Positions 1 to 64,000 of a DNA stretch of 64,000 nt are shown here, piece by piece; position 1 is the stretch's first letter; each line of letters opens with the position of its first letter. Source of the stretch: Sphingobium arseniciresistens (GTDB taxonomy: Bacteria > Pseudomonadota > Alphaproteobacteria > Sphingomonadales > Sphingomonadaceae); the NCBI GenBank assembly GCA_029167225.1, contig JARFNK010000012.1, forward strand, positions 119,327-183,326. Reading direction: 5' to 3'. The notes under the pieces were generated by a model. The model was given only the letters and a program-made list of their open reading frames with translations, did no database searches and was not told where the DNA came from. The position numbers were made by a program, and so were the translations under genes.

Positions 1-472
1 AGATGGAACGCGGTGCAAGCGGAACGGTGACGCGATCGAACCCGTCCTCTCTGCGACGGCGAAAGCGTAAGGGAGCGGATGCGCCCAGCGAAATGCCCAC
101 GACATGGCCGAAGACCGGGCGATCGCGATGCCAGCCAATGCCGGCGCCAGGATCATATCGGATGAGCAATGCCTGGGCGAGGCTGCTGGGACGAAGGCCA
201 GCAAAAGCGGCGGCCTTTGCACGTACAGGCAGCAACCAGCCAGGGATGGGCTCGGCCGGCCCGAAGCGCGCATCATCAAAATCATAGCGCCATCCGAAGG
301 AAGAAGTCAGGCGCTTGCCGAGCCAGCCCTGGAAACGGAACGGCTCAAGCGCTGTCGCGTCAATTGCGGCGATCAGTCTCAATTCCTCCTCGCATGAAAT
401 GCGCTCTTCACGATAGGAAAGACCCGGGATTTTCGGGGGGCGAACAGATCGGGAAACAGGCTGGCCATTCAC
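1..472 (-). CDS. alkB: AlkB-like 2-oxoglutarate/Fe(II) dioxygenase, 3' end outside window
   Basis: Probable Fe(II)/2-oxoglutarate-dependent dioxygenase of the AlkB family, which repairs alkylated bases by oxidative demethylation. About 157 codons lie inside the window as one uninterrupted minus-strand frame, and the remainder runs off the left edge. The metal-binding HxD motif is visible as GWHRDRPVFG (His115, Asp117), preceded by IRYDPGAGI and followed by a VGISLG strand and an Arg-rich LRFRRRR stretch, as in the family's beta-helix core. The gene diverges from the flavoprotein gene that starts about 100 bp away. The GTG start at 472 is the best candidate seen, but no strong ribosome site supports it. 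Family assignment is firm; the substrate is not known. Confidence 0.85.
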   Translation of the reverse strand, partial: MNGQPVSRSVRPPKIPGLSYREERISCEEELRLIAAIDATALEPFRFQGWLGKRLTSSFGWRYDFDDARFGPAEPIPGWLLPVRAKAAAFAGLRPSSLAQALLIRYDPGAGIGWHRDRPVFGHVVGISLGASAPLRFRRRREDGFDRVTVPLAPRSI

Positions 473-575
473 GATGAGATTGGGAGGCTGGGCGCGATAC
501 GCAACCGCAAAGCGGATTTTTCGACAAAGCAGATGTCGGGATGGCACCAATATACCCTGTAAGCATTTCTACTCG

Positions 576-2222
576 ATGACCGCATCAGTAGCATTTGTCG
601 GGGCTGGACCGACTACCCTCTATACATTCAAGGCCTTGGTTGAGAAGGCAGAAGCTTCCGCAAGAATTACGATCTTTGAGCAACAGGCGCGCGCCGGTCT
701 CGGCACGCCGTATCGGCCGGGGTGGAACGATCCAGCAATGCTTTCGAACATTGCGAGCGTGGAAATCCCGCCGCTGTGCGAGACGCTTGTCTCCTGGCTC
801 GGACGTCAAAGCCGCAAGCGTCTTATTGCCTTGGGGATCGATCCCCGAGAAGTTGATGATCGCGCTTTCTACCCGCGCGTTGCATTGGGCCGATACTTTC
901 TCGACCAGTTCGACATGCTCGTGAGCGAGGCGCGCGCCAAGGGGTTGACTGTCGAAATTCGAACCGGCTGCCGCGTTCTCGACATGTCTGTCGATGGCCA
1001 TGGCGTACAGCTTGAGATCGAAGGGAAGGGCGAGGAAGCAGCCGACAATCGGTTCGACTTCGTCGTCATGGCGACCGGACATCAGTGGCCGGAAGATCCT
1101 GAAGCGCGGCCGGGCTACTTTCTCAGCCCGTGGCCAGCCTCAGCGCTCAAGCGAATAAACGCCGTCAATGTCGGCATTCGCGGGAGCTCCCTTACCGCGA
1201 TCGACGCGGTCGTCGCGCTGGCAACAGCGCACGGTTCCTTCATCGATGGCCGCGATGGCCGGGTTGAATATCGGATCGGGGCGGGTTCGGAAGGCCTCCG
1301 GCTGACCATGATGTCGCGAAAGGGGTTGCTGCCGGAAGCGGATTTCTACCATCCGATCCCCTATGAACCGCTGGCGATCTGTACAGAAGCGGCCATCGAA
1401 GCGCTGATCGCCGCGCAGCCGGACAATCTTCTTGAACAGGCCTACAGGTTGTTCAAGAAGGAGCTGGCGCATGCAGATCCCGTCTATGCCGACCATGTTG
1501 GGCTGGCGGGTCTGCCTCTCGAGGGTTTCGCGGAGCGCTTCTTTGCCGACCGCGCGCAAGCTGATCCCTTTGAATGGGCCGCCGCCAATCTCCAGGAGGC
1601 GCAAGCGAATTTCGAGAAGGAGATAACCGTCCCGTGGCGCTACGCCATCCTGCGCATGCACGAGGTACTGGCACTGGTCATCCCCCATCTCGACGAGGAG
1701 GCGCTGGACGCGTTCGCCAGAAATCTCAAGCCCGCCTTCGTCGATGAATATGCAAGCGTTCCCCACCTTTCCATCGAACGGCTTCTCGCGCTGCATCGGG
1801 CAGGACATCTCCATGTCCTTGGTCTTGGCGACAAATATCGCATAGAGACGCATGGGGCTGATCCCGGCGTCAACGTGATCATCGACGGCGAGGGGCGTCA
1901 TTACGACGTGTTCATCGACGCCACAGGGCAACGTCCGCTGGAGGCCGACGACTTTCCGTTTCCAACCCTTTTGGAGCAAGGGATCGTTCTTGACGCTCAA
2001 GATGCCGAAGAGGGGAGCACCAAGGGTATCTCCGTCGACGAGACATTCCATCCCGCCTCGCCCGATCCGCGCGCGCGCCAAATATATTGTCTGAGCCTTC
2101 CCTTCATCCTGGGACGCCATCCATTTGTACAGGGGATCACAAGTTCACATGAAATGGGTGGCATCGTGGGGGAGGAGCTCGCACGCCTGATCGCGACGCC
2201 CACGCAGGCTGAAGCGGCATGA
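576..2222 (+). CDS. FAD/NAD(P)-binding flavoprotein
   Basis: Large flavoprotein of 548 residues with an N-terminal dinucleotide-binding Rossmann motif (VAFVGAGPTTLYTF, residues 5-18) and a later ATGHQWP element, typical of FAD/NAD(P)-binding proteins of the pfam13454 type. These are probably oxidoreductases or monooxygenase-like enzymes in the cytoplasm. An in-frame ATG exists 34 codons upstream at 474, but the ATG at 576 sits directly before the Rossmann strand, where homologues normally begin, so it is preferred. The stop codon overlaps the start of the DUF1543 gene by four bases, so the two are translationally coupled. The substrate cannot be inferred. Confidence 0.8.
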   Translation: MTASVAFVGAGPTTLYTFKALVEKAEASARITIFEQQARAGLGTPYRPGWNDPAMLSNIASVEIPPLCETLVSWLGRQSRKRLIALGIDPREVDDRAFYPRVALGRYFLDQFDMLVSEARAKGLTVEIRTGCRVLDMSVDGHGVQLEIEGKGEEAADNRFDFVVMATGHQWPEDPEARPGYFLSPWPASALKRINAVNVGIRGSSLTAIDAVVALATAHGSFIDGRDGRVEYRIGAGSEGLRLTMMSRKGLLPEADFYHPIPYEPLAICTEAAIEALIAAQPDNLLEQAYRLFKKELAHADPVYADHVGLAGLPLEGFAERFFADRAQADPFEWAAANLQEAQANFEKEITVPWRYAILRMHEVLALVIPHLDEEALDAFARNLKPAFVDEYASVPHLSIERLLALHRAGHLHVLGLGDKYRIETHGADPGVNVIIDGEGRHYDVFIDATGQRPLEADDFPFPTLLEQGIVLDAQDAEEGSTKGISVDETFHPASPDPRARQIYCLSLPFILGRHPFVQGITSSHEMGGIVGEELARLIATPTQAEAA

Positions 2223-2719
2223 AGCTGTTCGCGATCTATATCGGCGGCGAGCATCACGCTGCGCATATCGAGGTTCATGACGTCCGCTTTGTCGTGGCGC
2301 CATCCCTCAAAGCGACGCACGCAGAACTCCGCCGACAATGGTGGGGAACGCCTGGCACGCTGCATATCGACTGTTGGGCAGAGATCGACCATGTCGACGG
2401 TTATGATGTCCGATTGCGGCCGGAGGTCTACAAGGGGAGGGAGCGACTCTTCTTCGTAAATCTTGGCGGATATGATCCGACGGATTTTGCCGAGCAGCAT
2501 CGCAACATGTTCGTCGTCGCCGAAAATGCGACGCAGGCCAAGGCGCGCGCGATGGCGACAATCTCCACATGGAAGGATGGCCATCGCGACGATCTTTACG
2601 ATGCTGAAAAAGCGTTCGCGCTTGATGCGGTCATCGGGGACAGACTTCACATCCACCTGGAGGCCACCGAACTGATGCGGCCACCAAAGTTCACCTGTCG
2701 TTATATCCCGCTAAAATAA
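2219..2719 (+). CDS. DUF1543 domain protein
   Basis: Protein of 166 residues matching the DUF1543 family: it begins MKLFAIYIGG followed by HHAAHIEVHDVRFVV, and later has an LFFVNLGGY strand. The family is soluble and of unknown function. The ATG overlaps the stop of the flavoprotein gene (ATGA), so the two genes form an operon and may act together. No signal peptide or membrane segment is visible. A strong inverted repeat lies 15 bp after the stop. Confidence 0.8.
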   Translation: MKLFAIYIGGEHHAAHIEVHDVRFVVAPSLKATHAELRRQWWGTPGTLHIDCWAEIDHVDGYDVRLRPEVYKGRERLFFVNLGGYDPTDFAEQHRNMFVVAENATQAKARAMATISTWKDGHRDDLYDAEKAFALDAVIGDRLHIHLEATELMRPPKFTCRYIPLK

Positions 2720-2733
2720 TGCAGAAACGAAAA

Positions 2734-2755
2734 CGCCGCCCTTTAAAGGGCGGCG
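2734..2755 (-). terminator. Perfect 11-bp inverted repeat with T-rich tail on the minus strand
   Basis: The arms CGCCGCCCTTT and AAAGGGCGGCG abut with no spacer. Read on the minus strand the hairpin is followed by TTTTCGTTT, which suits intrinsic termination of the CsbD-like gene. It lies between two converging genes and may also slow plus-strand transcription. Confidence 0.75.
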
Positions 2756-2777
2756 GATCGCTTAGCTAAGAAATATT

Positions 2778-2957
2778 CTACTTCTCGCCCGTGCCTGGTT
2801 CAGCAGTTTTGGGCGCCTTACCGTCTTCGATACGGCCCTCATTGCGCAGGTCACGGCCTTCTTGGGCCTTCTTCTGGCTCTCACGCGACTTGCCATGTTC
2901 GAAAGCCTCTTCCTTAATGTAGCCAGCGGCCTCTTTCGCTTTTCCTTCGATGCTCAT
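2778..2957 (-). CDS. CsbD-like small stress protein
   Basis: A 59-residue, highly charged, Lys/Glu-rich soluble protein that begins MSIEGKAKEAAGYIKEEA and ends in a Pro/Gly tail. The composition and the GKAKEAAG segment resemble CsbD-family general stress proteins, whose biochemical role is unknown. A good ribosome site (AGGAGAG) precedes the ATG. A perfect EcfG-type promoter (GGAAC-N16-CGTT) lies 30 bp upstream, which supports both the gene and its stress induction. A strong hairpin terminator follows it. The family match is by resemblance over a short sequence, so a stand-alone sphingomonad stress protein is the alternative. Confidence 0.75.
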   Translation of the reverse strand: MSIEGKAKEAAGYIKEEAFEHGKSRESQKKAQEGRDLRNEGRIEDGKAPKTAEPGTGEK

Positions 2958-2986
2958 CAGTCTCTCCTGTGTAATCCTACCATCAC

Positions 2987-3011
2987 AACGGACCGATCTA
3001 GCCCGTGTTCC
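2987..3011 (-). promoter_or_regulatory. EcfG-type promoter of the CsbD-like gene
   Basis: On the minus strand the sequence reads GGAAC, 16 bases, CGTT, which is the consensus for the alphaproteobacterial general-stress sigma factor EcfG. The -10 element ends 30 bp before the CsbD-like start codon. Confidence 0.8.
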
Positions 3012-3593
3012 CCCATTTTTTGAAAAGGTAACTGGTAGGCTTTGGTCATGCAGGATTGTGCATCGGTGTGAGACATGCGCGTCACGCGTATAAGTTTCCC
3101 GACGATGCGGCTAATCTTTCCTCAGAGCCAATTGTTGGCAAGCAAGATGTCCGAACCCTTAAGGCATCAAGACCAAGTTTGGTTATTCGGCTAAAGACCC
3201 AGCGTCGATCATTCTACCTCATGCCGTCTTGATCCCACGACAGCCTTTTTGCGTCCAGAGCTCTCTACCTTTAAGGCGTCGCATAGCATATGTTTCTCAT
3301 GGGCTCTGGCGCATTTGCTGGCCTGTGGCGGCCCCGTACGCCGCAGTGAACGTAGATTTTTGCCTTAATCGATGGTCATCCTGCCTTACGGATTCGCGCT
3401 CCTGCCAGGCAGCCATTGGCTCGCGGTGCGCTTTGCCACCGGGCAGCCCGGCTGGCCCTGGGGCGAGTTTCGAACATGACGATCGACTGCCGGCGAGGCT
3501 CATGCATTGACGGAAACCACAGTTGGGCAAATGCCGCGCTGGATACCCACCAGCGACATGCATGAGAAAACAGACTTGATCAGCTGGTCTTTG
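3012..3593. other. Intergenic stretch, no gene recognised
   Basis: Frames here are short and have no recognisable protein features or good ribosome sites. Base composition is somewhat lower in GC than the neighbouring genes. No RNA gene or repeat was recognised. Confidence 0.5.
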
Positions 3594-3618
3594 GGACCGT
3601 TTCCAAACGGGAATCGTT
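3594..3618 (+). promoter_or_regulatory. Candidate EcfG-type promoter (one mismatch)
   Basis: GGACC, 16 bases, CGTT, ending 30 bp before the ATG of the general-stress-protein-26-like gene. The spacing to the start codon matches the other EcfG-type sites in the window; the -35 box differs from GGAAC by one base. Confidence 0.5.
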
Positions 3619-3648
3619 GAATGGACGAGCAAGACAGGAGAGGCCGAA

Positions 3649-4110
3649 ATGTCAAAGAAGAACTTGAAGCAACTCGCGGAGAAAATGAAAGACATCGATT
3701 TCGCGATGTTATCCACGCATAGCCCGAGCGGGACGATCGGCGCGCGGCCGATGAGCAATAATCGCGACGTCGATTATGATGGCGACAGCTGGTTTTTCAC
3801 CAAGCAAGACACGCAGATGGTAGCGGACATTGAAAGGGACCCGCAGGTGGGCCTCAGCTTGCAGGGAAAGGCCGGTCTTTTGGGTATGCGCCCTTTCTTC
3901 ATCGCAATCGAGGGCCAGGCCGAACTGATCCGGGACAAGAGCGCTTTTGCCGAGCACTGGACCAAAGATCTCGATCGCTGGTTTGAACAAGGCGTGGATA
4001 CGCCGGGGCTGGTCCTCATCAACGTTCATGCAAAAAGTGCACATTACTGGGATGGGGAAGAAGAAGGCGAAGTTCTGATTGAGCGTGGGACCTTCGTGGG
4101 CGGGCCGTAA
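3649..4110 (+). CDS. Pyridoxamine 5'-phosphate oxidase-fold protein, general stress protein 26-like
   Basis: A 153-residue protein with the split-barrel flavin-binding fold of the general stress protein 26 group. Recognisable elements are DFAMLSTHSPSGTIGARPMS at the N-terminus, a WFFTKQDTQMVADIERDPQV segment, and a C-terminal SAHYWDGEEEGEV. Proteins of this group bind FMN or FAD in the cytoplasm, and their reaction is usually unknown. The start is well placed, with a possible EcfG-type promoter just upstream, in line with a stress role. It stands alone, followed by about 160 bp without a gene. Confidence 0.85.
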   Translation: MSKKNLKQLAEKMKDIDFAMLSTHSPSGTIGARPMSNNRDVDYDGDSWFFTKQDTQMVADIERDPQVGLSLQGKAGLLGMRPFFIAIEGQAELIRDKSAFAEHWTKDLDRWFEQGVDTPGLVLINVHAKSAHYWDGEEEGEVLIERGTFVGGP

Positions 4111-4274
4111 AACGGATTACATGACGGGATAAGGCGCGTCCGACGCTCTTATGGTTGCCAATATGCCGCATCCAGCGCCACCGTGCCTCCGAAAAAGCTA
4201 AGGCGCAGGAAAACTTTGTCCTTCGATTTGCCGAGATCATGACCGCGCGGGCGTCGGGTTAATTGCTTAGCCAA

Positions 4275-4676
4275 TCACGGGTCCTGAAAGCCGGTCGCGC
4301 GTAAGGCGAGCCTATGCTTGCGGGGATCCATGCTGAAGAAAAGGCCTCCGCTTGCCCGCCCGTGGCCCGGGACATAGTCGATCGTTGAGCCGCTCTGTTC
4401 GACCAGCGAGGAGCCGGACATCAATGTGCCCTCGATTTCGACCGCGACCGCCGTCCCGTTCGTTTGGTTTAGCGCGTCGAATGCCACCACATACCCACTA
4501 CCTGCCGAACTGATCGTGCCCACTCGGATCGCAATGGCAGGCGGGGTCGCCGCTCGCTCACGGATCGCTTCCCGGCCGATTACAAACACGACGCCGAGAA
4601 TAAGGAACAAGCCAGTCAAAGCCGCGAGCCATTCAAGCAAGGGTGTTTTGCCCTGCAGGGAATCCTCCTTTGCCAT
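4275..4676 (-). CDS. TIGR02588 family membrane-anchored protein
   Basis: A 133-residue protein with one N-terminal membrane segment (residues about 13-32, LLEWLAALTGLFLILGVVF) followed by a small extracytoplasmic beta-rich domain. It fits the TIGR02588 family, which is almost always found beside TIGR02587, as here. The start lies 2 bp after the stop of the upstream TIGR02587 gene, so the two are one transcript and probably one complex. The function of the pair is unknown. Confidence 0.75.
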   Translation of the reverse strand: MAKEDSLQGKTPLLEWLAALTGLFLILGVVFVIGREAIRERAATPPAIAIRVGTISSAGSGYVVAFDALNQTNGTAVAVEIEGTLMSGSSLVEQSGSTIDYVPGHGRASGGLFFSMDPRKHRLALRATGFQDP

Positions 4677-4678
4677 GC

Positions 4679-5512
4679 CTAAATCACCAGCCGGGCGATC
4701 GCGGCGCCGATGGCGGCGGGAAAGCCGAGAACGACCATGCTGCCGGCCAAAGCCTCAAGGTTCTGCCCATCAGTGCTGCCGAAGGTCCAGAGCACATAGA
4801 GGCTGACCAGCAATGCAATGCCGTAGCCCGGCACGCTAAAGGCAAAGAAAAGACGTCCGGTTCCATATCCTTCGGGTCGATTTTTTTGTCCTGACAGACC
4901 AATCGCAAAGACCAGCAGATGGAGCAACAGGAGTGAGGCCGCCATTAGCGCCAGACTGTGCCAGGGTGTCATTTTGAAGCCTATGAGGGACACCTCCTCG
5001 GTGGGCGCGACGTTGAAGGCAAGGAAAAGCGAACCGGCCAGCATCAGGAAGAGTTGGCCGCCATAGCCTTCAGCTCGCATTGCCTGATCCTCGGCCTTCT
5101 GGCTGTCACCGGTGCTCAGTTGCTTGCGTGCAAGCATTGCCCCGAAACTCGCCGGTACCGACTGGACGGCGACCATGCCCACCCACTCGTTCAAGGGCGT
5201 ATCGAAACGAAACAGGCCAAACAGTGCGAGGACCAATGCTGCCGCGATAATACCAACCGCATAGGCGGCAAGCGCATCAAGAAGATCTTCGGCCATGCTC
5301 CTCGTCGGTTCGAAACCGCCAAATCGCGAAAGCACGATCAGCACCCAGAAGTTGAGTGCCAGGAACAGGAGCAGCCGCAATGGATGGGTCGTAACGCCCA
5401 GCGACCACATTTCCATTGTCATCAGCAAAGGGAGGCCGAACAGGATGGCACCGCCAAAGGCCCGAGCGAGGCCCAGCGCATAGTCTCGATCAGCAGATGT
5501 CAACGCGGCCAT
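4679..5512 (-). CDS. TIGR02587 family integral membrane protein
   Basis: Polytopic inner-membrane protein of 277 residues with about seven hydrophobic segments, including GGAILFGLPLLMTMEMW near residue 20 and a C-terminal VVLGFPAAIGAAIARLVI. It matches the TIGR02587 family. It is the first gene of a two-gene unit with the TIGR02588 gene, separated by 2 bp. The function of the pair is not established. A weak AGGGATG ribosome site precedes the ATG. Confidence 0.75.
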   Translation of the reverse strand: MAALTSADRDYALGLARAFGGAILFGLPLLMTMEMWSLGVTTHPLRLLLFLALNFWVLIVLSRFGGFEPTRSMAEDLLDALAAYAVGIIAAALVLALFGLFRFDTPLNEWVGMVAVQSVPASFGAMLARKQLSTGDSQKAEDQAMRAEGYGGQLFLMLAGSLFLAFNVAPTEEVSLIGFKMTPWHSLALMAASLLLLHLLVFAIGLSGQKNRPEGYGTGRLFFAFSVPGYGIALLVSLYVLWTFGSTDGQNLEALAGSMVVLGFPAAIGAAIARLVI

Positions 5513-5589
5513 GACATCCCTGGCTCCACCCCCGGATGGTCATTACACATCGCGAGCAGCAGCGCAGATGAAATGCCGCGATCGGGCAT

Positions 5590-6429
5590 CTAAAGGCGCC
5601 CAAGCAGATCAGTCTTCTTGGCCGCAAATTCCTCTGTGCTCAAAATGCCCTTATTATGCAGATCCGCCAGACCCTCGAGCTTGGCGAAAATCACGTTATG
5701 GTCGTCTGGGGGTATCGCAGGGGGCTCAGGCGTTTTGGACAGCGGCTCACTTCCTGGCTTCGCTTCATGCCGCGGCGCTGAAACGTCAGCTTCATCGCCC
5801 CTCGGGAGATCGCCACCTGCTGGAACTGGGATACCCTCGGGCGACAGGACATGAAGGCTCTCGAGACGGATCGGCCCGTGTTGGCTTGTAAATGTTATGC
5901 TTTGGTCGGCACCCTGCTGCTGACCCAATCCGCTGATGCGGTGATCGGCTGTATCGTAAACTGTAGTGCGACCGCCAACCTTGATCGCGAGGCGACGCGT
6001 GTCTGGGAAGACAGCATAGTGCATATCATTCTGGGAACCTGTGGAACTCGGCTTACCGAGCGCGGCAGGCCACCTGCCAGTGTCACCAGCAAGTTGCGAG
6101 GTCGCATCGGCATGGGCATGCAGGCTCGTCTCACGATCCGCCAGCATGGCGAGATCCTGAGCGAGCGCTCCAACCTTAGCCTTGAGTCCATTGTTGAACA
6201 TGTCGCCTACCATCACCATACCGCCTCGCGACCACTGGCCCATGCCGCCCAGTTCGGGATGGTTGAACTGCGCCTGGGACCCACCTCCTGCAATCATCGC
6301 TTCAAGCAATATCCTGACCGCCTCGGGGCTGACTTCGTAGTGTGACGCGAAATCGGCGAGGGCGTGCTCGACCTCGGGCATAAAAGGCCTTGGTGCGGCC
6401 CTGCTCTGTTGCTGAAATTGGCTGTCCAT
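5590..6429 (-). CDS. SHOCT domain protein
   Basis: A protein of about 279 residues ending in a SHOCT motif (KLEGLADLHNKGILSTEEFAAKK). This short C-terminal domain is often found on oligomerising or membrane-associated proteins. The N-terminal half contains a conserved block, FNHPELGGMGQW followed by GDMFNNGLKAKV, shared by a family of alphaproteobacterial hypothetical proteins. The start at 6429 (MDSQF) is chosen because the 70 codons upstream in frame are low-complexity and unlike the family; a start at 6639 is possible. No signal peptide or membrane segment is seen. Function is unknown. Confidence 0.7.
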   Translation of the reverse strand: MDSQFQQQSRAAPRPFMPEVEHALADFASHYEVSPEAVRILLEAMIAGGGSQAQFNHPELGGMGQWSRGGMVMVGDMFNNGLKAKVGALAQDLAMLADRETSLHAHADATSQLAGDTGRWPAALGKPSSTGSQNDMHYAVFPDTRRLAIKVGGRTTVYDTADHRISGLGQQQGADQSITFTSQHGPIRLESLHVLSPEGIPVPAGGDLPRGDEADVSAPRHEAKPGSEPLSKTPEPPAIPPDDHNVIFAKLEGLADLHNKGILSTEEFAAKKTDLLGRL

Positions 6430-6672
6430 CCTGGTGGGACGAACGGAGGACACTTCGGTTCCTTGGCAGGGACGGCCTTGCGCGATCGCGATGCTTGGAA
6501 GCTGGGCCGCTGCCTTGTCGATTGCTCGAAACTGCCATGCAGCCTCTGATGTACCTCCACGCCGCGCGCAGGCGATCTCTTCTGAAATCGCCCGAGCATG
6601 CGCTGCGGGCTTGGAGCTGGCGCATGCCGGCCGCGGCACTTGATTCGATCGGCAGATCGCTGCTGCGGCCTA

Positions 6673-6680
6673 TACGTATA
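6673..6680 (+). promoter_or_regulatory. TACGTATA motif upstream of a small secreted protein gene
   Basis: The palindromic core TACGTATA occurs about 100 bp before the start at 6779. The same core lies about 108 bp before the gene at 12740 and about 93 bp before the gene at 13373. It may be a shared operator or promoter element; the regulator is unknown. Confidence 0.35.
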
Positions 6681-6778
6681 TCGAGGCTGGACCTGGGACC
6701 CGTACTCCAACGCTCGAAGAGAAGCTCTTCCCCTCGCTTTCCGAGTGGTCTTGTCAACTTTTATTCAAGGAGGAGAAT

Positions 6779-7135
6779 ATGATCAAGAAGTCACTCATGG
6801 TCGCGCTGGCCGGAATTTCGATGCTTGCTGCCGTTCCGGCGATGGCCCAGGGTATCGGACATAGCTTCTTCATGCGAGGCTCGATCGTCGATACGGGCGG
6901 CAAAGGCACCGTAGTCTGCATCGGGAAGGCTGATGGCGCCGAGGTCGGTCAGAAGCTCGAGGTCTATCGTGTTGTGACGCATCCCGGGCCCTCGAAAGGC
7001 GGTGCCCCGACCTATCATCGCCAGCTCATCGGTCATGTGACCATCGACCATATCTTCGATGATCATTTTGCCCATGTGACTGTCGCCGACGGCACGCCCG
7101 CAAAGCACGACATCGTCGAGCTTCGCAAGAACTGA
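6779..7135 (+). CDS. Small secreted protein of unknown function, metal-island associated
   Basis: A 118-residue protein with a clear Sec signal peptide (MIKKSLMVALAGISMLAAVP, cleavage after AMA-Q). The mature part begins QGIGHSFFMRG and contains conserved GTVVCIGKADGAEVGQKLEVY and FDDHFAHVTV segments, suggesting a small beta-rich periplasmic domain. A strong ribosome site (AAGGAGGAG) precedes the ATG. A decayed paralogue lies at 13910-14238, and both sit among copper genes, so a metal-related envelope role is likely but unproven. No known domain is recognised. Confidence 0.75.
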   Translation: MIKKSLMVALAGISMLAAVPAMAQGIGHSFFMRGSIVDTGGKGTVVCIGKADGAEVGQKLEVYRVVTHPGPSKGGAPTYHRQLIGHVTIDHIFDDHFAHVTVADGTPAKHDIVELRKN

Positions 7136-7289
7136 TCATGCCGCCGGTGACCGGCTGGCAAGAGCTGCCCGACGGCAAGAATGTTGGGCAGTGCGTCGGC
7201 CGGCAGGACGGCCGATAACAAGGCATTTGGGTCGCAGGAAACAGCTTGACCCTGGACCATGGTCTCAGTCGCATAATCGAGCGGATGTC

Positions 7290-7767
7290 ATGGGCAATTT
7301 CAAGATCGGCGAACTGGCTGCGGGTGCGGGAGTGGGCCGTGACGATCCGCTATTATGAGCGGATGGTTTTGTTGCATGCGCCCGAGCGAAACGCGGCGGG
7401 CTACAGCCTGTACAATCACACGGATCTCGAGCGCGTCAACTTCATCCGCTCGGCACAGGAACTCAGCTTCACCCTCGAGCAGGCACGGCAGCTGCTCGAC
7501 CTCAGGGCTTCGAACACCGGCAGTGCGCAAGCTGTGCTCGACATCACATGTGCCAAGATCAGCGACGCCGAGGCCAGGCTCAAGCGCCTGTCCGACATTC
7601 GCGAGGTGCTTCGGATGCTTGCCGACGAGTGCCTGGGCGAAGTGGCGGTTTCCGACTGCCCAATCCTCGCCTTCCTGACGCCAGGACGGAAAGACCAACG
7701 CCGAACAACAAAAGACGACGTGGCGCAGGAGGAACAATCACCATCAGCAAAAGGGATTCTATCATGA
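7290..7767 (+). pseudogene. MerR-family metal regulator disrupted by a frameshift in the HTH
   Basis: Starting at the ATG at 7290 the frame reads MGNFKIGELAAGAGVGRD, the start of a MerR DNA-binding helix, and then hits a stop. The canonical continuation TIRYYERMVLLHAPERNAAG is in another frame beginning near 7342 and runs to 7767. About two bases are missing (or one is extra) between Gly-Arg and Thr-Ile-Arg. The C-terminal part keeps a metal-loop pattern, a Cys pair (Cys-Leu-Gly-Glu-Val-Ala-Val-Ser-Asp-Cys) as in copper or cadmium MerR sensors. A translated version could begin upstream at 7246, but its first 30 residues would not form the HTH. A sequencing error is the alternative. Confidence 0.75.
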
Positions 7768-7985
7768 CGAGAGTGCTTACCATTGCCGCGATTGTTCCGG
7801 CGTTGTTTCTGGGAGCCTGCGTGACCACGCGACCCACCTCGGCACAGATCGAGGGCTGCCGGGCAATGGAGAATAATATGGGCCTTCAGACGCCTCACGA
7901 CCACAGTGAAATGAAGGGGCAGGGGCTCAATCCGATGAACCTGTCGCACGAGCGCTGTCAGCAGATTCTCCGCGACCCCAGTTGA
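7764..7985 (+). CDS. Small lipoprotein
   Basis: A 73-residue protein with a lipoprotein signal peptide ending in the lipobox LGAC (MTRVLTIAAIVPALFLGAC), so it is probably anchored in the envelope. The mature part carries two further Cys and a His/Met-containing stretch (TPHDHSEMKGQGLNPMN), compatible with binding of Cu or another soft metal. Its ATG overlaps the end of the disrupted merR frame. A hairpin terminator follows the stop by a few bases. No named family is recognised. Confidence 0.65.
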   Translation: MTRVLTIAAIVPALFLGACVTTRPTSAQIEGCRAMENNMGLQTPHDHSEMKGQGLNPMNLSHERCQQILRDPS

Positions 7986-7990
7986 GCTCG

Positions 7991-8020
7991 CCGGGCGGCG
8001 GTGCGCCGCCCGGAGGCTTT
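7991..8020 (+). terminator. Hairpin terminator after the small lipoprotein gene
   Basis: A perfect 10-bp stem (CCGGGCGGCG / CGCCGCCCGG) with a 3-base loop is followed by AGGCTTTT. It separates the merR/lipoprotein genes from the oxidoreductase run that starts at 8042. Confidence 0.7.
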
Positions 8021-8041
8021 TCCAGAGAGAAGGAACGAGCC

Positions 8042-8362
8042 ATGATCGGACACGCAAAAAATATTCTTCCGCTTGTCGGGGGAAGCCTGTTGCTGGGGCT
8101 TGCGCTTGCGGGCTGCGACCGCAAGAGCGATCAGACAGTGCCACCCGCGGCGAACAGCGTCGCTGCCGTGTCCGTCACGGCCGATACGGCGAATGGCGGC
8201 TATGCTGAATCTACCGATGCGATGGGCAACCAAGAGGCGATGGAGCGGCATCACCGTCAGGCCATAGATCATGAGGCGATGCGTTCGGGCGGTATGAACC
8301 AGACTGCGCCGGCAACGGACGCGGCGCCGGCGAATTCGGCGATGCCGATGAAGGATATGTAA
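8042..8362 (+). CDS. Met/His-containing small lipoprotein
   Basis: A 106-residue protein with a lipoprotein signal (LLLGLALAGC, Cys at residue 25). The mature part is disordered and Ala/Met/His-rich, with EAMERHHRQAIDHEAMRSGGMNQ and a terminal NSAMPMKDM. This composition is common in periplasmic Cu(I)-binding proteins. The ATG follows an AGAAGGA ribosome site. It is the first gene after the terminator at 7991 and lies 20 bp before the oxidoreductase fusion gene, so it probably leads that operon. Function is inferred only from composition and context. Confidence 0.6.
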   Translation: MIGHAKNILPLVGGSLLLGLALAGCDRKSDQTVPPAANSVAAVSVTADTANGGYAESTDAMGNQEAMERHHRQAIDHEAMRSGGMNQTAPATDAAPANSAMPMKDM

Positions 8363-8382
8363 GCGCGCAAAAGGGAACGAGA

Positions 8383-10272
8383 ATGCGCAACTGGATCAGC
8401 CTGCGCCGCGGGCGCCTTTGGCTCGCGCTTGCCCTGAGCTTCCCCGCCAACGTAAGGGCGCAGGAAGGCGAGGATCATGCAGCCCATCATGGCGGTGCGG
8501 GCTCGACCGCCATGCCCGCCGATGGAGCCATGCCCGCGTCGTCGGCGCCGGGATCGCTCGACATGGCGAAGATGATGCAGCCAATTGGGGACTGCATGAA
8601 CTGCGGGGGATCTTCGCCTAGGTCAGCCTTCTTCTCGCAGCTGCTCGCCTTCCCCTCCCTCGATGAAGGCGCTCGGCAGCGTGTCGCCGCGCAGGCCAGC
8701 GACCGGGTCACCACGGGCTTGGCGATGATCGATGCCGCGTCGGCCGCCGGGGCGCGCGCGACGACCATCTCGGATCGCCTGGAGGCGGCCCGACGTATGC
8801 GCGAGGGCGCGGACCTGTTCCGTACCGGCTCCGCGGCAGAGGGCGCAATCGGTGGCCTGCAACCGCCGCGGGACTTTGGGCTCAACTGGTTCCGCGACCA
8901 GCTCGATCTGGACGAGCCGTCATCGGGCCATGCCAACCACTGGTTCGGCATCTCTCCTTCGCATCTTCTGCTTATGGTCTTCCTGACGCTCGTCAGCGCG
9001 ACGCTGATCGCATTGCAAATGTTCCGCCTGCGGCGGATAGGTGCGATCGTCGGCGGCGGGGCCAAATCGCCGGCGTCGGCGGCGCCGGTGGCCGCTCCGG
9101 TTGCCGGCAAACTCGCGGGGCCGTCCGGCCCGGACGTCTTGGCGCTTGCGCCCAGCAACGCCGCACCGCCAGCCGGCGCCTCGCTGCGCAAGCCGAAAAG
9201 CTGGGCCGGGCAGTTGCGCGTCGTCCAGATCGTCCGCGAGACGCCGACGGTGCTGACCTTCCGTCTCGCCGATCTGGCGGCCGATCGGCTGCCGTTCGAT
9301 TTCCTCCCCGGCCAGTTCCTGCAGGTCGAGGTGGAACCCGAGGACGGCAAGACGTCGCGCCGGTCCTATACCATCGCCTCCTCGCCGACGCAGCGCGCCT
9401 ACGTCGAATTGACAGTCAAGCGCGAGGAGCAGGGCGTCGTCTCGCGCCATCTGCACAACAAGATTCCCGCAGGCGACCTTCTGAAGGTGAGCGGTCCATT
9501 TGGTGCCTTCACTTTCACCGGGACCGATGCCCAGAGCATCGTCCTGATCGCGGGCGGGGTGGGCATCACACCGATGATGTCGGTGCTGCGCTATCTCACC
9601 GATACAGCCTGGGATGGTGACATCTTCTTCTTCTACGGCGCGCGTTCCACCGAAGAATTTGTGTTCAGGGACGAGATTGAGCGTCTCGAGCGCCGCTTCG
9701 CCAATCTCCACGTCATAGCCGCCATGCCGCGCTCGCCCGGCACGGTCTGGATGGGTCCCGAAGGCTCGATCACCCGGGAAATGATTCTGGCGGCGGTTCC
9801 CGAGATTGCGAGCCGCCGCATCCATATGTGCGGCCCACCGGCGATGATGGGCGCGATGCGCACCATCCTTGGCGAGCTTGGCGTGCCCGAAGCGCAAGTG
9901 CACACCGAAGCGTTCGGCCCGGCCTCACTGCCTGCCGATGCCGACGAGCTCGAGGTGAAGTCGGCATCCCCACCCGCGCAGGATCAGCCTGCGGGGCCGG
10001 CGGTGGCGCCGAGCATCGTGACCTTCTCCGTATCCGGCGTTTCAGCGGCCCTGCCGGCCAACGAGACCGTGCTCGAGGCGGCGGAAAGCGCGGGTGTGGA
10101 AATCCCCTATGCCTGCCGCGTCGGTCAGTGCGGTGTCTGCGTCGTCAAGCTGCTCGAGGGTGAGGTGACGATGGAGGTCGAGACCGGCCTGGCACCATCC
10201 GACAAGGAACAAAGCTATGTCCTCGCCTGTCAGGCCAAGGGAACGGGCACACCGCTCGTCGTGGAAGCCTGA
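8383..10272 (+). CDS. Membrane-anchored NAD(P)H oxidoreductase / 2Fe-2S ferredoxin fusion
   Basis: A 629-residue multidomain protein. It has a signal-like segment (residues 1-26), then an extracytoplasmic Met/His/Cys-rich domain with MMQPIGDCMNCGG (65-76), and a membrane helix (about 193-213). A Pro/Ala linker leads to a ferredoxin-NADP-reductase-like module (275-515) with RRSYTIASSP (FAD), GGVGITPMMSVL and HMCGPPAMM (pyridine nucleotide). The C-terminal plant-type 2Fe-2S domain has ligands Cys578, Cys583, Cys586 and Cys616. The layout puts the redox domains in the cytoplasm and the Met/Cys domain outside. Its stop overlaps the cytochrome b start. The likely role is to take electrons from NAD(P)H and pass them to the membrane cytochrome; the acceptor is inferred. 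Confidence 0.8.
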   Translation: MRNWISLRRGRLWLALALSFPANVRAQEGEDHAAHHGGAGSTAMPADGAMPASSAPGSLDMAKMMQPIGDCMNCGGSSPRSAFFSQLLAFPSLDEGARQRVAAQASDRVTTGLAMIDAASAAGARATTISDRLEAARRMREGADLFRTGSAAEGAIGGLQPPRDFGLNWFRDQLDLDEPSSGHANHWFGISPSHLLLMVFLTLVSATLIALQMFRLRRIGAIVGGGAKSPASAAPVAAPVAGKLAGPSGPDVLALAPSNAAPPAGASLRKPKSWAGQLRVVQIVRETPTVLTFRLADLAADRLPFDFLPGQFLQVEVEPEDGKTSRRSYTIASSPTQRAYVELTVKREEQGVVSRHLHNKIPAGDLLKVSGPFGAFTFTGTDAQSIVLIAGGVGITPMMSVLRYLTDTAWDGDIFFFYGARSTEEFVFRDEIERLERRFANLHVIAAMPRSPGTVWMGPEGSITREMILAAVPEIASRRIHMCGPPAMMGAMRTILGELGVPEAQVHTEAFGPASLPADADELEVKSASPPAQDQPAGPAVAPSIVTFSVSGVSAALPANETVLEAAESAGVEIPYACRVGQCGVCVVKLLEGEVTMEVETGLAPSDKEQSYVLACQAKGTGTPLVVEA

Positions 10273-11000
10273 TGCGCGAGCGGGGCGACCTCATCGTCGG
10301 CCTGCTGGTCGCATTTCTGGTGCTGTTTCCGCTCGGCTATCTCGTGCATGTCTCGCCCCGGTTTCCGGGCAGTCTCGCGGGCGGGATCATCGGCATCGCG
10401 GCGCTGGTGCTGATGGTGCTGACGCTTCCTTATGTAGCAGCTAAGCATATCAAATGGGTCGACAGGACGCTCTTGCATGTCGTGAGCAAGCCGACCTTGC
10501 TCGCCATTCACATCTATGCTGGCGTGCTCGCGCCGATCTTGGGGCTGGTGCACGCCGCGCATAAGTTCGAAAGCCCGGTCGGCCTGTTCGTTACCGTTAT
10601 CCTGTTAATGACAGTCATCACCGGGTACATCGGCCGCTATCTCCTCGCCCAGATTGCCAAGGCACTGAGGGGGCGTAGGTCGGAGCTGGCTTCCCTGCGG
10701 TCCGACTTTCTCGACGAGCCGGCCCCGCAACCTTCAACAACTAGGACCAAGGCGCCGCTGTCCGGCTGGAAGCGCTATTTCTTCGTCGCGGCCGATGCAC
10801 CGGCCGCCGACTTGACCGGGGACAGGGAGGCGCTTGCGGCGGCACTGGCCGACACCGAATTTGCGATCCGGGCTGAAAAGGCGACGAATGCGCTATTCGC
10901 CAAATGGCGGCTCCTGCACATCCTTCTGGCCTGTCTCATCTATGCGCTGCTGGCGCTTCACGTGGGCGCCGCGATCTATTTCGGGCTGCGCTGGCTATGA
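10272..11000 (+). CDS. Probable diheme b-type cytochrome membrane protein
   Basis: A 242-residue integral membrane protein with about five hydrophobic helices and a basic cytoplasmic loop (about 130-210). Two helices carry His pairs exactly 14 residues apart, His80/His94 and His216/His230. That is the spacing used by bis-His diheme cytochromes b, so two stacked hemes across the membrane are likely. The start codon shares a base with the stop of the oxidoreductase fusion, and its own stop overlaps the start of the heptaheme cytochrome. It would link the cytoplasmic 2Fe-2S domain to the periplasmic hemes. The heme assignment is inference from residue spacing. Confidence 0.7.
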   Translation: MRERGDLIVGLLVAFLVLFPLGYLVHVSPRFPGSLAGGIIGIAALVLMVLTLPYVAAKHIKWVDRTLLHVVSKPTLLAIHIYAGVLAPILGLVHAAHKFESPVGLFVTVILLMTVITGYIGRYLLAQIAKALRGRRSELASLRSDFLDEPAPQPSTTRTKAPLSGWKRYFFVAADAPAADLTGDREALAAALADTEFAIRAEKATNALFAKWRLLHILLACLIYALLALHVGAAIYFGLRWL

Positions 11001-11719
11001 AATGGCAACGCCTCCTCTATGCCGTCTTCCTCGCAGCCCTGCTGGTGATCGTGATCGCGATTTCGGTTCGGATGCGATCGAGCGCGCCTGTCGATGCGGG
11101 GTTGGTCGCGCGGCTTGTGGCGCCGGGTCCGCTGTCGAGCGCCCACCAGGCATTCGCCGGCCAATGCACTGCCTGTCATACGCCGGGCAAGGGCGTGGAA
11201 ACCAAGACCTGCCTGACCTGCCATGCCGGAACCGATTTCGGCTCCAAGCAATCGACCCAGTTCCATGCCTGCGCGACCGAGTGCACATCCTGCCATGTCG
11301 AGCATGAGGGTGATCGCGGCATCATCCGCATAAATCATGCAGCGCTGCTCGACCCGAAGCTGTTCCGGCAGCCCCTCGACGGGGCGGCGGTTAATCCTCA
11401 TGGTTTCTCGGCCGAAGCCGGGTTGAACTGCGCGAGCTGCCACTCCTACCGCGATCCCCATCAGGGACTGTTTGGCACCGATTGCGCGAGCTGCCACAAG
11501 ACCGACAGTTGGAAAATCGCGAACTACCGGCATCCGTCGGTCAATTCGACCCAATGCTCCGAGTGCCACAAGGCGCCGCCAAGCCATTTCATGGAGCATT
11601 TCAGCATGGTCTCGCAACGCGTGGCCGGTGAGAAGGCGCGCGTCGACCAATGCTACGCTTGCCACACGACCGACAGCTTCAACAATATCCGCCGGCGAGG
11701 CTGGTATGATCACCATTGA
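10997..11719 (+). CDS. Membrane-anchored heptaheme cytochrome c
   Basis: A 240-residue protein with an N-terminal membrane anchor (residues 7-24) and seven CxxCH heme-attachment motifs in the periplasmic part, starting at residues 57, 72, 96, 145, 163, 187 and 219. The motif spacing and extra His residues resemble class III (c3-like/c7-like) multiheme cytochromes. The ATG overlaps the cytochrome b stop (ATGA). Multiheme cytochromes carry electrons through the periplasm or to outer acceptors; here the neighbours suggest delivery to copper-handling proteins or another soluble acceptor, which is inference. Confidence 0.85.
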   Translation: MKWQRLLYAVFLAALLVIVIAISVRMRSSAPVDAGLVARLVAPGPLSSAHQAFAGQCTACHTPGKGVETKTCLTCHAGTDFGSKQSTQFHACATECTSCHVEHEGDRGIIRINHAALLDPKLFRQPLDGAAVNPHGFSAEAGLNCASCHSYRDPHQGLFGTDCASCHKTDSWKIANYRHPSVNSTQCSECHKAPPSHFMEHFSMVSQRVAGEKARVDQCYACHTTDSFNNIRRRGWYDHH

Positions 11720-12152
11720 AGCGGGATGGCTGAGCACGTTCTTCCGGCTCGCGGTGATCGGTCTCGATCTCGCGGGGGCGCTGACGATCCTCGTCGGCGC
11801 GGCGCTGGCGACAATTCTGTTTGCGAAGCGGGCAAGGACCGGCGATCGGACGAAAGCCTATTGTGCGTTCCGCTCTGCCCTGGGCAGCAGCATTCTGCTC
11901 GGTCTGGAATTTCTGGTCGCAGGCGACATCGTCAAATCACTGGTGATCAACCCCACGCTCGACGATCTCATCGTGCTCGCCGGTCTGGTGCTGGTCCGCA
12001 CGTTCCTCAGCATCTCGCTCGGGGTCGAGATCAACGGCCATTGGCCGTGGGAGGAAACCCGGATGGCGCGGGAGAAAGCGCGCCTCGCGTCGGAAGGTTC
12101 GTCGCCGAAGACCAACGAGGCATCTCAATGTGGAATGCCAGCAGCAAATTAG
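11706..12152 (+). CDS. DUF1622 membrane protein
   Basis: A 148-residue inner-membrane protein of the DUF1622 family with three hydrophobic helices: LAVIGLDLAGALTILVGAAL, SSILLGLEFLVAGDIVKSL and DDLIVLAGLVLVRTFLSISL. The GLEFLVAGDIVKS and RTFLSISLGVEI segments are family hallmarks. The gene overlaps the end of the heptaheme cytochrome gene by 14 bases, so it belongs to the same transcript. DUF1622 proteins have no established function. The C-terminal 35 residues are charged and cytoplasmic. Confidence 0.8.
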   Translation: MITIEAGWLSTFFRLAVIGLDLAGALTILVGAALATILFAKRARTGDRTKAYCAFRSALGSSILLGLEFLVAGDIVKSLVINPTLDDLIVLAGLVLVRTFLSISLGVEINGHWPWEETRMAREKARLASEGSSPKTNEASQCGMPAAN

Positions 12153-12163
12153 CAGATGGGAGC

Positions 12164-12607
12164 ATGATGATGATCGAGAGACGCGAATTGCTGATGGCCG
12201 GCGCTGGCCTGGCCGTGGCCGGTGCGATGGCCGCTCCGGCGGCGGCGCAGTACCGTTCAATGGAGGGTATGGCGATGCCGATGGCGGACTGCATCGACCA
12301 TTGCATCACGTCGCACCGCATGTGCCTCGAGACCGCTACCTATGTGACGAAGCAGGGCGGTCCACTCGCGAAGGCTGCACTCGTCGCCATGCTGACCGAC
12401 TGCGCCGAGATCTGTCAGACGACGGCGAACTCAATGCTGCGACAATCCTCCTTCCACCGCATCTTGTGCCGCGCCTGCGCCGAGACCTGCTATCGCTGCG
12501 CGCAGGAATGCCTTTGTCATGCCGGGGACCAGCAGATGGCCCGTTGTTCGGCGACTTGCAAGGCGTGCGCCGCAAGTTGCCGCATGATGGCCGACACGGC
12601 CAGCTGA
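12164..12607 (+). CDS. Four-helix-bundle copper-storage (Csp-like) protein
   Basis: A 147-residue exported protein with an ERRELLMAGAGLAVAG signal region (twin-Arg-like), then a Cys-rich all-helical domain. Fifteen Cys occur mostly as CxxC or CxxxC steps: DCIDHC, DCAEIC, the CRACAETCYRCAQECLC run and CSATCKACAASC. This is the pattern of Csp copper-storage proteins, which hold many Cu(I) ions inside a four-helix bundle. A GGGAG ribosome site precedes the ATG. It closes the gene run that starts with the oxidoreductase fusion. Cu(I) storage needs reducing conditions, which may explain the association. Confidence 0.85.
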   Translation: MMMIERRELLMAGAGLAVAGAMAAPAAAQYRSMEGMAMPMADCIDHCITSHRMCLETATYVTKQGGPLAKAALVAMLTDCAEICQTTANSMLRQSSFHRILCRACAETCYRCAQECLCHAGDQQMARCSATCKACAASCRMMADTAS

Positions 12608-12624
12608 GCGCACGCTTCGCACAT

Positions 12625-12632
12625 TACGTATA
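12625..12632 (+). promoter_or_regulatory. TACGTATA motif upstream of a Met/His-rich secreted protein gene
   Basis: The site reads ATTACGTATACAGCA and lies about 108 bp before the TTG start at 12740. It shares TTACGTATACAG with the site at 13271-13282 and the TACGTATA core with the site at 6673. Confidence 0.4.
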
Positions 12633-12739
12633 CAGCAAGGCGAAGGCGGCACCATTTCACCGGCAAGCTCCGAGAGAAGCGACAATCGGCCGGGCATTCG
12701 ATCAGGTCGAACCGAAACCAGACTTGAAGGAATGGATAC

Positions 12740-13096
12740 TTGCGCAAGAAGACGGCAATTACCGCTTCGCTCGGAGCTCTCGGCATCCTTGCCGCCGGCG
12801 CCGGGCCTGTTCTCGCTGGCGAAATGCCGCCGGGCATGCCTGCCTTTGAGGGGCCCCCCAAGACCAAGCCGGCGCCCGCCGAGCCCGATCCCGCCCACAT
12901 GCAGGGCATGCGACACGGCAAGGAGGAGATGCATGGTCAGATGATGCACGGGCATCGGATGACCATGCGAGGCTCGGGGGGCGGGATGGCGCATCTGGCA
13001 TGTCAGGCATGTCGGGTCGCGGTTGCTGAACCAGCTCCCAAGCCAAGCCCCGGTGACCAGCCGGCCGATAGGCTCATAGCCTTGTGCGGCAGCTGA
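12740..13096 (+). CDS. Met/His-rich secreted protein, possibly frameshifted at a G run
   Basis: A 118-residue frame with a TTG start (AAGGAATGG just upstream) and a Sec signal peptide (MRKKTAITASLGALGILAAG, cleavage near VLA-G). The mature part is Pro-rich and then Met/His-rich (HMQGMRHGKEEMHGQMMHGH), fitting a periplasmic copper-binding protein. After a run of six G near 12977 the frame becomes Cys/Ala-rich and atypical, while an alternate frame reads GASGMSGMSGRGC and stops at 13029. A frameshift or slippage at the G run is therefore likely. It is a distant relative of the gene at 13373. Confidence 0.6.
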   Translation: MRKKTAITASLGALGILAAGAGPVLAGEMPPGMPAFEGPPKTKPAPAEPDPAHMQGMRHGKEEMHGQMMHGHRMTMRGSGGGMAHLACQACRVAVAEPAPKPSPGDQPADRLIALCGS

Positions 13097-13118
13097 GTTA
13101 CCAGATCAGACCGAAGCG

Positions 13119-13147
13119 TTGGTCCGCCGTTGAGTACGGCGGACCAA
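13119..13147 (+). terminator. Perfect 11-bp hairpin, probable terminator
   Basis: The arms TTGGTCCGCCG and CGGCGGACCAA flank a 7-base loop shortly after the Met/His-rich gene. The T tract is poor, so termination strength is uncertain. Confidence 0.5.
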
Positions 13148-13272
13148 TTGCCATTCTGGCGGGCTGCAAGCCGACAAGAAGGATCGCGGTCATGAATCTG
13201 CCTGACCCTGAACGATGATCCAACCCGCATGATCCGGCGATTATCACTGCTGATCGAACCGGATTCGTAACT

Positions 13273-13280
13273 TACGTATA
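13273..13280 (+). promoter_or_regulatory. TACGTATA motif upstream of the second Met/His-rich gene
   Basis: The site reads CTTACGTATACAG and lies about 93 bp before the ATG at 13373. It shares 12 bases with the site at 12623-12635. Confidence 0.4.
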
Positions 13281-13372
13281 CAGAGTGGACCTCGTTGGCA
13301 GCATTGCAGTGTCGGATTTGCCGGGATTGGAAAGTCGATCGGGCAAGCGGGACAACATTTCGGAGACCTTCA

Positions 13373-13759
13373 ATGCGAAAGACGACGGTTTTCACCGCCA
13401 CGGTCAGCTGCCTGGCAACCCTGACCTTCGCCGGCACGAGCCTGGCCCAGTCGGCGCCGGCGACGCCGCCCGCCGTCCAGCCGGCACCGTCGCTGTCCCA
13501 TGCCCACCAGCAAGGCATGGATCATGGTGGGCAGCAGATGCACGACCAGATGATGCAGGATCACCAGGCCGGCATGCGGAAGCAGCAAGGTCAGCAGGGC
13601 ATGGCGGGCATGTCCGGCGGTGCAGCCCCGTCGAACGGATCGGCTATGGCGGACAAGCCGATGAGCGATTGCTGCGAGATGCCGATGAAAAAGGCGAAGC
13701 CGGCGCCCAAGAAGAAGGCCGACAAGCCCATGACCGACAAGCCGATGAGCGACATGTGA
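13373..13759 (+). CDS. Met/His/Lys-rich secreted protein, probable copper-binding
   Basis: A 128-residue protein with a Sec signal peptide (TATVSCLATLTFAG, cleavage after LAQ). The mature part is low-complexity: a His/Met/Gln stretch (HAHQQGMDHGGQQMHDQMMQ), a GMAGMSGG segment, a CC pair (MSDCCEMP) and a C-terminal repeat of DKPMTDKPMSDM. Such Met/His arrays commonly bind Cu(I)/Cu(II) or Ag(I) in the periplasm. A hairpin terminator follows at 13796. The protein is probably intrinsically disordered; the metal is inferred from composition and neighbours. Confidence 0.7.
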   Translation: MRKTTVFTATVSCLATLTFAGTSLAQSAPATPPAVQPAPSLSHAHQQGMDHGGQQMHDQMMQDHQAGMRKQQGQQGMAGMSGGAAPSNGSAMADKPMSDCCEMPMKKAKPAPKKKADKPMTDKPMSDM

Positions 13760-13795
13760 GGGTTCCAGCCCCGAGAAGAGACACCGGGGGCTGAG

Positions 13796-13825
13796 GGCCC
13801 GCCGTCGCCCCCGCGGCGGGCCAAA
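13796..13825 (+). terminator. Hairpin terminator after the Met/His-rich gene
   Basis: A 9-bp stem (GGCCCGCCG / CGGCGGGCC) with a 9-base loop, followed by AAATCTTT. Confidence 0.6.
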
Positions 13826-13909
13826 TCTTTAACGATGCAAACGGTCTGCCAGTCTTCCCCGGTCGCGATTTCCGGACGGCAGGCGTCCGGCGCATGCGAG
13901 GAGGCAGGG

Positions 13910-14238
13910 ATGCGGAGACATCTGGGCGTCGGCGCTGTGATAGGAATTTTTCTGCTCGGAAGCGCGCCGCTCCTTGCGCAGGGCATTGAGCACAGTGTCT
14001 TCATGCGGAGCAAGATCGTCCGCATGGACGCGGGGGCACGGTCGGGTGCCTCGGCAAGGCCAGTGGCGCTCAGGTCGGGCAAATCCTGGAAGTCTACCAT
14101 GCCACACCGCGCCATCGGCGTATAGTAGGCCATGATAAGGTCGATCAGATCTTCGACGATCATTTCGCGCATTTCCAGGTCACGGATGGCACGCTGTAGA
14201 AAGGTGATTGGGTCAAGCTGAAGCGGCGCCGCTCATAA
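13910..14238 (+). pseudogene. Decayed paralogue of the secreted protein at 6779
   Basis: The ATG at 13910, with a GGAGG ribosome site, starts a signal peptide and QGIEHSVFMRSKIV, closely matching QGIGHSFFMRGSIV of the gene at 6779. Near 14030 the homology moves to another frame (GGTVGCLGKASGAQVGQ, then FDDHFAHFQVTDGTL). An in-frame TAG at 14197 then interrupts the end before KGDWVKLKRRRS and a TAA at 14236. One frameshift plus one nonsense codon make this a pseudogene. With the intact copy it brackets the first half of the copper island. Confidence 0.85.
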
Positions 14239-14501
14239 CCCTCAGGCCGACTGCCATGGGCGCCGAATTGCAACGACAATAGTCTGCACCGCAGCGCAAG
14301 CGCGAAAGCAATTCGTTCGTGCGCGCCCTCGAATAGATTCCTGGTTCGCCAATCAATATCCTCAGACTCTTTTGATTAAACTGATAGCTCATCTTGCGGT
14401 TTCGTCTGTTCGACTGAGCGAGCGGTTCCTGCGGATGTTACTTATAGGCCTCCACGGCCCAGGGTTTACCTCGTTTAGCACCAGCGAAATGGAGACAGGC
14501 G

Positions 14502-16022
14502 ATGTACGAGAAAGCGATTGGGACAATCAATGCCGCATCCTCGTTTCGAAATCGATATGACAATTTCATCGGCGGCCGCTGGAGCGCTCCCACCACGGGC
14601 GAATATTTCGCGGACACGAGTCCGATCAACGGCGCCCTGATCGCGGAGTTCGCACTTTCAACCCCGGACGATGTCGAACGCGCGCTCGATGCGGCGCATG
14701 GCGCCAAGGATCAATGGGCCAAGATCTCGCCGGCGGAGCGCGCCCAGCTGCTCAATCGCATCGCGGACCGGCTCGAAGACAATCTGGAGCTGCTCGCGCT
14801 CGCCGAGACGATCGACAACGGCAAGCCGATCCGCGAGACGCGCGCCGCCGACGTCCCGCTCGCCATCGACCATTTCCGCTACTTCGCCGGCTGCATTCGG
14901 GCGGAGGAGGGCGGGATCTCGACGATCGATGCCAACACAATCGCCTATCATTTCCGCGAGCCGCTGGGCGTGGTCGGCCAGATCATCCCGTGGAATTTCC
15001 CGCTGCTGATGGCGGCCTGGAAGATTGCCCCCGCGCTCGCCGCGGGCAACTGCACCGTCATCAAGCCTGCGTCCCAGACGCCCCTGACCCTGATGATGCT
15101 CGCCGAACTCACGGCGGACATCCTGCCGCCGGGCGTGCTCAACGTCGTGACCGGTCCCGGGCGGACCGTCGGCCAGGCAATCGCCGCCAATCCGCGCATC
15201 GCCAAGGTCTCCTTCACCGGCGAGACCGTCACCGGCAAGCAGATCATGCACGCCGCCGCCGATCATCTCATCCCGCAGACGATGGAACTTGGCGGCAAGT
15301 CGCCCAACATCTTCATGGCGGACGTGCTCGACGAGGACGACTCCTTCTTCGACAAAGCGCTCGAGGGTTTCACGCTATTCGCCTTCAACAAGGGGGAGGT
15401 GTGCACCTGTCCCTCGCGCGCGCTGATCCATGAATCGATCTTCGACCGCTTCATGGAACGCGCCGTGGCGCGCGTCGCAGCGATCCGCCAGGGCGACCCG
15501 CTCGATCCTTCGGTCCAGGTGGGTGCCCAGGCGTCCGAGGATCAGCTTCACAAGATCCTGAACTACATCGAGATCGGCAGGTCCGAAGGCGCGCAATGCC
15601 TGACCGGCGGCGCCAGGGCGCTTCCCGGCGGCGTGCTCGACCAGGGCTATTTCGTGCAGCCGACCGTGTTCGTCGGCGAGAACCGCATGCGGATCTTCCA
15701 GGAGGAGATTTTCGGGCCGGTCCTGTCGGTGACGCGGTTCAAGACCGTCGAGGAGGCGATCAGCATCGCCAACGACACGGCCTATGGTCTCGGGGCGGGC
15801 GTGTGGACCCGCAACGGCAACGCCGCCTACCGGCTCGGCCGCGCGATCCAGGCCGGCCGGGTCTGGACCAACTGCTATCATCAATATCCCGCGCACGCCG
15901 CTTTCGGCGGCTACAAGGCATCGGGGTTCGGGCGCGAGAACCACAAGATGATGCTCGACCATTACCAGCAGACCAAGAACCTGCTCGTCTCCTATGACGA
16001 ACAGGCGCTCGGCCTGTTCTGA
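14502..16022 (+). CDS. exaC: NAD-dependent aldehyde dehydrogenase (ExaC/AldA type)
   Basis: A 506-residue cytoplasmic aldehyde dehydrogenase. It carries the [18 protein letters not shown]-binding segment, the MELGGKSPN motif with the general-base Glu, and the catalytic Cys in GEVCTCPSR. The C-terminal [10 protein letters not shown] and the [19 protein letters not shown] end are typical of the acetaldehyde/ExaC subgroup. Length is normal. It is the first gene of an operon with adhP (25 bp gap), copA and copB, so alcohol-to-acid oxidation is co-expressed with copper resistance. Substrate preference for acetaldehyde or a related short aldehyde is inferred from the subgroup. Confidence 0.9.
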
Positions 16023-16047
16023 CACCCTCTCAGCAGGAGAAGCAGCT

Positions 16048-17073
16048 ATGGCGAAAACCATGAAGGCGGCCGTCGTCCGCGAATTCGGCAAGCCGCTCGT
16101 GATCGAAGAGGCGCCGATCCCCGAAGTCGGTCCCGGCCAGATCCTCGTCAAGATCGCAGCAACCGGCGTGTGCCATACCGATCTGCACGCGGCCGAGGGC
16201 GACTGGCCGGTGAAGCCCAATCCGCCGTTCATTCCCGGCCACGAGGGCGTCGGTCATGTCGCCGCCGTCGGATCGGGCGTCACCCACGTCAAGGAAGGCG
16301 ACCGGGTCGGCGTTCCCTGGCTCTACACCGCCTGCGGCCATTGCGTGCATTGCCTGGGCGGCTGGGAGACGCTGTGCGAACTCCAGCAGAATACCGGCTA
16401 TTCGGTCAACGGCAGCTTCGCGGAATATGTCCTCGCCGATCCCAACTATGTTGGGCATCTTCCCGACAATGTCGACTTCATCGACATCGCGCCGATCCTC
16501 TGTGCGGGCGTCACGGTCTATAAGGGCCTGAAGGCTACCGAGGCAAAGCCCGGCGATTGGGTCGTCGTTTCCGGGATCGGCGGTCTCGGTCATATGGCGG
16601 TGCAATATGCCCGCGCCATGGGCATGAACGTGGCCGCGGTCGACATAGACGATAGCAAGCTTGAGCTCGCAACCCGCCTTGGGGCCGCGCTGACCGTCAA
16701 CGCCCGCGGCGAGGATCCTTCGGTCGCCATCAAGAAGGCGATCGGCGGTGCGCAGGGCGTCCTCGTCACCGCGGTATCGCCCAAGGCCTTCCAGCAGGCG
16801 CTGGGCATGGTCCGGCGCGGCGGCACGGTGGCGCTCAACGGCCTTCCGCCCGGCGATTTTCCGCTGTCGATCTTCGACACCGTGCTCAACGGCATCACGG
16901 TGCGCGGATCGATCGTCGGCACCCGGCTCGACCTCATCGAAGCGCTGGCCTTCGCCGGCGAAGGCAAGGTCCACGCAACCGTGCACGCCGAGAAGCTCGA
17001 GAATATCAACGATGTTTTCGCGCGCATGCACCATGGCGACATCGAGGGGCGGATCGTCCTCGATCTGGCCTGA
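16048..17073 (+). CDS. adhP: Zinc-dependent alcohol dehydrogenase AdhP
   Basis: A 341-residue medium-chain alcohol dehydrogenase. The catalytic zinc region is [14 protein letters not shown] with GHEGVGHV, the structural zinc loop has four Cys in [15 protein letters not shown], and the NAD site is [13 protein letters not shown]. The sequence closely follows AdhP enzymes, which oxidise ethanol and other primary alcohols to aldehydes. The ATG at 16048 follows a GCAGGAGAAG ribosome site 25 bp after the aldehyde dehydrogenase. copA begins 24 bp after its stop. The two dehydrogenases form a two-step alcohol oxidation unit that supplies NADH. Confidence 0.92.
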
Positions 17074-17097
17074 CCATATTTGACGAAAGCGACGGTC

Positions 17098-18786
17098 ATG
17101 CCCTCGTTTCATAGTTTCCCGATCGCGCGGCGCCGCTTCGTCCAGGGGCTGGCGATCGGCGGAGCCATTGCCGGATTCGCTCCGGCGCTGTTGGCGAAAT
17201 CCCTTTCCGCGTCGGCCGGCGAACTGCGCGGAACCGAGTTCGACCTCGAGATCGCCGAGCTGCCGGTCAACTATACCGGCAAGCGCCGGGTCGCGACGGC
17301 GGTGAACGGGGCGGTCCCGGCACCCGTCTTGCGCCTGCGCGAGGGCGACACCGTCACGCTGCGGGTTCGCAACAGCCTCAAGGAAATGTCGAGCATCCAC
17401 TGGCACGGGATCATCCTGCCCGCCGAAATGGACGGCGTCCCGGGCATCAGCTTCGCGGGCATCGCGCCGGGCGAGACCTTTACCTACCGTTTCGAGGTTT
17501 GTCAGACGGGGACCTACTGGTATCATGCCCACACGCTCGCCGAGCAGACCGGGCTTTACGGTGCGATCGTCATCGATCCCAAGGTGCCGACGGGTTCTGT
17601 TCCCGACCGCGATTATACGATCATGCTGAGCGACTGGTCGGACGAGCCGCAGCTCCAGATCTTCACGAACCTCAAGAAGCTGAGCAGCTATTACAATTTC
17701 GCGCAGCCGACCGCAGGCGACTTCCTCAAGGACGTCGGCTCGATGGGGCTTGGCGCCCTCGAGCGCCGGCGAATGTGGAACACGTCACGCATGAATCCGA
17801 CCGATTACAGCGATATTTCCGCCGCGACCTACACATATCTCATGAACGGGACGACGCCCGCGGGCAACTGGACCGCCATCGCCGCGCCAGGCGAGCATGT
17901 TCGTCTCCGCTTCGTCGGCGCCGGGACGGCGACCTTCTTCGACGTGCGTATCCCCGGTATCACGCTCACCATCGTCTCGACCGACGGGCAGGCGGTGGTG
18001 CCGGTGACGGTCGAGGAGTTCCGGATCGGGCCCGGCGAGACCTATGATGCCGAGTTCACCATGCCGGACGGTGACGCCCGCACGATCTTCGCCCAGTCGA
18101 TCGACCGCACGGGGTTCGCCCGCGGCACGATCGCGCCCGCGCCCGGCATGGTCGCGCCGGTGCCGGCGCTCGATGCGCGGCCCTGGCTCGACCCCGTCGA
18201 CATGATGGGCGCCATGACCGCAATGGGCGGCGAACATGCGGGGCACGGCATGACGGAGATGCCGCCCAAGGCCCGGCATGCCCGCACCGAATATGGCGCG
18301 AACACCGACATGCGCGTCGACTATCCTCGCGCCAATCTCGACGACCCGGGGGCGGGCTTGCGCGGTCGATCATGGCGCGTCCTGACGCTGGCAGGCTTGA
18401 GGACACCGACCGGAGATCCCGATCCGCGCGAGCCGGAACGCGAGATCGAGCTCCACCTCAACGGCAATATGGAACGGTTCATCTGGGCGCTCGACGGGAT
18501 CAAGCTCAACGACGCGCGGCCGCTTCACTTCAAGCCGAACGAGCGGCTGCGCATCACCCTGGTCAACGATACGATGATGGCCCATCCGATGCACCTCCAC
18601 GGCATGTGGAGCGACGTCGAAGCGCCGGACGGCACTTTCCAGGTCCGCAAGCATACCGTGGTGGTCCAGCCGGCCCAGCGGGTGAGCTTCCGGGTCACGG
18701 CGGATGCGATGGGCCGTTGGGCGTTCCACTGCCATCTGCTCTACCATATGGCCGCCGGCATGTTCCGGGAGGTGGTGGTCGCATGA
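17098..18786 (+). CDS. copA: Copper-resistance multicopper oxidase CopA (copy 1)
   Basis: A 562-residue periplasmic multicopper oxidase with a twin-arginine signal (ARRRFVQGLAIGGAIAGF). The copper sites are clear: HWHGIILPAEMDGVPG, GTYWYHAHT, MAHPMHLHGMW and the C-terminal HCHLLYHMAAGM. A Met-rich segment (MMGAMTAMGGEHAGHGM) lies near residue 370. CopA oxidises Cu(I) to less toxic Cu(II) in the periplasm and binds additional copper. A TTG six codons upstream is possible, but the ATG at 17098 is closer to the signal. The stop overlaps copB (ATGA). A second, more Met-rich copy lies at 31287. Confidence 0.93.
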   Translation: MPSFHSFPIARRRFVQGLAIGGAIAGFAPALLAKSLSASAGELRGTEFDLEIAELPVNYTGKRRVATAVNGAVPAPVLRLREGDTVTLRVRNSLKEMSSIHWHGIILPAEMDGVPGISFAGIAPGETFTYRFEVCQTGTYWYHAHTLAEQTGLYGAIVIDPKVPTGSVPDRDYTIMLSDWSDEPQLQIFTNLKKLSSYYNFAQPTAGDFLKDVGSMGLGALERRRMWNTSRMNPTDYSDISAATYTYLMNGTTPAGNWTAIAAPGEHVRLRFVGAGTATFFDVRIPGITLTIVSTDGQAVVPVTVEEFRIGPGETYDAEFTMPDGDARTIFAQSIDRTGFARGTIAPAPGMVAPVPALDARPWLDPVDMMGAMTAMGGEHAGHGMTEMPPKARHARTEYGANTDMRVDYPRANLDDPGAGLRGRSWRVLTLAGLRTPTGDPDPREPEREIELHLNGNMERFIWALDGIKLNDARPLHFKPNERLRITLVNDTMMAHPMHLHGMWSDVEAPDGTFQVRKHTVVVQPAQRVSFRVTADAMGRWAFHCHLLYHMAAGMFREVVVA

Positions 18787-19745
18787 CCGGCCTTGCTCGC
18801 CCACAAGGTGCTCCGTTCGCCTTTGTCATTGCGCTCTTGGCTGTGGCGGTCGCGCCCGCCCATGCTCAGGTCGCGCCTCACCAACACGTCCCGGCCGCGC
18901 CGCCGATCGCGCAGCAGGTTCAACCGGAAGAACCGCCCCGGGCCGAGGACCATGCCGGCATGGATATGTCCGGGGTCGACGTGTCGGGCGGCAGCACAAC
19001 GATGGACATGGGCCGGATGCAGGGCGGCAAGGCCCCGCCGGATGCGCGCGACTCCAACGACTATGCCGACGGCTACCGTAATTCCACCCTGCCGGGTTAT
19101 GAGATGGCCGACAAGCTCTCGATCCCCAGAATCCTCGTCGACGAACTAGAGTTTGCCACCGGCAACGAAGGGCAAGGTTTCGGTTGGACGGTGCTGGTCA
19201 CCAAGGGACAGGATAACGACAAGCTATGGCTGCGCAGCCAGGGACTGAAGAACTCCGGCGATCGCCTCGATCCCGAGAGCAGCGTCGAGGCGCTCTGGTG
19301 GCACAGCAAGAACCCGTTCTGGGGCACGCTGCTGGGCGTTCGCCAAGATCTCGGCAAGGGCGCCACGACCTGGCTCGCCGCCGGCGTCGAGGGTCTGGCG
19401 CCCTACTGGTTCGACGTCCAGCTGACCGGCTATGTAGGTGACGACGGCCGTGTGGCGGCCCGTGCCAAGGCTTCCTATGAAGTGCTCTTCACCAATCGGC
19501 TCATCCTGACGCCGCAGGTCGAGACCAACGTCTATTCCAAGCGCTCCACCGACCGCGAGCTCGGCAGCGGCTTCAGCAATGTCGAACTGAGCGGCCGGCT
19601 GCGCTATGAATTCTCGCGCAAGTTCGCGCCCTATGTCGGCTTAGTCTGGGAACGCGCGCTGGGCGGCACAGGCGATTTCCGGCGCGCGGATCGCGAGCTC
19701 GTGACCGAGCGCCGCATCGTGATCGGCCTGCGATTGTGGTGGTGA
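18783..19745 (+). CDS. copB: Outer-membrane copper resistance protein CopB (copy 1)
   Basis: A 320-residue outer-membrane beta-barrel protein of the CopB family. A signal peptide (cleavage after AHA-Q) is followed by a short Met/His segment (HAGMDMSGVD, MDMGRMQGG) and then the conserved barrel, recognisable from NPFWGTLLGVRQDLG, GLAPYWFDVQ and LRYEFSRKFAPYVGLVWER, ending in an aromatic residue as expected for barrel insertion. It binds or exports copper together with CopA. The start overlaps the copA stop. Its Met-rich head is much shorter than that of the copy at 30103. Confidence 0.92.
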   Translation: MTGLARPQGAPFAFVIALLAVAVAPAHAQVAPHQHVPAAPPIAQQVQPEEPPRAEDHAGMDMSGVDVSGGSTTMDMGRMQGGKAPPDARDSNDYADGYRNSTLPGYEMADKLSIPRILVDELEFATGNEGQGFGWTVLVTKGQDNDKLWLRSQGLKNSGDRLDPESSVEALWWHSKNPFWGTLLGVRQDLGKGATTWLAAGVEGLAPYWFDVQLTGYVGDDGRVAARAKASYEVLFTNRLILTPQVETNVYSKRSTDRELGSGFSNVELSGRLRYEFSRKFAPYVGLVWERALGGTGDFRRADRELVTERRIVIGLRLWW

Positions 19746-19787
19746 ACCGCGATGCGGTGCCGGCCGGATCATCGAACGAACCCGGGC

Positions 19788-20500
19788 ATGGCGACGAGGG
19801 GCGGCGGCGAGAAGGAGGCAGCCTTCCGCTCGCCGATCTTCCTACTGCTCGCCATCGTCGCCGTGCTCATGTTGGTTGCGTCCCTGCCGGCGAGCGGCGC
19901 AGCGCAGCCCGGGAGCGGTGGTGACCGTAAGCGCAGTCGCTTCCAGCCACTTCCATCCTGCTCCTTGTTACGGTCGTCGGGGGCGGGGCCTTGCCGCCAT
20001 GCATGTCAGCTTGTTGGTGACCCGCGTCGAAACCGGTCTCAACCGCGAGGCGATCGCATGGATGCTCAGCCTTTGCGGACTGGCGATGTTGGCGGCGCAG
20101 CTGTTCCACACCAGGGTCCCGTGGCTGGTGACAGCCCCCCCCCGATTGCTCGCCTGCCTTACGCTTGGGCTTCTCGCCGCCGCCTTGTTCGTCTTTTCCT
20201 ATGCGTCGTCGATGATCGCGATGGCCGCCCTCATTGTCGCGGCCGGCTGGAGTTCCGCGAGCCTTCGTCTCGTGACGAGCTTCTGGATCAGCGGCCCACG
20301 CTTCCGTCAGGCTGGAAGTTCGGGCCGCAGCATGCCCCGGCCAGTATCGGCCAAGCCCTTGCGCCGCTGGCAATTGCCCTGGTGATCCGGGGAAACAGCA
20401 GCTGATCCCGGTAGGCATCGGCTGTATATCGGTCCTTCTCCTCGTCGCGCTTCCGTTAGTATGGCGACGCAGGCCAGAGTCGACAAAAGCCTCTGATTGA
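19788..20500 (+). pseudogene. MFS transporter remnant with multiple frameshifts
   Basis: Pieces of a major-facilitator transporter are spread over different frames. MATRGGGEKEAAFRSPIFLL starts at 19788, a membrane-rich stretch (MHVSLLVTRVETGLNREAIA and on to SLRLVTSFWISG) is in a second frame from about 19940, and the end (QALAPLAIALV, then a last helix ending WRRRPESTKASD) is in further frames and stops at 20500. A run of nine C lies near 20138. The total of about 235 codons is little over half of a normal MFS protein, so an internal deletion is also likely. It follows copB by 42 bp. Confidence 0.75.
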
Positions 20501-20529
20501 TGAGGGGGAGAGGCCATTGCTGCGTATTG
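20501..20529 (+). promoter_or_regulatory. Metal-sigma-type promoter of the DUF411 gene
   Basis: TGAGGGG, 14 bases, GCGTATTG, 53 bp before the ATG at 20583. It matches in sequence and spacing the promoters at 33276, 34599 and 34650, except for the last base (G for C). Confidence 0.7.
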
Positions 20530-20582
20530 AACAATGGGGGCAAGTGCCTAAACCGTGTTCGTCACTGTCCAGGAATCAGTCC

Positions 20583-21020
20583 ATGAAGAGCCGTCTGTCC
20601 GCCGCCTTGCTGTGCCTCGCCACGCCGGGGGTCGCTCTTGGGGCCAGTGATGTCGTCGTACATCGGGATCCGGGATGCGGATGCTGCGAGAAATGGGCGC
20701 GCGCTGTCCAGGCCAAGCTTGGCCGAAAGGTCGTTATGCGGGACGATGGGGCGCGAAGCGCCTTGCAGCACAAGGCCGGCATGCCCCAGGCGCTCGGTTC
20801 CTGCCATAGCGCGGTCATTGACGGCTATTTGTTCGAAGGCCATGTCCCACTCGCCGACATGAAGCGCCTGCTGGCGACGCGGCCGGCCGGTGTCAAAGGC
20901 CTGGCGGTTGCGGGCATGCCGCTCGGATCGGAAGGGATGGAAGTGGCGGGCGTTGCCCCGCAACCTTACTCGGTGATATCGTTCGGCAGTTCCGGTCAGA
21001 GAATGTTCGCGCGGCACTGA
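20583..21020 (+). CDS. DUF411 (CopG-like) periplasmic metal-binding protein
   Basis: A 145-residue exported protein with a Sec signal (MKSRLSAALLCLATPG) and the DUF411 domain: HRDPGCGCCEKWA near the mature N-terminus, then LGSCHSAVIDGYLFEGHVP and a C-terminal GMPLGSEGMEV. The clustered Cys and Met residues match the CopG type known from Pseudomonas, which binds Cu(I). It stands alone after the MFS remnant. A promoter of the same type as those before the second copAB operon and copC lies just upstream, suggesting control by the ECF sigma factor encoded at 33302. Confidence 0.88.
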   Translation: MKSRLSAALLCLATPGVALGASDVVVHRDPGCGCCEKWARAVQAKLGRKVVMRDDGARSALQHKAGMPQALGSCHSAVIDGYLFEGHVPLADMKRLLATRPAGVKGLAVAGMPLGSEGMEVAGVAPQPYSVISFGSSGQRMFARH

Positions 21021-21158
21021 CGGCAGCACTGTCGACCGACCATTGTCGTCCGGACGGACTCGCACATGTCGAGACCGATCGATTTGCCTCTTCATCATCG
21101 GCCATGAATTTCGCTGGAATGACTGGGACTTGCTTGCAACGACCTGTATAGTCATTTG

Positions 21159-21956
21159 ATGCATGCTCCAGTCCGTCCCGATCCGCGTTCATTCCCCTCT
21201 GCGGCCAAATCTCCTATCACGCAAAAAAGGACGGTAGCGTCGGAGGTGGAAAAACAGCCCCGCTATGCCGCGATCAAGGACAGCATCTTTGAGGATATTC
21301 GCGAGGGCCGTTTGAAGCCTGGCGACCAAACGCCGTCCGAAGCCGAACTGGTCGAGAAATTTAATGTGTCCCGCATGACTGCGAACAGGGCGCTGCGCGA
21401 ACTGCAATCGGCCGGCGTTGTGGTGCGCAGGGCGGGGCGAGGCAGCTTCATTGCCGAGCCCAGGCCGATCGGGCAGCTGATCGAGATCCGCAACATCGCG
21501 GACGAAGTCCGCGGCAGAGGTCACGCCTATCGCGCGCGTGTCATCCAAAATGTCGAGATACGGGCTGACCCCGACAAGGCGGCCTTGCTCGAAGTCGCAG
21601 TCGGCACGAGATTGTTCCACTCGCTCATCGTCCATCACGAGGCGGAGTTTCCAATCCAGGTCGAGGAGCGCTTCGTGCTAGCGTCGGCGGCACCCCATTA
21701 TGCCCGGATGGATTTCAGTGTCTCTACGCCGAACGAGTATCTCACTCGTATCGCACCGCTGGAACGAGTCGAGCACCGGGTGTGCGCAACCCTGCCCGAC
21801 ACCGGCATGCGCACGATGCTGGGGCTGGCCGAAGGAGAGCCGGTGTTGCTGATGACCCGGCGAACCTGGAGCCGGGGCCGGCTGGTGTCTCACGCGTGCC
21901 TCACCCATCCGGGCAACCGATTCGAGCTTTCGGCGGCTTTTTCCGTCGAGAAGTGA
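21159..21956 (+). CDS. GntR-family (HutC-type) transcriptional regulator
   Basis: A 265-residue regulator with an N-terminal winged HTH (QPRYAAIKDSIFEDIREGRL, LKPGDQTPSEAELVEKFNVS, MTANRALRELQSAG) and a C-terminal UTRA ligand-binding domain ending in FELSAAFSV. This is the HutC subfamily. TTG at 21156 or a later GTG are alternative starts. It ends one base before the convergent PepSY gene. A TGTATATACA-type palindrome in front of the TonB receptor gene at 26112 fits HutC-family operators, so this protein probably represses that operon. A half-site (ACCTGTAT, 21142-21149) lies in its own leader. Confidence 0.85.
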   Translation: MHAPVRPDPRSFPSAAKSPITQKRTVASEVEKQPRYAAIKDSIFEDIREGRLKPGDQTPSEAELVEKFNVSRMTANRALRELQSAGVVVRRAGRGSFIAEPRPIGQLIEIRNIADEVRGRGHAYRARVIQNVEIRADPDKAALLEVAVGTRLFHSLIVHHEAEFPIQVEERFVLASAAPHYARMDFSVSTPNEYLTRIAPLERVEHRVCATLPDTGMRTMLGLAEGEPVLLMTRRTWSRGRLVSHACLTHPGNRFELSAAFSVEK

Positions 21957-22697
21957 CTATGTTCGCCGGACATCCGTCATCGCGGCCGGCTTGCGCCGTC
22001 GCCGCAACCACCGCAGATCGGCTCGGCTGAAGCTCTTGAAGAGCAGGTAGAAGCCCGTCCCTGAAAGCCACAGCGCACCAAATGCGACGAAGATGATGAG
22101 CGGATGGTTGAAGCTGGAGCGGTTCACATAGTCCATGTTGTGAAGCATCCAGAAGAAGTCCCAGGTGCGCCAGGTGTCCCCGCGCATGACCAGGAAGCGC
22201 CCTGCGTCGGCAGACACATAGGCGCTGCTATTCTCGGTATCGGCAAAATCGACACGCCACATCGCGCCGTGATGCTCGCGCGCTTCGACGTTGGGCCTGG
22301 CGAGCAGGGTGGCGCTACGGATAGGCCCCTCGTTCATCATCGCGGCGACGTCGCGCGCGACATGCTCGTCGACCTGAACCGCCTCGCCGCTTGTCGCATC
22401 GACCAGACGGGTGCCCGTTGCCGACTGGATTTCGTAAACCGGTCGCAAGGCGATGTTTCTCAGGACGATGCCGCGCAGCGGCTCTCCTGCTGCGACGGAG
22501 TCCGGCGTCACATAGTCGCCCGCCGGGAGCGGGTGCTGATGACCCGCCTGCGCGCTGTGCCCACCGACCTTGGCCTGATCGAGCGACGCCATCATTGAGC
22601 CGCTCAAGGCCCATAGCAGAAATTGCAGCCCGATAACGAGACCGACCCATTTGTGAATGCGGCGGAAAAGGAGGGGGCTGAGCCGGATTTTCTTCAT
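21957..22697 (-). CDS. PepSY-type membrane protein (second copy of pair)
   Basis: A 246-residue inner-membrane protein with an N-terminal helix (RRIHKWVGLVIGLQFLLWAL), a periplasmic PepSY-like domain and a C-terminal helix (PLIIFVAFGALWLSGTGFYLL). The hallmark FWMLHNMDYVNRSS precedes the last helix. Paired RxxHKW and WMLHxMDY motifs supply His that may bind heme or metal. Such proteins accompany TonB receptors for metal complexes and may reduce the imported complex. The start overlaps the stop of the first PepSY gene by four bases. Function is inferred from the family. Confidence 0.8.
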   Translation of the reverse strand: MKKIRLSPLLFRRIHKWVGLVIGLQFLLWALSGSMMASLDQAKVGGHSAQAGHQHPLPAGDYVTPDSVAAGEPLRGIVLRNIALRPVYEIQSATGTRLVDATSGEAVQVDEHVARDVAAMMNEGPIRSATLLARPNVEAREHHGAMWRVDFADTENSSAYVSADAGRFLVMRGDTWRTWDFFWMLHNMDYVNRSSFNHPLIIFVAFGALWLSGTGFYLLFKSFSRADLRWLRRRRKPAAMTDVRRT

Positions 22698-23401
22698 GCC
22701 TTTTTCTTCTTGCGGCGGGGGAAGGACCAGACAAGCAACCAGGCGCCCGCGACCGCCATGGCAAAGGCACTCCAGGTTGCGACCCTGAGCAGCGGATTGT
22801 TGACGTCGGAGCGATCATCATAGTCCATGATGTGCAGCATCCAGGCGAAGTCGAAGACGCGCCAGAGTGCGTGGCGCCGCGAGATCAATTCTCCTGTCTG
22901 TGGCGAGAGGTAGAGGGTCGGCCTATTCCATCCGTTGAACTCGACTTGCCAATAAGGCGGCTTGCGTGACTGCATTTCCAGCGGGGCAGCTGTCAGCAGC
23001 TTCGCACCGACGATTTCACCCGTGCCTGTATAAATCCGGCGGGCGAGCATTCGGATTTGCGCTTCGCCAAGAGCGGGAATCGCTCGTCCCGATTGTGCGT
23101 CGAAAAGGCGCGGGCCGGAGGGCGTCAGCGCCCGCCAGACCGGCCGGTCAAGCAACCGCTGCAAGCGGATCTCCGATGCTTCCGGAGATGATTGGATGAT
23201 CCGTGCCGGCGGGACGAGACCGACAAGCTCGAAGGGCGCGGCGACGGGATTGCGCACCAGATCGTCGCCATGAATGATGTCGATATGGACGACGACCATG
23301 TAGAAGCCCGTCAGTGTCCAAAGCAGGGCCTGAACGCCAACGAAGAGAGCGAGCCACTTATGCGTCCGGCGGATGACCAAGGGCCAGCGAATTGCCATCA
23401 T
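22694..23401 (-). CDS. PepSY-type membrane protein (first copy of pair)
   Basis: A 235-residue inner-membrane protein paralogous to the next gene: an N-terminal RRTHKWLALFVGVQALLWTL helix, a periplasmic domain of about 150 residues, the FAWMLHIMDYDDRSD motif, a C-terminal helix and a Lys-rich cytoplasmic tail. It follows the TonB receptor gene by 8 bp and overlaps the second PepSY gene, forming a three-gene operon. Two PepSY proteins in tandem suggest a heterodimeric partner for substrates that pass the receptor; ferric or copper chelates are plausible, but no substrate is proven. Confidence 0.8.
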   Translation of the reverse strand: MMAIRWPLVIRRTHKWLALFVGVQALLWTLTGFYMVVVHIDIIHGDDLVRNPVAAPFELVGLVPPARIIQSSPEASEIRLQRLLDRPVWRALTPSGPRLFDAQSGRAIPALGEAQIRMLARRIYTGTGEIVGAKLLTAAPLEMQSRKPPYWQVEFNGWNRPTLYLSPQTGELISRRHALWRVFDFAWMLHIMDYDDRSDVNNPLLRVATWSAFAMAVAGAWLLVWSFPRRKKKKA

Positions 23402-23409
23402 ACTTACTT

Positions 23410-26112
23410 TCAGAAAGCGGTTCGGAAGCCTGCGTAGAAGCGTCGACCAAGCAGATCATAAGTCATCGTATCGGTGTTGGCATCGGTAAAGCTCTGGATA
23501 TAGGGCGCCTTGCGGTCAAAGAGATTGTCGGCCCCGATCTGGAAACGCGTTTTCTCGTCGATCGCGAAGGCGAACTGGAGATTGTGATAGAAGACGTTCG
23601 GCGTGCGGTAACCGATGTCGCCTGCGGAGGCATTGAAGTCGGTCGCCTTGCCGATCCACTGTGTCGACCAGGTCGCGCTGAACCCGTCCTTTTCGGCGGT
23701 CAGCACCCCATAGCCGCGCCATTTGGGATAGCCGCCATTGCCGCCGCCGATGAAGCCGTCGAAAAGGATCGGGGCGCCGCCGGGGAAGGGATTGACGACG
23801 TATTCGTTGAGATAGGTAAGGTTGAGATCGACGGAAATCTTCACCTCGCCCACCGTGCCATTGTACACGAGTCCGAGGTCGAGTCCGCTCATCTCCTCGT
23901 GGCCGGTGTTGATAGGCTGGGCCGAGAGATAGGTGACTTCGCCGGTCAGGGGGCTTCGGGTGAAGTCACTGCAGAAGGGGTGTGAAAGGTTCTCGCTGGC
24001 ATAGCAGACCGCGAGCTTGGTCGATCCCGGGATCGCGCGGATCGCATCCTTGATCTTGATGTCGAACCAGTCGGCCGTCAGCGACAATCCCGGAATCAGA
24101 CCGCGTGGCGAGACCACCGTACCAACAGTCCAAGTGGTCGAGCTTTCGGGCCGCAGGTTCTGGTTGCCGCCCACCGTCGTCAAAATCGTGGTTCCCAGCT
24201 GGGAGTAGTTTGCCGGAACGCCCGAGGCTTGGCAGTTGGCGATCAGGGTCGCGTTGCCGCTCGAGGCATAGCGCGAGCAGGGATCGGTGGTGGTCAGATT
24301 GCCTTCCGATACACCTCCGAACAGTTCAGGCACGTTGGGAATGCGAAAGCCGGTGCCATATGTGCCGCGCAGTCGAAGGCTCTCATTGACCACCCAATCG
24401 GCGCTGACCTTGTAGTTCCAGTCGCTGCCGAAGAGATTATAGTCGGAGTAGCGGACCGCCCCATCGATTGTCAGCGCCTTGAAGAACGGCGCATTTGCGA
24501 GGACCGGCACCGAGAGCTCGAGATAGGCTTCCTTGGCCGTGCTCGAGCCCGAGATGGGATCCTGCTGATTGACGTTCGCTACACCCAGCACCGTCAGCGG
24601 GTCGGGGTCGCGCCAGCCCTTTTCCCGGCGGTAGACCACGCCGGTGGCAAAGGATACTGCACCGGCGGGGAGGGAGAAGAGACTTCCGTTGAGATCGGCC
24701 GTGACCGTACCGAGTTCATTGCCACCGCGATCGCGCGACGTGAAGAGGATGTAATCCAGCACCTGGGGCGTCAGGTCGCCAAAACCGAGATAGTCGCCGC
24801 AGGGTATGGCAGCGCCCGCTGCCATGGAGCATTTGCGCACGTCGAGCGTGTTGGCGACGCGTTCGAGGTTGGCGATGTTGGTCGAGCCATCGATAGCAGT
24901 ATTGCGGCCGAAGCTTCCGGCTACTTCCCAGGCCCAATCATTGGCCAGCTTTCCGCGCAGCCCGAACGTGCCCTGCCAGGTATCGGTCTCTTGGAAGAAA
25001 TGGCGCGCGCCCGGTTCAGCGAGTCGGCGTTGCGCCAGGACAAGATTTTGCCCGGTGGGATTGGTGGGGTTGCCCGCGGAGATCGAGAGGTTGCGTAGCG
25101 TACCCGGCGTCGCGATCTGGTTCGACTTGCGGAAGGTATAGAGGAACTCGCCAAACGCCTGAATGCCGTCCGTAAGAGCATAGTCTGCGAAGAAGGCTGT
25201 GCTCACACGCTCAACGGGGCTGACCGCATTGAGGAACGGGTTCGAATTGAAATTGTGCTTTGCGGCGCTGTATGGTTCGTAGAAATTGCCGTCGCCCCCC
25301 GGCACCTGGTTGAAGTTGATCTGCTGCCCATTGGGTAACACCGCCCGGCCACCGATCGTCGAGGCGCTGTTCACACAGCTGAGCGAGCCGGGCGTCGTCT
25401 CCGCGAGCGAACAGGGGGCCCGCGAGGCCATATTGACGGCTCTGGTCTTCTGGTAGGTTACCGCCGCCATGAAGCCGCCGCGATCGTTGCGAACGCCCCA
25501 AAGCAGGTCCGCAGTGAAATCGGAGCCGTCGCCGCGTTCGGTCATGCCTTGGCGAACGCTGAGGCCGAGACCTTCATAGTCGGTGCGTGTGACGAGATTG
25601 ACGACGCCCGCCATAGCGTCCGCGCCGTATATGGCCGACGCGCCATCCTTGAGGACATCCGTGCGCGCGAGGGCGACCACCGGGATCATGTTGAGATCGG
25701 GCGAGGAATTGGCGCCGGTACCGCCTGCAACGAGACGACGCCCGTTGAGGAGAACGAGCGTGCGCTTGATGCCCAGGCCCCGCAGGTTCACCTGCGCGGT
25801 GCCGTAGCCGTTGTTCGTCCAGTAGGCGGATGTCTGATTGCCCGCAAAGCCTGCATTGGCCGGAAGCCTCTGTAAGGCGGTTTCGATATTGACGATGCCG
25901 GTGTTCTGGATCTGCTCGGCCGTGACCACAGTGGCGGGGCCGACACCTGCGAGATCCGGCCGGCGGATGCGCGACCCTGTGACGACTATGTCGCCTGCAT
26001 CCGCTGGTCCTCCGATACTGGGCCGGGGCTCCGGGTCGGTCTGAGCGAGGGCCGGCACGGCGTTGCCCGCCACAATGGCGGCGCTGGCAAGCAGGGCCAT
26101 CCTGATGGTCAT
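23410..26112 (-). CDS. TonB-dependent outer-membrane receptor
   Basis: A 900-residue TonB-dependent receptor of the sphingomonad type: a signal peptide (LASAAIVAGNAVPALAQT), a TonB-box/plug region (DIVVTGSRIRRPDL, then a plug with NLRGLGIKRTLVLLNGRR), a large barrel with two disulfide-prone Cys pairs and a terminal aromatic residue (FYAGFRTAF). It moves a ligand across the outer membrane using TonB energy. It leads an operon with two PepSY proteins. A HutC-type operator lies 43 bp before the ATG. The ligand is unknown; the partners hint at a metal chelate. Confidence 0.93.
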   Translation of the reverse strand: MTIRMALLASAAIVAGNAVPALAQTDPEPRPSIGGPADAGDIVVTGSRIRRPDLAGVGPATVVTAEQIQNTGIVNIETALQRLPANAGFAGNQTSAYWTNNGYGTAQVNLRGLGIKRTLVLLNGRRLVAGGTGANSSPDLNMIPVVALARTDVLKDGASAIYGADAMAGVVNLVTRTDYEGLGLSVRQGMTERGDGSDFTADLLWGVRNDRGGFMAAVTYQKTRAVNMASRAPCSLAETTPGSLSCVNSASTIGGRAVLPNGQQINFNQVPGGDGNFYEPYSAAKHNFNSNPFLNAVSPVERVSTAFFADYALTDGIQAFGEFLYTFRKSNQIATPGTLRNLSISAGNPTNPTGQNLVLAQRRLAEPGARHFFQETDTWQGTFGLRGKLANDWAWEVAGSFGRNTAIDGSTNIANLERVANTLDVRKCSMAAGAAIPCGDYLGFGDLTPQVLDYILFTSRDRGGNELGTVTADLNGSLFSLPAGAVSFATGVVYRREKGWRDPDPLTVLGVANVNQQDPISGSSTAKEAYLELSVPVLANAPFFKALTIDGAVRYSDYNLFGSDWNYKVSADWVVNESLRLRGTYGTGFRIPNVPELFGGVSEGNLTTTDPCSRYASSGNATLIANCQASGVPANYSQLGTTILTTVGGNQNLRPESSTTWTVGTVVSPRGLIPGLSLTADWFDIKIKDAIRAIPGSTKLAVCYASENLSHPFCSDFTRSPLTGEVTYLSAQPINTGHEEMSGLDLGLVYNGTVGEVKISVDLNLTYLNEYVVNPFPGGAPILFDGFIGGGNGGYPKWRGYGVLTAEKDGFSATWSTQWIGKATDFNASAGDIGYRTPNVFYHNLQFAFAIDEKTRFQIGADNLFDRKAPYIQSFTDANTDTMTYDLLGRRFYAGFRTAF

Positions 26113-26154
26113 GTATAATCCCCCTGATGTCGTTGAACGGCCCCAGACAACATC

Positions 26155-26170
26155 ACTTGTATATACAGGT
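26155..26170 (-). promoter_or_regulatory. HutC-type operator before the TonB receptor gene
   Basis: ACTTGTATATACAGGT is a near-perfect palindrome containing TGTATATACA, the core recognised by HutC-family GntR repressors. It lies 43 bp upstream of the receptor start, where it would block RNA polymerase. The GntR gene of the cluster starts at 21159. Confidence 0.75.
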
Positions 26171-26688
26171 CAACAATTTTTTACGAAGTTTTACAATAAC
26201 TTATCTATATATTTGGAAGGTGGAGATATAGCTATAATACGCACGTCAGGCGCCTAACCCTCATGATCCAGGAAAATAATTGCAGGTTGGCAGCAAAGAC
26301 GAAGGGATACGACTTGCGCCTTTCACCGGGGGACTGTTGCGATCATGATCTTGCTCGCACAAGTTAGGGGCGCAGCGATCTTTTAGATAGGGAAGCGGCG
26401 CCTAATCCGAGACAGAGTGGATCGTACCGAAAGACACCGAAGCGTGGAACCGATTTGGATGCTCCGCCCGATCAATGGAAACCCGAGGCGTTGATCTCGG
26501 CCTCGTAGGAGCACTTAATAGAATGCGAGTTCAATCTGGCACGCTATGTGCTCCGCTTGCCTGGACCATTCGGGGACGGAAAGTGCAGAGCCGCGCGATA
26601 ATGTCAAATGTCGTGGCGACGAAATTTTGCTGACAGGCGCGAACGCTCCGTCGGGAATAGATGGGCTGCCACAGCCCTTGCGCACCAT
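26171..26688. other. Intergenic stretch, AT-rich at its left end
   Basis: The first 80 bases are markedly AT-rich (ATTTTTTACGAAGTTTTAC and following) and belong to the TonB receptor promoter region. The rest has no frame with recognisable features and no clear repeat. Confidence 0.5.
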
Positions 26689-27096
26689 TTAATGCTTCCT
26701 GTCCGTTTGGTGGCGGTAACGCTCAATCGCCTGGAGGAGAACTCGCCCTATCAGGGGCTTCGCAATGACAAGATCGAACCCGGCTTCGGCTGCACGCTGC
26801 GCCAACACGCCGTCATGAAAGCCCGAGATCATGACCGCGTGCCCCGACCAGCCAGTATGCCGAAGATACCGCAGCATTGCGAAACCGTCGATGTCCGGCA
26901 TGTGATAGTCGAGGATGACGCAGTCGGCGTCCTTAGCGCAGCGATCGGCAAGCAAGGCGCTTCCGGACGTGTATCCGCTGACAGCATATCCGCGCGACCG
27001 CAGCAGCAACTGAAGCGCGCGCCGTACTCCGGGATCGTCGTCGGAGACAAGGATGGTGTAGCGCCGATCAAGCGGTGTGGAATCGATCGATGACAT
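26689..27096 (-). CDS. Stand-alone response-regulator receiver protein
   Basis: A 135-residue single receiver domain with an acidic pocket at VSDDDPG, the phosphoacceptor Asp in CVILDYHMPDIDGF, a Ser in VMISGF and a conserved Lys in VIAKPL. There is no output domain. It lies 80 bp after fixJ in the same direction and is probably part of that transcript. It may act as a phosphate sink or modulator for FixL, as similar single-domain receivers do in other alphaproteobacteria; this is inference. Confidence 0.85.
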   Translation of the reverse strand: MSSIDSTPLDRRYTILVSDDDPGVRRALQLLLRSRGYAVSGYTSGSALLADRCAKDADCVILDYHMPDIDGFAMLRYLRHTGWSGHAVMISGFHDGVLAQRAAEAGFDLVIAKPLIGRVLLQAIERYRHQTDRKH

Positions 27097-27176
27097 CTCG
27101 TGCGACAGGGCACCTTATTGAACTCGTCCTATCGCTCGCACAGGCGAAAGTCGCTGTCGCTACGTAGAGGCCGCAG

Positions 27177-27800
27177 CTATTGCTGCTTGCACCCAAGGCC
27201 TGCCGCAAATGCGATCCTCAGCGCCTCCGATAGATTGCGCACCTCGAGCTTGATCATGAGGCTGGCCCGATGGACTTCCACCGTGCGCGAGGAGCATCCA
27301 AGATCATACGCGATTGTCTTGTTGGGATAGCCATTCGCCAAGCCTTCGAGCACTTCATGTTCTCGCGGCGTCAGGCCGGCAATACGCACCTGCGCGTCAG
27401 AAGCCTCGATCGCGCGGACGTCAGCATCGTCTATGCGTCCGAATGCGCGAGTGACAGCTTGAAGCAAGGCAGCCTTCTCGAAAGGCTTTTCCAGAAAGTC
27501 GATCGCCCCGGCTTTCATCGCCTGGACTGCGGCCGAGACATCCCCATGCCCTGTGAGAACGACGACCGGCATGTTGATCCCGCGCTCGGTCATGGCGGCC
27601 TGAACCGCCAAACCATCCATTTCCGGCATGCGCACATCGAGGATAACGCAGCCAATTGTCGCGGACCTGGCCACCTTGAGAAATTCTACCCCTGACGCAT
27701 AGGGCTCGACAACATAGCCTGCCGTCTTTAGCGCAAAGCCGGCCGCCCGCCGAATAGCCTCCTCATCGTCGACCAGATGAATCGTCCGCCTATCCCCCAT
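27177..27800 (-). CDS. fixJ: FixJ-type response regulator
   Basis: A 207-residue two-domain regulator: an N-terminal receiver (VDDEEAIRRAA; Asp in CVILDVRMPEMDG; Thr in VVLTGHGDV; Lys in FLEKPF) and a C-terminal LuxR/FixJ HTH (LTPREHEVLEGLANGYPNKT, then SSRTVEVHRASLMIKL). The gene overlaps the end of fixL by about ten bases, so the two are translationally coupled. FixJ, when phosphorylated by FixL, activates low-oxygen genes. No FixK-type box was found in the window, so the targets are unknown. Confidence 0.9.
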   Translation of the reverse strand: MGDRRTIHLVDDEEAIRRAAGFALKTAGYVVEPYASGVEFLKVARSATIGCVILDVRMPEMDGLAVQAAMTERGINMPVVVLTGHGDVSAAVQAMKAGAIDFLEKPFEKAALLQAVTRAFGRIDDADVRAIEASDAQVRIAGLTPREHEVLEGLANGYPNKTIAYDLGCSSRTVEVHRASLMIKLEVRNLSEALRIAFAAGLGCKQQ

Positions 27801-29325
27801 AATCTTCCCCCGCCTTCGCGTGCATTAGCGTGAAATGAAATCGCGTGCCGCCGCGCGGAGGATTTTCGACCCAGATCCTCCCCCCATGCGCTTCGATGAT
27901 GGTCCGGCAGATGGAAAGCCCCAGGCCCATGCCGTCGGTCTTGGTCGAGACGAACGCCGCGAAGAGCTGCTGGCGAATGTCTTCCGCGATACCTGGACCA
28001 GTGTCCTCGACGGTCAGCTCGATCTGGCCATCGCGGCGTAGCAGGGTCGCAATGCGCAGATCGCGTATCGGCGCCTCTACCATCGCCTCGATCGCATTGC
28101 GCATCAGGTTGACGAGTACCTGCTGGATTTGCACGCGGTCCACGAGAGCCGGCGTCGCGGCCGGGTCGAGCGCGAAGAAGGCGCGAACGCCGCGCTCGCG
28201 TGCGCCCACCAACGCCAGCTGGCTTGCCTCGGCGATGACGTTGGGCAACTCGTGGACGCTCTTCTCGACCTCTCCGCGCGCAACGAAATCGCGCAGCCGG
28301 CGGACGATATGGCCGGCACGCAGCGTTTCCTGGGCGGCGTCATCCATCACCGAACGCAGCGCCGCAAAGCGCTCGCCTTCCGCTGCCTCGAGCAGGTCTC
28401 TTATCGTTTCCAAGTAGAGTGCGACTGCTGCGAGAGGCTGGTTGAGCTCGTGCGCAAGGGTGGAGGCCATCGTGCCCATGGCGCTGAGGCGGGAAACGTG
28501 TACGAGTTCGGCCTGAAGTTTCTTCAACGTCAGCTCGTCCTGTTCCTTGGCGGTGAGATCGCGGACGAAACCGGTGAACACCCGATGCCCGTCCTCACCG
28601 GCTTCGCCGACCGACAGTTCCATCGGAAAAACGGTACCATCCTTTCGCTGTCCGACGACAACCCGACCGATGCCGATGATCCGGCGCTCGCCTGTCTGAA
28701 GGTAATGGCTGATATATTCGTCGTGTCGGCCGCGATCGGGCTGCGGCATCAAGCACGAGACATTCCGCCCAATCAGATCCGCTTCCCGATAGCCGAACAG
28801 TCGCTCGGCAGCTGCGCTGAACGAGGTGATGGTCCCCTCCTCATCGATGATGATCATTGCATCCGGCACCGTAGCAAGAATGGACTGCAGATGCTGTTCG
28901 CGCGTCTCGATCGAGGCGCGGACCGCGGCGTCGTCGGTGATGTCGCGGGTGATGCAGGCGAAGCCGAGATGAATTCCACCATCGAACAGCGCGGTTATGG
29001 TCAGGCGCGCTAGATATTCAGTGCTATTCTCGCACACTCTCCAGGCCTCGCGCTCGAATGTTCTGCCGCGAAGAGCAGCCGACAGGTCGGCCTGTGGCTG
29101 CCCTGCCGTAATTTCATCCGGCGGGTAGAAGAGATCGTGAGGGTGTCCCAACACATGGTCGAGCGGCCAGCATTCGATCCGCTCGCCTTCCTCATTGTAA
29201 CTCAGCACCTGGCCGGTCGGATCGAGCAACGCGAGAACATAGCCGCCGACCTGGCGCAGGAAGAGCGACGCAAGCCGCTCGACCTGGGCGGGGGTGGCCG
29301 GGGGGCGGGAATCGTTCTTGCCCAT
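27790..29325 (-). CDS. fixL: FixL-type heme-PAS oxygen sensor histidine kinase
   Basis: A 511-residue cytoplasmic kinase with a first PAS domain (about 20-130), a second FixL-type PAS (145-260) and a HisKA/HATPase core. The heme-ligand region is conserved: RHDEYISHYLQTG (His201) and IIGIGRVV (Arg221), matching His200 and Arg220 of Bradyrhizobium FixL. The phosphorylated His is in LAHELNQPL (His292), and the ATP site has VNLMRNAIEAM and DTGPGIAED. It therefore probably senses O2 through heme. It lies 58 bp after the DUF305 gene and overlaps fixJ. Confidence 0.9.
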   Translation of the reverse strand: MGKNDSRPPATPAQVERLASLFLRQVGGYVLALLDPTGQVLSYNEEGERIECWPLDHVLGHPHDLFYPPDEITAGQPQADLSAALRGRTFEREAWRVCENSTEYLARLTITALFDGGIHLGFACITRDITDDAAVRASIETREQHLQSILATVPDAMIIIDEEGTITSFSAAAERLFGYREADLIGRNVSCLMPQPDRGRHDEYISHYLQTGERRIIGIGRVVVGQRKDGTVFPMELSVGEAGEDGHRVFTGFVRDLTAKEQDELTLKKLQAELVHVSRLSAMGTMASTLAHELNQPLAAVALYLETIRDLLEAAEGERFAALRSVMDDAAQETLRAGHIVRRLRDFVARGEVEKSVHELPNVIAEASQLALVGARERGVRAFFALDPAATPALVDRVQIQQVLVNLMRNAIEAMVEAPIRDLRIATLLRRDGQIELTVEDTGPGIAEDIRQQLFAAFVSTKTDGMGLGLSICRTIIEAHGGRIWVENPPRGGTRFHFTLMHAKAGEDYGG

Positions 29326-29383
29326 GACGCCCCCTCAGCTCACCAACCGGTCGCGCCGCAGGACCCGCGGTTCAGACGCGCAT

Positions 29384-29857
29384 TCAATGACGCGCGAGGA
29401 TGGACTTCATCTCGTCGATTTCCTGACGTTGCGACAGCTCGATAGATTTGCAGAGCCCGATCACCGCCGGATCGCTCAGCCGGGCCTCCCGACACATGAG
29501 GATCGCGCCGGAGTGATGCGGGATCATCGAGCGCAGGAAGGACGTGTCGCCGATCGTCTTCTGGGTGCGGATCAGCCCGAAGCTGCCGAAGAAGGCGATC
29601 AGCGAGACTCCGATCAGCACCGCATTGACGGTTCTCGACGGAAACATGTGCCGCATGGCGAAGATCATCAGCACAACCATCGGCGCGACCATCATTAAGG
29701 TCATGTAGAGCATGTTCAGGTTGTTGTAGAAGATGTCGAGGCCGTCGATCATGACGAACATCACCAGATACATGATGATCCCGCCAACGAGGGTTTGCAG
29801 CCCCAGGCTCCAATAGGCTGCGTTCGACTGTGCCGCACCCCTGCGCATATGGTCCAT
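29384..29857 (-). CDS. DUF305 membrane protein
   Basis: A 157-residue protein with three membrane helices in the N-terminal half (ALQTLVGGIIMYLVMF-like, LNMLYMTLMMVAPMVVLMIF, AVLIGVSLIAFFGSFGL) followed by a DUF305 segment with the hallmark MIPHHSGAILMCREA and IELSQRQEIDEMK. DUF305 proteins are found with copper and other metal-resistance genes; the HH and Met residues may bind metal. The start at 29857 is chosen for its GGAGAGG ribosome site. It lies between copB and fixL in the same direction. Confidence 0.8.
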   Translation of the reverse strand: MDHMRRGAAQSNAAYWSLGLQTLVGGIIMYLVMFVMIDGLDIFYNNLNMLYMTLMMVAPMVVLMIFAMRHMFPSRTVNAVLIGVSLIAFFGSFGLIRTQKTIGDTSFLRSMIPHHSGAILMCREARLSDPAVIGLCKSIELSQRQEIDEMKSILARH

Positions 29858-30102
29858 GAATCGGCACCTCTCCGTGGGTAGAGTGCGCGGCATGGAAATG
29901 ATCGCGGCGCCGCCCCGCGCATAATCGATGGGAGGAGGAGCGCCATGCTCGCGCTGCGACGCTCCGCTCAGGGGCGACCTGCGGAGACCAACCGCCGGAA
30001 CGATGATTTCTCGCTGCGGTGAGATGCCGAGGAGCCTCCCTAGACACCGTCCCCGACGACCAAGCGCTGTTCTTCTGATCCACCATCGGTCGTCTCCCCC
30101 CG
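29858..30102. other. Spacer between copB (copy 2) and the DUF305 gene
   Basis: About 245 bp with no convincing frame. It may hold a promoter for the DUF305-fixLJ genes, but no consensus was recognised. Confidence 0.4.
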
Positions 30103-31290
30103 TCAGAACCAGAAGCGGACGCCGGCGACGAGGCTCGTGGCATGGACGTCCTCGCCGGCAAGGCGGGAAAGACGGGCAGTTTCGCCGGTCTTGCGCAGGT
30201 AGGAGATGCCTACATAGGGCGCGAATTGTCGGCTGAACTCGTAGCGTAGCCGGGCGCCGAGCTCGACATCGACCAGCCCCGATCCTACGTCGTTCTCCGG
30301 CACGTCTTGGGCGGCGAGGTTCAGTTCAACGCGCGGCTGGAAGATGAGACGCTGGGTGATCCGCTGGTCATAATAGCCCTCGAGCCGGCCGAGGACGTCA
30401 CCCTTGTTGGAGAGGAAGAGCGCACCTTCCACCTCGAACATGCCGGGAGCGAGCCCCTCGAAGCCGACAGTCGCATAGGTGCGGTCGGGACCGCGCCCGA
30501 AATCCTGCCGGACACCGGCTTGCAGATTGAAATAAGGATCGACGGCTTGGCTGTAGAGAGCCTGCACCTCGGCCGTGTCGATACCGCGCTTGAACTCGCC
30601 TTCACCCTCGCTCTTAAGCCAGAGCCGGTTGATGTCACCGCCCCAAAAGGCTTCACCGTCCCAGCGATAGCCGTCGCGGCCGTTATGCGCCTGATATTCG
30701 AAGATGTTGAGGATGGCCTGCGCAAAGCGGCTATCGCCGTTCTCCTTCATCATCGCCTCGCGGGCACGCGCCATTTCGGCGCCGGGAAAATCGCGATCGG
30801 CAAAGTGGTCGTGCGGAACGGGCGGCGGCGGTGCGTTGCCGGCGGGCAGGGCCGTGCCCGTCATTTCCATTGCGGGCATCGCGCTCTGGCCGCGCTGCTC
30901 GTGATCCATGCCGGGCATATCAGGCATTGCCGCGCCCTGCAGCTGGGGATGCTCCCTCCCCGGCATATCTGGCATCGCGTCTGAGGGCGATTGCGGTTTG
31001 TCGCGATCGGGCTTGCTGGGCATCCTGCCCGGTCGATGCTGAGAATGATCCATGCCCGGCATGGCCTCTGGTGGAGGTGCCTGCGGCGCGCGAACTTTCC
31101 GAGAGGCCGCTTTTGACGCGGGCTGCGACCGAGCGGGAGTCGTGCGCGGTTTGACTGCCTTCCTGGCAGGATTGTCCTGCATCGGCTGGCCCATGCTAGG
31201 CATGTTGTGCATGGAGTGATCCTGCGCGAAGGCCGGCGTTCCCGGAGCCACCGCCGACACCGCGGCGAGCAACGCCAACGCCCGGGTCAT
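30103..31290 (-). CDS. copB: Outer-membrane copper resistance protein CopB (copy 2)
   Basis: A 395-residue CopB-family protein. After a signal peptide (VAPGTPAFAQD) comes a long disordered head of about 170 residues rich in Met, His and Pro, with repeated units such as MPGMDHSQH, MPDMPG and MPGMDHEQ. The conserved barrel follows (LWLKSEGEGEF, VGFEGLAPGMFEVEGALFLS, LRYEFSRQFAPYVGISYLRK), ending VAGVRFWF. The ATG overlaps the copA stop. The head is far longer than in the copy at 18783, implying more metal sites. It belongs to the operon led by the metal-responsive sigma genes or by the copA promoter at 33276. Confidence 0.92.
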   Translation of the reverse strand: MTRALALLAAVSAVAPGTPAFAQDHSMHNMPSMGQPMQDNPARKAVKPRTTPARSQPASKAASRKVRAPQAPPPEAMPGMDHSQHRPGRMPSKPDRDKPQSPSDAMPDMPGREHPQLQGAAMPDMPGMDHEQRGQSAMPAMEMTGTALPAGNAPPPPVPHDHFADRDFPGAEMARAREAMMKENGDSRFAQAILNIFEYQAHNGRDGYRWDGEAFWGGDINRLWLKSEGEGEFKRGIDTAEVQALYSQAVDPYFNLQAGVRQDFGRGPDRTYATVGFEGLAPGMFEVEGALFLSNKGDVLGRLEGYYDQRITQRLIFQPRVELNLAAQDVPENDVGSGLVDVELGARLRYEFSRQFAPYVGISYLRKTGETARLSRLAGEDVHATSLVAGVRFWF

Positions 31291-33236
31291 GCCGCGTCTC
31301 CCTTGGGACGCACGCTGACCACTCGCATCATGCCGGCATGCATGTGGTAGAGCAGATGGCAGTGGAAGGCCCAGTCCCCGACCGCATCGGCGGTGAAGTC
31401 CCAGCTCACCTTGCCGCCCGGCTGGACGATGACCGTGTGCTTCCTCGGAGAATGGTCGCCGTGCCCCGTCACCAGTTCGAAGAAGTGTCCATGGATGTGG
31501 ATCGGATGCCCCATCATCGTGTCGTTGATGAGGTTGATCCGCACGCGCTCGCCTTCGGTGAAGGGGAGGGGTTCGTGATGGTCCGACATCTTCTCCCCGT
31601 CGAATGACCACATGAAGCGCTCCATGTTGCCAGTAAGATGGATGTCGATACTGCGATCCGGTGCCCGCACGTCGGGGTTGCGCTCCAGCGCCATCAGATC
31701 CTTGTAGACGAGCACCTTGTGACCGACATCCGCAAGCCCCTGTCCGGGCTCTCCCGTCCGGTCGACCGGCATCGGCGAGATGGTCTGGACGCCCGGATCG
31801 GGCTTCACCTGGGGCGCGTTCTGGAAATCGCGCATGTTCATCGAGCCCATGTCGTGCCCGCCATGATCCATCCCCGCCATTTGCCCGCCGGCTCCAGCCG
31901 CCATCGCGGATTGGTCCATCCCGCCCATCGCGGAATGATCCATGCCGGCCATCGCCGAGTGATCCATTCCCGGCATTGCGCCATGGTCCATCCCGCTCGA
32001 CATCATCGCTGCCGTTGCCGTGCCGCCGAGATGCGACGATGCGTTCTTCTCGGCGGTGGGATCGACGCCTCGCGCGGCGCCGCCTGACATATCCATGCCT
32101 TCCATGCTGGGCATCGAAGACATGTCCATCCCCATGTCCTTCATGTCGGCCAGCGGTCGTTTGCGCAGAGGGGGGACCTCGGCGCTCATGCCCGCGCGCG
32201 GCGCGAGCGTAGCGCGCGCCATACCCGAGCGATCGATTGCTTCGCCGACGAACGTGAACGCCTTGTCCTCGATCGGGCTGACGATGACATCGTAGGTCTC
32301 GGCAACGCCGATCTGGAATTCGTCGATCGTCACCGGCATCACATTCTGACCATCGGCCTGGACGATCGTGAGCGGCAGACCCGGAATGCGGACATTGAAG
32401 GTGGTCATGGCCGAAGCGTTGATGACGCGCAGTCGTACCCGCTCCCCGGGCGTGAACAGCCCGGTCCAGTTGTCAGACGGACCATGGCCGTTGACCAGAT
32501 AGGTGTAGGTCGCGCCGGTGACGTCCGAGATGTCGGCCGGGTCCATACGCATTCGACCCCAGTCCAACCTGTCTTTCGCCTTTTGGTCGCGGCCCGCGAT
32601 CAGTCCTGCCAGGGTCTGGCGCTGGAAGTTGAAGTGGCCCGGATTGACCTTCAGGCGGCGGAAGATCGCTTCAGGAGACAGCGGGCTGTGATCGGCCAGT
32701 ACGATGACATGCTCGCGGTCATAGACAACGGGATCGTCGCCCGCCGGGTCGATGATGATCGGCCCGTAGAGACCTTCCTGCTCCTGAAGGCCCGAATGGC
32801 TGTGATACCAATAAGTGCCGCTCTGGATGACCGGGAAGTCGTAGAGATAGCTCGAGCCCGACTTGATGCCGGGGAACGACACGCCCGGCACGCCGTCATG
32901 CTTCGCCGGGACCAGAAGCCCGTGCCAGTGGATCGAGCTGTCTTCTTCGAGCTGGTTGACGACGTTAAGCCGCACCCTTTGCCCCTTGCGCAGCCGGATC
33001 AGAGGGGCGGGGACGGTGCCGTTTACTCCGATAGCCTTGAAACGCCGGCCATCTATGGTCATCGTCTGGCGAGCGATGGTGAGTGTGATGTCCTCGCCGG
33101 AGACGGTAGGAAGGGTAGGCCGCAAGCCCGCCGACACGGTTTGCGCCCAGGCAGGCAGCCAGGCCGACAGCGCGGCGGCGCCGCTTGCGAGCGCGGCGCC
33201 GCGCAGGAACTGGCGGCGGTCGAACACTGAATTCAT
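31287..33236 (-). CDS. copA: Copper-resistance multicopper oxidase CopA (copy 2), Met-rich
   Basis: A 649-residue periplasmic multicopper oxidase with a twin-arginine signal (DRRQFLRGAALASGAAAL). The copper ligands are in HWHGLLVPAKHDGVPG, GTYWYHSHSG, GHPIHIHGHFFE and HCHLLYHMHAGM. Between domains lies a long Met/His insertion with repeats of GMDHSAM and MDMSGG, much richer than in copy 1. The start at 33236 is chosen because the frame upstream overlaps the promoter and lacks a signal. A promoter of the metal-sigma type ends 40 bp before the start and overlaps the stop of the sigma gene. The stop overlaps copB. Confidence 0.93.
   Translation of the reverse strand: MNSVFDRRQFLRGAALASGAAALSAWLPAWAQTVSAGLRPTLPTVSGEDITLTIARQTMTIDGRRFKAIGVNGTVPAPLIRLRKGQRVRLNVVNQLEEDSSIHWHGLLVPAKHDGVPGVSFPGIKSGSSYLYDFPVIQSGTYWYHSHSGLQEQEGLYGPIIIDPAGDDPVVYDREHVIVLADHSPLSPEAIFRRLKVNPGHFNFQRQTLAGLIAGRDQKAKDRLDWGRMRMDPADISDVTGATYTYLVNGHGPSDNWTGLFTPGERVRLRVINASAMTTFNVRIPGLPLTIVQADGQNVMPVTIDEFQIGVAETYDVIVSPIEDKAFTFVGEAIDRSGMARATLAPRAGMSAEVPPLRKRPLADMKDMGMDMSSMPSMEGMDMSGGAARGVDPTAEKNASSHLGGTATAAMMSSGMDHGAMPGMDHSAMAGMDHSAMGGMDQSAMAAGAGGQMAGMDHGGHDMGSMNMRDFQNAPQVKPDPGVQTISPMPVDRTGEPGQGLADVGHKVLVYKDLMALERNPDVRAPDRSIDIHLTGNMERFMWSFDGEKMSDHHEPLPFTEGERVRINLINDTMMGHPIHIHGHFFELVTGHGDHSPRKHTVIVQPGGKVSWDFTADAVGDWAFHCHLLYHMHAGMMRVVSVRPKGDAA
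31902..31995 (-). repeat. Degenerate in-frame repeat coding for GMDHxAM units in CopA copy 2
   Basis: Four to five imperfect 21-base units encode PGMDHSAM, AGMDHSAM, GGMDQSAM and a partial copy. They expand the Met/His metal-binding insertion of the oxidase and could vary in copy number by slippage. Confidence 0.7.
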
Positions 33237-33275
33237 AACGCGCTGTCTTCGCTCACATCCAAGAGGGGTTATTGG

Positions 33276-33304
33276 GAATACGCAGCGCGAGCGCTTACCC
33301 CTCA
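33276..33304 (-). promoter_or_regulatory. Metal-sigma-type promoter of copA copy 2
   Basis: On the minus strand: TGAGGGG, 14 bases, GCGTATTC. The first three bases are the stop codon of the sigma-factor gene, and the -10 block ends 40 bp before the copA start. Confidence 0.8.
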
Positions 33305-33868
33305 AGAATTTTCCAAGATTTCCAAAAGGCGCGTCCGAGCGCGATAAAGTCGGGTTTCGACCGCCTTCTGGCTGATGCCGAGGATCTCGGCGGTCTCGGC
33401 TTCGGAGCAGCCTTCAACTGTCCGCAGTATCAGCACTTGCTTGAGCGGCACTGGCAGAACCGCGATCGCCGTCATCGTGCGCTCCAGCTCGGTTTCGCCG
33501 GCGAGCCTTCTGTCCGCGCTAGGCGTTTCGTCCGCCACGTCGCGCGCTTCGCCCAGCGGCAAGGCGAAGGCGAGCAGCCTGCGAACGGCGCGGCGGCGGC
33601 GCCAATCTCTGCATTTGTTGAGCGCGATACGGGAGAGCCAGGCGCGGAACGATCGCTTGCCGTCATAGCGGCCGAGCGCGCTGAACGCTGAAACGAAGCA
33701 GGTCTGGGTTACATCGACAGCTTCCTCGCTATCGCCGACGTGACTGCGTACGAGCCGGTACACCCAGCCCTGGTGGCGTCGCACCAGTTCGCCGAACGCT
33801 GCTTGTCGGCCTGCCAGGGCCAGACCCGCAAGCTCCCCGTCCGAGCAGTCGGGGAGGTGGAGCGTCAT
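33302..33868 (-). CDS. ECF sigma factor (CnrH-like)
   Basis: A 188-residue extracytoplasmic-function sigma factor with region 2 (FGELVRRHQGWVYRLVRSHV, DVTQTCFVSAFSAL, FRAWLSRIALNKCRDWRRRR) and region 4 (LPVPLKQVLILRTVEGCSEA, ISQKAVETRLYRARTRLLE). The start overlaps the stop of the CnrX-like sensor gene. The arrangement anti-sigma/sensor/sigma matches cnrYXH of Cupriavidus, where metal binding by the periplasmic sensor frees the sigma factor. It is followed at once by copA and copB. Four promoters of one type in the window are its likely targets, including that of its own operon. Confidence 0.88.
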   Translation of the reverse strand: MTLHLPDCSDGELAGLALAGRQAAFGELVRRHQGWVYRLVRSHVGDSEEAVDVTQTCFVSAFSALGRYDGKRSFRAWLSRIALNKCRDWRRRRAVRRLLAFALPLGEARDVADETPSADRRLAGETELERTMTAIAVLPVPLKQVLILRTVEGCSEAETAEILGISQKAVETRLYRARTRLLEILENS

Positions 33869-34308
33869 TTTTTCTGGGCCGTGAGAGCTTTCACCACGGC
33901 GTCGTCGAACTTCGCCGCCTGGTCGGGACGGAGCACTGCGCGCATCGCGAATATATGCTCCAGCGTCTCCTTCTGTAGTTCGCCCATTGCCTGATGCGAC
34001 CGGTCGACAGCGGCCGAGACTCTTGGGCCATAGCCATGTTCGGCCTCGATCGCCTCGGCAAGGCGTGCATTATCGGCGCGCAGCTCGGCTTCGAGCGCCT
34101 CGCGGCGAATGGCGTAGCTCTTCTCGATCTTCTCGAGGCGTGCGTGCTGCCCTGAATCGAGCTTTAGATCGCGGTGAAGCAACTCATGAAGTTCGTTTTC
34201 GACCGGTCGATCGGGCACGACATAGACGCGCCCGATCACCACGCCGGCGATCGCCGCGGCAAATGTCAGCAGTGCCAGAAGAACCAGCCGCCGAGGATCG
34301 CGCATCAC
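33865..34308 (-). CDS. CnrX-like periplasmic metal sensor
   Basis: A 147-residue protein with one N-terminal membrane anchor (LVLLALLTFAAAIAGVVIG) and a helical periplasmic domain of the CnrX/heavy-metal-resistance type. It keeps residues at positions that parallel the CnrX Ni/Co site: His41, His45, Glu62, His118 and Met122, each one less than the CnrX numbers His42, His46, Glu63, His119 and Met123. It overlaps the genes on both sides by four bases. It should bind metal in the periplasm and signal to the anti-sigma factor. Whether copper, nickel or cobalt is sensed is not settled by sequence. Confidence 0.8.
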   Translation of the reverse strand: MMRDPRRLVLLALLTFAAAIAGVVIGRVYVVPDRPVENELHELLHRDLKLDSGQHARLEKIEKSYAIRREALEAELRADNARLAEAIEAEHGYGPRVSAAVDRSHQAMGELQKETLEHIFAMRAVLRPDQAAKFDDAVVKALTAQKK

Positions 34309-34583
34309 CGCGATCCAAGCAGCGACGAGGGTGCGAACGCCAGCTGGGCATCAAATGGCGTAATGGTGCTCGCACCGGCGGATGCGGCGGGCAGCCCAGA
34401 GCCGGCAATCCCGATGAGAAGCGCCGCGAGCGCCGCAATGCCGAATGTGGTGTTGCCGACGCTCGGACTTGCCTGGATACGGGCGATCTCCGCCATCACC
34501 CGGTCGTCGAGACCGTGTAGCTGCGAATCGAGCGGCGCGTCGCGCAAGCGCCCGAGAAGTGTGTCGAGATCGGTCATCTGCAT
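34305..34583 (-). CDS. CnrY-like membrane anti-sigma factor
   Basis: A 92-residue protein with a charged cytoplasmic N-terminus (MTDLDTLLGRLRDAPLDSQL), one membrane helix (about 44-66, TFGIAALAALLIGIAGSGLP) and a short periplasmic tail. Size and layout fit CnrY, which holds the ECF sigma factor at the membrane. It is the first gene of the anti-sigma/sensor/sigma operon and overlaps the sensor gene start. Sequence similarity to CnrY is weak, so the call rests on position, size and topology. A metal-sigma-type promoter lies just upstream. Confidence 0.7.
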   Translation of the reverse strand: MQMTDLDTLLGRLRDAPLDSQLHGLDDRVMAEIARIQASPSVGNTTFGIAALAALLIGIAGSGLPAASAGASTITPFDAQLAFAPSSLLGSR

Positions 34584-34598
34584 TCTCCTTCAAGCTTA

Positions 34599-34627
34599 GA
34601 ATACGCAATAACGCATCATGCCCCTCA
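34599..34627 (-). promoter_or_regulatory. Metal-sigma-type promoter of the anti-sigma/sensor/sigma operon
   Basis: On the minus strand: TGAGGGG, 14 bases, GCGTATTC, ending 16 bp before the ATG at 34583. This implies that the sigma factor activates its own operon. Confidence 0.75.
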
Positions 34628-34649
34628 TGCGAGGCTTGCGTGAATATTT

Positions 34650-34678
34650 TGAGGGGTAAGCCGCGTCGCCGCGTATTC
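34650..34678 (+). promoter_or_regulatory. Metal-sigma-type promoter of copC
   Basis: TGAGGGG, 14 bases, GCGTATTC, ending 33 bp before the copC ATG. It diverges from the promoter at 34599. Confidence 0.8.
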
Positions 34679-34711
34679 AGCAATACCAATCCTCGAACCG
34701 GAGTTGTTTTC

Positions 34712-35095
34712 ATGCCTGCACCGCATCGCTTTGCCCTGGCCGCGCTTGCCGCCAGCGTGCTCGCCATATCCCCGGCCTTCGCCCATCCCAAGCTCCTGTC
34801 CTCGACGCCTGTCGCCAATACCAGCGTCGCGGCCCCTTCAAAGATCACGCTCGCTTTCAGCGAGGGCTTGATGCCCAAGCTGTCGGGCGCTGAGATTGTC
34901 ATGACCGGTATGCCCGGCATGCCCAACCATCGCATGGCGGTCACGGGCTTCGAGACCTCAACCGGCGCCGACGGTAAGACGCTTGTCCTCGCGCTTGCCC
35001 GGCCGCTATCGGCCGGCAGCTATCAGGTAGCCTGGCATGTCGTTTCGACCGATACGCACCGCATTCAGGGCAATCTTGCCTTCACCGTGAAGTGA
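34712..35095 (+). CDS. copC: Periplasmic copper-binding protein CopC
   Basis: A 127-residue CopC/YobA-family protein with a Sec signal peptide ending in PAFA-H, so that His1 of the mature protein (AHPKLLSSTPV) can form the N-terminal Cu(II) site. A second site is indicated by DTHRIQGNLAF near the end, and GMPGMPNH adds Met/His ligands. CopC carries copper in the periplasm and passes it to CopD. copD starts 4 bp after the stop. A strong metal-sigma-type promoter precedes the gene. Confidence 0.92.
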   Translation: MPAPHRFALAALAASVLAISPAFAHPKLLSSTPVANTSVAAPSKITLAFSEGLMPKLSGAEIVMTGMPGMPNHRMAVTGFETSTGADGKTLVLALARPLSAGSYQVAWHVVSTDTHRIQGNLAFTVK

Positions 35096-35099
35096 CGCG

Positions 35100-36029
35100 T
35101 TGAGCGACGTGGCTCTCATTGCAATCCGCTGGGCGCTCTACGTCGATCTTGGCCTGCTGTTCGGCCTGCCGCTGTTCGCGCTCTATGCGCTCGGCGGTGG
35201 GCGGGCAAAGCTGCGGCACTTGCCGATGGTCGCTTCGCTCATCAGCCTCGCGGCGCTCGGGCTCATCCTCTCCTCGCTGGGGTTCGTGATCCAGGGGGCG
35301 GCCATGGCCGGCGTGCCGTTCACCCATCCGGACATGCCGATCCTGGGCGACCTCCTCGACGAAACGGCCCTGGGCCTCGCGCTCAAGATACGGGGCTTGG
35401 CACTCCTTGTCCTGCTGATTGGCGCTGCCCTCCAGCGGCGGTTGCCGCGCGGCGGCATGGTCGTCGCGACGCTCGCAGGCGCGGTCGCACTCGCGACACT
35501 TGCTTGGTCCGGTCATGGCGCGGCTGGGGAGGGCGAAGCTGGCTGGCTGCAGCTTGCGGGCGACCTGCTCCATCTCTTCGCCGCCGGGGCGTGGGGCGGG
35601 GCGATTGCCGCTTTTCTTCTGCTAACCCGGCCAAAGATCGCACCTGATGACATGGAGCGAGCAATACTGGCCGAGCGCGCGCTACGCGGCTTCGCAAGCG
35701 TCGGCACGCTGATCGTTGGTCTGCTCATTCTCACCGGCGCCATCAACGGCGCCTTCTTGGTCGGCCCTGACCATGTGCTGGCACTGGGGCAATCGACCTA
35801 TGGACTGCTGCTGATCGCCAAGCTCCTGCTTTTTGCCGCGATGGTCGGCCTTGCCGGACTCAACCGCTTCCGCCTCACGCCCGCGCTGGGTATCGCCATT
35901 GCACAACAGGACGCGGCCGCGGCGATGGTCCTGTTGCGCAAGAGCCTGCTCGTCGAGGGCTTCCTGGCGGTCGTCATTCTTGGGCTCGTCGCATGGTTGG
36001 GAACACTGTCTCCGCCCATGTCGGTCTAG
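35100..36029 (+). CDS. copD: Copper transport membrane protein CopD
   Basis: A 309-residue polytopic membrane protein of the CopD family with about eight helices. His-containing segments include [20 protein letters not shown], then [13 protein letters not shown], and a conserved [10 protein letters not shown] loop. It works with CopC to bring copper into the cytoplasm. The start is a TTG 4 bp after copC; no better start is seen nearby, and the frame opens directly into the first helix. It is followed by a 220-bp gap and the Cu(I) ATPase with its own promoter. Confidence 0.88.
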
Positions 36030-36195
36030 CGTCATGCCAACCGCCACGAGCAGAGCGGCGCCATGCCGTCCTACGCCCCCGGGAGCCGGATCGACGCAGC
36101 CCGGGATCCACTTAAGACATATCCCTGCTTTGCGCAGACGAGGTGTCGAGCGTGGAGGCGTTGAGCGTCAGCCTCGCCGCTTAGGAGACTACATA

Positions 36196-36226
36196 TTGAC
36201 CCTGACACGGTGTCAGACCCTACATC
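36196..36226 (+). promoter_or_regulatory. MerR/CueR-type promoter with long spacer and dyad
   Basis: TTGACC and TACATC are separated by 19 bases, the unusually long spacer of MerR-controlled promoters. The spacer holds a perfect palindrome, CTGACAC-G-GTGTCAG (36202-36216). It lies 27 bp before the ATPase start; cueR is the downstream gene of the same operon. Confidence 0.8.
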
Positions 36227-36252
36227 GTCAGGCGTCGATAAGGAGCAAGGCG

Positions 36253-38601
36253 ATGAACGAGAAACACTCAGCGGCACACGGAGGCGGTTGCCACGGCGGA
36301 GTGAAACACGCCGTGGGCGTCAAGGATCCGGTCTGCGGCATGACCGTCGATCCGGCCATGACCGCGCATCATGCCGAGCATGGCGGCAAGAGCTGGCATT
36401 TCTGCAGCGCGGGCTGCCGCGCCAAGTTTGTCGCGGATCCTGAACGATATTTGGGGTCGCCTGCACTGCCGGCCAACGCTCCTGAGGGTACAGTCTGGAC
36501 TTGCCCGATGCATCCCGAAGTCCGGCAGGACCATCCCGGCGCCTGCCCGTTCTGCGGCATGGCGCTTGAGCCGGCGATAGTGACGGCCGACAGCGGCCGA
36601 AGTCCTGAACTGGTCGACATGACCCGGCGCTTCTGGATCGGACTGGTCCTCGCCGTCCCGGTGCTGGTGCTTGAAATGGGCGGCCATATCTTCCCTGCGC
36701 TCCATCACCTAGTGCCCATGTCGGTCTCGATCTGGGTCCAGTTCGCTCTTGCGACGCCCGTTGTGCTCTGGGCCGGATGGCCGTTTTTCGAGCGGGGCTG
36801 GGTCTCGCTCAAAACCCGCAATCTCAACATGTTCACCCTGATCGCGATGGGCACCGGGGTCGCCTGGATCTACAGCGTTGTCGCCACGCTCGCGCCTCAG
36901 ATCTTCCCGCCCGCGTTCCGCAGCGCCGACGGGGCAGTTGCCGTCTATTTCGAGGCCGCCGCGGTCATCACGGTGCTGGTGCTGCTGGGGCAGGTCCTCG
37001 AATTGCGGGCGCGCGAACGCACCTCGGGCGCGATCAAGGCGTTGCTCAATCTCGCACCCAAGACGGCGCGCCGCATCGCCTCCGACGGTAATGAAGAGGA
37101 GGTCAGCCTCGATCTCGTCGCTGTGGGAGACCGCCTGCGCGTCCGCCCCGGCGAGAAGGTGCCGGTCGATGGTATCGTCGAGGATGGACGCTCCTCGCTC
37201 GACGAATCCATGGTCACCGGCGAGTCCATGCCCGTCACCAGGGCGAAAGACGACAAGGTGATAGGGGGCACGCTCAACCAGACCGGCGCGCTGGTAATTT
37301 TCGCCGACAAGGTCGGGCGCGACACGATGCTCGCCCGGATCGTCCAGATGGTCGCCGAGGCGCAGCGCTCGCGTGCGCCGATCCAGCGCATGGCCGACAA
37401 GGTTGCTGGCTGGTTTGTGCCGGTCGTCATCGGCATCGCGATTGCCGCCTTCATTGCCTGGAGCATCTGGGGGCCGGAACCGCGCTTTGCCTATGGGCTG
37501 GTCGCCGCGGTCGCCGTGCTGATCATCGCTTGTCCCTGCGCGCTTGGCCTCGCGACGCCAATGTCGATCATGGTGGGTGTCGGCCGGGGCGCCGGGCTTG
37601 GCATCCTCATCAAGAATGCCGAGGCACTCGAGCATATGGAGAAGGTCGACACCCTCGTCGTTGACAAGACCGGGACGCTGACCGAAGGCCGTCCCGCCGT
37701 CACGCAGGTCGTGCCGGCTCCTGGCTTCGACGAAGCCGAACTGCTGCGTCTTGCCGCATCGGTCGAGCGTGCGTCCGAGCATCCGCTGGCGCTTGCGATC
37801 GTCGAGGCTACGAAAGACCGTGGCATCGCCATGAGCGAGGTGAGCGACTTCGACTCCCCGACAGGACGCGGGGCGCTCGGCACCGTCGATAGCCGCCGGA
37901 TCGTGCTCGGCAATGCTCGCTTCCTTGGCGAGGAGGGGATCGCGACCGAGATGCTCGCCGAGCAGGCCGACGCGCTGCGCCGCGATGGCGCCACGGCGAT
38001 CTTCATCGGTGTCGACGGCAAAGTCGCCGGCGCGTTCGCGATCGCCGATCCCGTGAAGCAGACAACGCCGGCGGCGTTGGCTGCGCTCAAGGCGGAAGGC
38101 ATCCGCGTCGTGATGCTGACCGGCGACAACCGCACGACCGCCGAAGCGGTTGCACGGCGCCTGGGGATCAATGATGTCGAAGCCGAGGTGCTGCCCGACC
38201 AGAAGAGCGCCGTGATTGCACGCCTTAAAGCCGAAGGCCGCGTCGTCGCTATGGCCGGCGACGGCGTCAACGACGCCCCGGCACTGGCTGCTGCCGATGT
38301 CGGTATTGCCATGGGTTCGGGCACCGACGTCGCGATCGAGAGCGCCGGCGTGACGCTGCTCAAGGGTGATCTCATGGGTATCGTGCGCGCGCGGCGGCTC
38401 AGCCAGGCGACCATGTCGAATATCCGGCAGAACCTGGTCTTCGCCTTCATCTACAATGTCGCCGGCGTGCCGGTCGCGGCGGGCGTCCTTTATCCGCTGT
38501 TCGGCATTCTGCTCTCGCCGATCATCGCGGCAGCGGCGATGGCGCTGTCTTCGGTGAGCGTCGTCACCAATGCGCTCAGGCTCAATCGGAGAGCGCTATG
38601 A
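36253..38601 (+). CDS. Cu(I)-translocating P1B-type ATPase with YHS and metal-binding head
   Basis: A 782-residue copper-exporting P-type ATPase. The N-terminus has a His/Cys-rich leader, a YHS domain ([10 protein letters not shown] ... CSAGCRAKF, residues 24-66) and a Cys/His mini-domain (WTCPMHPEV ... [10 protein letters not shown], 82-104). The core follows: SMVTGESMP, the ion-binding CPC in [22 protein letters not shown] with the phosphorylated Asp, SEHPLALAI, and [10 protein letters not shown]. The last helices ([24 protein letters not shown]) match the Cu(I) subgroup. It pumps Cu(I) or Ag(I) from the cytoplasm. The start at 36253 has an AAGGAGCAAGG ribosome site. cueR overlaps its end. 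Confidence 0.92.
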
Positions 38602-38996
38602 ATATCGGTGAGGCCGCGAAGCAAACCCGCGTCTCGGAACGGATGATCCGCCATTATGAGAAGATCGGCCTCATCCCGGCGCCGCCGCGCCGGGGTGCGG
38701 GCTATCGTGATTATGGCGAGAGCGACCTCCATCGCCTCCGGTTTATCGCCAATGCCCGCGATCTCGGCTTTCCGATCAATGAAATCCGGACGCTGCTCGG
38801 CCTTTGGGCCGATACCGGCCGTAGCAGCGCCGATGTGAAGCGGGTTGCGCTGGCGCGCGCAGAGGAGCTTCAGCGCAAGGCCGAAGCCCTGACGCGCCTG
38901 CGAAACACGCTCGTCGATCTCGCCGAGCAGTGCCATGGCGACGAGCGGCCCGATTGTCCGATTATCGCTGAACTGACAGTTGATAATAGACCATAA
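38598..38996 (+). CDS. cueR: CueR-type copper-responsive MerR regulator
   Basis: A 132-residue MerR regulator with an N-terminal HTH ([20 protein letters not shown]), a dimerisation helix and the metal-binding loop Cys-His-Gly-Asp-Glu-Arg-Pro-Asp-Cys, a seven-residue Cys pair as in CueR sensors of monovalent copper. The ATG overlaps the ATPase stop (ATGA), so sensor and pump are co-expressed. The long-spacer promoter at 36196 is its probable target, giving autoregulation. Unlike the merR gene at 7290, this one is intact. Confidence 0.92.
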
Positions 38997-39661
38997 GCAT
39001 GCCGCCGCTTTGGCCAAGTCTTTCCTCACATTCCGCCTGCCAGGGATGTTTCGCTTGGCGTGGGGCAGGAAAGCCGATCCTTGCCAAGCCAAGGATGATC
39101 AACGCGCCAAAGGGCTTTGCATTTCTGTTCTGACGCTGTGAAATCGGCTGGGCGCATGGCCTGCGCTTCGTCGACCTGGTCACGGAGCGGCGCGAGCAGA
39201 TGGCGGACCTATCTCATCCAGACCCCCATGCTGATCGATCAGGTGGCCCAACGGGGCTATGCCAAACAGCAGCTTTGACCGCGTCTTTGAGCCCTGGACC
39301 GGACTGAGCCCGCGCCTATCGCCGCCATCGCCTGATTGCGTGGCGGCAGGTCCGGACGAAGTCGCGCAAATCGATAAGACGAACGCAAAACCGGGGTCAG
39401 GGAGAGGTTTTGCCGGGAACCATGTGTGACAGTTCTTGACGGACATCGGATCCGACCAAACCATAATCGCCATTCAAGGTTGGAGCCGAGCCTGCCACTT
39501 TGCCCCGTCCGATCTGTCCGACTTGATGTCGATCAGCTAGATTTTTCGACAGATCATTGGGCCCATCCGACATTGAGGCGTTGTCCGCTCACACCAAAAC
39601 GCAGCCTCCGACCGATCGGCGTGCTCCGTGCGGACATCATAAGAATGGCTGGAGGATGCCC
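38997..39661. other. Intergenic stretch between cueR and the SRPBCC gene
   Basis: About 665 bp. Short coding-like fragments are present on the plus strand around 39140-39440 (for example GWAHGLRFVDLVTERREQM), but stops interrupt them and no family was recognised. It may be a relic of a lost gene or mobile element. No promoter consensus was recognised before 39662. Confidence 0.4.
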
Positions 39662-40237
39662 ATGACGATGGCGACAGACGATGCGCCCCCGACGACATCG
39701 AAACGGAATGAAGAACGCGAAAGTGCGATCGCTGCCGTGATCCAGTCCAGGGGCGACACCCTGATCGGGCGCTCGGTCACTATCAACCGCCCTCGCGACG
39801 AACTCTTTGCTTATTGGCGCGATTTTTCAAACCTGCCTTCGTTCATGGATAATGTCGAGCGTATCGACATCTTGTCGAACACGACATCGCATTGGGTCGT
39901 GAAGGCCCCGGCTGGACACAGTGTGGAATGGGATGCCACGATTACCGAAGAGAAGCCCGGCGAGTTGATCGCGTGGGCCGCTGCCCAAAATGCTGATGTC
40001 CCCAATGGTGGTCGCATCGACTTTCGTGATGCGGGCGAGCGCGGGACCATCGTCACGGCGACGATCACCTATGACCCGCCTGCGGGAGTGTTGGGCAAGG
40101 TGATCGCCAAGCTGTTCCAGCGCGAACCCGCAATCCAGGCACGGCGCGACCTGCGCCGCTTCAAGCAATTGATGGAGACCGGGGAAGTCGCAACCGCGGC
40201 ACGGACCCAGAAACAACGTGACGAGGAGAAGGCCTGA
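39662..40237 (+). CDS. SRPBCC-family (cyclase/dehydrase-like) protein
   Basis: A 191-residue protein with the START/SRPBCC ligand-binding fold: [14 protein letters not shown]-like beginning ([20 protein letters not shown]), [14 protein letters not shown], and a central [20 protein letters not shown]. Proteins of this group bind hydrophobic ligands or lipids; many in this class are stress-linked in alphaproteobacteria. The start at 39662 is favoured by GGAGG six bases before it. The ATG of the next dehydrogenase overlaps its stop, so it leads a three-gene operon. No signal peptide is seen. Confidence 0.8.
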
Positions 40238-41439
40238 TGCGCGCGCTAACATGGCACGGAAAGCACGACGTGCGCATCGACACGGTCGACGATCCCGAAA
40301 TCCTGAACCCGCGCGACGCGATCATCAAGATTACGTCCACCGCCATATGCGGGTCGGACCTGCATCTCTACGACGGCTATATTCCGACCATGAAGGCGGG
40401 TGACATATTAGGCCACGAATTCATGGGCGAAGTGGTCGAAACCGGGGCCCAATCCACCTTGCAAAAGGGACAGCGGGTGGTGGTGCCTTTCACCATCGCC
40501 TGTGGCAGCTGCTATCATTGCGGGAAGCATCAATATTCCGCCTGCGATAATGGCAACCCGGCCGATAATCAGGATATCGGCCAGGAAATGTACGGCCAGC
40601 CCATGGCCGGCCTGTTTGGATACAGCCATTTGACGGGCGGCTATGCGGGCGGTCAGGCGGAATATGTGCGCGTACCGTTTAGCGATGTCGGGCCAATCGT
40701 GGTTCCTGACGGGCTGGATGATGATGAGGTGCTGTTCTTGTCGGATATCCTGCCCACGGGCTGGCAGGCGGCGGAGAATGCGGATATTGAACCGGGGGAT
40801 ACGGTGGCAGTGTGGGGTTGTGGTCCGGTTGGGCTGTTTGCAGTCCAGTCGGCCTTCCTCATGGGTGCGCATCGCGTCATCGCGATCGACCATTTCCCGC
40901 ACCGGTTGGAACTGGCGCAAAAATTTGGCGCGGAAATAATCAACTTCGAGGAATCCAAAACCTACGAAGCCTTGATGGAGATGACCGGCGGCATCGGGCC
41001 GGATGCGGTCATCGACGCCGTCGGACTGGAAGCGCACGGCTTTTTCGTCGACAATGTCGTCGATCAGATCAAGGCGTCACTTTATCTAGGCACCGACCGG
41101 ACCCATTCGATCCGCCAGGCGATCCATGCCTGCCGCAAGGGCGGGCGGGTGTCGATGCCCGCCGTCTATGGCGGCTTCGTCGACAAATTCCCCTTGGGAG
41201 CGTTCATGGAAAAGGGGCTTACGCTCAAGACGGGCCAGACCAGTGTTCAGCATTATATGCCTGCGCTGCTCAATGCGGTCGTCGAAAAGAAGATCGATAC
41301 GACCTTCCTCATCTCGCACCGCATGGCGCTTGAAGATGCGCCCCGGGGCTACAAAATGTTCCATGACAATCAAAATGAGGTGACCAAGATCGTGCTCAAA
41401 CCCGGTCTGACCGCCGATACCGCCATCGCCGCGGAATAG
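40237..41439 (+). CDS. Zinc-dependent alcohol/formaldehyde dehydrogenase-like enzyme
   Basis: A 400-residue medium-chain dehydrogenase: catalytic zinc region [15 protein letters not shown] and [10 protein letters not shown], a structural zinc loop with Cys in [15 protein letters not shown], and the NAD site [15 protein letters not shown]. It resembles the glutathione-dependent formaldehyde dehydrogenase-like group rather than AdhP. It oxidises an alcohol, polyol or hydroxymethyl adduct; the substrate is uncertain. The gene overlaps the SRPBCC gene by one base and is followed after 11 bp by an SDR gene. Confidence 0.85.
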
Positions 41440-41450
41440 GAGAGTGCATC

Positions 41451-42239
41451 ATGGCCAATAAATTCGCAGTCGTCACCGGGGCATCGACCGGGATAGGCTT
41501 CGAACTTGCCTCCATCGCAGCGGAGCAAGGCTATGACCTGCTGGTCGTGGCCGACGAGCCGCTGATCGGTGCGGCAGCCGAAGACTTCAAGCGCAACGGC
41601 GTTCAGGTCTTGTCGGTGGAGGCGGATCTATCGACGCTGCAAGGTGTCGACCATCTGCTTGCCGCCACGAACGGGCGCCAGATCGATCTGCTGTGCGCCA
41701 ATGCAGGCCGCGGTCTTGGCCATGGGTTCCTTGACCAGGACGTCGCCGATTGGCGCCATGTCATCGATACCAACATCACCGGCACCCTCTATCTTCTCCA
41801 GCATGTGCTCAAGGACATGGTGGCCCGCGATGCGGGCAAGGTGCTGATCACCGGATCGATCGCCGGCTTTATTCCGGGCAGCTTTCAGGCGGTTTATAAT
41901 GGTACCAAGGCCTTCATAGACAGCTTCGCCGATGCGATCCGTAACGAGATAAAGGACAGCAAGGGCGTCACCGTCACGACGCTGATGCCTGGTCCCGTCG
42001 AGACCGAATTTTTCGACCGGGCCGACATGCTCGACACCAGCGTCGGCGCGTCAGAAAGCAAGAGTGATCCGGCTGATGTCGCCCGCGATGGATGGGATGC
42101 GCTGATGAAGGGCGAGGCGCATATCGTGTCTGGTTGGAAGAACAAGGTACAGGCGGCCGTCGCGCATGTCACGCCAGCGGCAATATTGGCAGAACAGCAT
42201 CGTAAGATGGCGCAGCCCGGATCTGCACAGGATGATTAA
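41451..42239 (+). CDS. Short-chain dehydrogenase/reductase
   Basis: A 262-residue SDR oxidoreductase: TGASTGIGFELA dinucleotide motif (residues 8-19), CANAGRG, and the catalytic Ser in ITGSIAGF with Tyr and Lys in AVYNGTKAF. The C-terminal extension is rich in charged residues. It is the last gene of the SRPBCC/dehydrogenase/SDR operon. The cofactor is probably NAD(P)H; the substrate is not predictable. The start has an AGGAGAG ribosome site. Confidence 0.88.
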   Translation: MANKFAVVTGASTGIGFELASIAAEQGYDLLVVADEPLIGAAAEDFKRNGVQVLSVEADLSTLQGVDHLLAATNGRQIDLLCANAGRGLGHGFLDQDVADWRHVIDTNITGTLYLLQHVLKDMVARDAGKVLITGSIAGFIPGSFQAVYNGTKAFIDSFADAIRNEIKDSKGVTVTTLMPGPVETEFFDRADMLDTSVGASESKSDPADVARDGWDALMKGEAHIVSGWKNKVQAAVAHVTPAAILAEQHRKMAQPGSAQDD

Positions 42240-42401
42240 CTTCGCCAAGCGCGCACATGGCGGCGAACGGTAGAATGCCGCCTGGCGGGAACATCGGTCT
42301 ATGACCGTCCATTCCTTCGATGCTCGAGTGTTCCGATTGGCGCGAAGTCGACATCGTCTGTGACCGCTCGTCAATCACGATGGAGGCGAAACCCTGGCAT
42401 C

Positions 42402-42426
42402 GGAACGGCCGGCCTCACAGCGGGTT
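42402..42426 (+). promoter_or_regulatory. EcfG-type promoter of ku
   Basis: GGAAC, 16 bases, GGTT, ending 27 bp before the ATG. The -10 has G for the first C of CGTT, the same variation as the site at 46745. Confidence 0.6.
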
Positions 42427-42452
42427 AACGGCAGTACTTACAGGAGGCGATC

Positions 42453-43364
42453 ATGGCGGCACGACCCTATTGGAAAGGCCAGATCCGGCTGGCACTCGTT
42501 TCTATCCCGGTCGAGATCTATTCAGCGACCAAAAGCGGCGCGACGATTGCGTTCAACCAGATCCATGAACCATCGGGCAAGCGGATCAAATATGAGAAGG
42601 TCGTACCCGGCATCGGGCCTGTAGACCTCGAGGACATCGTCAAGGGCTTCGAATACGCCAAGGGCGAATATGTTCTCCTTGATGAGGACGAGATTGAAGG
42701 TGTCAAGCTCGAGAGCAAGAAGACGCTGGAACTGACCCAGTTCGTTGATGCTCATGACATTGATATGATCTATTTTGAAAAACCCTATTATGTCGTGCCT
42801 GCCGATGACCTGGCCGAAGAAGCGTTCATCGTCCTGCGCGAGGCGCTGCGGCGTAGTCGGAAAGTCGGCCTTGGCCAACTCGCGATGCGTGGTCGCGAAT
42901 ATGTCGTAAGCATCAAGGCGTGCGGCCGAGGCATGGTGATGGAGACACTGCGCTATGCCGACGAAGTGAACAAGGCGGCGAGCTATTTCCGCGAGATTGG
43001 CGATGGCGATCCAGACGCGGAACTGCTCGACCTTGCCACTACGCTTATCGAAAAGAAAACGGGTAAGTTCGATGCGGGCGAATTCCACGATCGATACGTC
43101 GACGCGCTCAAAGACCTCATCGAGCGCAAGAAGAAGGGCAGGACGCTCAACATCGACAGCGGTGACGAGAACAGTGCAGGCCTGCGGGGCAGTAACGTCG
43201 TCGACCTGATGGCGGCGCTCAAGAAGTCAATCGGTCCAGCGGGTGGAAGCGCTGCCAAAGCCAGGACGGGGGGCAAGCAATCTGCCGTGAAGAGCGCCGC
43301 AAAGAGCGATGCCAAGCCCGCTGGCAAGCCTGCGCGCAAAACCCCGGCCAAGAAGCGGGCCTGA
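42453..43364 (+). CDS. ku: Ku DNA end-binding protein
   Basis: A 303-residue bacterial Ku protein: PYWKGQIRLALVSIPVEIY at the N-terminus, then KRIKYEKVV, VLLDEDEIEGVKLESKKTLE, and a Lys/Ala-rich C-terminal tail (KTPAKKRA). Ku forms a ring on DNA double-strand ends and recruits a ligase (LigD) for non-homologous end joining. No ligD is present in the window. A promoter resembling the EcfG consensus lies upstream, which fits the known role of NHEJ in stationary or stressed cells. A small gene follows after 4 bp. Confidence 0.95.
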   Translation: MAARPYWKGQIRLALVSIPVEIYSATKSGATIAFNQIHEPSGKRIKYEKVVPGIGPVDLEDIVKGFEYAKGEYVLLDEDEIEGVKLESKKTLELTQFVDAHDIDMIYFEKPYYVVPADDLAEEAFIVLREALRRSRKVGLGQLAMRGREYVVSIKACGRGMVMETLRYADEVNKAASYFREIGDGDPDAELLDLATTLIEKKTGKFDAGEFHDRYVDALKDLIERKKKGRTLNIDSGDENSAGLRGSNVVDLMAALKKSIGPAGGSAAKARTGGKQSAVKSAAKSDAKPAGKPARKTPAKKRA

Positions 43365-43368
43365 GGTG

Positions 43369-43623
43369 ATGGATGACAGGCTGCAGCGCGCCGGGGACGA
43401 GGAGAGCGACACAGCTTTTGCCGAAGCGTCGATAACCCTGTGGGGCAATCTGCTCACGCTTGTCGGTATTCATATGCTCGAGAACGGAACGCCCCGCCAG
43501 GAATTGCTCGACATGCTGACGATGCTTCATGAAACCAATGAGGAGACAATCCGTTCGCCCCGCGCCCGTGCGACAGCTGCCCGTCACCTCATGTCCGTTT
43601 ATCGTGCGCTGGGTGACGCCTGA
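43369..43623 (+). CDS. Small hypothetical protein downstream of ku
   Basis: An 84-residue acidic, mostly helical protein (SDTAFAEASITLWGNLLTLV, then MLTMLHETNEETIRSPRARA) with no signal peptide and no recognised domain. It starts 4 bp after ku and so is probably in the same transcript. Codon use fits the neighbourhood. Its function is unknown, though a link to DNA end repair or stress is possible by position. Confidence 0.55.
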   Translation: MDDRLQRAGDEESDTAFAEASITLWGNLLTLVGIHMLENGTPRQELLDMLTMLHETNEETIRSPRARATAARHLMSVYRALGDA

Positions 43624-43995
43624 GCAATTTCAGGCGTGAGGACCAACGTGCTTCCAACCAGGGTCGTGGTTACAGCAAAATTGCTCCTTTACATGCGCGT
43701 TGAAAGAGCTGGCGGCGGACGGGTCAGGCGCAAAGCCTCGAAAATCGCCGCTGAATCATGACATAGATATTTGCCGGTATTACTGAAAAAACCATGGGGA
43801 TGCAAAGGTCCTCGTCATGGGCTGGCCGGTCGATCTGGAGGCACGCAGGCGTTTGCCATGCATAATGGCGGAGCAGGTGAGAGCCATGGTCGTTCCAGAC
43901 CATTTTCGCTAGCGCTTTTCGGGCAGGACAGGACATGCACCGGTAGGTCATGCCGTGATGTTTGAACTTGGCCGCGATCGGCGGGTTATGGCACA
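43624..43995. other. Intergenic stretch, no gene recognised
   Basis: About 370 bp. Short frames on both strands lack domains and good ribosome sites. No promoter consensus or repeat was recognised. Confidence 0.45.
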
Positions 43996-44949
43996 ATGGC
44001 GCACGAACCCATCGACCAGAAATTGCGCGACATGGCAGAGCATCGCGGCCTGAAGCTCTTGAGGTCGCGTAAACGCAAACCTGGCCGCGGGGACTATGGA
44101 AAATTCGGGCTTGCTGATGCCCAAGGCAATGCGCTCCTCGGCATCACCGAGGAAGGGCTCACCGCCGCACCTGAGGATATCGAAGCGTATCTGCGCGAGG
44201 GCGCGACCAGTACCTGGAAGGCATCGGCGGAAGCTGCGCCCGAGCAAGCGGTCCATCCGCCCGAGGCGGGCCGTACAGAAAATGAGCCGGACGATGAACC
44301 CTTCGTCCGGGCTCGCCGGGACCGTGTAGCAACTGGCTCTGTACAGCCGCGCAGGACAACACAGAAGAAAGCAGCGTCCACAGCACCGAAAATGCCTGCT
44401 TCGCGAACATCGGATGAGCGCGAAAAGCGTGCCAATCGCAAAAAGGCGAGAAGGACCGAAAGACGCTCAGAACGGCCCTACGCAACAGAAGATGCGATCC
44501 ATAAGGCTCAGCAGATCCCTCTTACCCTTCGTAGTGCCAAGCCGTCAGATGCGGCAGACCTCTCGGCACTTTTGCGACAACTTACGGCTGTCACGACCGA
44601 TGAACTCGCTATTGCGCGTAACCTTGCACATGTACGCAAGGCGAGTGGTGGAACCTGTGTCGCTGAGAAGGAAGGCATCATCGGCTGCTGCAGCTGGACT
44701 ACGGTTCAGACCCTTCAGCATGGCGTGATCGGTCGGATCAGCCTTGTGCTGGTAGACAAGTGCCATCGTCGCCAGGGCGTTGCCGGCGCAATGCTGGACG
44801 AGGCCTATGCAGCGCTACGAAAAGCGGGATGCAGTCGGGTCGAGGCCATAAGTGATATCGAGATCAGCAACGCCCACAATTTCTTCCGGGCGCGGAAGTT
44901 CGAGCAGACAAGCTACCGCTTCGCGCGTGACATCCCCTCGACGGATTGA
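43996..44949 (+). CDS. GNAT-family acetyltransferase with basic N-terminal extension
   Basis: A 317-residue protein. The first 75 residues (LLRSRKRKPGRGDYGKFGLA, then LTAAPEDIEAYLREG) are a small conserved unit found at the start of several sphingomonad proteins. A basic, low-complexity linker of about 90 residues follows. The C-terminal 150 residues are a GNAT acetyltransferase: LRSAKPSDAADLSALLRQL, ISLVLVDKCHRRQGVAGAML (acetyl-CoA loop QGVAGA) and NAHNFFRARKFEQ. It transfers an acetyl group from acetyl-CoA to an unknown amine. The Lys/Arg-rich linker could contact nucleic acid. Confidence 0.8.
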   Translation: MAHEPIDQKLRDMAEHRGLKLLRSRKRKPGRGDYGKFGLADAQGNALLGITEEGLTAAPEDIEAYLREGATSTWKASAEAAPEQAVHPPEAGRTENEPDDEPFVRARRDRVATGSVQPRRTTQKKAASTAPKMPASRTSDEREKRANRKKARRTERRSERPYATEDAIHKAQQIPLTLRSAKPSDAADLSALLRQLTAVTTDELAIARNLAHVRKASGGTCVAEKEGIIGCCSWTTVQTLQHGVIGRISLVLVDKCHRRQGVAGAMLDEAYAALRKAGCSRVEAISDIEISNAHNFFRARKFEQTSYRFARDIPSTD

Positions 44950-45097
44950 CCAGTCTTACCTGTCACCAAATATTGCAAAGGATCTGATCGGCCATGCGCT
45001 GCCCGACCTGTATGAAACCATCGCAGCATCCTGCGCTGCTCAACCCGGCGCCGGGGTTGCGAACGTCGTCCTTTCAGTCTTACAGGAGGCTGCTATC

Positions 45098-46435
45098 CTG
45101 AACTGGCTTCAACCAGACCCCTATATCTTGATGCTTACCGGGTTCGGCCTGCTCACGGCGCTGGTCGTCTGGCTGCCACTGGTTTTGAAGAAATTACCCT
45201 TGTCTCTGCCGATCCTCTGTATCGCGCTTGGGGCAGCGCTCTTCTCATTGCCACACGTCACGTTGAAGCCCCTGCCTTTGCGGTTCCCCGAAATCACCGA
45301 GCGGTTCACGGAGTTTGTGGTCATCATCGCTCTCATGGGCGCTGGACTGAAGATCGATCGAGTCTTTCACTGGCGTACATGGGCGGTCACCTGGCGGCTG
45401 TTGGCGATCACCATGCCGATCAGCATCCTTGCCATCACACTTTTGGCAGGCTGGGCTCTCGGTCTGCCATGGGCGATCGCCCTCCTTCTTGGCGCATGCC
45501 TCGCTCCCACCGATCCGGTCTTGGCGTCCGACATACAGGTCGGTCCGCCAAAAGCAGGTGATGAGGATGAAGTGCGGTTTGGCCTGACGTCGGAGGCGGG
45601 ACTGAATGACGGCCTGGCTTTCCCCTTTGTTCACCTGGCAATTGCGCTTGCTGCTACCGGTCAGCCATGGCTCGCCGACTGGTTGACCTACCGCGTTCTG
45701 TGGGAAATTCTGGCTGGCATCGGTGGCGGATGGCTGATCGGCCGTCTCTTTGGATGGCTGACCTTTCATGTTTCCGCGCAGTCCAATCTTGCCAGGACAG
45801 GAGACGGTCTGATCGCCCTTGCGGCAACATGTGTTTCCTATGGCCTGGCGGAAATCATCCATTGTTACGGCTTCCTTGCCGTTTTTGTGACTGCCCTGAC
45901 ATTTCGCAGTGCTCATAGAGACCATGATTTTCATCATGATATGCATGACGTGACCGAACAGATCGAACGGCTCGCCATGATGGTGCTGCTCTTACTGTTT
46001 GGCGGCGCCCTGGTGAGCGGTCTGCTTTCCTCAATAAAATGGGTAGATGCTGGAGTTGCGCTTGTGATCCTGCTCGTCGTGCGGCCACTTGCAGGATTTG
46101 TTGGACTTCACAGGTTGAAGGTCGATCGGACCGAGAAACTGACCCTGGCCTTTTTCGGCATTCGGGGTGTCGGCTCGATCTACTATCTTGCCTATGGCCT
46201 CAACCATATCGACGTGGCGAATGGTGCGCGACTTTGGGGGGTCGTGGGTCTGGTCGTGCTTTTTTCCATTGTCCTCCATGGCCTCACGGTAACACCGATC
46301 ATGCGATCGCTCGACCGCCAGCAGGGTCGTGATCCGGATCGGGCGGACTTGCCGCCAAAGGAAACGGGCAAATCGGCTTCAGTTAAAGGCCTGGGATGCC
46401 AGGCGGGGCGGGCTGGTGCCGAAAAATATGAATGA
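45098..46435 (+). CDS. CPA1-type cation:proton antiporter
   Basis: An integral membrane antiporter of about 445 residues with 12 or so helices. The family core is visible: EFVVIIALMGAGLKIDRVF, LLLGACLAPTDPVLASDIQVG (ion-binding Asp region), SEAGLNDGLAFPFV, and FFGIRGVGSIYYLAYGLNH. It exchanges Na+ or K+ for H+ across the inner membrane, regulating pH and ions. The start is uncertain: a GGAGG at 45085 sits 8 bp before a CTG at 45098, which would be the start, while the first ATG is at 45131, already in the first helix. Upstream in-frame sequence to 44852 overlaps the GNAT gene. Confidence 0.85.
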   Translation: MNWLQPDPYILMLTGFGLLTALVVWLPLVLKKLPLSLPILCIALGAALFSLPHVTLKPLPLRFPEITERFTEFVVIIALMGAGLKIDRVFHWRTWAVTWRLLAITMPISILAITLLAGWALGLPWAIALLLGACLAPTDPVLASDIQVGPPKAGDEDEVRFGLTSEAGLNDGLAFPFVHLAIALAATGQPWLADWLTYRVLWEILAGIGGGWLIGRLFGWLTFHVSAQSNLARTGDGLIALAATCVSYGLAEIIHCYGFLAVFVTALTFRSAHRDHDFHHDMHDVTEQIERLAMMVLLLLFGGALVSGLLSSIKWVDAGVALVILLVVRPLAGFVGLHRLKVDRTEKLTLAFFGIRGVGSIYYLAYGLNHIDVANGARLWGVVGLVVLFSIVLHGLTVTPIMRSLDRQQGRDPDRADLPPKETGKSASVKGLGCQAGRAGAEKYE

Positions 46436-46578
46436 CGGGCAAGCAGCAGAACAAGACACGCGCATATCGTTTCCGACACGATTGCGCCCATTTTTGCGCT
46501 TTGGTGGCGTGTGGGTACTGGCTGGAGTATCGACCTGTCAGAAATCGTTGAAGTGCCCATTTTCAGTGGAATGCCCCT

Positions 46579-46684
46579 TAGAGCATTTTCCAAGCAGATG
46601 GAATCGGCTGCTGGCTCGGAAAATGCGGTAAACCAAAAACTTAGAGCAGCCGAACCGATGCAATCGGATCGGAATTTGCTCTAG
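46579..46684. repeat. RIME-like palindromic intergenic repeat
   Basis: About 106 bp composed of two imperfect inverted repeats. The first pairs GAGCATTTTCC with GGAAAATGC, the second pairs AGAGCA with TGCTCT around CCGAACCGATGCAATCGG-like arms. This structure and the AGAGCATTTTCCAAGC start resemble RIME-type intergenic elements known in Rhizobiales. It lies between the antiporter and DUF1206 genes. No coding function is seen. Confidence 0.65.
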
Positions 46685-46744
46685 CATCAAAAGGCGGTCT
46701 GCTGACCGACCGCACGCCTCGCTTTGGAGCTCGAATCTGCAAAG

Positions 46745-46769
46745 GGAACGTCGAGGTCGCTGGGCGGTT
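46745..46769 (+). promoter_or_regulatory. EcfG-type promoter of the DUF1206 gene
   Basis: GGAAC, 16 bases, GGTT, ending 22 bp before the ATG at 46791. It shares the GGTT variant with the ku promoter. Confidence 0.6.
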
Positions 46770-46790
46770 GCCCTCCTGCGGGAGAGCGTG

Positions 46791-47603
46791 ATGACATATG
46801 GTGACCGTATGACCCTGTTGGCGCGCATCGGCTTTGCCGCCCGCGGTCTTGTATATATACTGATCGGATGGTTCGCGCTCGACGTCGCATTGCATGGCGG
46901 GGAGACGACGGACAATCAGGGTGCACTGGGCACTCTAGCCGACGCGCCACTTGGACATGTGCTCCTGGCGGTGTGCGCTTTGGGATTTGCCGGCTATGCC
47001 GTCTGGCGGCTGACCGAAGCGATCACCGATCCGGAAAATCGCGGCGGCACCTTGAAGGGAAAGTTCGAACAGCTTGGCTACGCTTTGAGTGGCATTTCCC
47101 ACATCATGCTTGCGACGGCGGCCGGACGACTTGCTTTGGCGCAAACGGCTAAGCAGCACGGAAGCCCTGGAGACGAAAGCGCACAAGGATGGTCAGCCTG
47201 GCTGCTCGCGCAGCCTGGAGGCGTATTCCTGCTCGTGCTTGTCGGAATTCTGCTCCTTTTCGTTGCGGCCGCGCAAGCGCTCAAGGCGTATAACGCACGT
47301 TTTGAAGATCTGGGCGGCGATGTGCCTGCGCCCGATTATGTACGATGGATTGGACGCATGGGATATGCTGCTCGCGCCCTCGTCTTTTTGATCATCGGCT
47401 GGTTCGTCATTTCAGCGGGGCTGAACCACGATCCCGACCGCGCTGGAGGGCTGGGCGAAGCGCTCGAGCAGTTACGCGCGCAGGAGGAAGGCAGCCTCAT
47501 ATTGAGCGTGGTTGCCTTTGGCCTGGGCCTGTTTGGCTTGTTCAGCCTGATCGAGGCGAGGTACCGGAGACTAAAGGTTGAGAAGCCTGATTTTTTGAAG
47601 TGA
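46791..47603 (+). CDS. DUF1206 membrane protein
   Basis: A 270-residue membrane protein made of three related two-helix units (LARIGFAARGLVYILIGWFA, LGYALSGISHIMLATAA, IGRMGYAARALVFLIIGWFV), the layout of the DUF1206 family. A GTG one codon upstream is an alternative start; GGAGAG precedes both. Function is unknown. An EcfG-type promoter upstream suggests stress induction, as noted for other DUF1206 genes only by context here. The next gene is separated by 71 bp. Confidence 0.85.
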   Translation: MTYGDRMTLLARIGFAARGLVYILIGWFALDVALHGGETTDNQGALGTLADAPLGHVLLAVCALGFAGYAVWRLTEAITDPENRGGTLKGKFEQLGYALSGISHIMLATAAGRLALAQTAKQHGSPGDESAQGWSAWLLAQPGGVFLLVLVGILLLFVAAAQALKAYNARFEDLGGDVPAPDYVRWIGRMGYAARALVFLIIGWFVISAGLNHDPDRAGGLGEALEQLRAQEEGSLILSVVAFGLGLFGLFSLIEARYRRLKVEKPDFLK

Positions 47604-47674
47604 ACCGGCACCCGCAATCTCCTTGCGATCAGATCGTCCGACGAACCCTTCATTCCAGAGGAGCAAAGCGCGCC

Positions 47675-48751
47675 ATGAGCACTTCATGGGAAAAAAGGTG
47701 GGGATATCCAGCGAAGCCGGTTGAACGCATCGTCCTCAATTTCGGCGATGGCAGGAAAAGGAAGGCTCTGCGCAATTTCTCTGCCGGGACGCGGGTGGGG
47801 GACAGCCTCTTCCTGGGCTCGGACGAACATGCTGACATCGATCTTCTATCTCTACAGACTGGAGGCGGATGGTCCGGACATATCCAGTATAGATTGCGTG
47901 ACCTCCTGCCGCTCGGCGAAGCGGAGCAGGAAGCCGATCTGGAGGGATTGAGCGTTGATAATGGCTGGCTATGGGTCGTGGGCAGTCACGCCCGCACTCG
48001 GCCAAAAGTCGAGAAGGCGAAAGACGAGCGGATCGATCTTGAAGCGCTGGCGGATCTCAAGGATACCCGCGCGCGCTGCCTTCTTGCGCGACTGCCGTTG
48101 ATTGAACGTGCCGGCGTCCTTCATCCGATCAGCACCGATGGCACCAGACGAGCAGCGATGCTGTCGATGGGAAGAGAGGGTAATGCGCTGGCCGCGGCGC
48201 TCGCCAAAGATCCGTTGCTCGCGCCATTTACGAAAATTCCCGCGAAAGAAGGCGGCGTCGACATCGAAGGGATTGCCGCGAGCGGCGCGCGGATCGCGCT
48301 AGGCATGCGCGGGCCGGTTATTGGGGGACACGGGGTCATCCTGGAAATGGAGATTGGCGAAGATGGCAAAGGTGCCCTGCAGATTGTCCAAGGCCCGACG
48401 CGAAGGCTGGTTGCCATGGAAGGCCTCGGTGTGCGAGACTTGAAGCGCATCGGCGATGATCTGCTGATATTGGCCGGACCCACCACAGCGCTAAGCGGAC
48501 CCTGTGCGATTTATCGCTGGTCAGGCTGGGCGTGCGACCTGCCGCATGATCCGGCCAAGGTTCATCTTCACAGGCCCGAGCGATTGCTCGAACTGCCATT
48601 CGGCCGTGGATCGGACCACCCGGAGGGGCTTGCTCTTTGGGAACTGGCAGACGGCACAATGGGTCTGATGGTCATATATGACAGTCCATCGAAAGACCGT
48701 GTCGATCAGGATGCCAAAACCTTGGTCGCCGACGTGTTCCGCTTGCCCTGA
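47675..48751 (+). CDS. DUF3616 protein
   Basis: A 358-residue soluble protein with the DUF3616 signature, DLEGLSVDNGWLWVVGSHAR, and repeated beta-strands ending in Gly (GVDIEGIAASGARIALGMRG, GSDHPEGLALWEL), consistent with a beta-propeller-like fold. There is no signal peptide. The ATG at 47675 follows GAGGAGCAAAG; upstream in-frame codons to 47600 look non-coding. Function is unknown. It lies between DUF1206 and DUF2236 genes in the same direction. Confidence 0.8.
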   Translation: MSTSWEKRWGYPAKPVERIVLNFGDGRKRKALRNFSAGTRVGDSLFLGSDEHADIDLLSLQTGGGWSGHIQYRLRDLLPLGEAEQEADLEGLSVDNGWLWVVGSHARTRPKVEKAKDERIDLEALADLKDTRARCLLARLPLIERAGVLHPISTDGTRRAAMLSMGREGNALAAALAKDPLLAPFTKIPAKEGGVDIEGIAASGARIALGMRGPVIGGHGVILEMEIGEDGKGALQIVQGPTRRLVAMEGLGVRDLKRIGDDLLILAGPTTALSGPCAIYRWSGWACDLPHDPAKVHLHRPERLLELPFGRGSDHPEGLALWELADGTMGLMVIYDSPSKDRVDQDAKTLVADVFRLP

Positions 48752-48932
48752 TCATCGCAAGCTGTTGCCTAGTGCTATGGGCCATCACCGTGCATCCCAC
48801 TGCGACCAACCCTGACGCCGATTGTGTCGCCAAGCAGTGGAATACAGGAGCGGGCAAAGCTTCATCTTGACGAATGTCGGATAAGCTTGTCCGCTCAAGG
48901 AGCGATCTGACAGTCCGGACGTTCCTCTGTCC

Positions 48933-49778
48933 ATGCCGACATCTCCCAACCCAGGTTTCCATGTGAAGCAGGTGATAAAACGAAAGGTCGTTGACTTTTT
49001 CAACGACCAGGACCTTGGTGAAGCGCCTGTCGCGATGAGCAACAAGGCTTTGTTCGATCGGAACTCCATCGTGTGGCGGGTCCATGGCGACGTGGGGGCA
49101 ATGATGGTCGGCGGCATCGCAAGCCTGCTTATGCAGATGCTCCACCCCTCAGTCCTGGCGGGGGTATGGGATCACAGCAACTTTCGCTCCGACATGCACG
49201 GGCGCCTGCGGCGGACCGCGCGATTCATCGCAATGACGACCTATGCGGAAAGAACATTGGGGCTGAAGTTGATCGCGCATGTCCGTTCGATCCATGAAGG
49301 CGTCAAGGGAGTGCTGCCCGATGGCACCCCTTATCGTGCCAATGACCCTTCGCTGCTGGCCTGGGTCCACCTTACCGAAACGCGCAATTTTCTGGCGGCT
49401 TGGGTCCGCTATGCCGATCCAATGATGAGGGGCGACGAACAGGATCGTTATTTCGCGGAAATGGCCATGATCGGCCAGGCATTGGGTGCAGATCCCGTGC
49501 CTCGATCTCGACGAGAGGCTAGGGCGCTTATCGAAGCAATGCGTCCGGCTCTCAGGACCGACGCAAGGACTGCCGAGATTGCAAAATTGATCCTTGGGTC
49601 TCGCGGGATCGGCATGCCAAATGACATGCCGCGACGGCTTGCTGTCGAAGCTGCCATCGACCTCCTCCCCGGTTGGGCACGCACCCTCCACGGTTTGGGC
49701 ATGTCTCCGCTCGAGCGCCCCATCATCAGGGCGGGAACCTGGGGCGTGGCGCAAACCCTGCGTTGGGCCTTCCGCTGA
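48933..49778 (+). CDS. DUF2236 (MpaB-like) oxygenase-family protein
   Basis: A 281-residue protein of the DUF2236 group that includes latex-clearing-protein-like and MpaB oxygenases. Hallmarks are NSIVWRVHGDVGAMMVGGIA, LLMQMLHPSVLAGVWDHSNF, and RTARFIAMTTYAERTL, with conserved His that may bind heme or metal, and VHLTETRNFLAAWVRY. It may oxidise a hydrophobic substrate; none is known. The start is uncertain: GTG codons at 48963 and 48972 are possible, and a weak EcfG-like element ends at 48923. The UVR-motif gene starts at its stop. Confidence 0.75.
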   Translation: MPTSPNPGFHVKQVIKRKVVDFFNDQDLGEAPVAMSNKALFDRNSIVWRVHGDVGAMMVGGIASLLMQMLHPSVLAGVWDHSNFRSDMHGRLRRTARFIAMTTYAERTLGLKLIAHVRSIHEGVKGVLPDGTPYRANDPSLLAWVHLTETRNFLAAWVRYADPMMRGDEQDRYFAEMAMIGQALGADPVPRSRREARALIEAMRPALRTDARTAEIAKLILGSRGIGMPNDMPRRLAVEAAIDLLPGWARTLHGLGMSPLERPIIRAGTWGVAQTLRWAFR

Positions 49779-50077
49779 TGGAGGACAGGGCAGTTCGCCT
49801 GGAAAGGCTCCGGCTGGCGATGGAAGCGGCAGCAGCAGAGGGTGACTTTGAGAAAGCGGCGGCGCTTCGTGATCGGATCAGCCTGTTGCGGAACGCTCCG
49901 CCAGAAGCTGGCCACACCGAATTCGATCCCAGCGGGCTGGATCGCCAAAAACTGGGCGCGATGGGATTGGGGACCAGCCAGCAGCGCATCACGCCGCCGC
50001 CGGGCTGGACGGCCCCCCGCAGACCCGAACCGATGACACGCGGCCACAGCCGACGAAAAGAACGCAATAAATCATAG
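49778..50077 (+). CDS. Small UVR-motif (UvrB/UvrC motif) protein
   Basis: A 99-residue protein whose first 35 residues form a UVR coiled-coil motif (RLERLRLAMEAAAAEGDFEK then AAALRDRIS). This helical hairpin joins UvrB to UvrC and also occurs in small adaptor proteins and McsA-type regulators. The rest is basic and disordered. It starts on the last base of the DUF2236 gene, so the two are coupled. It is probably a protein-protein adaptor; its partner is unknown. Confidence 0.7.
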   Translation: MEDRAVRLERLRLAMEAAAAEGDFEKAAALRDRISLLRNAPPEAGHTEFDPSGLDRQKLGAMGLGTSQQRITPPPGWTAPRRPEPMTRGHSRRKERNKS

Positions 50078-50613
50078 TCGCCGGGGCATGGTGTCCCACT
50101 GGCTATCGATGACCCATGGCCCTGTCATGTGGACAGGTAAGCATCCACTCCAAGCCGGTCGAGGGAGCGATGCTGCATCTTGAGGCGGCGCCATGCAGGG
50201 GCTCGAGGCGAAAGACGAGACCTCCATGCAGCGATATTCAATCAGGGGCAGGGCGACAGGAACCTTGTGCTCGACCACAACGACGCTGCTCGACCTCTCG
50301 TTAATGACGTTCACTCGGGCAATCGCTATACTATCGTTCAGGCCGACGGGCATTTTGGGCTCAGATCCCCCGGCTCGGCCAGCGGCTTGACCGACGTGTA
50401 ACAGGTGCCTGCTCCCCGGGGCGGAGTTGACGGTCGTAAGGTTGCCGCTGTGGCGAGCGTTCGAGGTCGGACCTCAGGGGCTTTTTAGCCAAGATCGCCG
50501 CCGGCAAAAAACAGCTGCTCGATGCGGGCGGGGAAGTGAGGAGGAAGCCCTTCACATCGTTACTCTGGGGAGCAAGGTGGCGATATGCGCTGACGCTATG
50601 TAGTCGCTATTTG
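50078..50613. other. Intergenic stretch, no gene recognised
   Basis: About 535 bp between converging genes. Overlapping short frames exist near 50180-50400, but none has a domain or a good ribosome site. A weak hairpin with following T residues lies near 50463-50486 and could be a terminator. Confidence 0.45.
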
Positions 50614-51492
50614 TTAGAGCGTTTCAAGCAAGCGTGGCAGCCGGGGCAATAGTTCGCGCGCAAGAAAACCCGTTTCGCCGATATCCTGCGCAGCTTTTCG
50701 GCCCGCAGCCCCGTGAAGCGCTACACCCCAAGCTGTCGCGACATAAGGTGGCGTTCCGCGCGCAAGCAGGCCACCAATAATCCCGGCAAGCACATCGCCT
50801 GATCCGCCGATGCCAAGACCCGGGCATCCACCTGTGAAGTGAAGAAGGGGGGCATCGGGTCCGCCAATCCAGGTCTGGGGGCCCTTGAGTGCGACCACTG
50901 CGCCGGTGAGGCGCACGATTTCCTGCACAACAGCTCCAGGGTTGGACGCGACCTCATCGAGCGTGCGCTCCAACAGGCGTGCCATCTCGCCGTGATGTGG
51001 CGTCAGGACAAGCGGTCTGTGCGAAGCTGCGCTCGTCAAGTCGCTCAACGCCGCGCATGTGAGCGCTGCGGCGTCCAGAAGGAGGGCAGGCGGCGATAGG
51101 CCGATGAGCCCCTTGACCAGTTCGCTCGTATCCGCAGTCGCGCTCATCCCGGGTCCTGCCAGCAACAAGTCGCAACGCGGCACTAATTTTGCAATCAAAG
51201 CGACTGCTTCTGGGGCGATCTCGCCATCCTCACGCATCGGCAGTGCAACCATCGCTGCCTCAGGGACCAGGACACCCAGAGCCGAGGCGACAGCCTCTAC
51301 CGTGGCCATTTGGAGCTTTCCTGCACCTACGCGTAAGATGGCTTCACCGGTAAGCGCGAGAGCGCCTGGGACAAACCGTGCCCCGCCTACGAGAAGAACC
51401 CGTCCGCGGCCATTCTTGTCGCTATTGGTTTCGACCCTGGGCAGGCGGTGCGCGGCAAGCCAGCTTGCGTCCAATGACACAATATGGGTCAT
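50614..51492 (-). CDS. nnrD: ADP/ATP-dependent NAD(P)H-hydrate dehydratase
   Basis: A 292-residue enzyme of the ribokinase-like NnrD/CARKD family, which repairs damaged NAD(P)HX to NAD(P)H. It shows GRVLLVGGARFVPGALALTG near the N-terminus, VLTPHHGEMARLL, VALKGPQTWIGG, and the active-site GGCPGLGIGGSGDVLAGIIG (catalytic Asp in GSGD). The usual N-terminal epimerase domain is absent, so it is a dehydratase-only form. Its start overlaps the end of the histidine-phosphatase gene by four bases, within a three-gene minus-strand operon. Confidence 0.9.
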   Translation of the reverse strand: MTHIVSLDASWLAAHRLPRVETNSDKNGRGRVLLVGGARFVPGALALTGEAILRVGAGKLQMATVEAVASALGVLVPEAAMVALPMREDGEIAPEAVALIAKLVPRCDLLLAGPGMSATADTSELVKGLIGLSPPALLLDAAALTCAALSDLTSAASHRPLVLTPHHGEMARLLERTLDEVASNPGAVVQEIVRLTGAVVALKGPQTWIGGPDAPLLHFTGGCPGLGIGGSGDVLAGIIGGLLARGTPPYVATAWGVALHGAAGRKAAQDIGETGFLARELLPRLPRLLETL

Positions 51493-52262
51493 CCCCGCGC
51501 CACGACCGGCAGATCAGGTGCCGCAGTGATGAGAATGTCCCGTTCCGATATTGGGGCCAGTACATTGTAACTTTCGAGCACAAGACCGCCCCGCCGCCCC
51601 GCATGCGGATCAAAATGATAGTGCGTCACCGAGCAATTGGCGACGTCGCCCTCGCGGTCAATCGCCAATATCTGTCCTTCGTCCATATTTTCGATGATAT
51701 AGCGAAGGCACAGAACTACGACCTGATGGGCAAAGATGATCACCCGCTGCCCGGCATAATGAAGGGAAACAGTGTCCATCAAAGCGCGGAGGCGAAAGAT
51801 CACATCGCACCAGCTTTCGCCCCCTGGCGGGCGATGATAGAATTTACCGAGCGCCTCGCGAAATGCCGCTTGGGCCGGCTCGAGCCTTGCAATGCCATGG
51901 GTCGTCAGCCCGTCTAGGATGCCAAACTCCTTTTCACGAAGCCGCTCGTCGAGACATATTTTCTCCTCCTGCCTCGCCCCGCCCTCACCACGAAAGAGCT
52001 GCGCCGTCTGAACGGAACGACGATAGGGCGAGGACAGGATTACCTCTGGAAGCACGCCGCCAAATTCCGTTGCAAACCAGCGGCCTAAGGCTCTCGACTG
52101 CTTTTCGCCCAAGTCACTTAAGGGGACATCGACATCGCGCCCCTCAAGCGCAATGCGATCAAGCGCTGCTTCATGAGCGGCGTCCCGCGCGACGTTGCCT
52201 GCACTTTGGCCATGGCGCACAACCCATAGTTGCGAGGGCCAAGGAGGATGTTTTAGGTCCAT
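51489..52262 (-). CDS. Histidine phosphatase family protein
   Basis: A 257-residue protein of the histidine-acid/phosphoglycerate-mutase-like superfamily. The catalytic motif is LWVVRHGQSAGN (RHG), with VILSSPYRRSVQTAQ, ERLREKEFGILDG and the second His in VIIFAHQVVVLC (FAH). It removes phosphate from an unknown small molecule or protein. It lies 23 bp after the hemerythrin gene and overlaps the NnrD gene. The pairing with a metabolite-repair enzyme suggests a housekeeping repair role; this is inference. Confidence 0.85.
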   Translation of the reverse strand: MDLKHPPWPSQLWVVRHGQSAGNVARDAAHEAALDRIALEGRDVDVPLSDLGEKQSRALGRWFATEFGGVLPEVILSSPYRRSVQTAQLFRGEGGARQEEKICLDERLREKEFGILDGLTTHGIARLEPAQAAFREALGKFYHRPPGGESWCDVIFRLRALMDTVSLHYAGQRVIIFAHQVVVLCLRYIIENMDEGQILAIDREGDVANCSVTHYHFDPHAGRRGGLVLESYNVLAPISERDILITAAPDLPVVARG

Positions 52263-52285
52263 AGCAGATCAGAGCTATTACCGAC

Positions 52286-52798
52286 CTACGCCAGCAGCAG
52301 ATTGACAGCTGTCGGTTTGGCGGTGGGAAGGCCTCCAACCTTGGCCTGGGCCAGTAATTCTTCCTTCCGGCTCTTCATCCGGTCGCGCAGCGCCACGAGA
52401 TCGACATCAGTCTTACGACATTGGGCGAACATACCCTCCGACGGCATCTCTTCCTCATGAACGTGGTGCTTGATCTCCTCTGAAAGAACCTTGACCTTGG
52501 CATCGTAAAAGTCGTCGTGAGCTGACCCCGTTTCGATATCGTTGATCAGCACTTTCGCGCCATCATGTTCTACATAAGCTTCGTCGAGCGTATCGTGTTC
52601 GATCAGGCCGCGAAAAGCCGGATAGAATATCTCTTCTTCGATCAATGTGTGGATTTTAAGTTCGGTGCAAATTTCATGTGCTAACGCTTGCTTCCGGTCA
52701 GCAGATGACGCCTTTTCGAACTTTTCAAACAAATCTTCAACTTTGCGGTGATCTGCCTTCAGCAAGGCGATCGCATCGGTGAACTGGGGCTCTGCCAT
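52286..52798 (-). CDS. Hemerythrin-like HHE domain protein
   Basis: A 170-residue cytoplasmic protein with a four-helix HHE domain: LLKADHRKVEDLFEKFEKA, EICTELKIHTLIEEEIFYPA, DEAYVEHDGAKVLI and IKHHVHEEEMPSEGMFAQCR. The His and Glu residues would hold a di-iron centre that binds O2 or responds to oxidative or nitrosative stress. The tandem ATGs at 52801 and 52798 both follow AGGAGG; the second has better spacing. It is the first gene of the hemerythrin/phosphatase/NnrD operon. An EcfG-like element upstream is weak. Confidence 0.85.
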   Translation of the reverse strand: MAEPQFTDAIALLKADHRKVEDLFEKFEKASSADRKQALAHEICTELKIHTLIEEEIFYPAFRGLIEHDTLDEAYVEHDGAKVLINDIETGSAHDDFYDAKVKVLSEEIKHHVHEEEMPSEGMFAQCRKTDVDLVALRDRMKSRKEELLAQAKVGGLPTAKPTAVNLLLA

Positions 52799-52801
52799 CA
52801 T

Positions 52802-53376
52802 CGTCCTCCTTGAATGTGAATAGTTTGAAGCCTCCGGGCACATGTTGGTTCCCAGCGAATGACTCGCAAGAAGGCCTGCCGGCCGCGCCCGATGCCCGGT
52901 TTGCTATCCGCCCGGCGTAAGGCCGCCAGTCGATGGTAGGGTGTCCGGCATGCAAGGTCGGCCTGTACCTGAGGCGTTTGGCGGTCGACGGCTGCTGAAC
53001 ACATTGCACGGCGCCCAACTGACGGGATGGTACCAGGTCATTGGCTATCTAACACCATATTTGCCCGCGTCCACGCAGGCTTTCGCTGTGACAGGTTCGA
53101 GGCGTCGCCCGGCTTCACAGCGCGGCGTGGGAACTGCGATACGTCCCGAATCGGTGATGAGCCCAAGATATCCGGCTTTGCCACCTGGCGATGAGAACGA
53201 GTGCCGAGAGGCGAAACATCATCGAATCTGCTTCGAGCGTGAGCCCGATCACGCGCAGACTGGTGCGCTGCCATGCAAAGGCGAGTTCATCCATGATCTG
53301 ACGTAAGAGCTGGCGCTTTCAGGGCCTTGCATGAACCAGGATTGATGGCCTGGTTTACGCGTGGGGGCGCAAGGCG
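52802..53376. other. Intergenic stretch, no gene recognised
   Basis: About 575 bp between the divergent hemerythrin gene and a small plus-strand gene. Short frames do not look coding. A GGAAC-like block sits 50 bp upstream of the hemerythrin start, without a good -10. Confidence 0.45.
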
Positions 53377-53685
53377 ATGCCGCATATCAAGATGGATTTG
53401 ACCGGTGCACCATGGTCGCATGTCGCCGCAACGCTGCAGGTCATTGCCAATTATCCGCACGAGCAGGGCATCTGCGCGAGCATTGTTATGGATCACCCAT
53501 GCTTCATGGAAGCGAGCCGGCTCGTCCGATTTCTCGATCTGGAAGACGTGGTCGAGCTATGCCACGGGAATACACGTCGCAAGGCTCCGGCGGCACGACG
53601 TTTCATGAGGGCGCTCTTTGGCTGCGCTCCATCGAGAGGGCCTGAAGAAATCCGGATGAAGGCCCTCATTGACAACATAGTTTAA
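53377..53685 (+). CDS. Small hypothetical protein
   Basis: A 102-residue basic protein with no signal peptide or membrane segment (MPHIKMDLTGAPWSHVAATL, then MDHPCFMEASRLVRFLDLED, and a KAPAARRFMRALFGC tail). GC-rich third positions suggest it is coding, but the ribosome site is weak. No domain is recognised. It is followed by an AT-rich stretch. A chance frame is possible. Confidence 0.45.
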   Translation: MPHIKMDLTGAPWSHVAATLQVIANYPHEQGICASIVMDHPCFMEASRLVRFLDLEDVVELCHGNTRRKAPAARRFMRALFGCAPSRGPEEIRMKALIDNIV

Positions 53686-53739
53686 ATCAATCTGTGTTCC
53701 ATGGAGTGCAGAGATAATAAAATTACTTGAAATGAAATG

Positions 53740-53770
53740 TTGTTCTAAAAGATTTGATATTCTAGAACAA
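53740..53770. repeat. Inverted repeat in an AT-rich leader
   Basis: TTGTTCTA and TAGAACAA, perfect 8-bp arms with a 15-base spacer, inside an AT-rich region (53686-53930) whose composition is unlike the rest of the window. It lies about 200 bp before the secreted-protein operon at 53961 and could be an operator or an RNA hairpin. Confidence 0.5.
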
Positions 53771-53960
53771 TTGCAGGGTAAACACATGAAATTGGTACTC
53801 ATTACTGCAATTTTTCTTGATCTGTTCTGGATTTTTGTTAGGAAATTCAGAGAAAGTAAGTATATATTCAAATAAGATTTTGAATGTTTGCTTGACACCG
53901 TCACTATCCCTCTCCAACATGTTCATCGGCCTTGGGGAAGGTCATGAAGGGGGAAATATC

Positions 53961-54629
53961 ATGAGGTTCGTTTCATTCGCGGCCATGTGCGTGGCCGCAT
54001 TTTCGGCGCCTGTATCCGCGCAGGTTGCTGCTCCAGTCTCACAACCGCTCGCTGTCGGTCAACACGCCACACAGACCTTGCGCATGGGTACTGAAGTCCA
54101 GCTCAAGCTGCAGGAGGGGCTCAGCACGGAGGGCAAGAAGCTCCGTGTCGGACAGCATTTCCAGCTGGTAGTTGTCGAGCCGGTCATGGTGGGCGGACAG
54201 GTCGTCATTCCGGCCGGTGCGCCTGCAATCGGGGAAATTACCGAGGTTCGCAATAAGGGCATGTGGGGCAAGTCTGGTCACCTCACCGCCAGCCTGCTCT
54301 ATGTCAGCGTCAACGGCCGTCAGATTCGGCTTAACGGTACCTTTGACGACAAGGGTGTGACCGGCACAGGAGGCGTTGTCGCCGCTGTCATTTTTGTGCC
54401 GGTTGTCGGGTTCTTTACAACGGGAACCAGCGCCAGGATCGCGGCGGGTTCGCAGGTCAAAGGCTTCATCGGAGAAGATGTTCCCTTGACGTTCGCTGAG
54501 GCCGTGGCGCCGGTGCCAATGGCAGTGGTGCCCACACCGGCCGCGCCCGTGCTCGCTGCGTCCTCGCCTGTAAGCGCGGCCGTGGGTGGCTCCCCGGTCG
54601 CTACGCCGGCGGGACCCGTCAAACCGTAA
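53961..54629 (+). CDS. Secreted protein A of a three-gene operon
   Basis: A 222-residue exported protein with a Sec signal (FAAMCVAAFSAPVSAQ). The central part has beta-strand blocks LRMGTEVQLKLQEGLS, LRVGQHFQLVVVEPVMVGGQ, VVIPAGAPAIGEITEVRNKG, and a Gly-rich hydrophobic segment VVAAVIFVPVVGFFTTG, then an Ala/Pro/Val tail. It shares the VxLxxxEExSxxxxxxGxxFxLxVxxPVMVxGxVxIPxGA plan with the gene at 55063, so the two are paralogues. It probably acts in the periplasm or outer membrane. No known domain is recognised. The ATG at 53961 follows AAGGGGG. Confidence 0.7.
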   Translation: MRFVSFAAMCVAAFSAPVSAQVAAPVSQPLAVGQHATQTLRMGTEVQLKLQEGLSTEGKKLRVGQHFQLVVVEPVMVGGQVVIPAGAPAIGEITEVRNKGMWGKSGHLTASLLYVSVNGRQIRLNGTFDDKGVTGTGGVVAAVIFVPVVGFFTTGTSARIAAGSQVKGFIGEDVPLTFAEAVAPVPMAVVPTPAAPVLAASSPVSAAVGGSPVATPAGPVKP

Positions 54630-54662
54630 TTTTGGATCATCACTGACAAAGGACATTCGAGC

Positions 54663-55058
54663 ATGCGTAGCGTTATGATTGTGGCATTGAGTCTGTTGGC
54701 CGGTTCTCCGGCCATTGCCCGGCCCGATACTCCCGCCACAGCTGTGATCAATGAAGATGTCGGCGTGCCGGTCTTTCCCTATGACATTATCGATCGGCCT
54801 TATCAGGTCATCGGCGAAGTGCAGGCCGGGGTCCGCAAGGCGACGGTTTTCAGCAAGTCACCCTCACAGGAAAAGATCTACAGGGAACTGTGGGAGCGGG
54901 CCCAGAAGCTGGGCGCCGATGCCGTGATCAAGGCGCAATATGGAGATGCGCATGTAACCGCATTCAGTTGGGGCAAAGCCAACGCGACCGGCACCGCCAT
55001 CAAGTTCCTCCCGGCTGGCGCCGTCTCGTCCGGCGTGGCGCCAGCATCGAGCAACTGA
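54663..55058 (+). CDS. Secreted protein B of a three-gene operon
   Basis: A 131-residue exported protein with a Sec signal (SVMIVALSLLAGSPAIAR). The mature part contains PYDIIDRPYQVIGEVQAGVR and ELWERAQKLGADAVIKAQYG, a plan seen in small periplasmic proteins related to the YbjQ-like fold, which often bind metal. The stop is 4 bp before the next start, and the gap to the gene before is 33 bp, so it belongs to a three-gene operon. Function is unknown. Confidence 0.65.
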   Translation: MRSVMIVALSLLAGSPAIARPDTPATAVINEDVGVPVFPYDIIDRPYQVIGEVQAGVRKATVFSKSPSQEKIYRELWERAQKLGADAVIKAQYGDAHVTAFSWGKANATGTAIKFLPAGAVSSGVAPASSN

Positions 55059-55062
55059 CGCT

Positions 55063-55608
55063 GTGACGAGGCGCCCGCTCTTGTTCCTATGTCCGATTGT
55101 GCTTCTCGTCGCACAATCGGCAATGGCCCAGGACGCGGCCCCATCTTCAACCTCCGCGCTTCCTGCCCCCCATTGGACAAGGGGCATGGAAGTGCGGCTG
55201 ATGGTCACAAAGGAAGTCAACAGCCGTTCAGCAAAAGCTGGCGATCGCTTCAGGCTGCGCGTGGACGCTCCCGTGATGGTCGACGGCGTGGTTGCGATCC
55301 CCATTGGCGCGACAGCCTGGGCAGAGGTAGTGACCGTTTCGGGGACCAGCGCAGCGGGCGGCCGCGGCCAACTCAGCCTGCGCCTCCTGTATGTCGACAC
55401 TCCATTTGGTCAAGTCGCGCTCAGCGGTACTCAGGGCGCTGAAGGCAAGGGCAACACCGGCGGTGTCGTCCTGGGGGTGCTGGGCTTTGGCCTTCTGGGC
55501 CTGCTGAACAAGGGCGGAAATGCCATGTTCAAGGCAGGCGAGATCATATCGGGATATATTGAACAAGGCGATAGCCCCGGCACGGCGCCACTTCTTGTGA
55601 GGCAATGA
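55063..55608 (+). CDS. Secreted protein C, paralogue of protein A
   Basis: A 181-residue exported protein with a GTG start and a Sec signal (FLCPIVLLVAQSAMAQ). It is paralogous to the first gene of the operon: GMEVRLMVTKEVNSRSAKAG, FRLRVDAPVMVDGVVAIPIG, AWAEVVTVSG, and LLYVDTPFGQVALSG. A Gly-rich hydrophobic segment (VVLGVLGFGLLGLLN) is conserved in both. The fold is probably a small beta-barrel facing the periplasm. Function is unknown; being two paralogues in one operon suggests a hetero-complex. Confidence 0.7.
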   Translation: MTRRPLLFLCPIVLLVAQSAMAQDAAPSSTSALPAPHWTRGMEVRLMVTKEVNSRSAKAGDRFRLRVDAPVMVDGVVAIPIGATAWAEVVTVSGTSAAGGRGQLSLRLLYVDTPFGQVALSGTQGAEGKGNTGGVVLGVLGFGLLGLLNKGGNAMFKAGEIISGYIEQGDSPGTAPLLVRQ

Positions 55609-55711
55609 TCCTTGCGGTTTATGAAGGGTCTGTCAGGTCATGTCTTGGCGATCCCTTCATCTCCGATTTGCCGTTTTGACACGTTTTCGCCGAGGTGGGC
55701 ATTCCAACATC

Positions 55712-57619
55712 TTATTCGACACATGGCGATGTGGCGATAAGCTCACTTATCGCTGCGCTTAACGTCTCGGCGCCATAGGGCTTCGACAAAACGCGCAAAT
55801 GTGCTTCTCTCTCTCCCAGGAGCTGGTCGCTGTAGCCGGTCGCAAGCAGGACCGGTAGCTCAGGCGCCCGAATGCGCAGCTGCCTGGCAAGGTCGATGCC
55901 GCTGAGCCCTGGCATTACAATGTCGGTAAAGACGAGATCGAACGACTGCTCCTGGAGAAGTGCCAGCGCTTCAGAGGCGTCATGCGCGCACACCGTCACG
56001 CAACCCAGATCATCAAGCAATTGCTCGGCGAACTGAAGAACTTGAATATTATCTTCGACCAGGAGGACCTTGATCCCGTGAGGTATTGCGGCCAGCTTGC
56101 CCTTCTGCTGGTTTGCCACTGGCGTCTTATCGACCCGCGGAAGGATCATCGTAAGCGTGGTGCCAAACCCGACCCTGGAACTTATCTGGGCGATGCCGCC
56201 GGCTTGGGCCGCGAAACCATGGATCTGAGACAATCCCAGTCCCGTTCCCTCGCCGATCGGCTTGGTCGTGAAAAACGGTTCAAAAACGCGGGCGATCGTG
56301 TCCTCGGACATACCAGTGCCGGTATCGGTAATATCGATGGCGACAGCAGATTGGCCATTGTTCATGACGTCACGCGTCTCGATCTGAAGCTCTCCACCCT
56401 CCGGCATCGCATCGCGGGCATTTACAGCGGCATTCAGGACAGCGGTCTCCAGTTCAGTGGGATCGACCTCAACACAGGCGTTCTTGGCAGATGCCTTTAC
56501 CAAAAGCGTGATGCCGCTCCCCAGTGATCGGGACAGAACTTCGCCCCAGGCGTCGAGATGAATATTGAGATCGATAACTTCTGGCCGGATGGCGCGGCGA
56601 CGGCTGAACGCAAGAAGGTGACCGGTAAGGGCGGAAGCGCGCTCGACGGTTATCGCTATGTTATCGATATAGCGCGCGCGCCTTTCTTCTGGCAGGTCTG
56701 CCTTCCTAAGCATCTCGGCCGCCCCGCCGATGACCGTCAGCAGATTGTTGAAGTCATGAGCCACCCCGCCAGTCAGTTCACCAATGGCCTGCAGCTTCTG
56801 TGCCTGGAGCAGCGCGCTGCGTGTTTCTTCCAGCTCCTCCTGTGCCTTGCGCTTGCCGGTCACGTCCCGGGTGATCTTAGCGAAGCCGACATGCTTACCA
56901 TCTTCATCGTGAATCGGATCAATCAACACATTGGCCCAAAATAGCGTCCCGTCCTTGCGAACGCGCCAGGCCTCTGTCTCGTATTTTCCCTCCGCCAGAG
57001 CTGTCGCCAGCGCCCTTTGGGGCGCGCCCGCGTCCCGGTCATCGTCAGTGTAGAAAATGGAGAAATGTCTGCCCACTACCTCGTCGGAACCATAGCCCTT
57101 GATCGCTGCTGCACCGGTGTTCCAGTTGGTGATGATGCCGTCGGTATCGAGCATGTAGATCGCGCAATCCTTCACTCCCTGGACGAGGAGACGAAAGCGC
57201 TGTTCTGCCTGGAAGAGAGCGAGCTCTTTCTCACGGCGTTCAGTGATGTCGCGGCTGATTTTGGCAAAACCGATCAGTTCTCCAGCCTCGTTCCTGATAG
57301 GATCGATGACTGAATTGGCATAAAAGCGGGTGCCATCCTGCCTGATTCTCCAGCCCTCCGCTTCGAAACGGCCCTCTTGGGCAGCGATGCGCAAGGCGCG
57401 CTGGGGCAGGCCCAAATCGCGATCCTCCGGGGTGAAGAAGCAGGAAAAATGCTGACCCACGATCTCTGCAGCGGTATAGCCCTTCGCTTTCTGGGCGCCA
57501 CTATTCCATGTTGTGATCCGGCCTTCTGGATCCAGCATGTAGAGGGCGTAGTCCATAACAGCGTCGACCAGCAGCTTGAATTTCGCTTCAGCTGCGCCGG
57601 GCATTTCTGATTTCGTCAA
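55712..57619 (-). CDS. Hybrid histidine kinase with two PAS domains and a receiver
   Basis: A 635-residue soluble hybrid sensor kinase: PAS1 (residues about 12-127), PAS2 (141-257), HisKA with phospho-His in GGVAHDFNNLLTV (His288), HATPase (DTGTGMSED, GTGLGLSQIHGF), and a C-terminal receiver with Asp in FTDIVMPGLSGIDL and Lys in VLSKPYG. The two PAS domains are near duplicates and lack the LOV Cys. It lies 98 bp after the LOV-HTH gene in the same direction. The input signal is unknown. Confidence 0.9.
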   Translation of the reverse strand: MTKSEMPGAAEAKFKLLVDAVMDYALYMLDPEGRITTWNSGAQKAKGYTAAEIVGQHFSCFFTPEDRDLGLPQRALRIAAQEGRFEAEGWRIRQDGTRFYANSVIDPIRNEAGELIGFAKISRDITERREKELALFQAEQRFRLLVQGVKDCAIYMLDTDGIITNWNTGAAAIKGYGSDEVVGRHFSIFYTDDDRDAGAPQRALATALAEGKYETEAWRVRKDGTLFWANVLIDPIHDEDGKHVGFAKITRDVTGKRKAQEELEETRSALLQAQKLQAIGELTGGVAHDFNNLLTVIGGAAEMLRKADLPEERRARYIDNIAITVERASALTGHLLAFSRRRAIRPEVIDLNIHLDAWGEVLSRSLGSGITLLVKASAKNACVEVDPTELETAVLNAAVNARDAMPEGGELQIETRDVMNNGQSAVAIDITDTGTGMSEDTIARVFEPFFTTKPIGEGTGLGLSQIHGFAAQAGGIAQISSRVGFGTTLTMILPRVDKTPVANQQKGKLAAIPHGIKVLLVEDNIQVLQFAEQLLDDLGCVTVCAHDASEALALLQEQSFDLVFTDIVMPGLSGIDLARQLRIRAPELPVLLATGYSDQLLGEREAHLRVLSKPYGAETLSAAISELIATSPCVE

Positions 57620-57717
57620 GCGACATCCTCACCAAGCCCCCGGCCTCGACCCCGGACTTAAGTCCATATCGAATAGAGAGGTGTTGGCAAGACGATTTAG
57701 AGCTCTCTTGCTTTAGG

Positions 57718-58353
57718 TTAAAGGCCCCCTTCTATGCCGATCCTGATTGCCTCGGTCGACGTTTGCACCCCCAGGCGTTTAACCAAAGCGCCACGATGCA
57801 TCTTGACGGTCTTGATGGAAAGACCAAGGTTCTTCGCGATCTCGGCGTGGCGCATGCCTCGCGCCATTTGCTCGAGTACTTTTAGCTGCCGGGGGGTCAA
57901 ATCAGCCAATTTTGCCTTGGCAGTTCCGGCGTCTCCCTGTTCACCATCGACCTTCAATTGCGTCCCAATAAAAAAGGCAAGAAGTCCATCCTCGTCATAG
58001 ACTGGTGCGACCATCACGGCATTGCGGAAGGCTTGGCCATCTTTGCGGTAATTGACCAAAGTGACAAATGCGGGGCGGCCAACTTCGATCGCCTGGCGCA
58101 ACAGAGCCCGAGATGCAGGCGAGGTCGCAGCCCCGGAGAGCATCCGGCAGTTGTGGCCGAGCATATCGATCTCAAGGTAGCCACTAAGCCGTTCGAAGGC
58201 TTTGTTGACGGCAATGATGGCATTGCCGGCTCTTGCATCCGTCACGATAGTTGCAAGAGGCGAGTGACGGCTCGACCGTATCAACTCCTCTCGCAACTTT
58301 TGGCTCTGCGAGGCGGACTGCGCGGGCTTTGTAATCTGATCAGAGGACGTCAT
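57718..58353 (-). CDS. LOV-HTH photoreceptor transcription factor (EL222-like)
   Basis: A 211-residue one-component regulator. The N-terminal LOV domain (about 30-135) has the flavin-adduct motif GHNCRML with Cys69, plus Asn101 and Asn111 (NYRKDG, FRNAVMVAPVYD) and a Gln in GTQLKV (Gln132). A linker leads to a LuxR-type HTH (LTPRQLKVLEQMARGMRHAE, SIKTVKMHRGALVKRL). This is the layout of EL222 of Erythrobacter litoralis, where blue light releases the HTH to bind DNA. The start at 58353 is preferred because upstream codons look non-coding. The targets are unknown. Confidence 0.88.
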   Translation of the reverse strand: MTSSDQITKPAQSASQSQKLREELIRSSRHSPLATIVTDARAGNAIIAVNKAFERLSGYLEIDMLGHNCRMLSGAATSPASRALLRQAIEVGRPAFVTLVNYRKDGQAFRNAVMVAPVYDEDGLLAFFIGTQLKVDGEQGDAGTAKAKLADLTPRQLKVLEQMARGMRHAEIAKNLGLSIKTVKMHRGALVKRLGVQTSTEAIRIGIEGGL

Positions 58354-58660
58354 TATCGGCGCGTTCGCGAAAATGACAAACGGTGTCGTGCGCGTCCCTC
58401 GAAAGCGTAGAATAGCAAGAATATTCCAATCTGAACAGGAGCGAGGAGGGCGTTCGGCACTTGTCGCGTGCCTCGGTATCACATCGGTGCCATTATGGCT
58501 GCGTTCAATAGGCTGTCACAGTACTCTCTACCTCACTCGTCAATTTCAACGCCCATTTTAGGACCAAATCGCAGCCGGGGCGCTGCAAACATTGATTCAG
58601 TTTATATAAATTCTGCTTCGATTTATGGAACTGGGCGATGGCCACGAGTATTATCAGATA
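58354..58660. other. Divergent intergenic region between LOV-HTH and DUF6894 genes
   Basis: About 307 bp with no coding frame of note. It should hold both divergent promoters; no consensus match to EcfG or the metal sigma sites was seen. Confidence 0.5.
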
Positions 58661-58918
58661 ATGCCGCGCTATCATCTCAATCTGTTCAACAATATCGACA
58701 CCTATGACGAGGAGGGGCGTGTCTTCGAAGATTTAACCGCCGCGAAAGAGGAGGCGATTCGAAGCTCTCGCGATCTAATGGCCGAACATGTAAAGGCAGG
58801 CGAACCTATCAACCTTTGTCATCGTATTGAGGTTACTGATGATGAAGGGAAGGTCTTGGCCACAATAGACTTTAGGGAGTTGATCACGATAACCGATAAC
58901 AAGGCGGTCGCAGTTTAG
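58661..58918 (+). CDS. DUF6894 small protein
   Basis: An 85-residue soluble protein with the DUF6894 pattern: MPRYHLNLFNNIDTYDEEGR, then AAKEEAIRSSRDLM and HRIEVTDDEGKVLATIDF. The family is small, alphaproteobacterial and of unknown function, often found in stress or plasmid contexts. The ATG at 58661 is preferred over 58625 because the family begins MPRYxxN. It stands alone and divergent from the LOV-HTH gene. Confidence 0.75.
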   Translation: MPRYHLNLFNNIDTYDEEGRVFEDLTAAKEEAIRSSRDLMAEHVKAGEPINLCHRIEVTDDEGKVLATIDFRELITITDNKAVAV

Positions 58919-59282
58919 CGACTGTCTGTTTGAATCAATCCCCAAACCCTCAGGGCGGAACGTCTGGCCACGGTTCGAGGCGGTTATCATCCAAATTCAC
59001 GACTGGGTCCCGCGCACTGTGCTGTTGCAGAGAGATTGAACGACAAGCCCAACTCGCGGACGTTCTCGATGTTCGATTGGGCGTTGCCAACGCCTGCAGT
59101 CGTAACAGTTTTCACTACGTCTCTCGACAGGTCTTCCCAATTTGATGGAATTGGCAATCTAGGTGACAACCTTCTTTGTCTTTCTGCCTGTAAAATGGTT
59201 GGTTTATCGCGACGGCAGGCAATTGGCGTCATGCGCGTGCATCCCATCGCAGCGGTGCGCGTTTGTGGGAGCGGAGAGACAT
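58919..59282. other. Intergenic stretch before the MgtC gene
   Basis: About 364 bp without a convincing gene; the last part is the leader of the mgtC-like gene. No riboswitch or promoter consensus was recognised. Confidence 0.4.
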
Positions 59283-59807
59283 ATGCTCGCAAACGATCTG
59301 CCCACCACTCTTGCCCGCCTTGCTCTGGCAACCATCCTCGGGCTCGCACTCGGCTTCGAACGGGAACGGCAAGGCCATGACGCTGGCCTTCGAACCCACG
59401 GCCTTGTGGCGCTCAGTTCAGCCATGGTCACGCTTTCTGCCATCGAACTGGTCGAGGAACATGGCGAGGGAGATCCGGTTCGCGTTGTCCAGGGCCTGGC
59501 GCAGGCTATAGGCTTCATCGCCGGGGGGCTCATTTTCGTAAAAGGCGGAGACGTCAGAAACATGACAACGGCCGCGAGCCTGTGGATGGCCGCAGCGGTA
59601 GGAATCACGGCCGGTGCAGGCCAATATATGTTGGTGCTGGCCGGCACTTTGCTGGCGCTTATCCTGCTTTCATCTGTTCTTCTGTTGGAGCGATTCATGC
59701 CTAAAACTCATCCGAGTAAGAGGAAGTGCAGTTCGAATGAGATCCAGATGCCAAACAGACGTGGTTCCCCAGATGAATCCAATGCAGCGAAAGAAGACCG
59801 TTTATAG
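59283..59807 (+). CDS. MgtC/SapB family membrane protein
   Basis: A 174-residue membrane protein of the MgtC family: LATILGLALGFERERQGHDA, LRTHGLVALSSAMV, QAIGFIAGGLIFVKGGDVRN and TTAASLWMAAAVGITAGAGQ. The hydrophobic part has about four helices; the C-terminal ACT-like domain of full-length MgtC is absent, and a basic tail takes its place. It modulates ATP synthase or magnesium homeostasis in other bacteria. The start at 59283 follows GGAG; upstream in-frame codons are less likely. Confidence 0.85.
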   Translation: MLANDLPTTLARLALATILGLALGFERERQGHDAGLRTHGLVALSSAMVTLSAIELVEEHGEGDPVRVVQGLAQAIGFIAGGLIFVKGGDVRNMTTAASLWMAAAVGITAGAGQYMLVLAGTLLALILLSSVLLLERFMPKTHPSKRKCSSNEIQMPNRRGSPDESNAAKEDRL

Positions 59808-60031
59808 AAGCGGTTAATAGCGAAGCATTGTGATTATATTGAGCGGCATCGGCTCCGCAATCCATTTTGGACGGTCATTTGATATGGAAAATTTAACAGC
59901 TGGGCCGTCCGCTATCCGAATTTGCTCTTGCACTCCGACAAATAGCTCCTCAGCAAAGCAATCGGACATTGCAACAGGGATTGTTCCCGAGCACTCAGAA
60001 TTAAGGTGGAACAGTTTAAGCTAACTTAGGC

Positions 60032-60065
60032 AAAAAAGCTCCGCCATTTCTGACGGAGATTTTTG
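60032..60065. terminator. Bidirectional hairpin terminator
   Basis: A stem CTCCG/CGGAG with flanking AAAAAA on one side and TTTTTG on the other, between the converging MgtC and small-membrane-protein genes. The A/T tracts serve both strands. Confidence 0.6.
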
Positions 60066-60153
60066 TGTTGTATGTTAGATGAAATCGATCGCGTTGCACT
60101 ACAGCATCAGGATACCACTGTTGCGGTATTCCAGATAATAGACGAGATTGATA

Positions 60154-60432
60154 TCAATCTTCGCCGTTATCCTTCACGCCGACTGTGGGGACCTCGATCT
60201 CTTCCTTCTTGGTACCTACGACCACTTCCTTCGAATCGACATCGATCTTTGGAAGTGCGCCGCCCTTGACGCTAACCTCGGGCAAATCGCCCTCCTTTAC
60301 ATCGGCGGACCAGAAACCAGTCGCGAATAGGACGCCTGCTATGGCCAAGGCTATTACCAATAGAATAGCGATAGTCCGGCCGGGGCCCTTTCGTTCGACG
60401 ACTACGGGATCGTCATATCTTTTATCAACCAT
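60154..60432 (-). CDS. Small membrane-anchored stress protein
   Basis: A 92-residue protein with a short basic cytoplasmic N-terminus, one membrane helix (IAILLVIALAIAGVLFATGFW, residues 22-42) and a charged extracytoplasmic tail with repeats of VK/D and PKIDVDSKE. No known domain is recognised. A perfect EcfG-type promoter lies 30 bp before the ATG, so it is probably part of the general stress response. A bidirectional terminator follows about 90 bp past its stop. The role is unknown. Confidence 0.7.
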   Translation of the reverse strand: MVDKRYDDPVVVERKGPGRTIAILLVIALAIAGVLFATGFWSADVKEGDLPEVSVKGGALPKIDVDSKEVVVGTKKEEIEVPTVGVKDNGED

Positions 60433-60461
60433 CCTATCCTCCTAATATTGATGATAGGTGC

Positions 60462-60486
60462 AACGAGACCAGGCACAATCTGTTCC
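60462..60486 (-). promoter_or_regulatory. EcfG-type promoter of the small membrane protein gene
   Basis: On the minus strand: GGAAC, 16 bases, CGTT, a full consensus match, ending 30 bp before the start at 60432. Confidence 0.8.
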
Positions 60487-61071
60487 GCTTGAAAGCTATT
60501 CTCAGGACTGATGCCTTCTAAAATGTCGTTGGCGAATGATTTTGCCGGCAAACGATCATCGCGCGCGCTCGAAATTCCGCATGTTGATCCGCTGGTACGC
60601 TGCAAACAGGGCAGCTTCGGCTGAGGTCGCCAGAAGGGCCGGTCCGCCGGCCTCTGGCTTGATGAGAATATGCTGCACCTCCTCCCAGGTCGATCATGCC
60701 CCAGGCCGACATTCCAGGCGAGTTCGTCGCCGAGCTTCAGCACGTCGGCGAGTTCGTGACCCGTCAGGTTGAGCACCAGGATGTCCAGACAGTGAAAAAC
60801 CCTATCAAGATGGTGATACCGATCTTGGCCAGCGGGTGGAGACGGCGAAATGTCGCCGCGACTTGAAAGGGTCTCTGACGAGGCGAGAGTTTCGGCGGCG
60901 GGGTTTCCATCACGCGCAAGTGACGAAGATAGGGCAGATGTTGCCTTGAAACGTGGATGCAGAGCGGACGGCCCGCATCCGGGAATAGAGATTGCGTTGC
61001 TGAGGGTCCGACGTGGGTGATCTAACGATGCTCCCCGTTGAAGCCGCTTCCGACAGGGTTAGCCCATGCGA
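60487..61071. other. Intergenic stretch, no intact gene
   Basis: About 585 bp. Protein-like pieces occur in several frames on both strands between 60530 and 60780 but none is continuous. It may hold a decayed gene; no family was recognised. Confidence 0.4.
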
Positions 61072-61488
61072 TCAGTCAATTATGGCGCCCTTGCCTTCGG
61101 CGTTCACCCGGGCGAGTCCATCCAGCATCTGCTGTACCTGCTCTTGGGAATGCCCCTGCCATTTCTCGACTTCGGCGACGATCCGAAGCGGATCTCGGCT
61201 GCGATAGGACAGTGTCGGATTGCCGGGAAACTTTTTGTCGGTAACGTTGGGATCATCCTCGATCGGACCGGTGGGCTCGACGACGTAGATGCGCTGTTGT
61301 TTGTCGCCGGCCGATAATTCGGCACCCCATATAGCGGCGTCCAGCGTGCCGGTGAAATAGACCCACGACAAAGCCCTATCAGTTTCGAAGTTGGAGCTAT
61401 GCCCAACGACGATCAGGTCCCCCGGCGCCAGATCCGCCCGTGTGTCATGGAAGTAATGACGGACGAAGGGGGCCACTTTTGCCGACAT
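61072..61488 (-). CDS. arr: NAD+-rifampin ADP-ribosyltransferase (Arr)
   Basis: A 138-residue enzyme that transfers ADP-ribose from NAD+ to the C23 hydroxyl of rifampin, inactivating it. The family motifs are present: HYFHDTRADLAPGDLI, WVYFTGTLDAAIWGAELSAG, IYVVEPTGPIEDDPNVTDKK and FPGNPTLSYRSRDPLRIV. Length is normal for Arr. The start at 61488 is chosen because it lies directly before the conserved beginning; a start 12 codons upstream is possible. It lies 32 bp after the stop of a DUF899 remnant. The substrate of this homologue is inferred from the family. Confidence 0.9.
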   Translation of the reverse strand: MSAKVAPFVRHYFHDTRADLAPGDLIVVGHSSNFETDRALSWVYFTGTLDAAIWGAELSAGDKQQRIYVVEPTGPIEDDPNVTDKKFPGNPTLSYRSRDPLRIVAEVEKWQGHSQEQVQQMLDGLARVNAEGKGAIID

Positions 61489-61520
61489 TGATTGCCTTTC
61501 GTGTTGCTCCGATTCCAATC

Positions 61521-62014
61521 TCAATATTGATCGTGCAGCTTCACCCAGCTCATGATCCCGCCGATTTCATTGCGGCCCTTCGGTGTCAGGTCGAGCCAGT
61601 TGAAGGCACCCATCAAAAGCTCGGTGCCGCGATGATATGTCGAGTAGCTGTGGAAGATATCCCCGCCCGTATCCTTCACAAAGACGTTGAGGCCGAACAT
61701 GTCGGACGCGCGCTGGACCGAGGTGAGGCCGTAATTGTAGGTCGCCCGGCCGGCATCGCGGTCTTCTTGGTGGAAGAACACGCCCAAATCGTAGTTGAAA
61801 TCGCTGTCCCCGAGGAAACCCAGGGGAAGGTCTAGTCCATTCGCGCCTTTACCGTCTCGACTTCGTCGATCGCGGCACGCGAGATGGCGACGAGGGTGAG
61901 GTCTGCATGTTCGAAATGCAGCCGCGCCGCATCAGCATGGTCCATGGTGTAGGGGCAGGCGGGGCAAAGATGAAAGGAACCAGGCGGCAGCATGAAGTGA
62001 TAGGCAGCAAACCG
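61521..62014 (-). pseudogene. DUF899 thioredoxin-like gene remnant
   Basis: The minus strand encodes pieces of a DUF899 protein: MLPPGSFHLCPACPYTMDHA, LVAISRAAIDEVETV, then a TAG at 61832 where Trp of the family's W-T-F-P-W-V is expected, a one-base frameshift in SSGD/SDFNYDLGVFF, and an intact end (IFHSYSTYHRGTELLMGAFN, LLDLTP-like, WVKLHDQY). The N-terminal third is missing, replaced by the Fic gene's end at 62015. The active Cys pair (CPAC) survives in the remnant. It is not functional. Confidence 0.85.
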
Positions 62015-63559
62015 TCATTCGACCTTTCCGAAGGCATCTGCGTAGAGTTGCTCGATCTGGCTGGATTCCTCGTCGGTCAGAGCACCGAACTCTCGGGTCC
62101 GCGCCCGCTGAGAGAAGCGACCGGCATTTTGCTCAAGGAACTTCTGCAACAGCTCGATACGGGCCGCAGGCATATCAACGATCTCCTGCACAGCATCGCT
62201 GAACTGGTCGAATGCTTCTAGGAAGCGGACCTCGCGCGGAAGATCTTCCACGATGGTCTGTTCCACGCACGCATAGAGAAACTCGGCATGCGCGGTGGCA
62301 TCAAAATAGCGGTAGAAGTCTATCGTCTGGTTGAGCACCTCGACATTGCCTTCCTTGGTTCGCTGCCATTCGATCTCAGGAAGGAGGGGACGCGAATAAG
62401 TCTCGAGAACGGAGCGATACCTATCGAGCTGACGCAGGATGGCGGCGCTGATCGGAAACACGAGCCCGGCCGGATTGTAGTGAGCCGAGGCCAGCGCGTG
62501 ATGGATCAGCCAGCGATGGATGCGGCCGTTCCCGTCCACAAATGGGTGGATGTAGACGAAGCCAAAGGCCATGGCGGCCGCGGCAACGACGGTATCAAGG
62601 CCACCATCCAAGGTCCGTTCGGCATAAGCGACAAGACCCGTTAGCAGGCTTTCGATGTCTTCATGGCGGGCGCTGATGTGATCGGGCAGCGGTTCCCCGG
62701 TCTCGCGATCATGGACGCCGACAAAGCCGCCCTCGGTTCGCAGGCCGAGCCGGACAAAGCGGGTATCCTCGCCGATGACGACGCGCTGAAGGCGTTCGAA
62801 CTCGGCGATCGTGAGCGGGTGCGTCCCTGCCTGCGCGATTGCCTGCCCCCAGCGGGCCGCGCGTGTTCCGGAGGGGCGTTCGCCCTCGATGGCGAAGGAT
62901 GATTTGGAATCATTGAGAAGGAGAAAGGCGGCAGCCCGGGCGATGACGTCGCCACGGACCCTGCCAATCTCGGCGCGGGCGAGTTGGTCGAGCTGCTTGG
63001 CTGCGACGGTTTCGAGGGCATTGGTACGCCGGGCCATCGGACAGAAGGCAGGCGTTCCAGGGAGGTTGTCGATGACCTTGTGGCGCGATGACACCCGGCC
63101 TTTCGCCAACGCGAACTGTAGCTTGTCGTCGATGATCGGAACGGTCTTGACCTTGCCGGGGTCGGGAAGATCGAGCGCCTCGCCAGTGATCCATTCGTAG
63201 AGGAACCAGATACGACGGGCGAACGCGCCCGTTGGCGTCGCGAGAATGAAGTCACTTATGGTCTGCGCGCCGATGGTGGCAAAGAGGCGTGCAAGTACGC
63301 TAAGGTCGACACCCTCCCATTTGAGGGCAAACACCAACTGACCCGCGAGAGTTGCTTCAGGAAAATGTCTCGGCGTCAGGAGCGTCCAGTCGTCGGTTGA
63401 GACGGGATGGTGGCGCTCGGCGATGGCAGCAAGGTGCGGCGGCAGGGGCAGCGACAGATCATATCTCATTATGAGCGCAGCATAGCCCTGCGGGATCGCG
63501 GGTTCAGGCAAGCGCCGTCCGCGAAAATCCATCACTGCTTGCGAAGGCCACTCACCCAT
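62015..63559 (-). CDS. Fic-family protein, class II inhibitory type
   Basis: A 514-residue cytoplasmic enzyme with the Fic core HPFVDGNGRIHRW (His338), which transfers AMP or another nucleotide moiety to target proteins. An inhibitory motif (S/T)xxxE(G/N) is visible as SFAIEG (Ser221, Glu225, Gly226), upstream of the core, so it belongs to class II with an internal brake. N- and C-terminal helical regions are typical of large Fic proteins. No antitoxin gene is adjacent. A start at 63466 (MRYDLSL) is an alternative. Targets are unknown. Confidence 0.88.
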   Translation of the reverse strand: MGEWPSQAVMDFRGRRLPEPAIPQGYAALIMRYDLSLPLPPHLAAIAERHHPVSTDDWTLLTPRHFPEATLAGQLVFALKWEGVDLSVLARLFATIGAQTISDFILATPTGAFARRIWFLYEWITGEALDLPDPGKVKTVPIIDDKLQFALAKGRVSSRHKVIDNLPGTPAFCPMARRTNALETVAAKQLDQLARAEIGRVRGDVIARAAAFLLLNDSKSSFAIEGERPSGTRAARWGQAIAQAGTHPLTIAEFERLQRVVIGEDTRFVRLGLRTEGGFVGVHDRETGEPLPDHISARHEDIESLLTGLVAYAERTLDGGLDTVVAAAAMAFGFVYIHPFVDGNGRIHRWLIHHALASAHYNPAGLVFPISAAILRQLDRYRSVLETYSRPLLPEIEWQRTKEGNVEVLNQTIDFYRYFDATAHAEFLYACVEQTIVEDLPREVRFLEAFDQFSDAVQEIVDMPAARIELLQKFLEQNAGRFSQRARTREFGALTDEESSQIEQLYADAFGKVE

Positions 63560-64000
63560 ATACGATCCCGTGAAAACCGCTCACTGCGGTCCAGACCAAC
63601 TGCGAATATGGATCACTGGCTATGAATTTCAATCACTATCAACGTTATGTGTGAATATCGATCTCCGAACATATGCTCCTTCGACCTGATTGATGCCCTG
63701 CCAGAGTGGAAGGCTTCCAACTGGGCGACCAAGGAGCCTTCGGCGTCGGATCGCTTTAATCACACAGACGGGGGATCCGTCGCCTTACGGAGAAGCTCTG
63801 AGGCCGCAAGGCTCGCAGGGGCGAGCAAACAGACTCGCTCCGGCACGGTCGCCTGACTCCGCCTGGCGGCCTACGACCCAGTTTGCGCTATTCCAATCCA
63901 TTGTGGGAATGGCCGGTTGCGGACGAGGTTGTGTAGAAACGCTTGCGAGGTGAACTGCGCGGGAGATGGATTTTGGGGGTCGCGTTGGCGGAAAGCGCAG
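63560..64000. other. Right edge, no gene recognised
   Basis: About 440 bp upstream of the Fic gene. No convincing frame is seen on either strand. The last 110 bases resemble the flank of a mobile element by general impression only (GAGGTTGTGTAGAAACGC), not by a recognised terminal repeat. Confidence 0.35.

Follow-up and report, generated by a model that had tools for sequence, protein, structure and literature searches.

A conserved reductase, cytochrome b and heptaheme cytochrome c triad found among bacterial copper genes: a candidate NAD(P)H-driven transmembrane metalloreductase

In the present study, a stretch of 64,000 nucleotides from Sphingobium arseniciresistens (contig JARFNK010000012.1; hereafter the window) was analysed around a gene set that the first-pass annotation had read as a reductase fusion, a cytochrome b, a heptaheme cytochrome c, DUF1622 and a Csp-like protein with 15 Cys. 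Every part of this set was found in place, with the three redox genes (the triad) at 8383-11719. The features of the locus are given below, with counts over 39 clusters of triad loci and 36 control windows.

6779..7135, plus strand: secreted-looking protein of 118 aa, of no known family (no Pfam family), probably the first gene of the cluster
7246..7277, plus strand: MerR-type promoter/operator as read from the sequence (TTGACC, a 20-bp spacer with GGACCATGGTCT at 7254-7265, CATAAT)
7285..7767, plus strand: MerR-family regulator (MerR-DNA-bind, 6.1e-11)
7764..7985, plus strand: small lipoprotein-like ORF of 73 aa inside a longer ORF (7548-7985); no Pfam family (scanned from 7785)
8042..8362, plus strand: small His/Met-rich lipoprotein-like protein (LAGC lipobox, HHRQAIDHEAM, MPMKDM); no Pfam family
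8383..10272, plus strand: membrane-anchored NAD(P)H reductase of 629 aa (Pfam, hydropathy, HxxHH/Met segment)
10272..11000, plus strand: five-helix cytochrome b of 242 aa (invariant His, Kyte-Doolittle helices)
10997..11719, plus strand: membrane-anchored heptaheme cytochrome c (7 CXXCH, N-terminal hydrophobic anchor)
11706..12152, plus strand: DUF1622 membrane protein with 3 predicted helices (PF07784, 2.2e-21; scanned as 11718-12149)
12164..12607, plus strand: exported-looking Csp-like protein with 15 Cys (3lmf and RkCSP3 6zif matches; scanned as 12161-12604)
14502..16022, plus strand: aldehyde dehydrogenase, a possible NADH source (PF00171, 6.9e-161; 7/39 clusters, 2/36 controls)
15994..17073, plus strand: zinc alcohol dehydrogenase of AdhP type, a possible NADH source (PF08240, PF00107; 7/39 clusters, 3/36 controls at 60 bits); true start probably 16048, by SYK-6 comparison
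17080..18786, plus strand: multicopper oxidase of CopA/PcoA type (Cu-oxidase domains; 20/39 clusters, 3/36 controls)
18759..19745, plus strand: CopB copper resistance protein, start approximate (PF05275, 1.7e-70; 10/39 clusters, 1/36 controls)
20583..21020, plus strand: CopG/DUF411-like protein with a CxCC motif (CGCC), matching the SYK-6 DUF411 protein; start from the SYK-6 gene length

Reductase and cytochrome b, the two cytochromes, and cytochrome c and DUF1622 overlap by a few bases each, and 11 bases lie between the DUF1622 stop and the Csp start. The reductase runs from a signal-like N-terminus through a His/Met-rich segment and a single predicted helix (195-213) into its FAD, NAD(P) and [2Fe-2S] domains (FAD_binding_6 6.3e-16, NAD_binding_1 2e-17 and Fer2 1.8e-17 in Pfam). 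The signal-like start, the His/Met-rich segment and the helix are absent from the first-pass annotation. The FAD motif was found in 98 of the 103 reductases, and 95 of these, with at least 200 residues ahead of it, could be scored for the segment. H-x-x-H-H is present in 94 of the 95 and is followed by a Met cluster in 91, as against 31 and 4 of 2015 background open frames; these frames of at least 250 codons, many of which are not genes, were scanned over 150 residues and the reductases over their whole upstream part, and the motif was noticed first and counted later. In an alignment of 20 reductases, H35, H36, M64, W169, H194 and M198 are invariant. The combination of HxxHH and Met cluster would be a new observation with motifs apparently of the copper type, and segments of this kind are able to bind other metals as well. 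A reductase-cytochrome b fusion suggested by one long open frame in G657 was rejected, as the frame resolved into separate ones.

In the cytochrome b, H80/H94 and H216/H230 are each 14 residues apart, and all four are invariant in 24 of 24 aligned members, the window included. The protein is predicted to hold two b hemes, with H80/H216 on the inner side and H94/H230 on the outer side. This His spacing is that of the ferric reductase superfamily (FRD/FRE/NOX/MsrQ), in which two helices each carry two His about 13-14 apart. The window protein gave no Pfam match above cut-off; PF01794 (Ferric_reduct) did not match it at E 0.1, and PF01292 (cytochrome b561) scored 15.2 bits against a cut-off of 30.1. 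Among the 24 members, Ferric_reduct was matched by 2 at E ≤0.01, and b561 and DUF4405 matched weakly in 3 each (best E 0.0005 and 0.0012). Alignment by hhalign, with small alignments and no positive control, gave E 0.0093 over 31 columns for b561, E 0.12 for DUF4405 and a 22-column local match with E 0.32 for Ferric_reduct, and a PDB search with the family profile gave six matches, none meaningful (E 0.22 to 3). On these searches, the protein was judged not to be a conventional member of the b561, DUF4405 or ferric reductase families.

The cytochrome c belongs to the multiheme c3/c7 class by Cytochrom_c3_2 (29.8 bits, cut-off 25) and Paired_CXXCH_1 (28.5, cut-off 20.6), and its profile found one PDB match, the tetraheme 2a3m (E 3e-5). 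All 7 CXXCH motifs and nine further His are invariant in an alignment of 11, and 7 motifs occur in 100 of 103 copies. The anatomy of domains, ligands and predicted helices thus supports the transmembrane electron-export chain proposed earlier.

By a strict rule, 100 of 104 copies kept the order reductase, cytochrome b, cytochrome c on one strand, which excludes a chance arrangement. Of the four exceptions, the second copy in L034 is cut by the stretch end; having no cytochrome c, it was removed prior to clustering. In the remaining three, every gene of the triad is present and the miss appears to stem from frame boundaries. Hosts belong to Pseudomonadota, Planctomycetota and Bacteroidota, in a genome survey that took the best 80 of 161 relatives and in which distant triads are under-sampled. 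The 103 stretches that carry the 104 copies include at least two repeats of one place (L038 and L070 are the same record, L121 and L153 match from end to end), and near-identical plasmids are abundant (38 of the 103 clustered copies fall in one cluster). Because such duplicates and plasmids inflate locus counts, we give counts by cluster (39); the triad tree holds 37 of them, with L116 and L159 excluded.

A strict copper marker was found near the triad in 32 of 39 clusters, whereas the controls were positive in 0 of 18 windows on large contigs and 5 of 18 on plasmids (Fisher p 2e-9 with both control sets together and 1.7e-4 with the plasmid windows only). When DUF411, which we take to be CopG, a protein whose CxCC is a copper site, was also counted, the figures were 34/39 clusters and 5/36 controls. 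The BLAST queries that defined the markers were proteins encoded by the window and by ten annotated plasmids with a triad (L033-L042), and these plasmids are positive by construction, which favours triad loci; once the loci that had provided queries were taken out, together with the window and two duplicate entries, 27 of 33 remained positive (p 1e-8 for all, 2.3e-4 for plasmid controls), or 29 of 33 with CopG. Matches to P-type ATPase, RND and oxidase proteins are not necessarily copper-specific. Among 18 strong places outside the window, six are 78-79% identical to it and the other 12 were refetched from the sampled genomes with their flanks; 9 of these 12 were marker-positive, against 0/18 (p 1.5e-5). 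The large-contig controls were 18 windows from 8 sampled genomes, on contigs that are not necessarily chromosomes, and the plasmid controls were 18 windows picked by coordinate on 9 triad plasmids. The L183 pair was kept among the latter: L183b holds a further triad and is marker-negative, and L183a holds a copper cluster and is one of the 5 positives.

In the triad tree, each of the four major branches includes loci with a marker, with none in the L155/L157 pair. Even with CopG counted, five of 39 clusters had no marker; the flanks of two are short, and matches in another (L109) fall below the threshold. In L157 none was found within 20 kb or by Pfam of six ORFs. The first-pass annotation had named wide occurrence of the redox genes without copper genes as a point against its copper link; the survey bears this out in part, with the five clusters, the L157 context and an Alteromonas triad ahead of a hydrogenase, and the majority of clusters (34/39) carry a marker. 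The link was supported by the marker counts and the copper-type reductase motifs, and it is a tie to copper in general, not specifically to storage. The commonest scored neighbour is a multicopper oxidase (20/39 clusters), an enzyme that oxidises Cu(I), and this speaks against a Cu(I)-producing enzyme.

The Csp-like protein is homologous to characterised Csp (3lmf 2.2e-12; RkCSP3 6zif, E 3.3e-12) and, like Csp1, is Cys-rich and exported-looking, with a Tat-like RR signal. In Csp proteins, many Cu(I) are bound by a four-helix Cys bundle. It differs from Csp1/Csp3 in staying far below the Csp1 model (TIGR04401, 19.3 bits against a cut-off of 100), so that it was not classed as Csp1 proper, and in being a minority neighbour outside the redox core. 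The gene lies directly downstream in the window's clade. Eight of 39 clusters have Csp close to the triad at 60 bits, five of them from that clade, and 10 do at 45 bits; divergent Csp may escape these counts, since two annotated four-helix copper-binding proteins scored only 55 and 58 bits. In 14/39 clusters, half or more of the members have DUF1622. Counts by locus (Csp 52/103, DUF1622 62/103) are inflated by one large near-identical group. A Csp-specific copper link was rejected on the 8/39 count, and the earlier tie to copper storage is not supported in that specific form.

We propose, with a probability of about 0.5 and from sequence features, that the triad may be an NAD(P)H-driven transmembrane metalloreductase in copper defence, with periplasmic Cu(II) as the likeliest acceptor. 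With the predicted topology, heme loading and outward direction, electrons would pass from NAD(P)H to FAD and on to [2Fe-2S] in the cytoplasmic domains of the reductase, then through the inner and outer b hemes to the anchored periplasmic cytochrome c. Cu(II) would be bound by the HxxHH segment or by His/Met-rich proteins nearby, and the Cu(I) product would be kept at Met-rich sites before passing to Cu(I) handlers, which may be Csp in the window and Cus pumps or P-type ATPases elsewhere. The neighbourhood cannot separate a substrate from shared cargo, because the islands are mobile and, of 18 windows distant from the triad on its plasmids, 5 were marker-positive too. The NAD(P)H donor site, the conserved copper-type motifs and the wide spread in copper islands make the activity directly testable. 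A bolder and somewhat less probable reading would be that the triads form a new class of mobile NAD(P)H:Cu(II) oxidoreductases in bacteria, made up of a membrane flavo-iron-sulfur reductase that binds copper, a separate cytochrome b family and a heptaheme c. Such a class would have spread across phyla in copper islands, sometimes with NAD(P)H-forming enzymes of its own, and would be wired to a [NiFe] hydrogenase in Alteromonas.

Other explanations have to be weighed against the metalloreductase. The triad might be a general electron valve, handing NAD(P)H electrons to whatever periplasmic partner its host offers, be it multicopper oxidase, peroxidase, hydrogenase or damaged proteins, and carried by copper islands since copper blocks respiration, in which case copper would be the stress and not the substrate. 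We regard this as unlikely, if still worth serious attention: partners do vary, as hydrogenase, DUF3141 and ATP synthase genes occur beside triads along with the multicopper oxidase, and L157 lies in a context free of copper markers, but the near-universal HxxHH and Met cluster, of which HxxHH is kept even in the Alteromonas and L157 reductases, would be left unexplained. A reductase of ferric iron or another metal, working as FRE/STEAP do and recruited to metal islands, is improbable; it would fit the annotation of some homologues as iron reductase and a b-heme layout that we take to be that of ferric reductases, but the best Ferric_reduct E-value among the 2 matching members is 0.0016, and the recurrent neighbours that could be identified, among the 45 of 53 families listed, are of copper type, a weak argument as iron genes were outside that search.

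The triad in the one Alteromonas-type record examined lies directly upstream of [NiFe] hydrogenase genes, so partners can differ, and the triad might instead import electrons, taken from a donor in the periplasm (H2, for example, by way of hydrogenase) and led through the cytochromes to form NAD(P)H inside. Import is very improbable: a hydrogenase large subunit lies near 1 of 103 copies (one of nine Alteromonas-type plasmid matches examined), and the neighbours AdhP and ALDH beside some triads, and zwf and gnd (with tal) in Bradyrhizobium BTAi1, suggest NAD(P)H supply instead. A second hydrogenase link, in L158, was rejected; its 108-bit small-subunit match had no Pfam support at 1e-5 and a transposase nearby. 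Gene order suggests that orf1 and cyt of the published Alteromonas hynSL operon are the triad cytochrome b and c genes. In the parts of that article available to us, they figure solely as accessory genes of the hydrogenase, whose maximal activity in E. coli did not depend on them (PMC3102683), which also argues against import. Their appearance there qualifies the earlier statement that no such system was described, which otherwise stands for the full gene set among the publication matches listed. Least probable of all, the electrons may serve a repair system that keeps Csp or other periplasmic thiols and methionines reduced, in the manner of MsrPQ or DsbD. Cu(I) binding requires free Cys, and Csp follows directly in the window's clade; on the other side, Csp is found in so few clusters, and neither Msr nor Dsb is among the identified recurrent neighbour families, in a survey with no dedicated search for them.

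Among known systems, the eukaryotic FRE, STEAP and Dcytb enzymes have bis-His helices with a spacing similar to that of the triad cytochrome b, and move electrons from NADPH or ascorbate through membrane heme to reduce Fe(III)/Cu(II) outside. The triad, however, consists of three separate proteins with an extra [2Fe-2S], a heptaheme c exit and an outside HxxHH/Met segment, and its cytochrome b has weak or no Ferric_reduct match. CcoG, likewise located in the membrane, has been proposed to form Cu(I) and so to increase tolerance to copper, but it has two [4Fe-4S] clusters and an unknown donor, whereas the triad has flavin, [2Fe-2S], b-heme and c-heme sites and an NAD(P)H domain, and a plant-type [2Fe-2S] was the only iron-sulfur domain found in it by Pfam. 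Cu(II) activity of the eukaryotic enzymes is reported in the accessible part of a publication (PMC7558416). FoxB and CrpH (PepSY_TM) hold two His-held hemes, one per membrane face, as predicted for the triad cytochrome b, and reduce periplasmic metal; in the available portion of the source, the FoxB donor is unknown, CrpH is speculated to reduce copper, and no cytochrome c partner is described for them, unlike the triad (PMC13038864). PepSY did not match the window reductase or cytochrome b (E 0.1), nor is it among the families listed for the 24 members (0.01).

A MerR-type regulator probably turns the cluster on; it scored 85 bits for MerR, 84 for the Zn-responsive and 79.5 for the CueR subtype, each under cut-off. 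By reading, the listed TTG start at 7246 is the -35 box and not the MerR start. Of 52 MerR genes, 39 have the perfect operator, GGACNNNNGTCC, no more than 250 bp from their estimated start (expected 0.03 per 500 bp); 33 of these belong to one near-identical cluster, and 6 of 10 clusters have at least one positive member; the window operator is one base off. If the proposal is true, genes that now appear mainly as hypothetical protein, iron reductase or cytochrome c3 family in the plasmid annotations examined would gain a role. The small proteins at the head of the cluster also recur. For the 6779..7135 protein, the ORF family of a relative reaches 13 of 39 clusters and four aligned homologues show 50-92% identity; SYK-6 has a 222-bp gene in the position of the 7764..7985 ORF, and the 8042..8362 protein has homologues in Sphingobium (71%) and Caulobacter (46%).

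The three adjoining redox genes (the triad) were located in the window together with the DUF1622 gene and a 15-Cys protein resembling Csp, the Cys-rich copper storage protein, so that the gene set described in the first-pass annotation was borne out. The triad locus is on contig 23 of 120 in a genome of 6.6 Mb and is arranged as follows.

Upstream of the triad: MerR regulator, two small lipoprotein-like proteins, 118-aa secreted-looking protein
8383-10272: reductase with a signal-like N-terminus, one predicted helix (195-213), then FAD, NAD(P) and [2Fe-2S] domains
10272-11000: cytochrome b gene, five predicted helices
10997-11719: cytochrome c gene, N-terminal anchor and seven CXXCH motifs
3' of the cytochrome c gene: DUF1622 gene, then the 15-Cys Csp-like protein with a signal-like start
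3' side of the locus: ALDH, AdhP, multicopper oxidase, CopB, CopG/DUF411-like protein

In the cytochrome b, H80/H94 and H216/H230 lie at the ends of predicted helices 3 and 5, respectively; none of these four His varies among 24 aligned sequences with identity down to 33%. The charged loops suggest an N-in topology, which would place H80/H216 on the cytoplasmic side and H94/H230 on the periplasmic side. The seven CXXCH motifs of the cytochrome c and nine further His are all invariant in 11 sequences. Seven heme motifs were found in 100 of the 103 copies having a cytochrome c; of the others, two copies have six motifs and a third, close to the end of a contig, has a single one. The triad is conserved as a unit: the reductase lies 5' and the cytochrome c 3' on the same strand in 100 of 104 cytochrome b copies (103 stretches of DNA, strict rule).

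Cytochrome b matches were obtained by tblastn in 52 of 72,556 plasmid records, and two distant members used as queries returned 52 records each, by eye the same set as the window query. Among genomes, the distribution is patchy: counting the window's own genome each time, the cytochrome b was found within the family in 10 of 199 genomes at E <1e-40 (27 at 1e-3), within the phylum in 7 of 398 at E <1e-70 (26 at 1e-10) and within the class in 3 of 385 at 1e-30. When one genome was taken per species, the scan gave 161 relatives, of which 80 were kept, Planctomycetota among them, and a Spirosoma copy extends the triad to Bacteroidota.

No Pfam family matched the window cytochrome b above cut-off, the best Pfam E-value among 24 members was 5e-4, and the PDB search gave no meaningful match. 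In profile comparison (small alignments, no positive control), the matches to ferric reductases, b561 and DUF4405 were confined to short His-helix stretches. The triad would be alike to the FRE/STEAP reductases in its proposed working, but since no adequate Pfam, PDB or profile match was obtained, its cytochrome b is not filed with them. The Csp-like protein shows homology to RkCSP3, yet falls below the curated Csp1 cut-off. Among the matches listed, no paper on the triad gene set was found by title or abstract start, in a search that covered mainly non-subscription literature.

For evaluation of the copper link, the 103 triad copies were grouped at 80% cytochrome b identity into 39 clusters, which are not fully independent of each other. 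Copper genes were sought by BLAST with score thresholds in flanks of up to about 10 kb per side, using proteins of ten triad plasmids and of the window as queries. The first-pass annotation had proposed an electron-export module tied to copper storage; this copper reading was partly right, a marker being found in 32 of 39 clusters (93 of 103 copies), but the link is broader than proposed, Csp being present in only 8 of the 39. With CopG/DUF411 counted too, 34 clusters and 95 copies were positive; after removal of the marker-source loci and two duplicates, the figures were 27 of 33 clusters and 82 of 90 copies (29 and 84 with CopG). Control windows carried a marker in 0 of 18 cases on large contigs and in 5 of 18 elsewhere on triad plasmids. 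The plasmid windows are the fairer control (p 2e-4 in either count), because such genes abound on copper islands, which are mobile. Furthermore, among 12 stretches fetched again from the sampled genomes, a marker was present in 9, or in 11 if CopG is counted, whereas the 18 large-contig windows from eight of the same genomes had none. The other neighbours, by cluster, were multicopper oxidase (20 of 39), P-type ATPase (15), DUF1622 (14), CopB (10) and CusA (9).

The strongest evidence that the triad chain itself meets a metal outside the membrane is a motif in the reductase. After the signal-like stretch, H-x-x-H-H, typically EHAxHHPG, occurs in 94 of 95 scorable reductases, and 91 of 95 also have a Met cluster in the next 95 residues; counted by cluster, the figures are 35 and 32 of 36. 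Among 2015 other long open frames of the same loci, 31 have H-x-x-H-H and 4 have it with the Met cluster. The sole miss (L111) has the spacing variant HGNEKHHP. From motif chemistry and neighbourhood, we infer that the metal is copper.

The reductase has the domain set of an NAD(P)H reductase, and AdhP and ALDH genes are among the triad neighbours. On plasmid pBBta01 of Bradyrhizobium BTAi1, which carries three cytochrome b matches, one triad (L183:24029-32675) is beside zwf, gnd and tal, which may be a plasmid-borne NAD(P)H supply. The products of AdhP, ALDH, zwf and gnd make NADH or NADPH, whereas that of tal does not. Together, the neighbours making these cofactors and the reductase domains point to outward electron flow.

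We give a probability of about one half to the reading of the triad as a putative reductase of periplasmic Cu(II) driven by NAD(P)H. The main rival, a general electron valve, appears unlikely. Copper markers are present in all four major branches of a tree of 37 clusters, and one pair of that tree (L155/L157) has none in its flanks; HxxHH is kept in L157 and in the Alteromonas copy adjoining hydrogenase genes. The main oddity for the Cu(II)-reductase reading is the frequent multicopper oxidase, because it would oxidise the product of the triad. A hypothetical division of labour is possible, with reduction for storage and efflux, and oxidation when O2 is present.

In Alteromonas pAltEZ55 (L033:10067-18681), the triad lies directly 5' of [NiFe] hydrogenase maturation and structural genes, and a 407-aa ORF without a Pfam family lies between them; electrons may run outward or inward there. 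In a published study, orf1 and cyt, at the triad's place in the Alteromonas hydrogenase operon and equated here with the triad cytochrome genes by gene order, are reported to be dispensable for maximal activity in E. coli (PMC3102683). According to another study, the hydrogenase plasmid bears metal resistance and its host is more copper-tolerant than strains without it (PMC4781885); the triad is not mentioned in the searched text of this second study, where the word 'cytochrome' does not occur. In addition, DUF3141-like proteins are near the triad in three flanks (L035, L154, L155); the plasmid stretch of Legionella fallonii also carries genes of the F0F1 ATP synthase.

Immediately 5' of merR in the window, TTGACC and CATAAT are 20 bp apart over GGACCATGGTCT. 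In 39 of 52 MerR genes, the perfect operator form GGACNNNNGTCC lies no more than 250 bp from the estimated MerR start, against an expectation of 0.03 per 500 bp. One near-identical cluster accounts for 33 of these 39, and 6 of 10 clusters have the site in at least one member. In Sphingobium sp. SYK-6, GGACNNNNGTCC also occurs 5' of the 118-aa gene. An autoregulated, putative MerR-type operator is plausible from these sites.

The 118-aa secreted-looking family (window 6779-7135; relatives L037:6455-6712 and L042:3933-4289) spans 13 of 39 triad clusters, has no Pfam match and may be a so far unrecognised protein of copper islands. Two more small exported-looking proteins without a Pfam match, the second being Met-, His- and Lys-rich, lie between Csp and the aldehyde dehydrogenase (window 12740-13759). 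On the minus strand (window 21957-26112), a PepSY_TM protein adjoins a TonB-dependent receptor. These are the same two families as in the CrtA/CrpH copper system of Bordetella, in which CrpH is a speculated copper reductase (PMC13038864); the pair may form a copper importer that has a reductase of its own.
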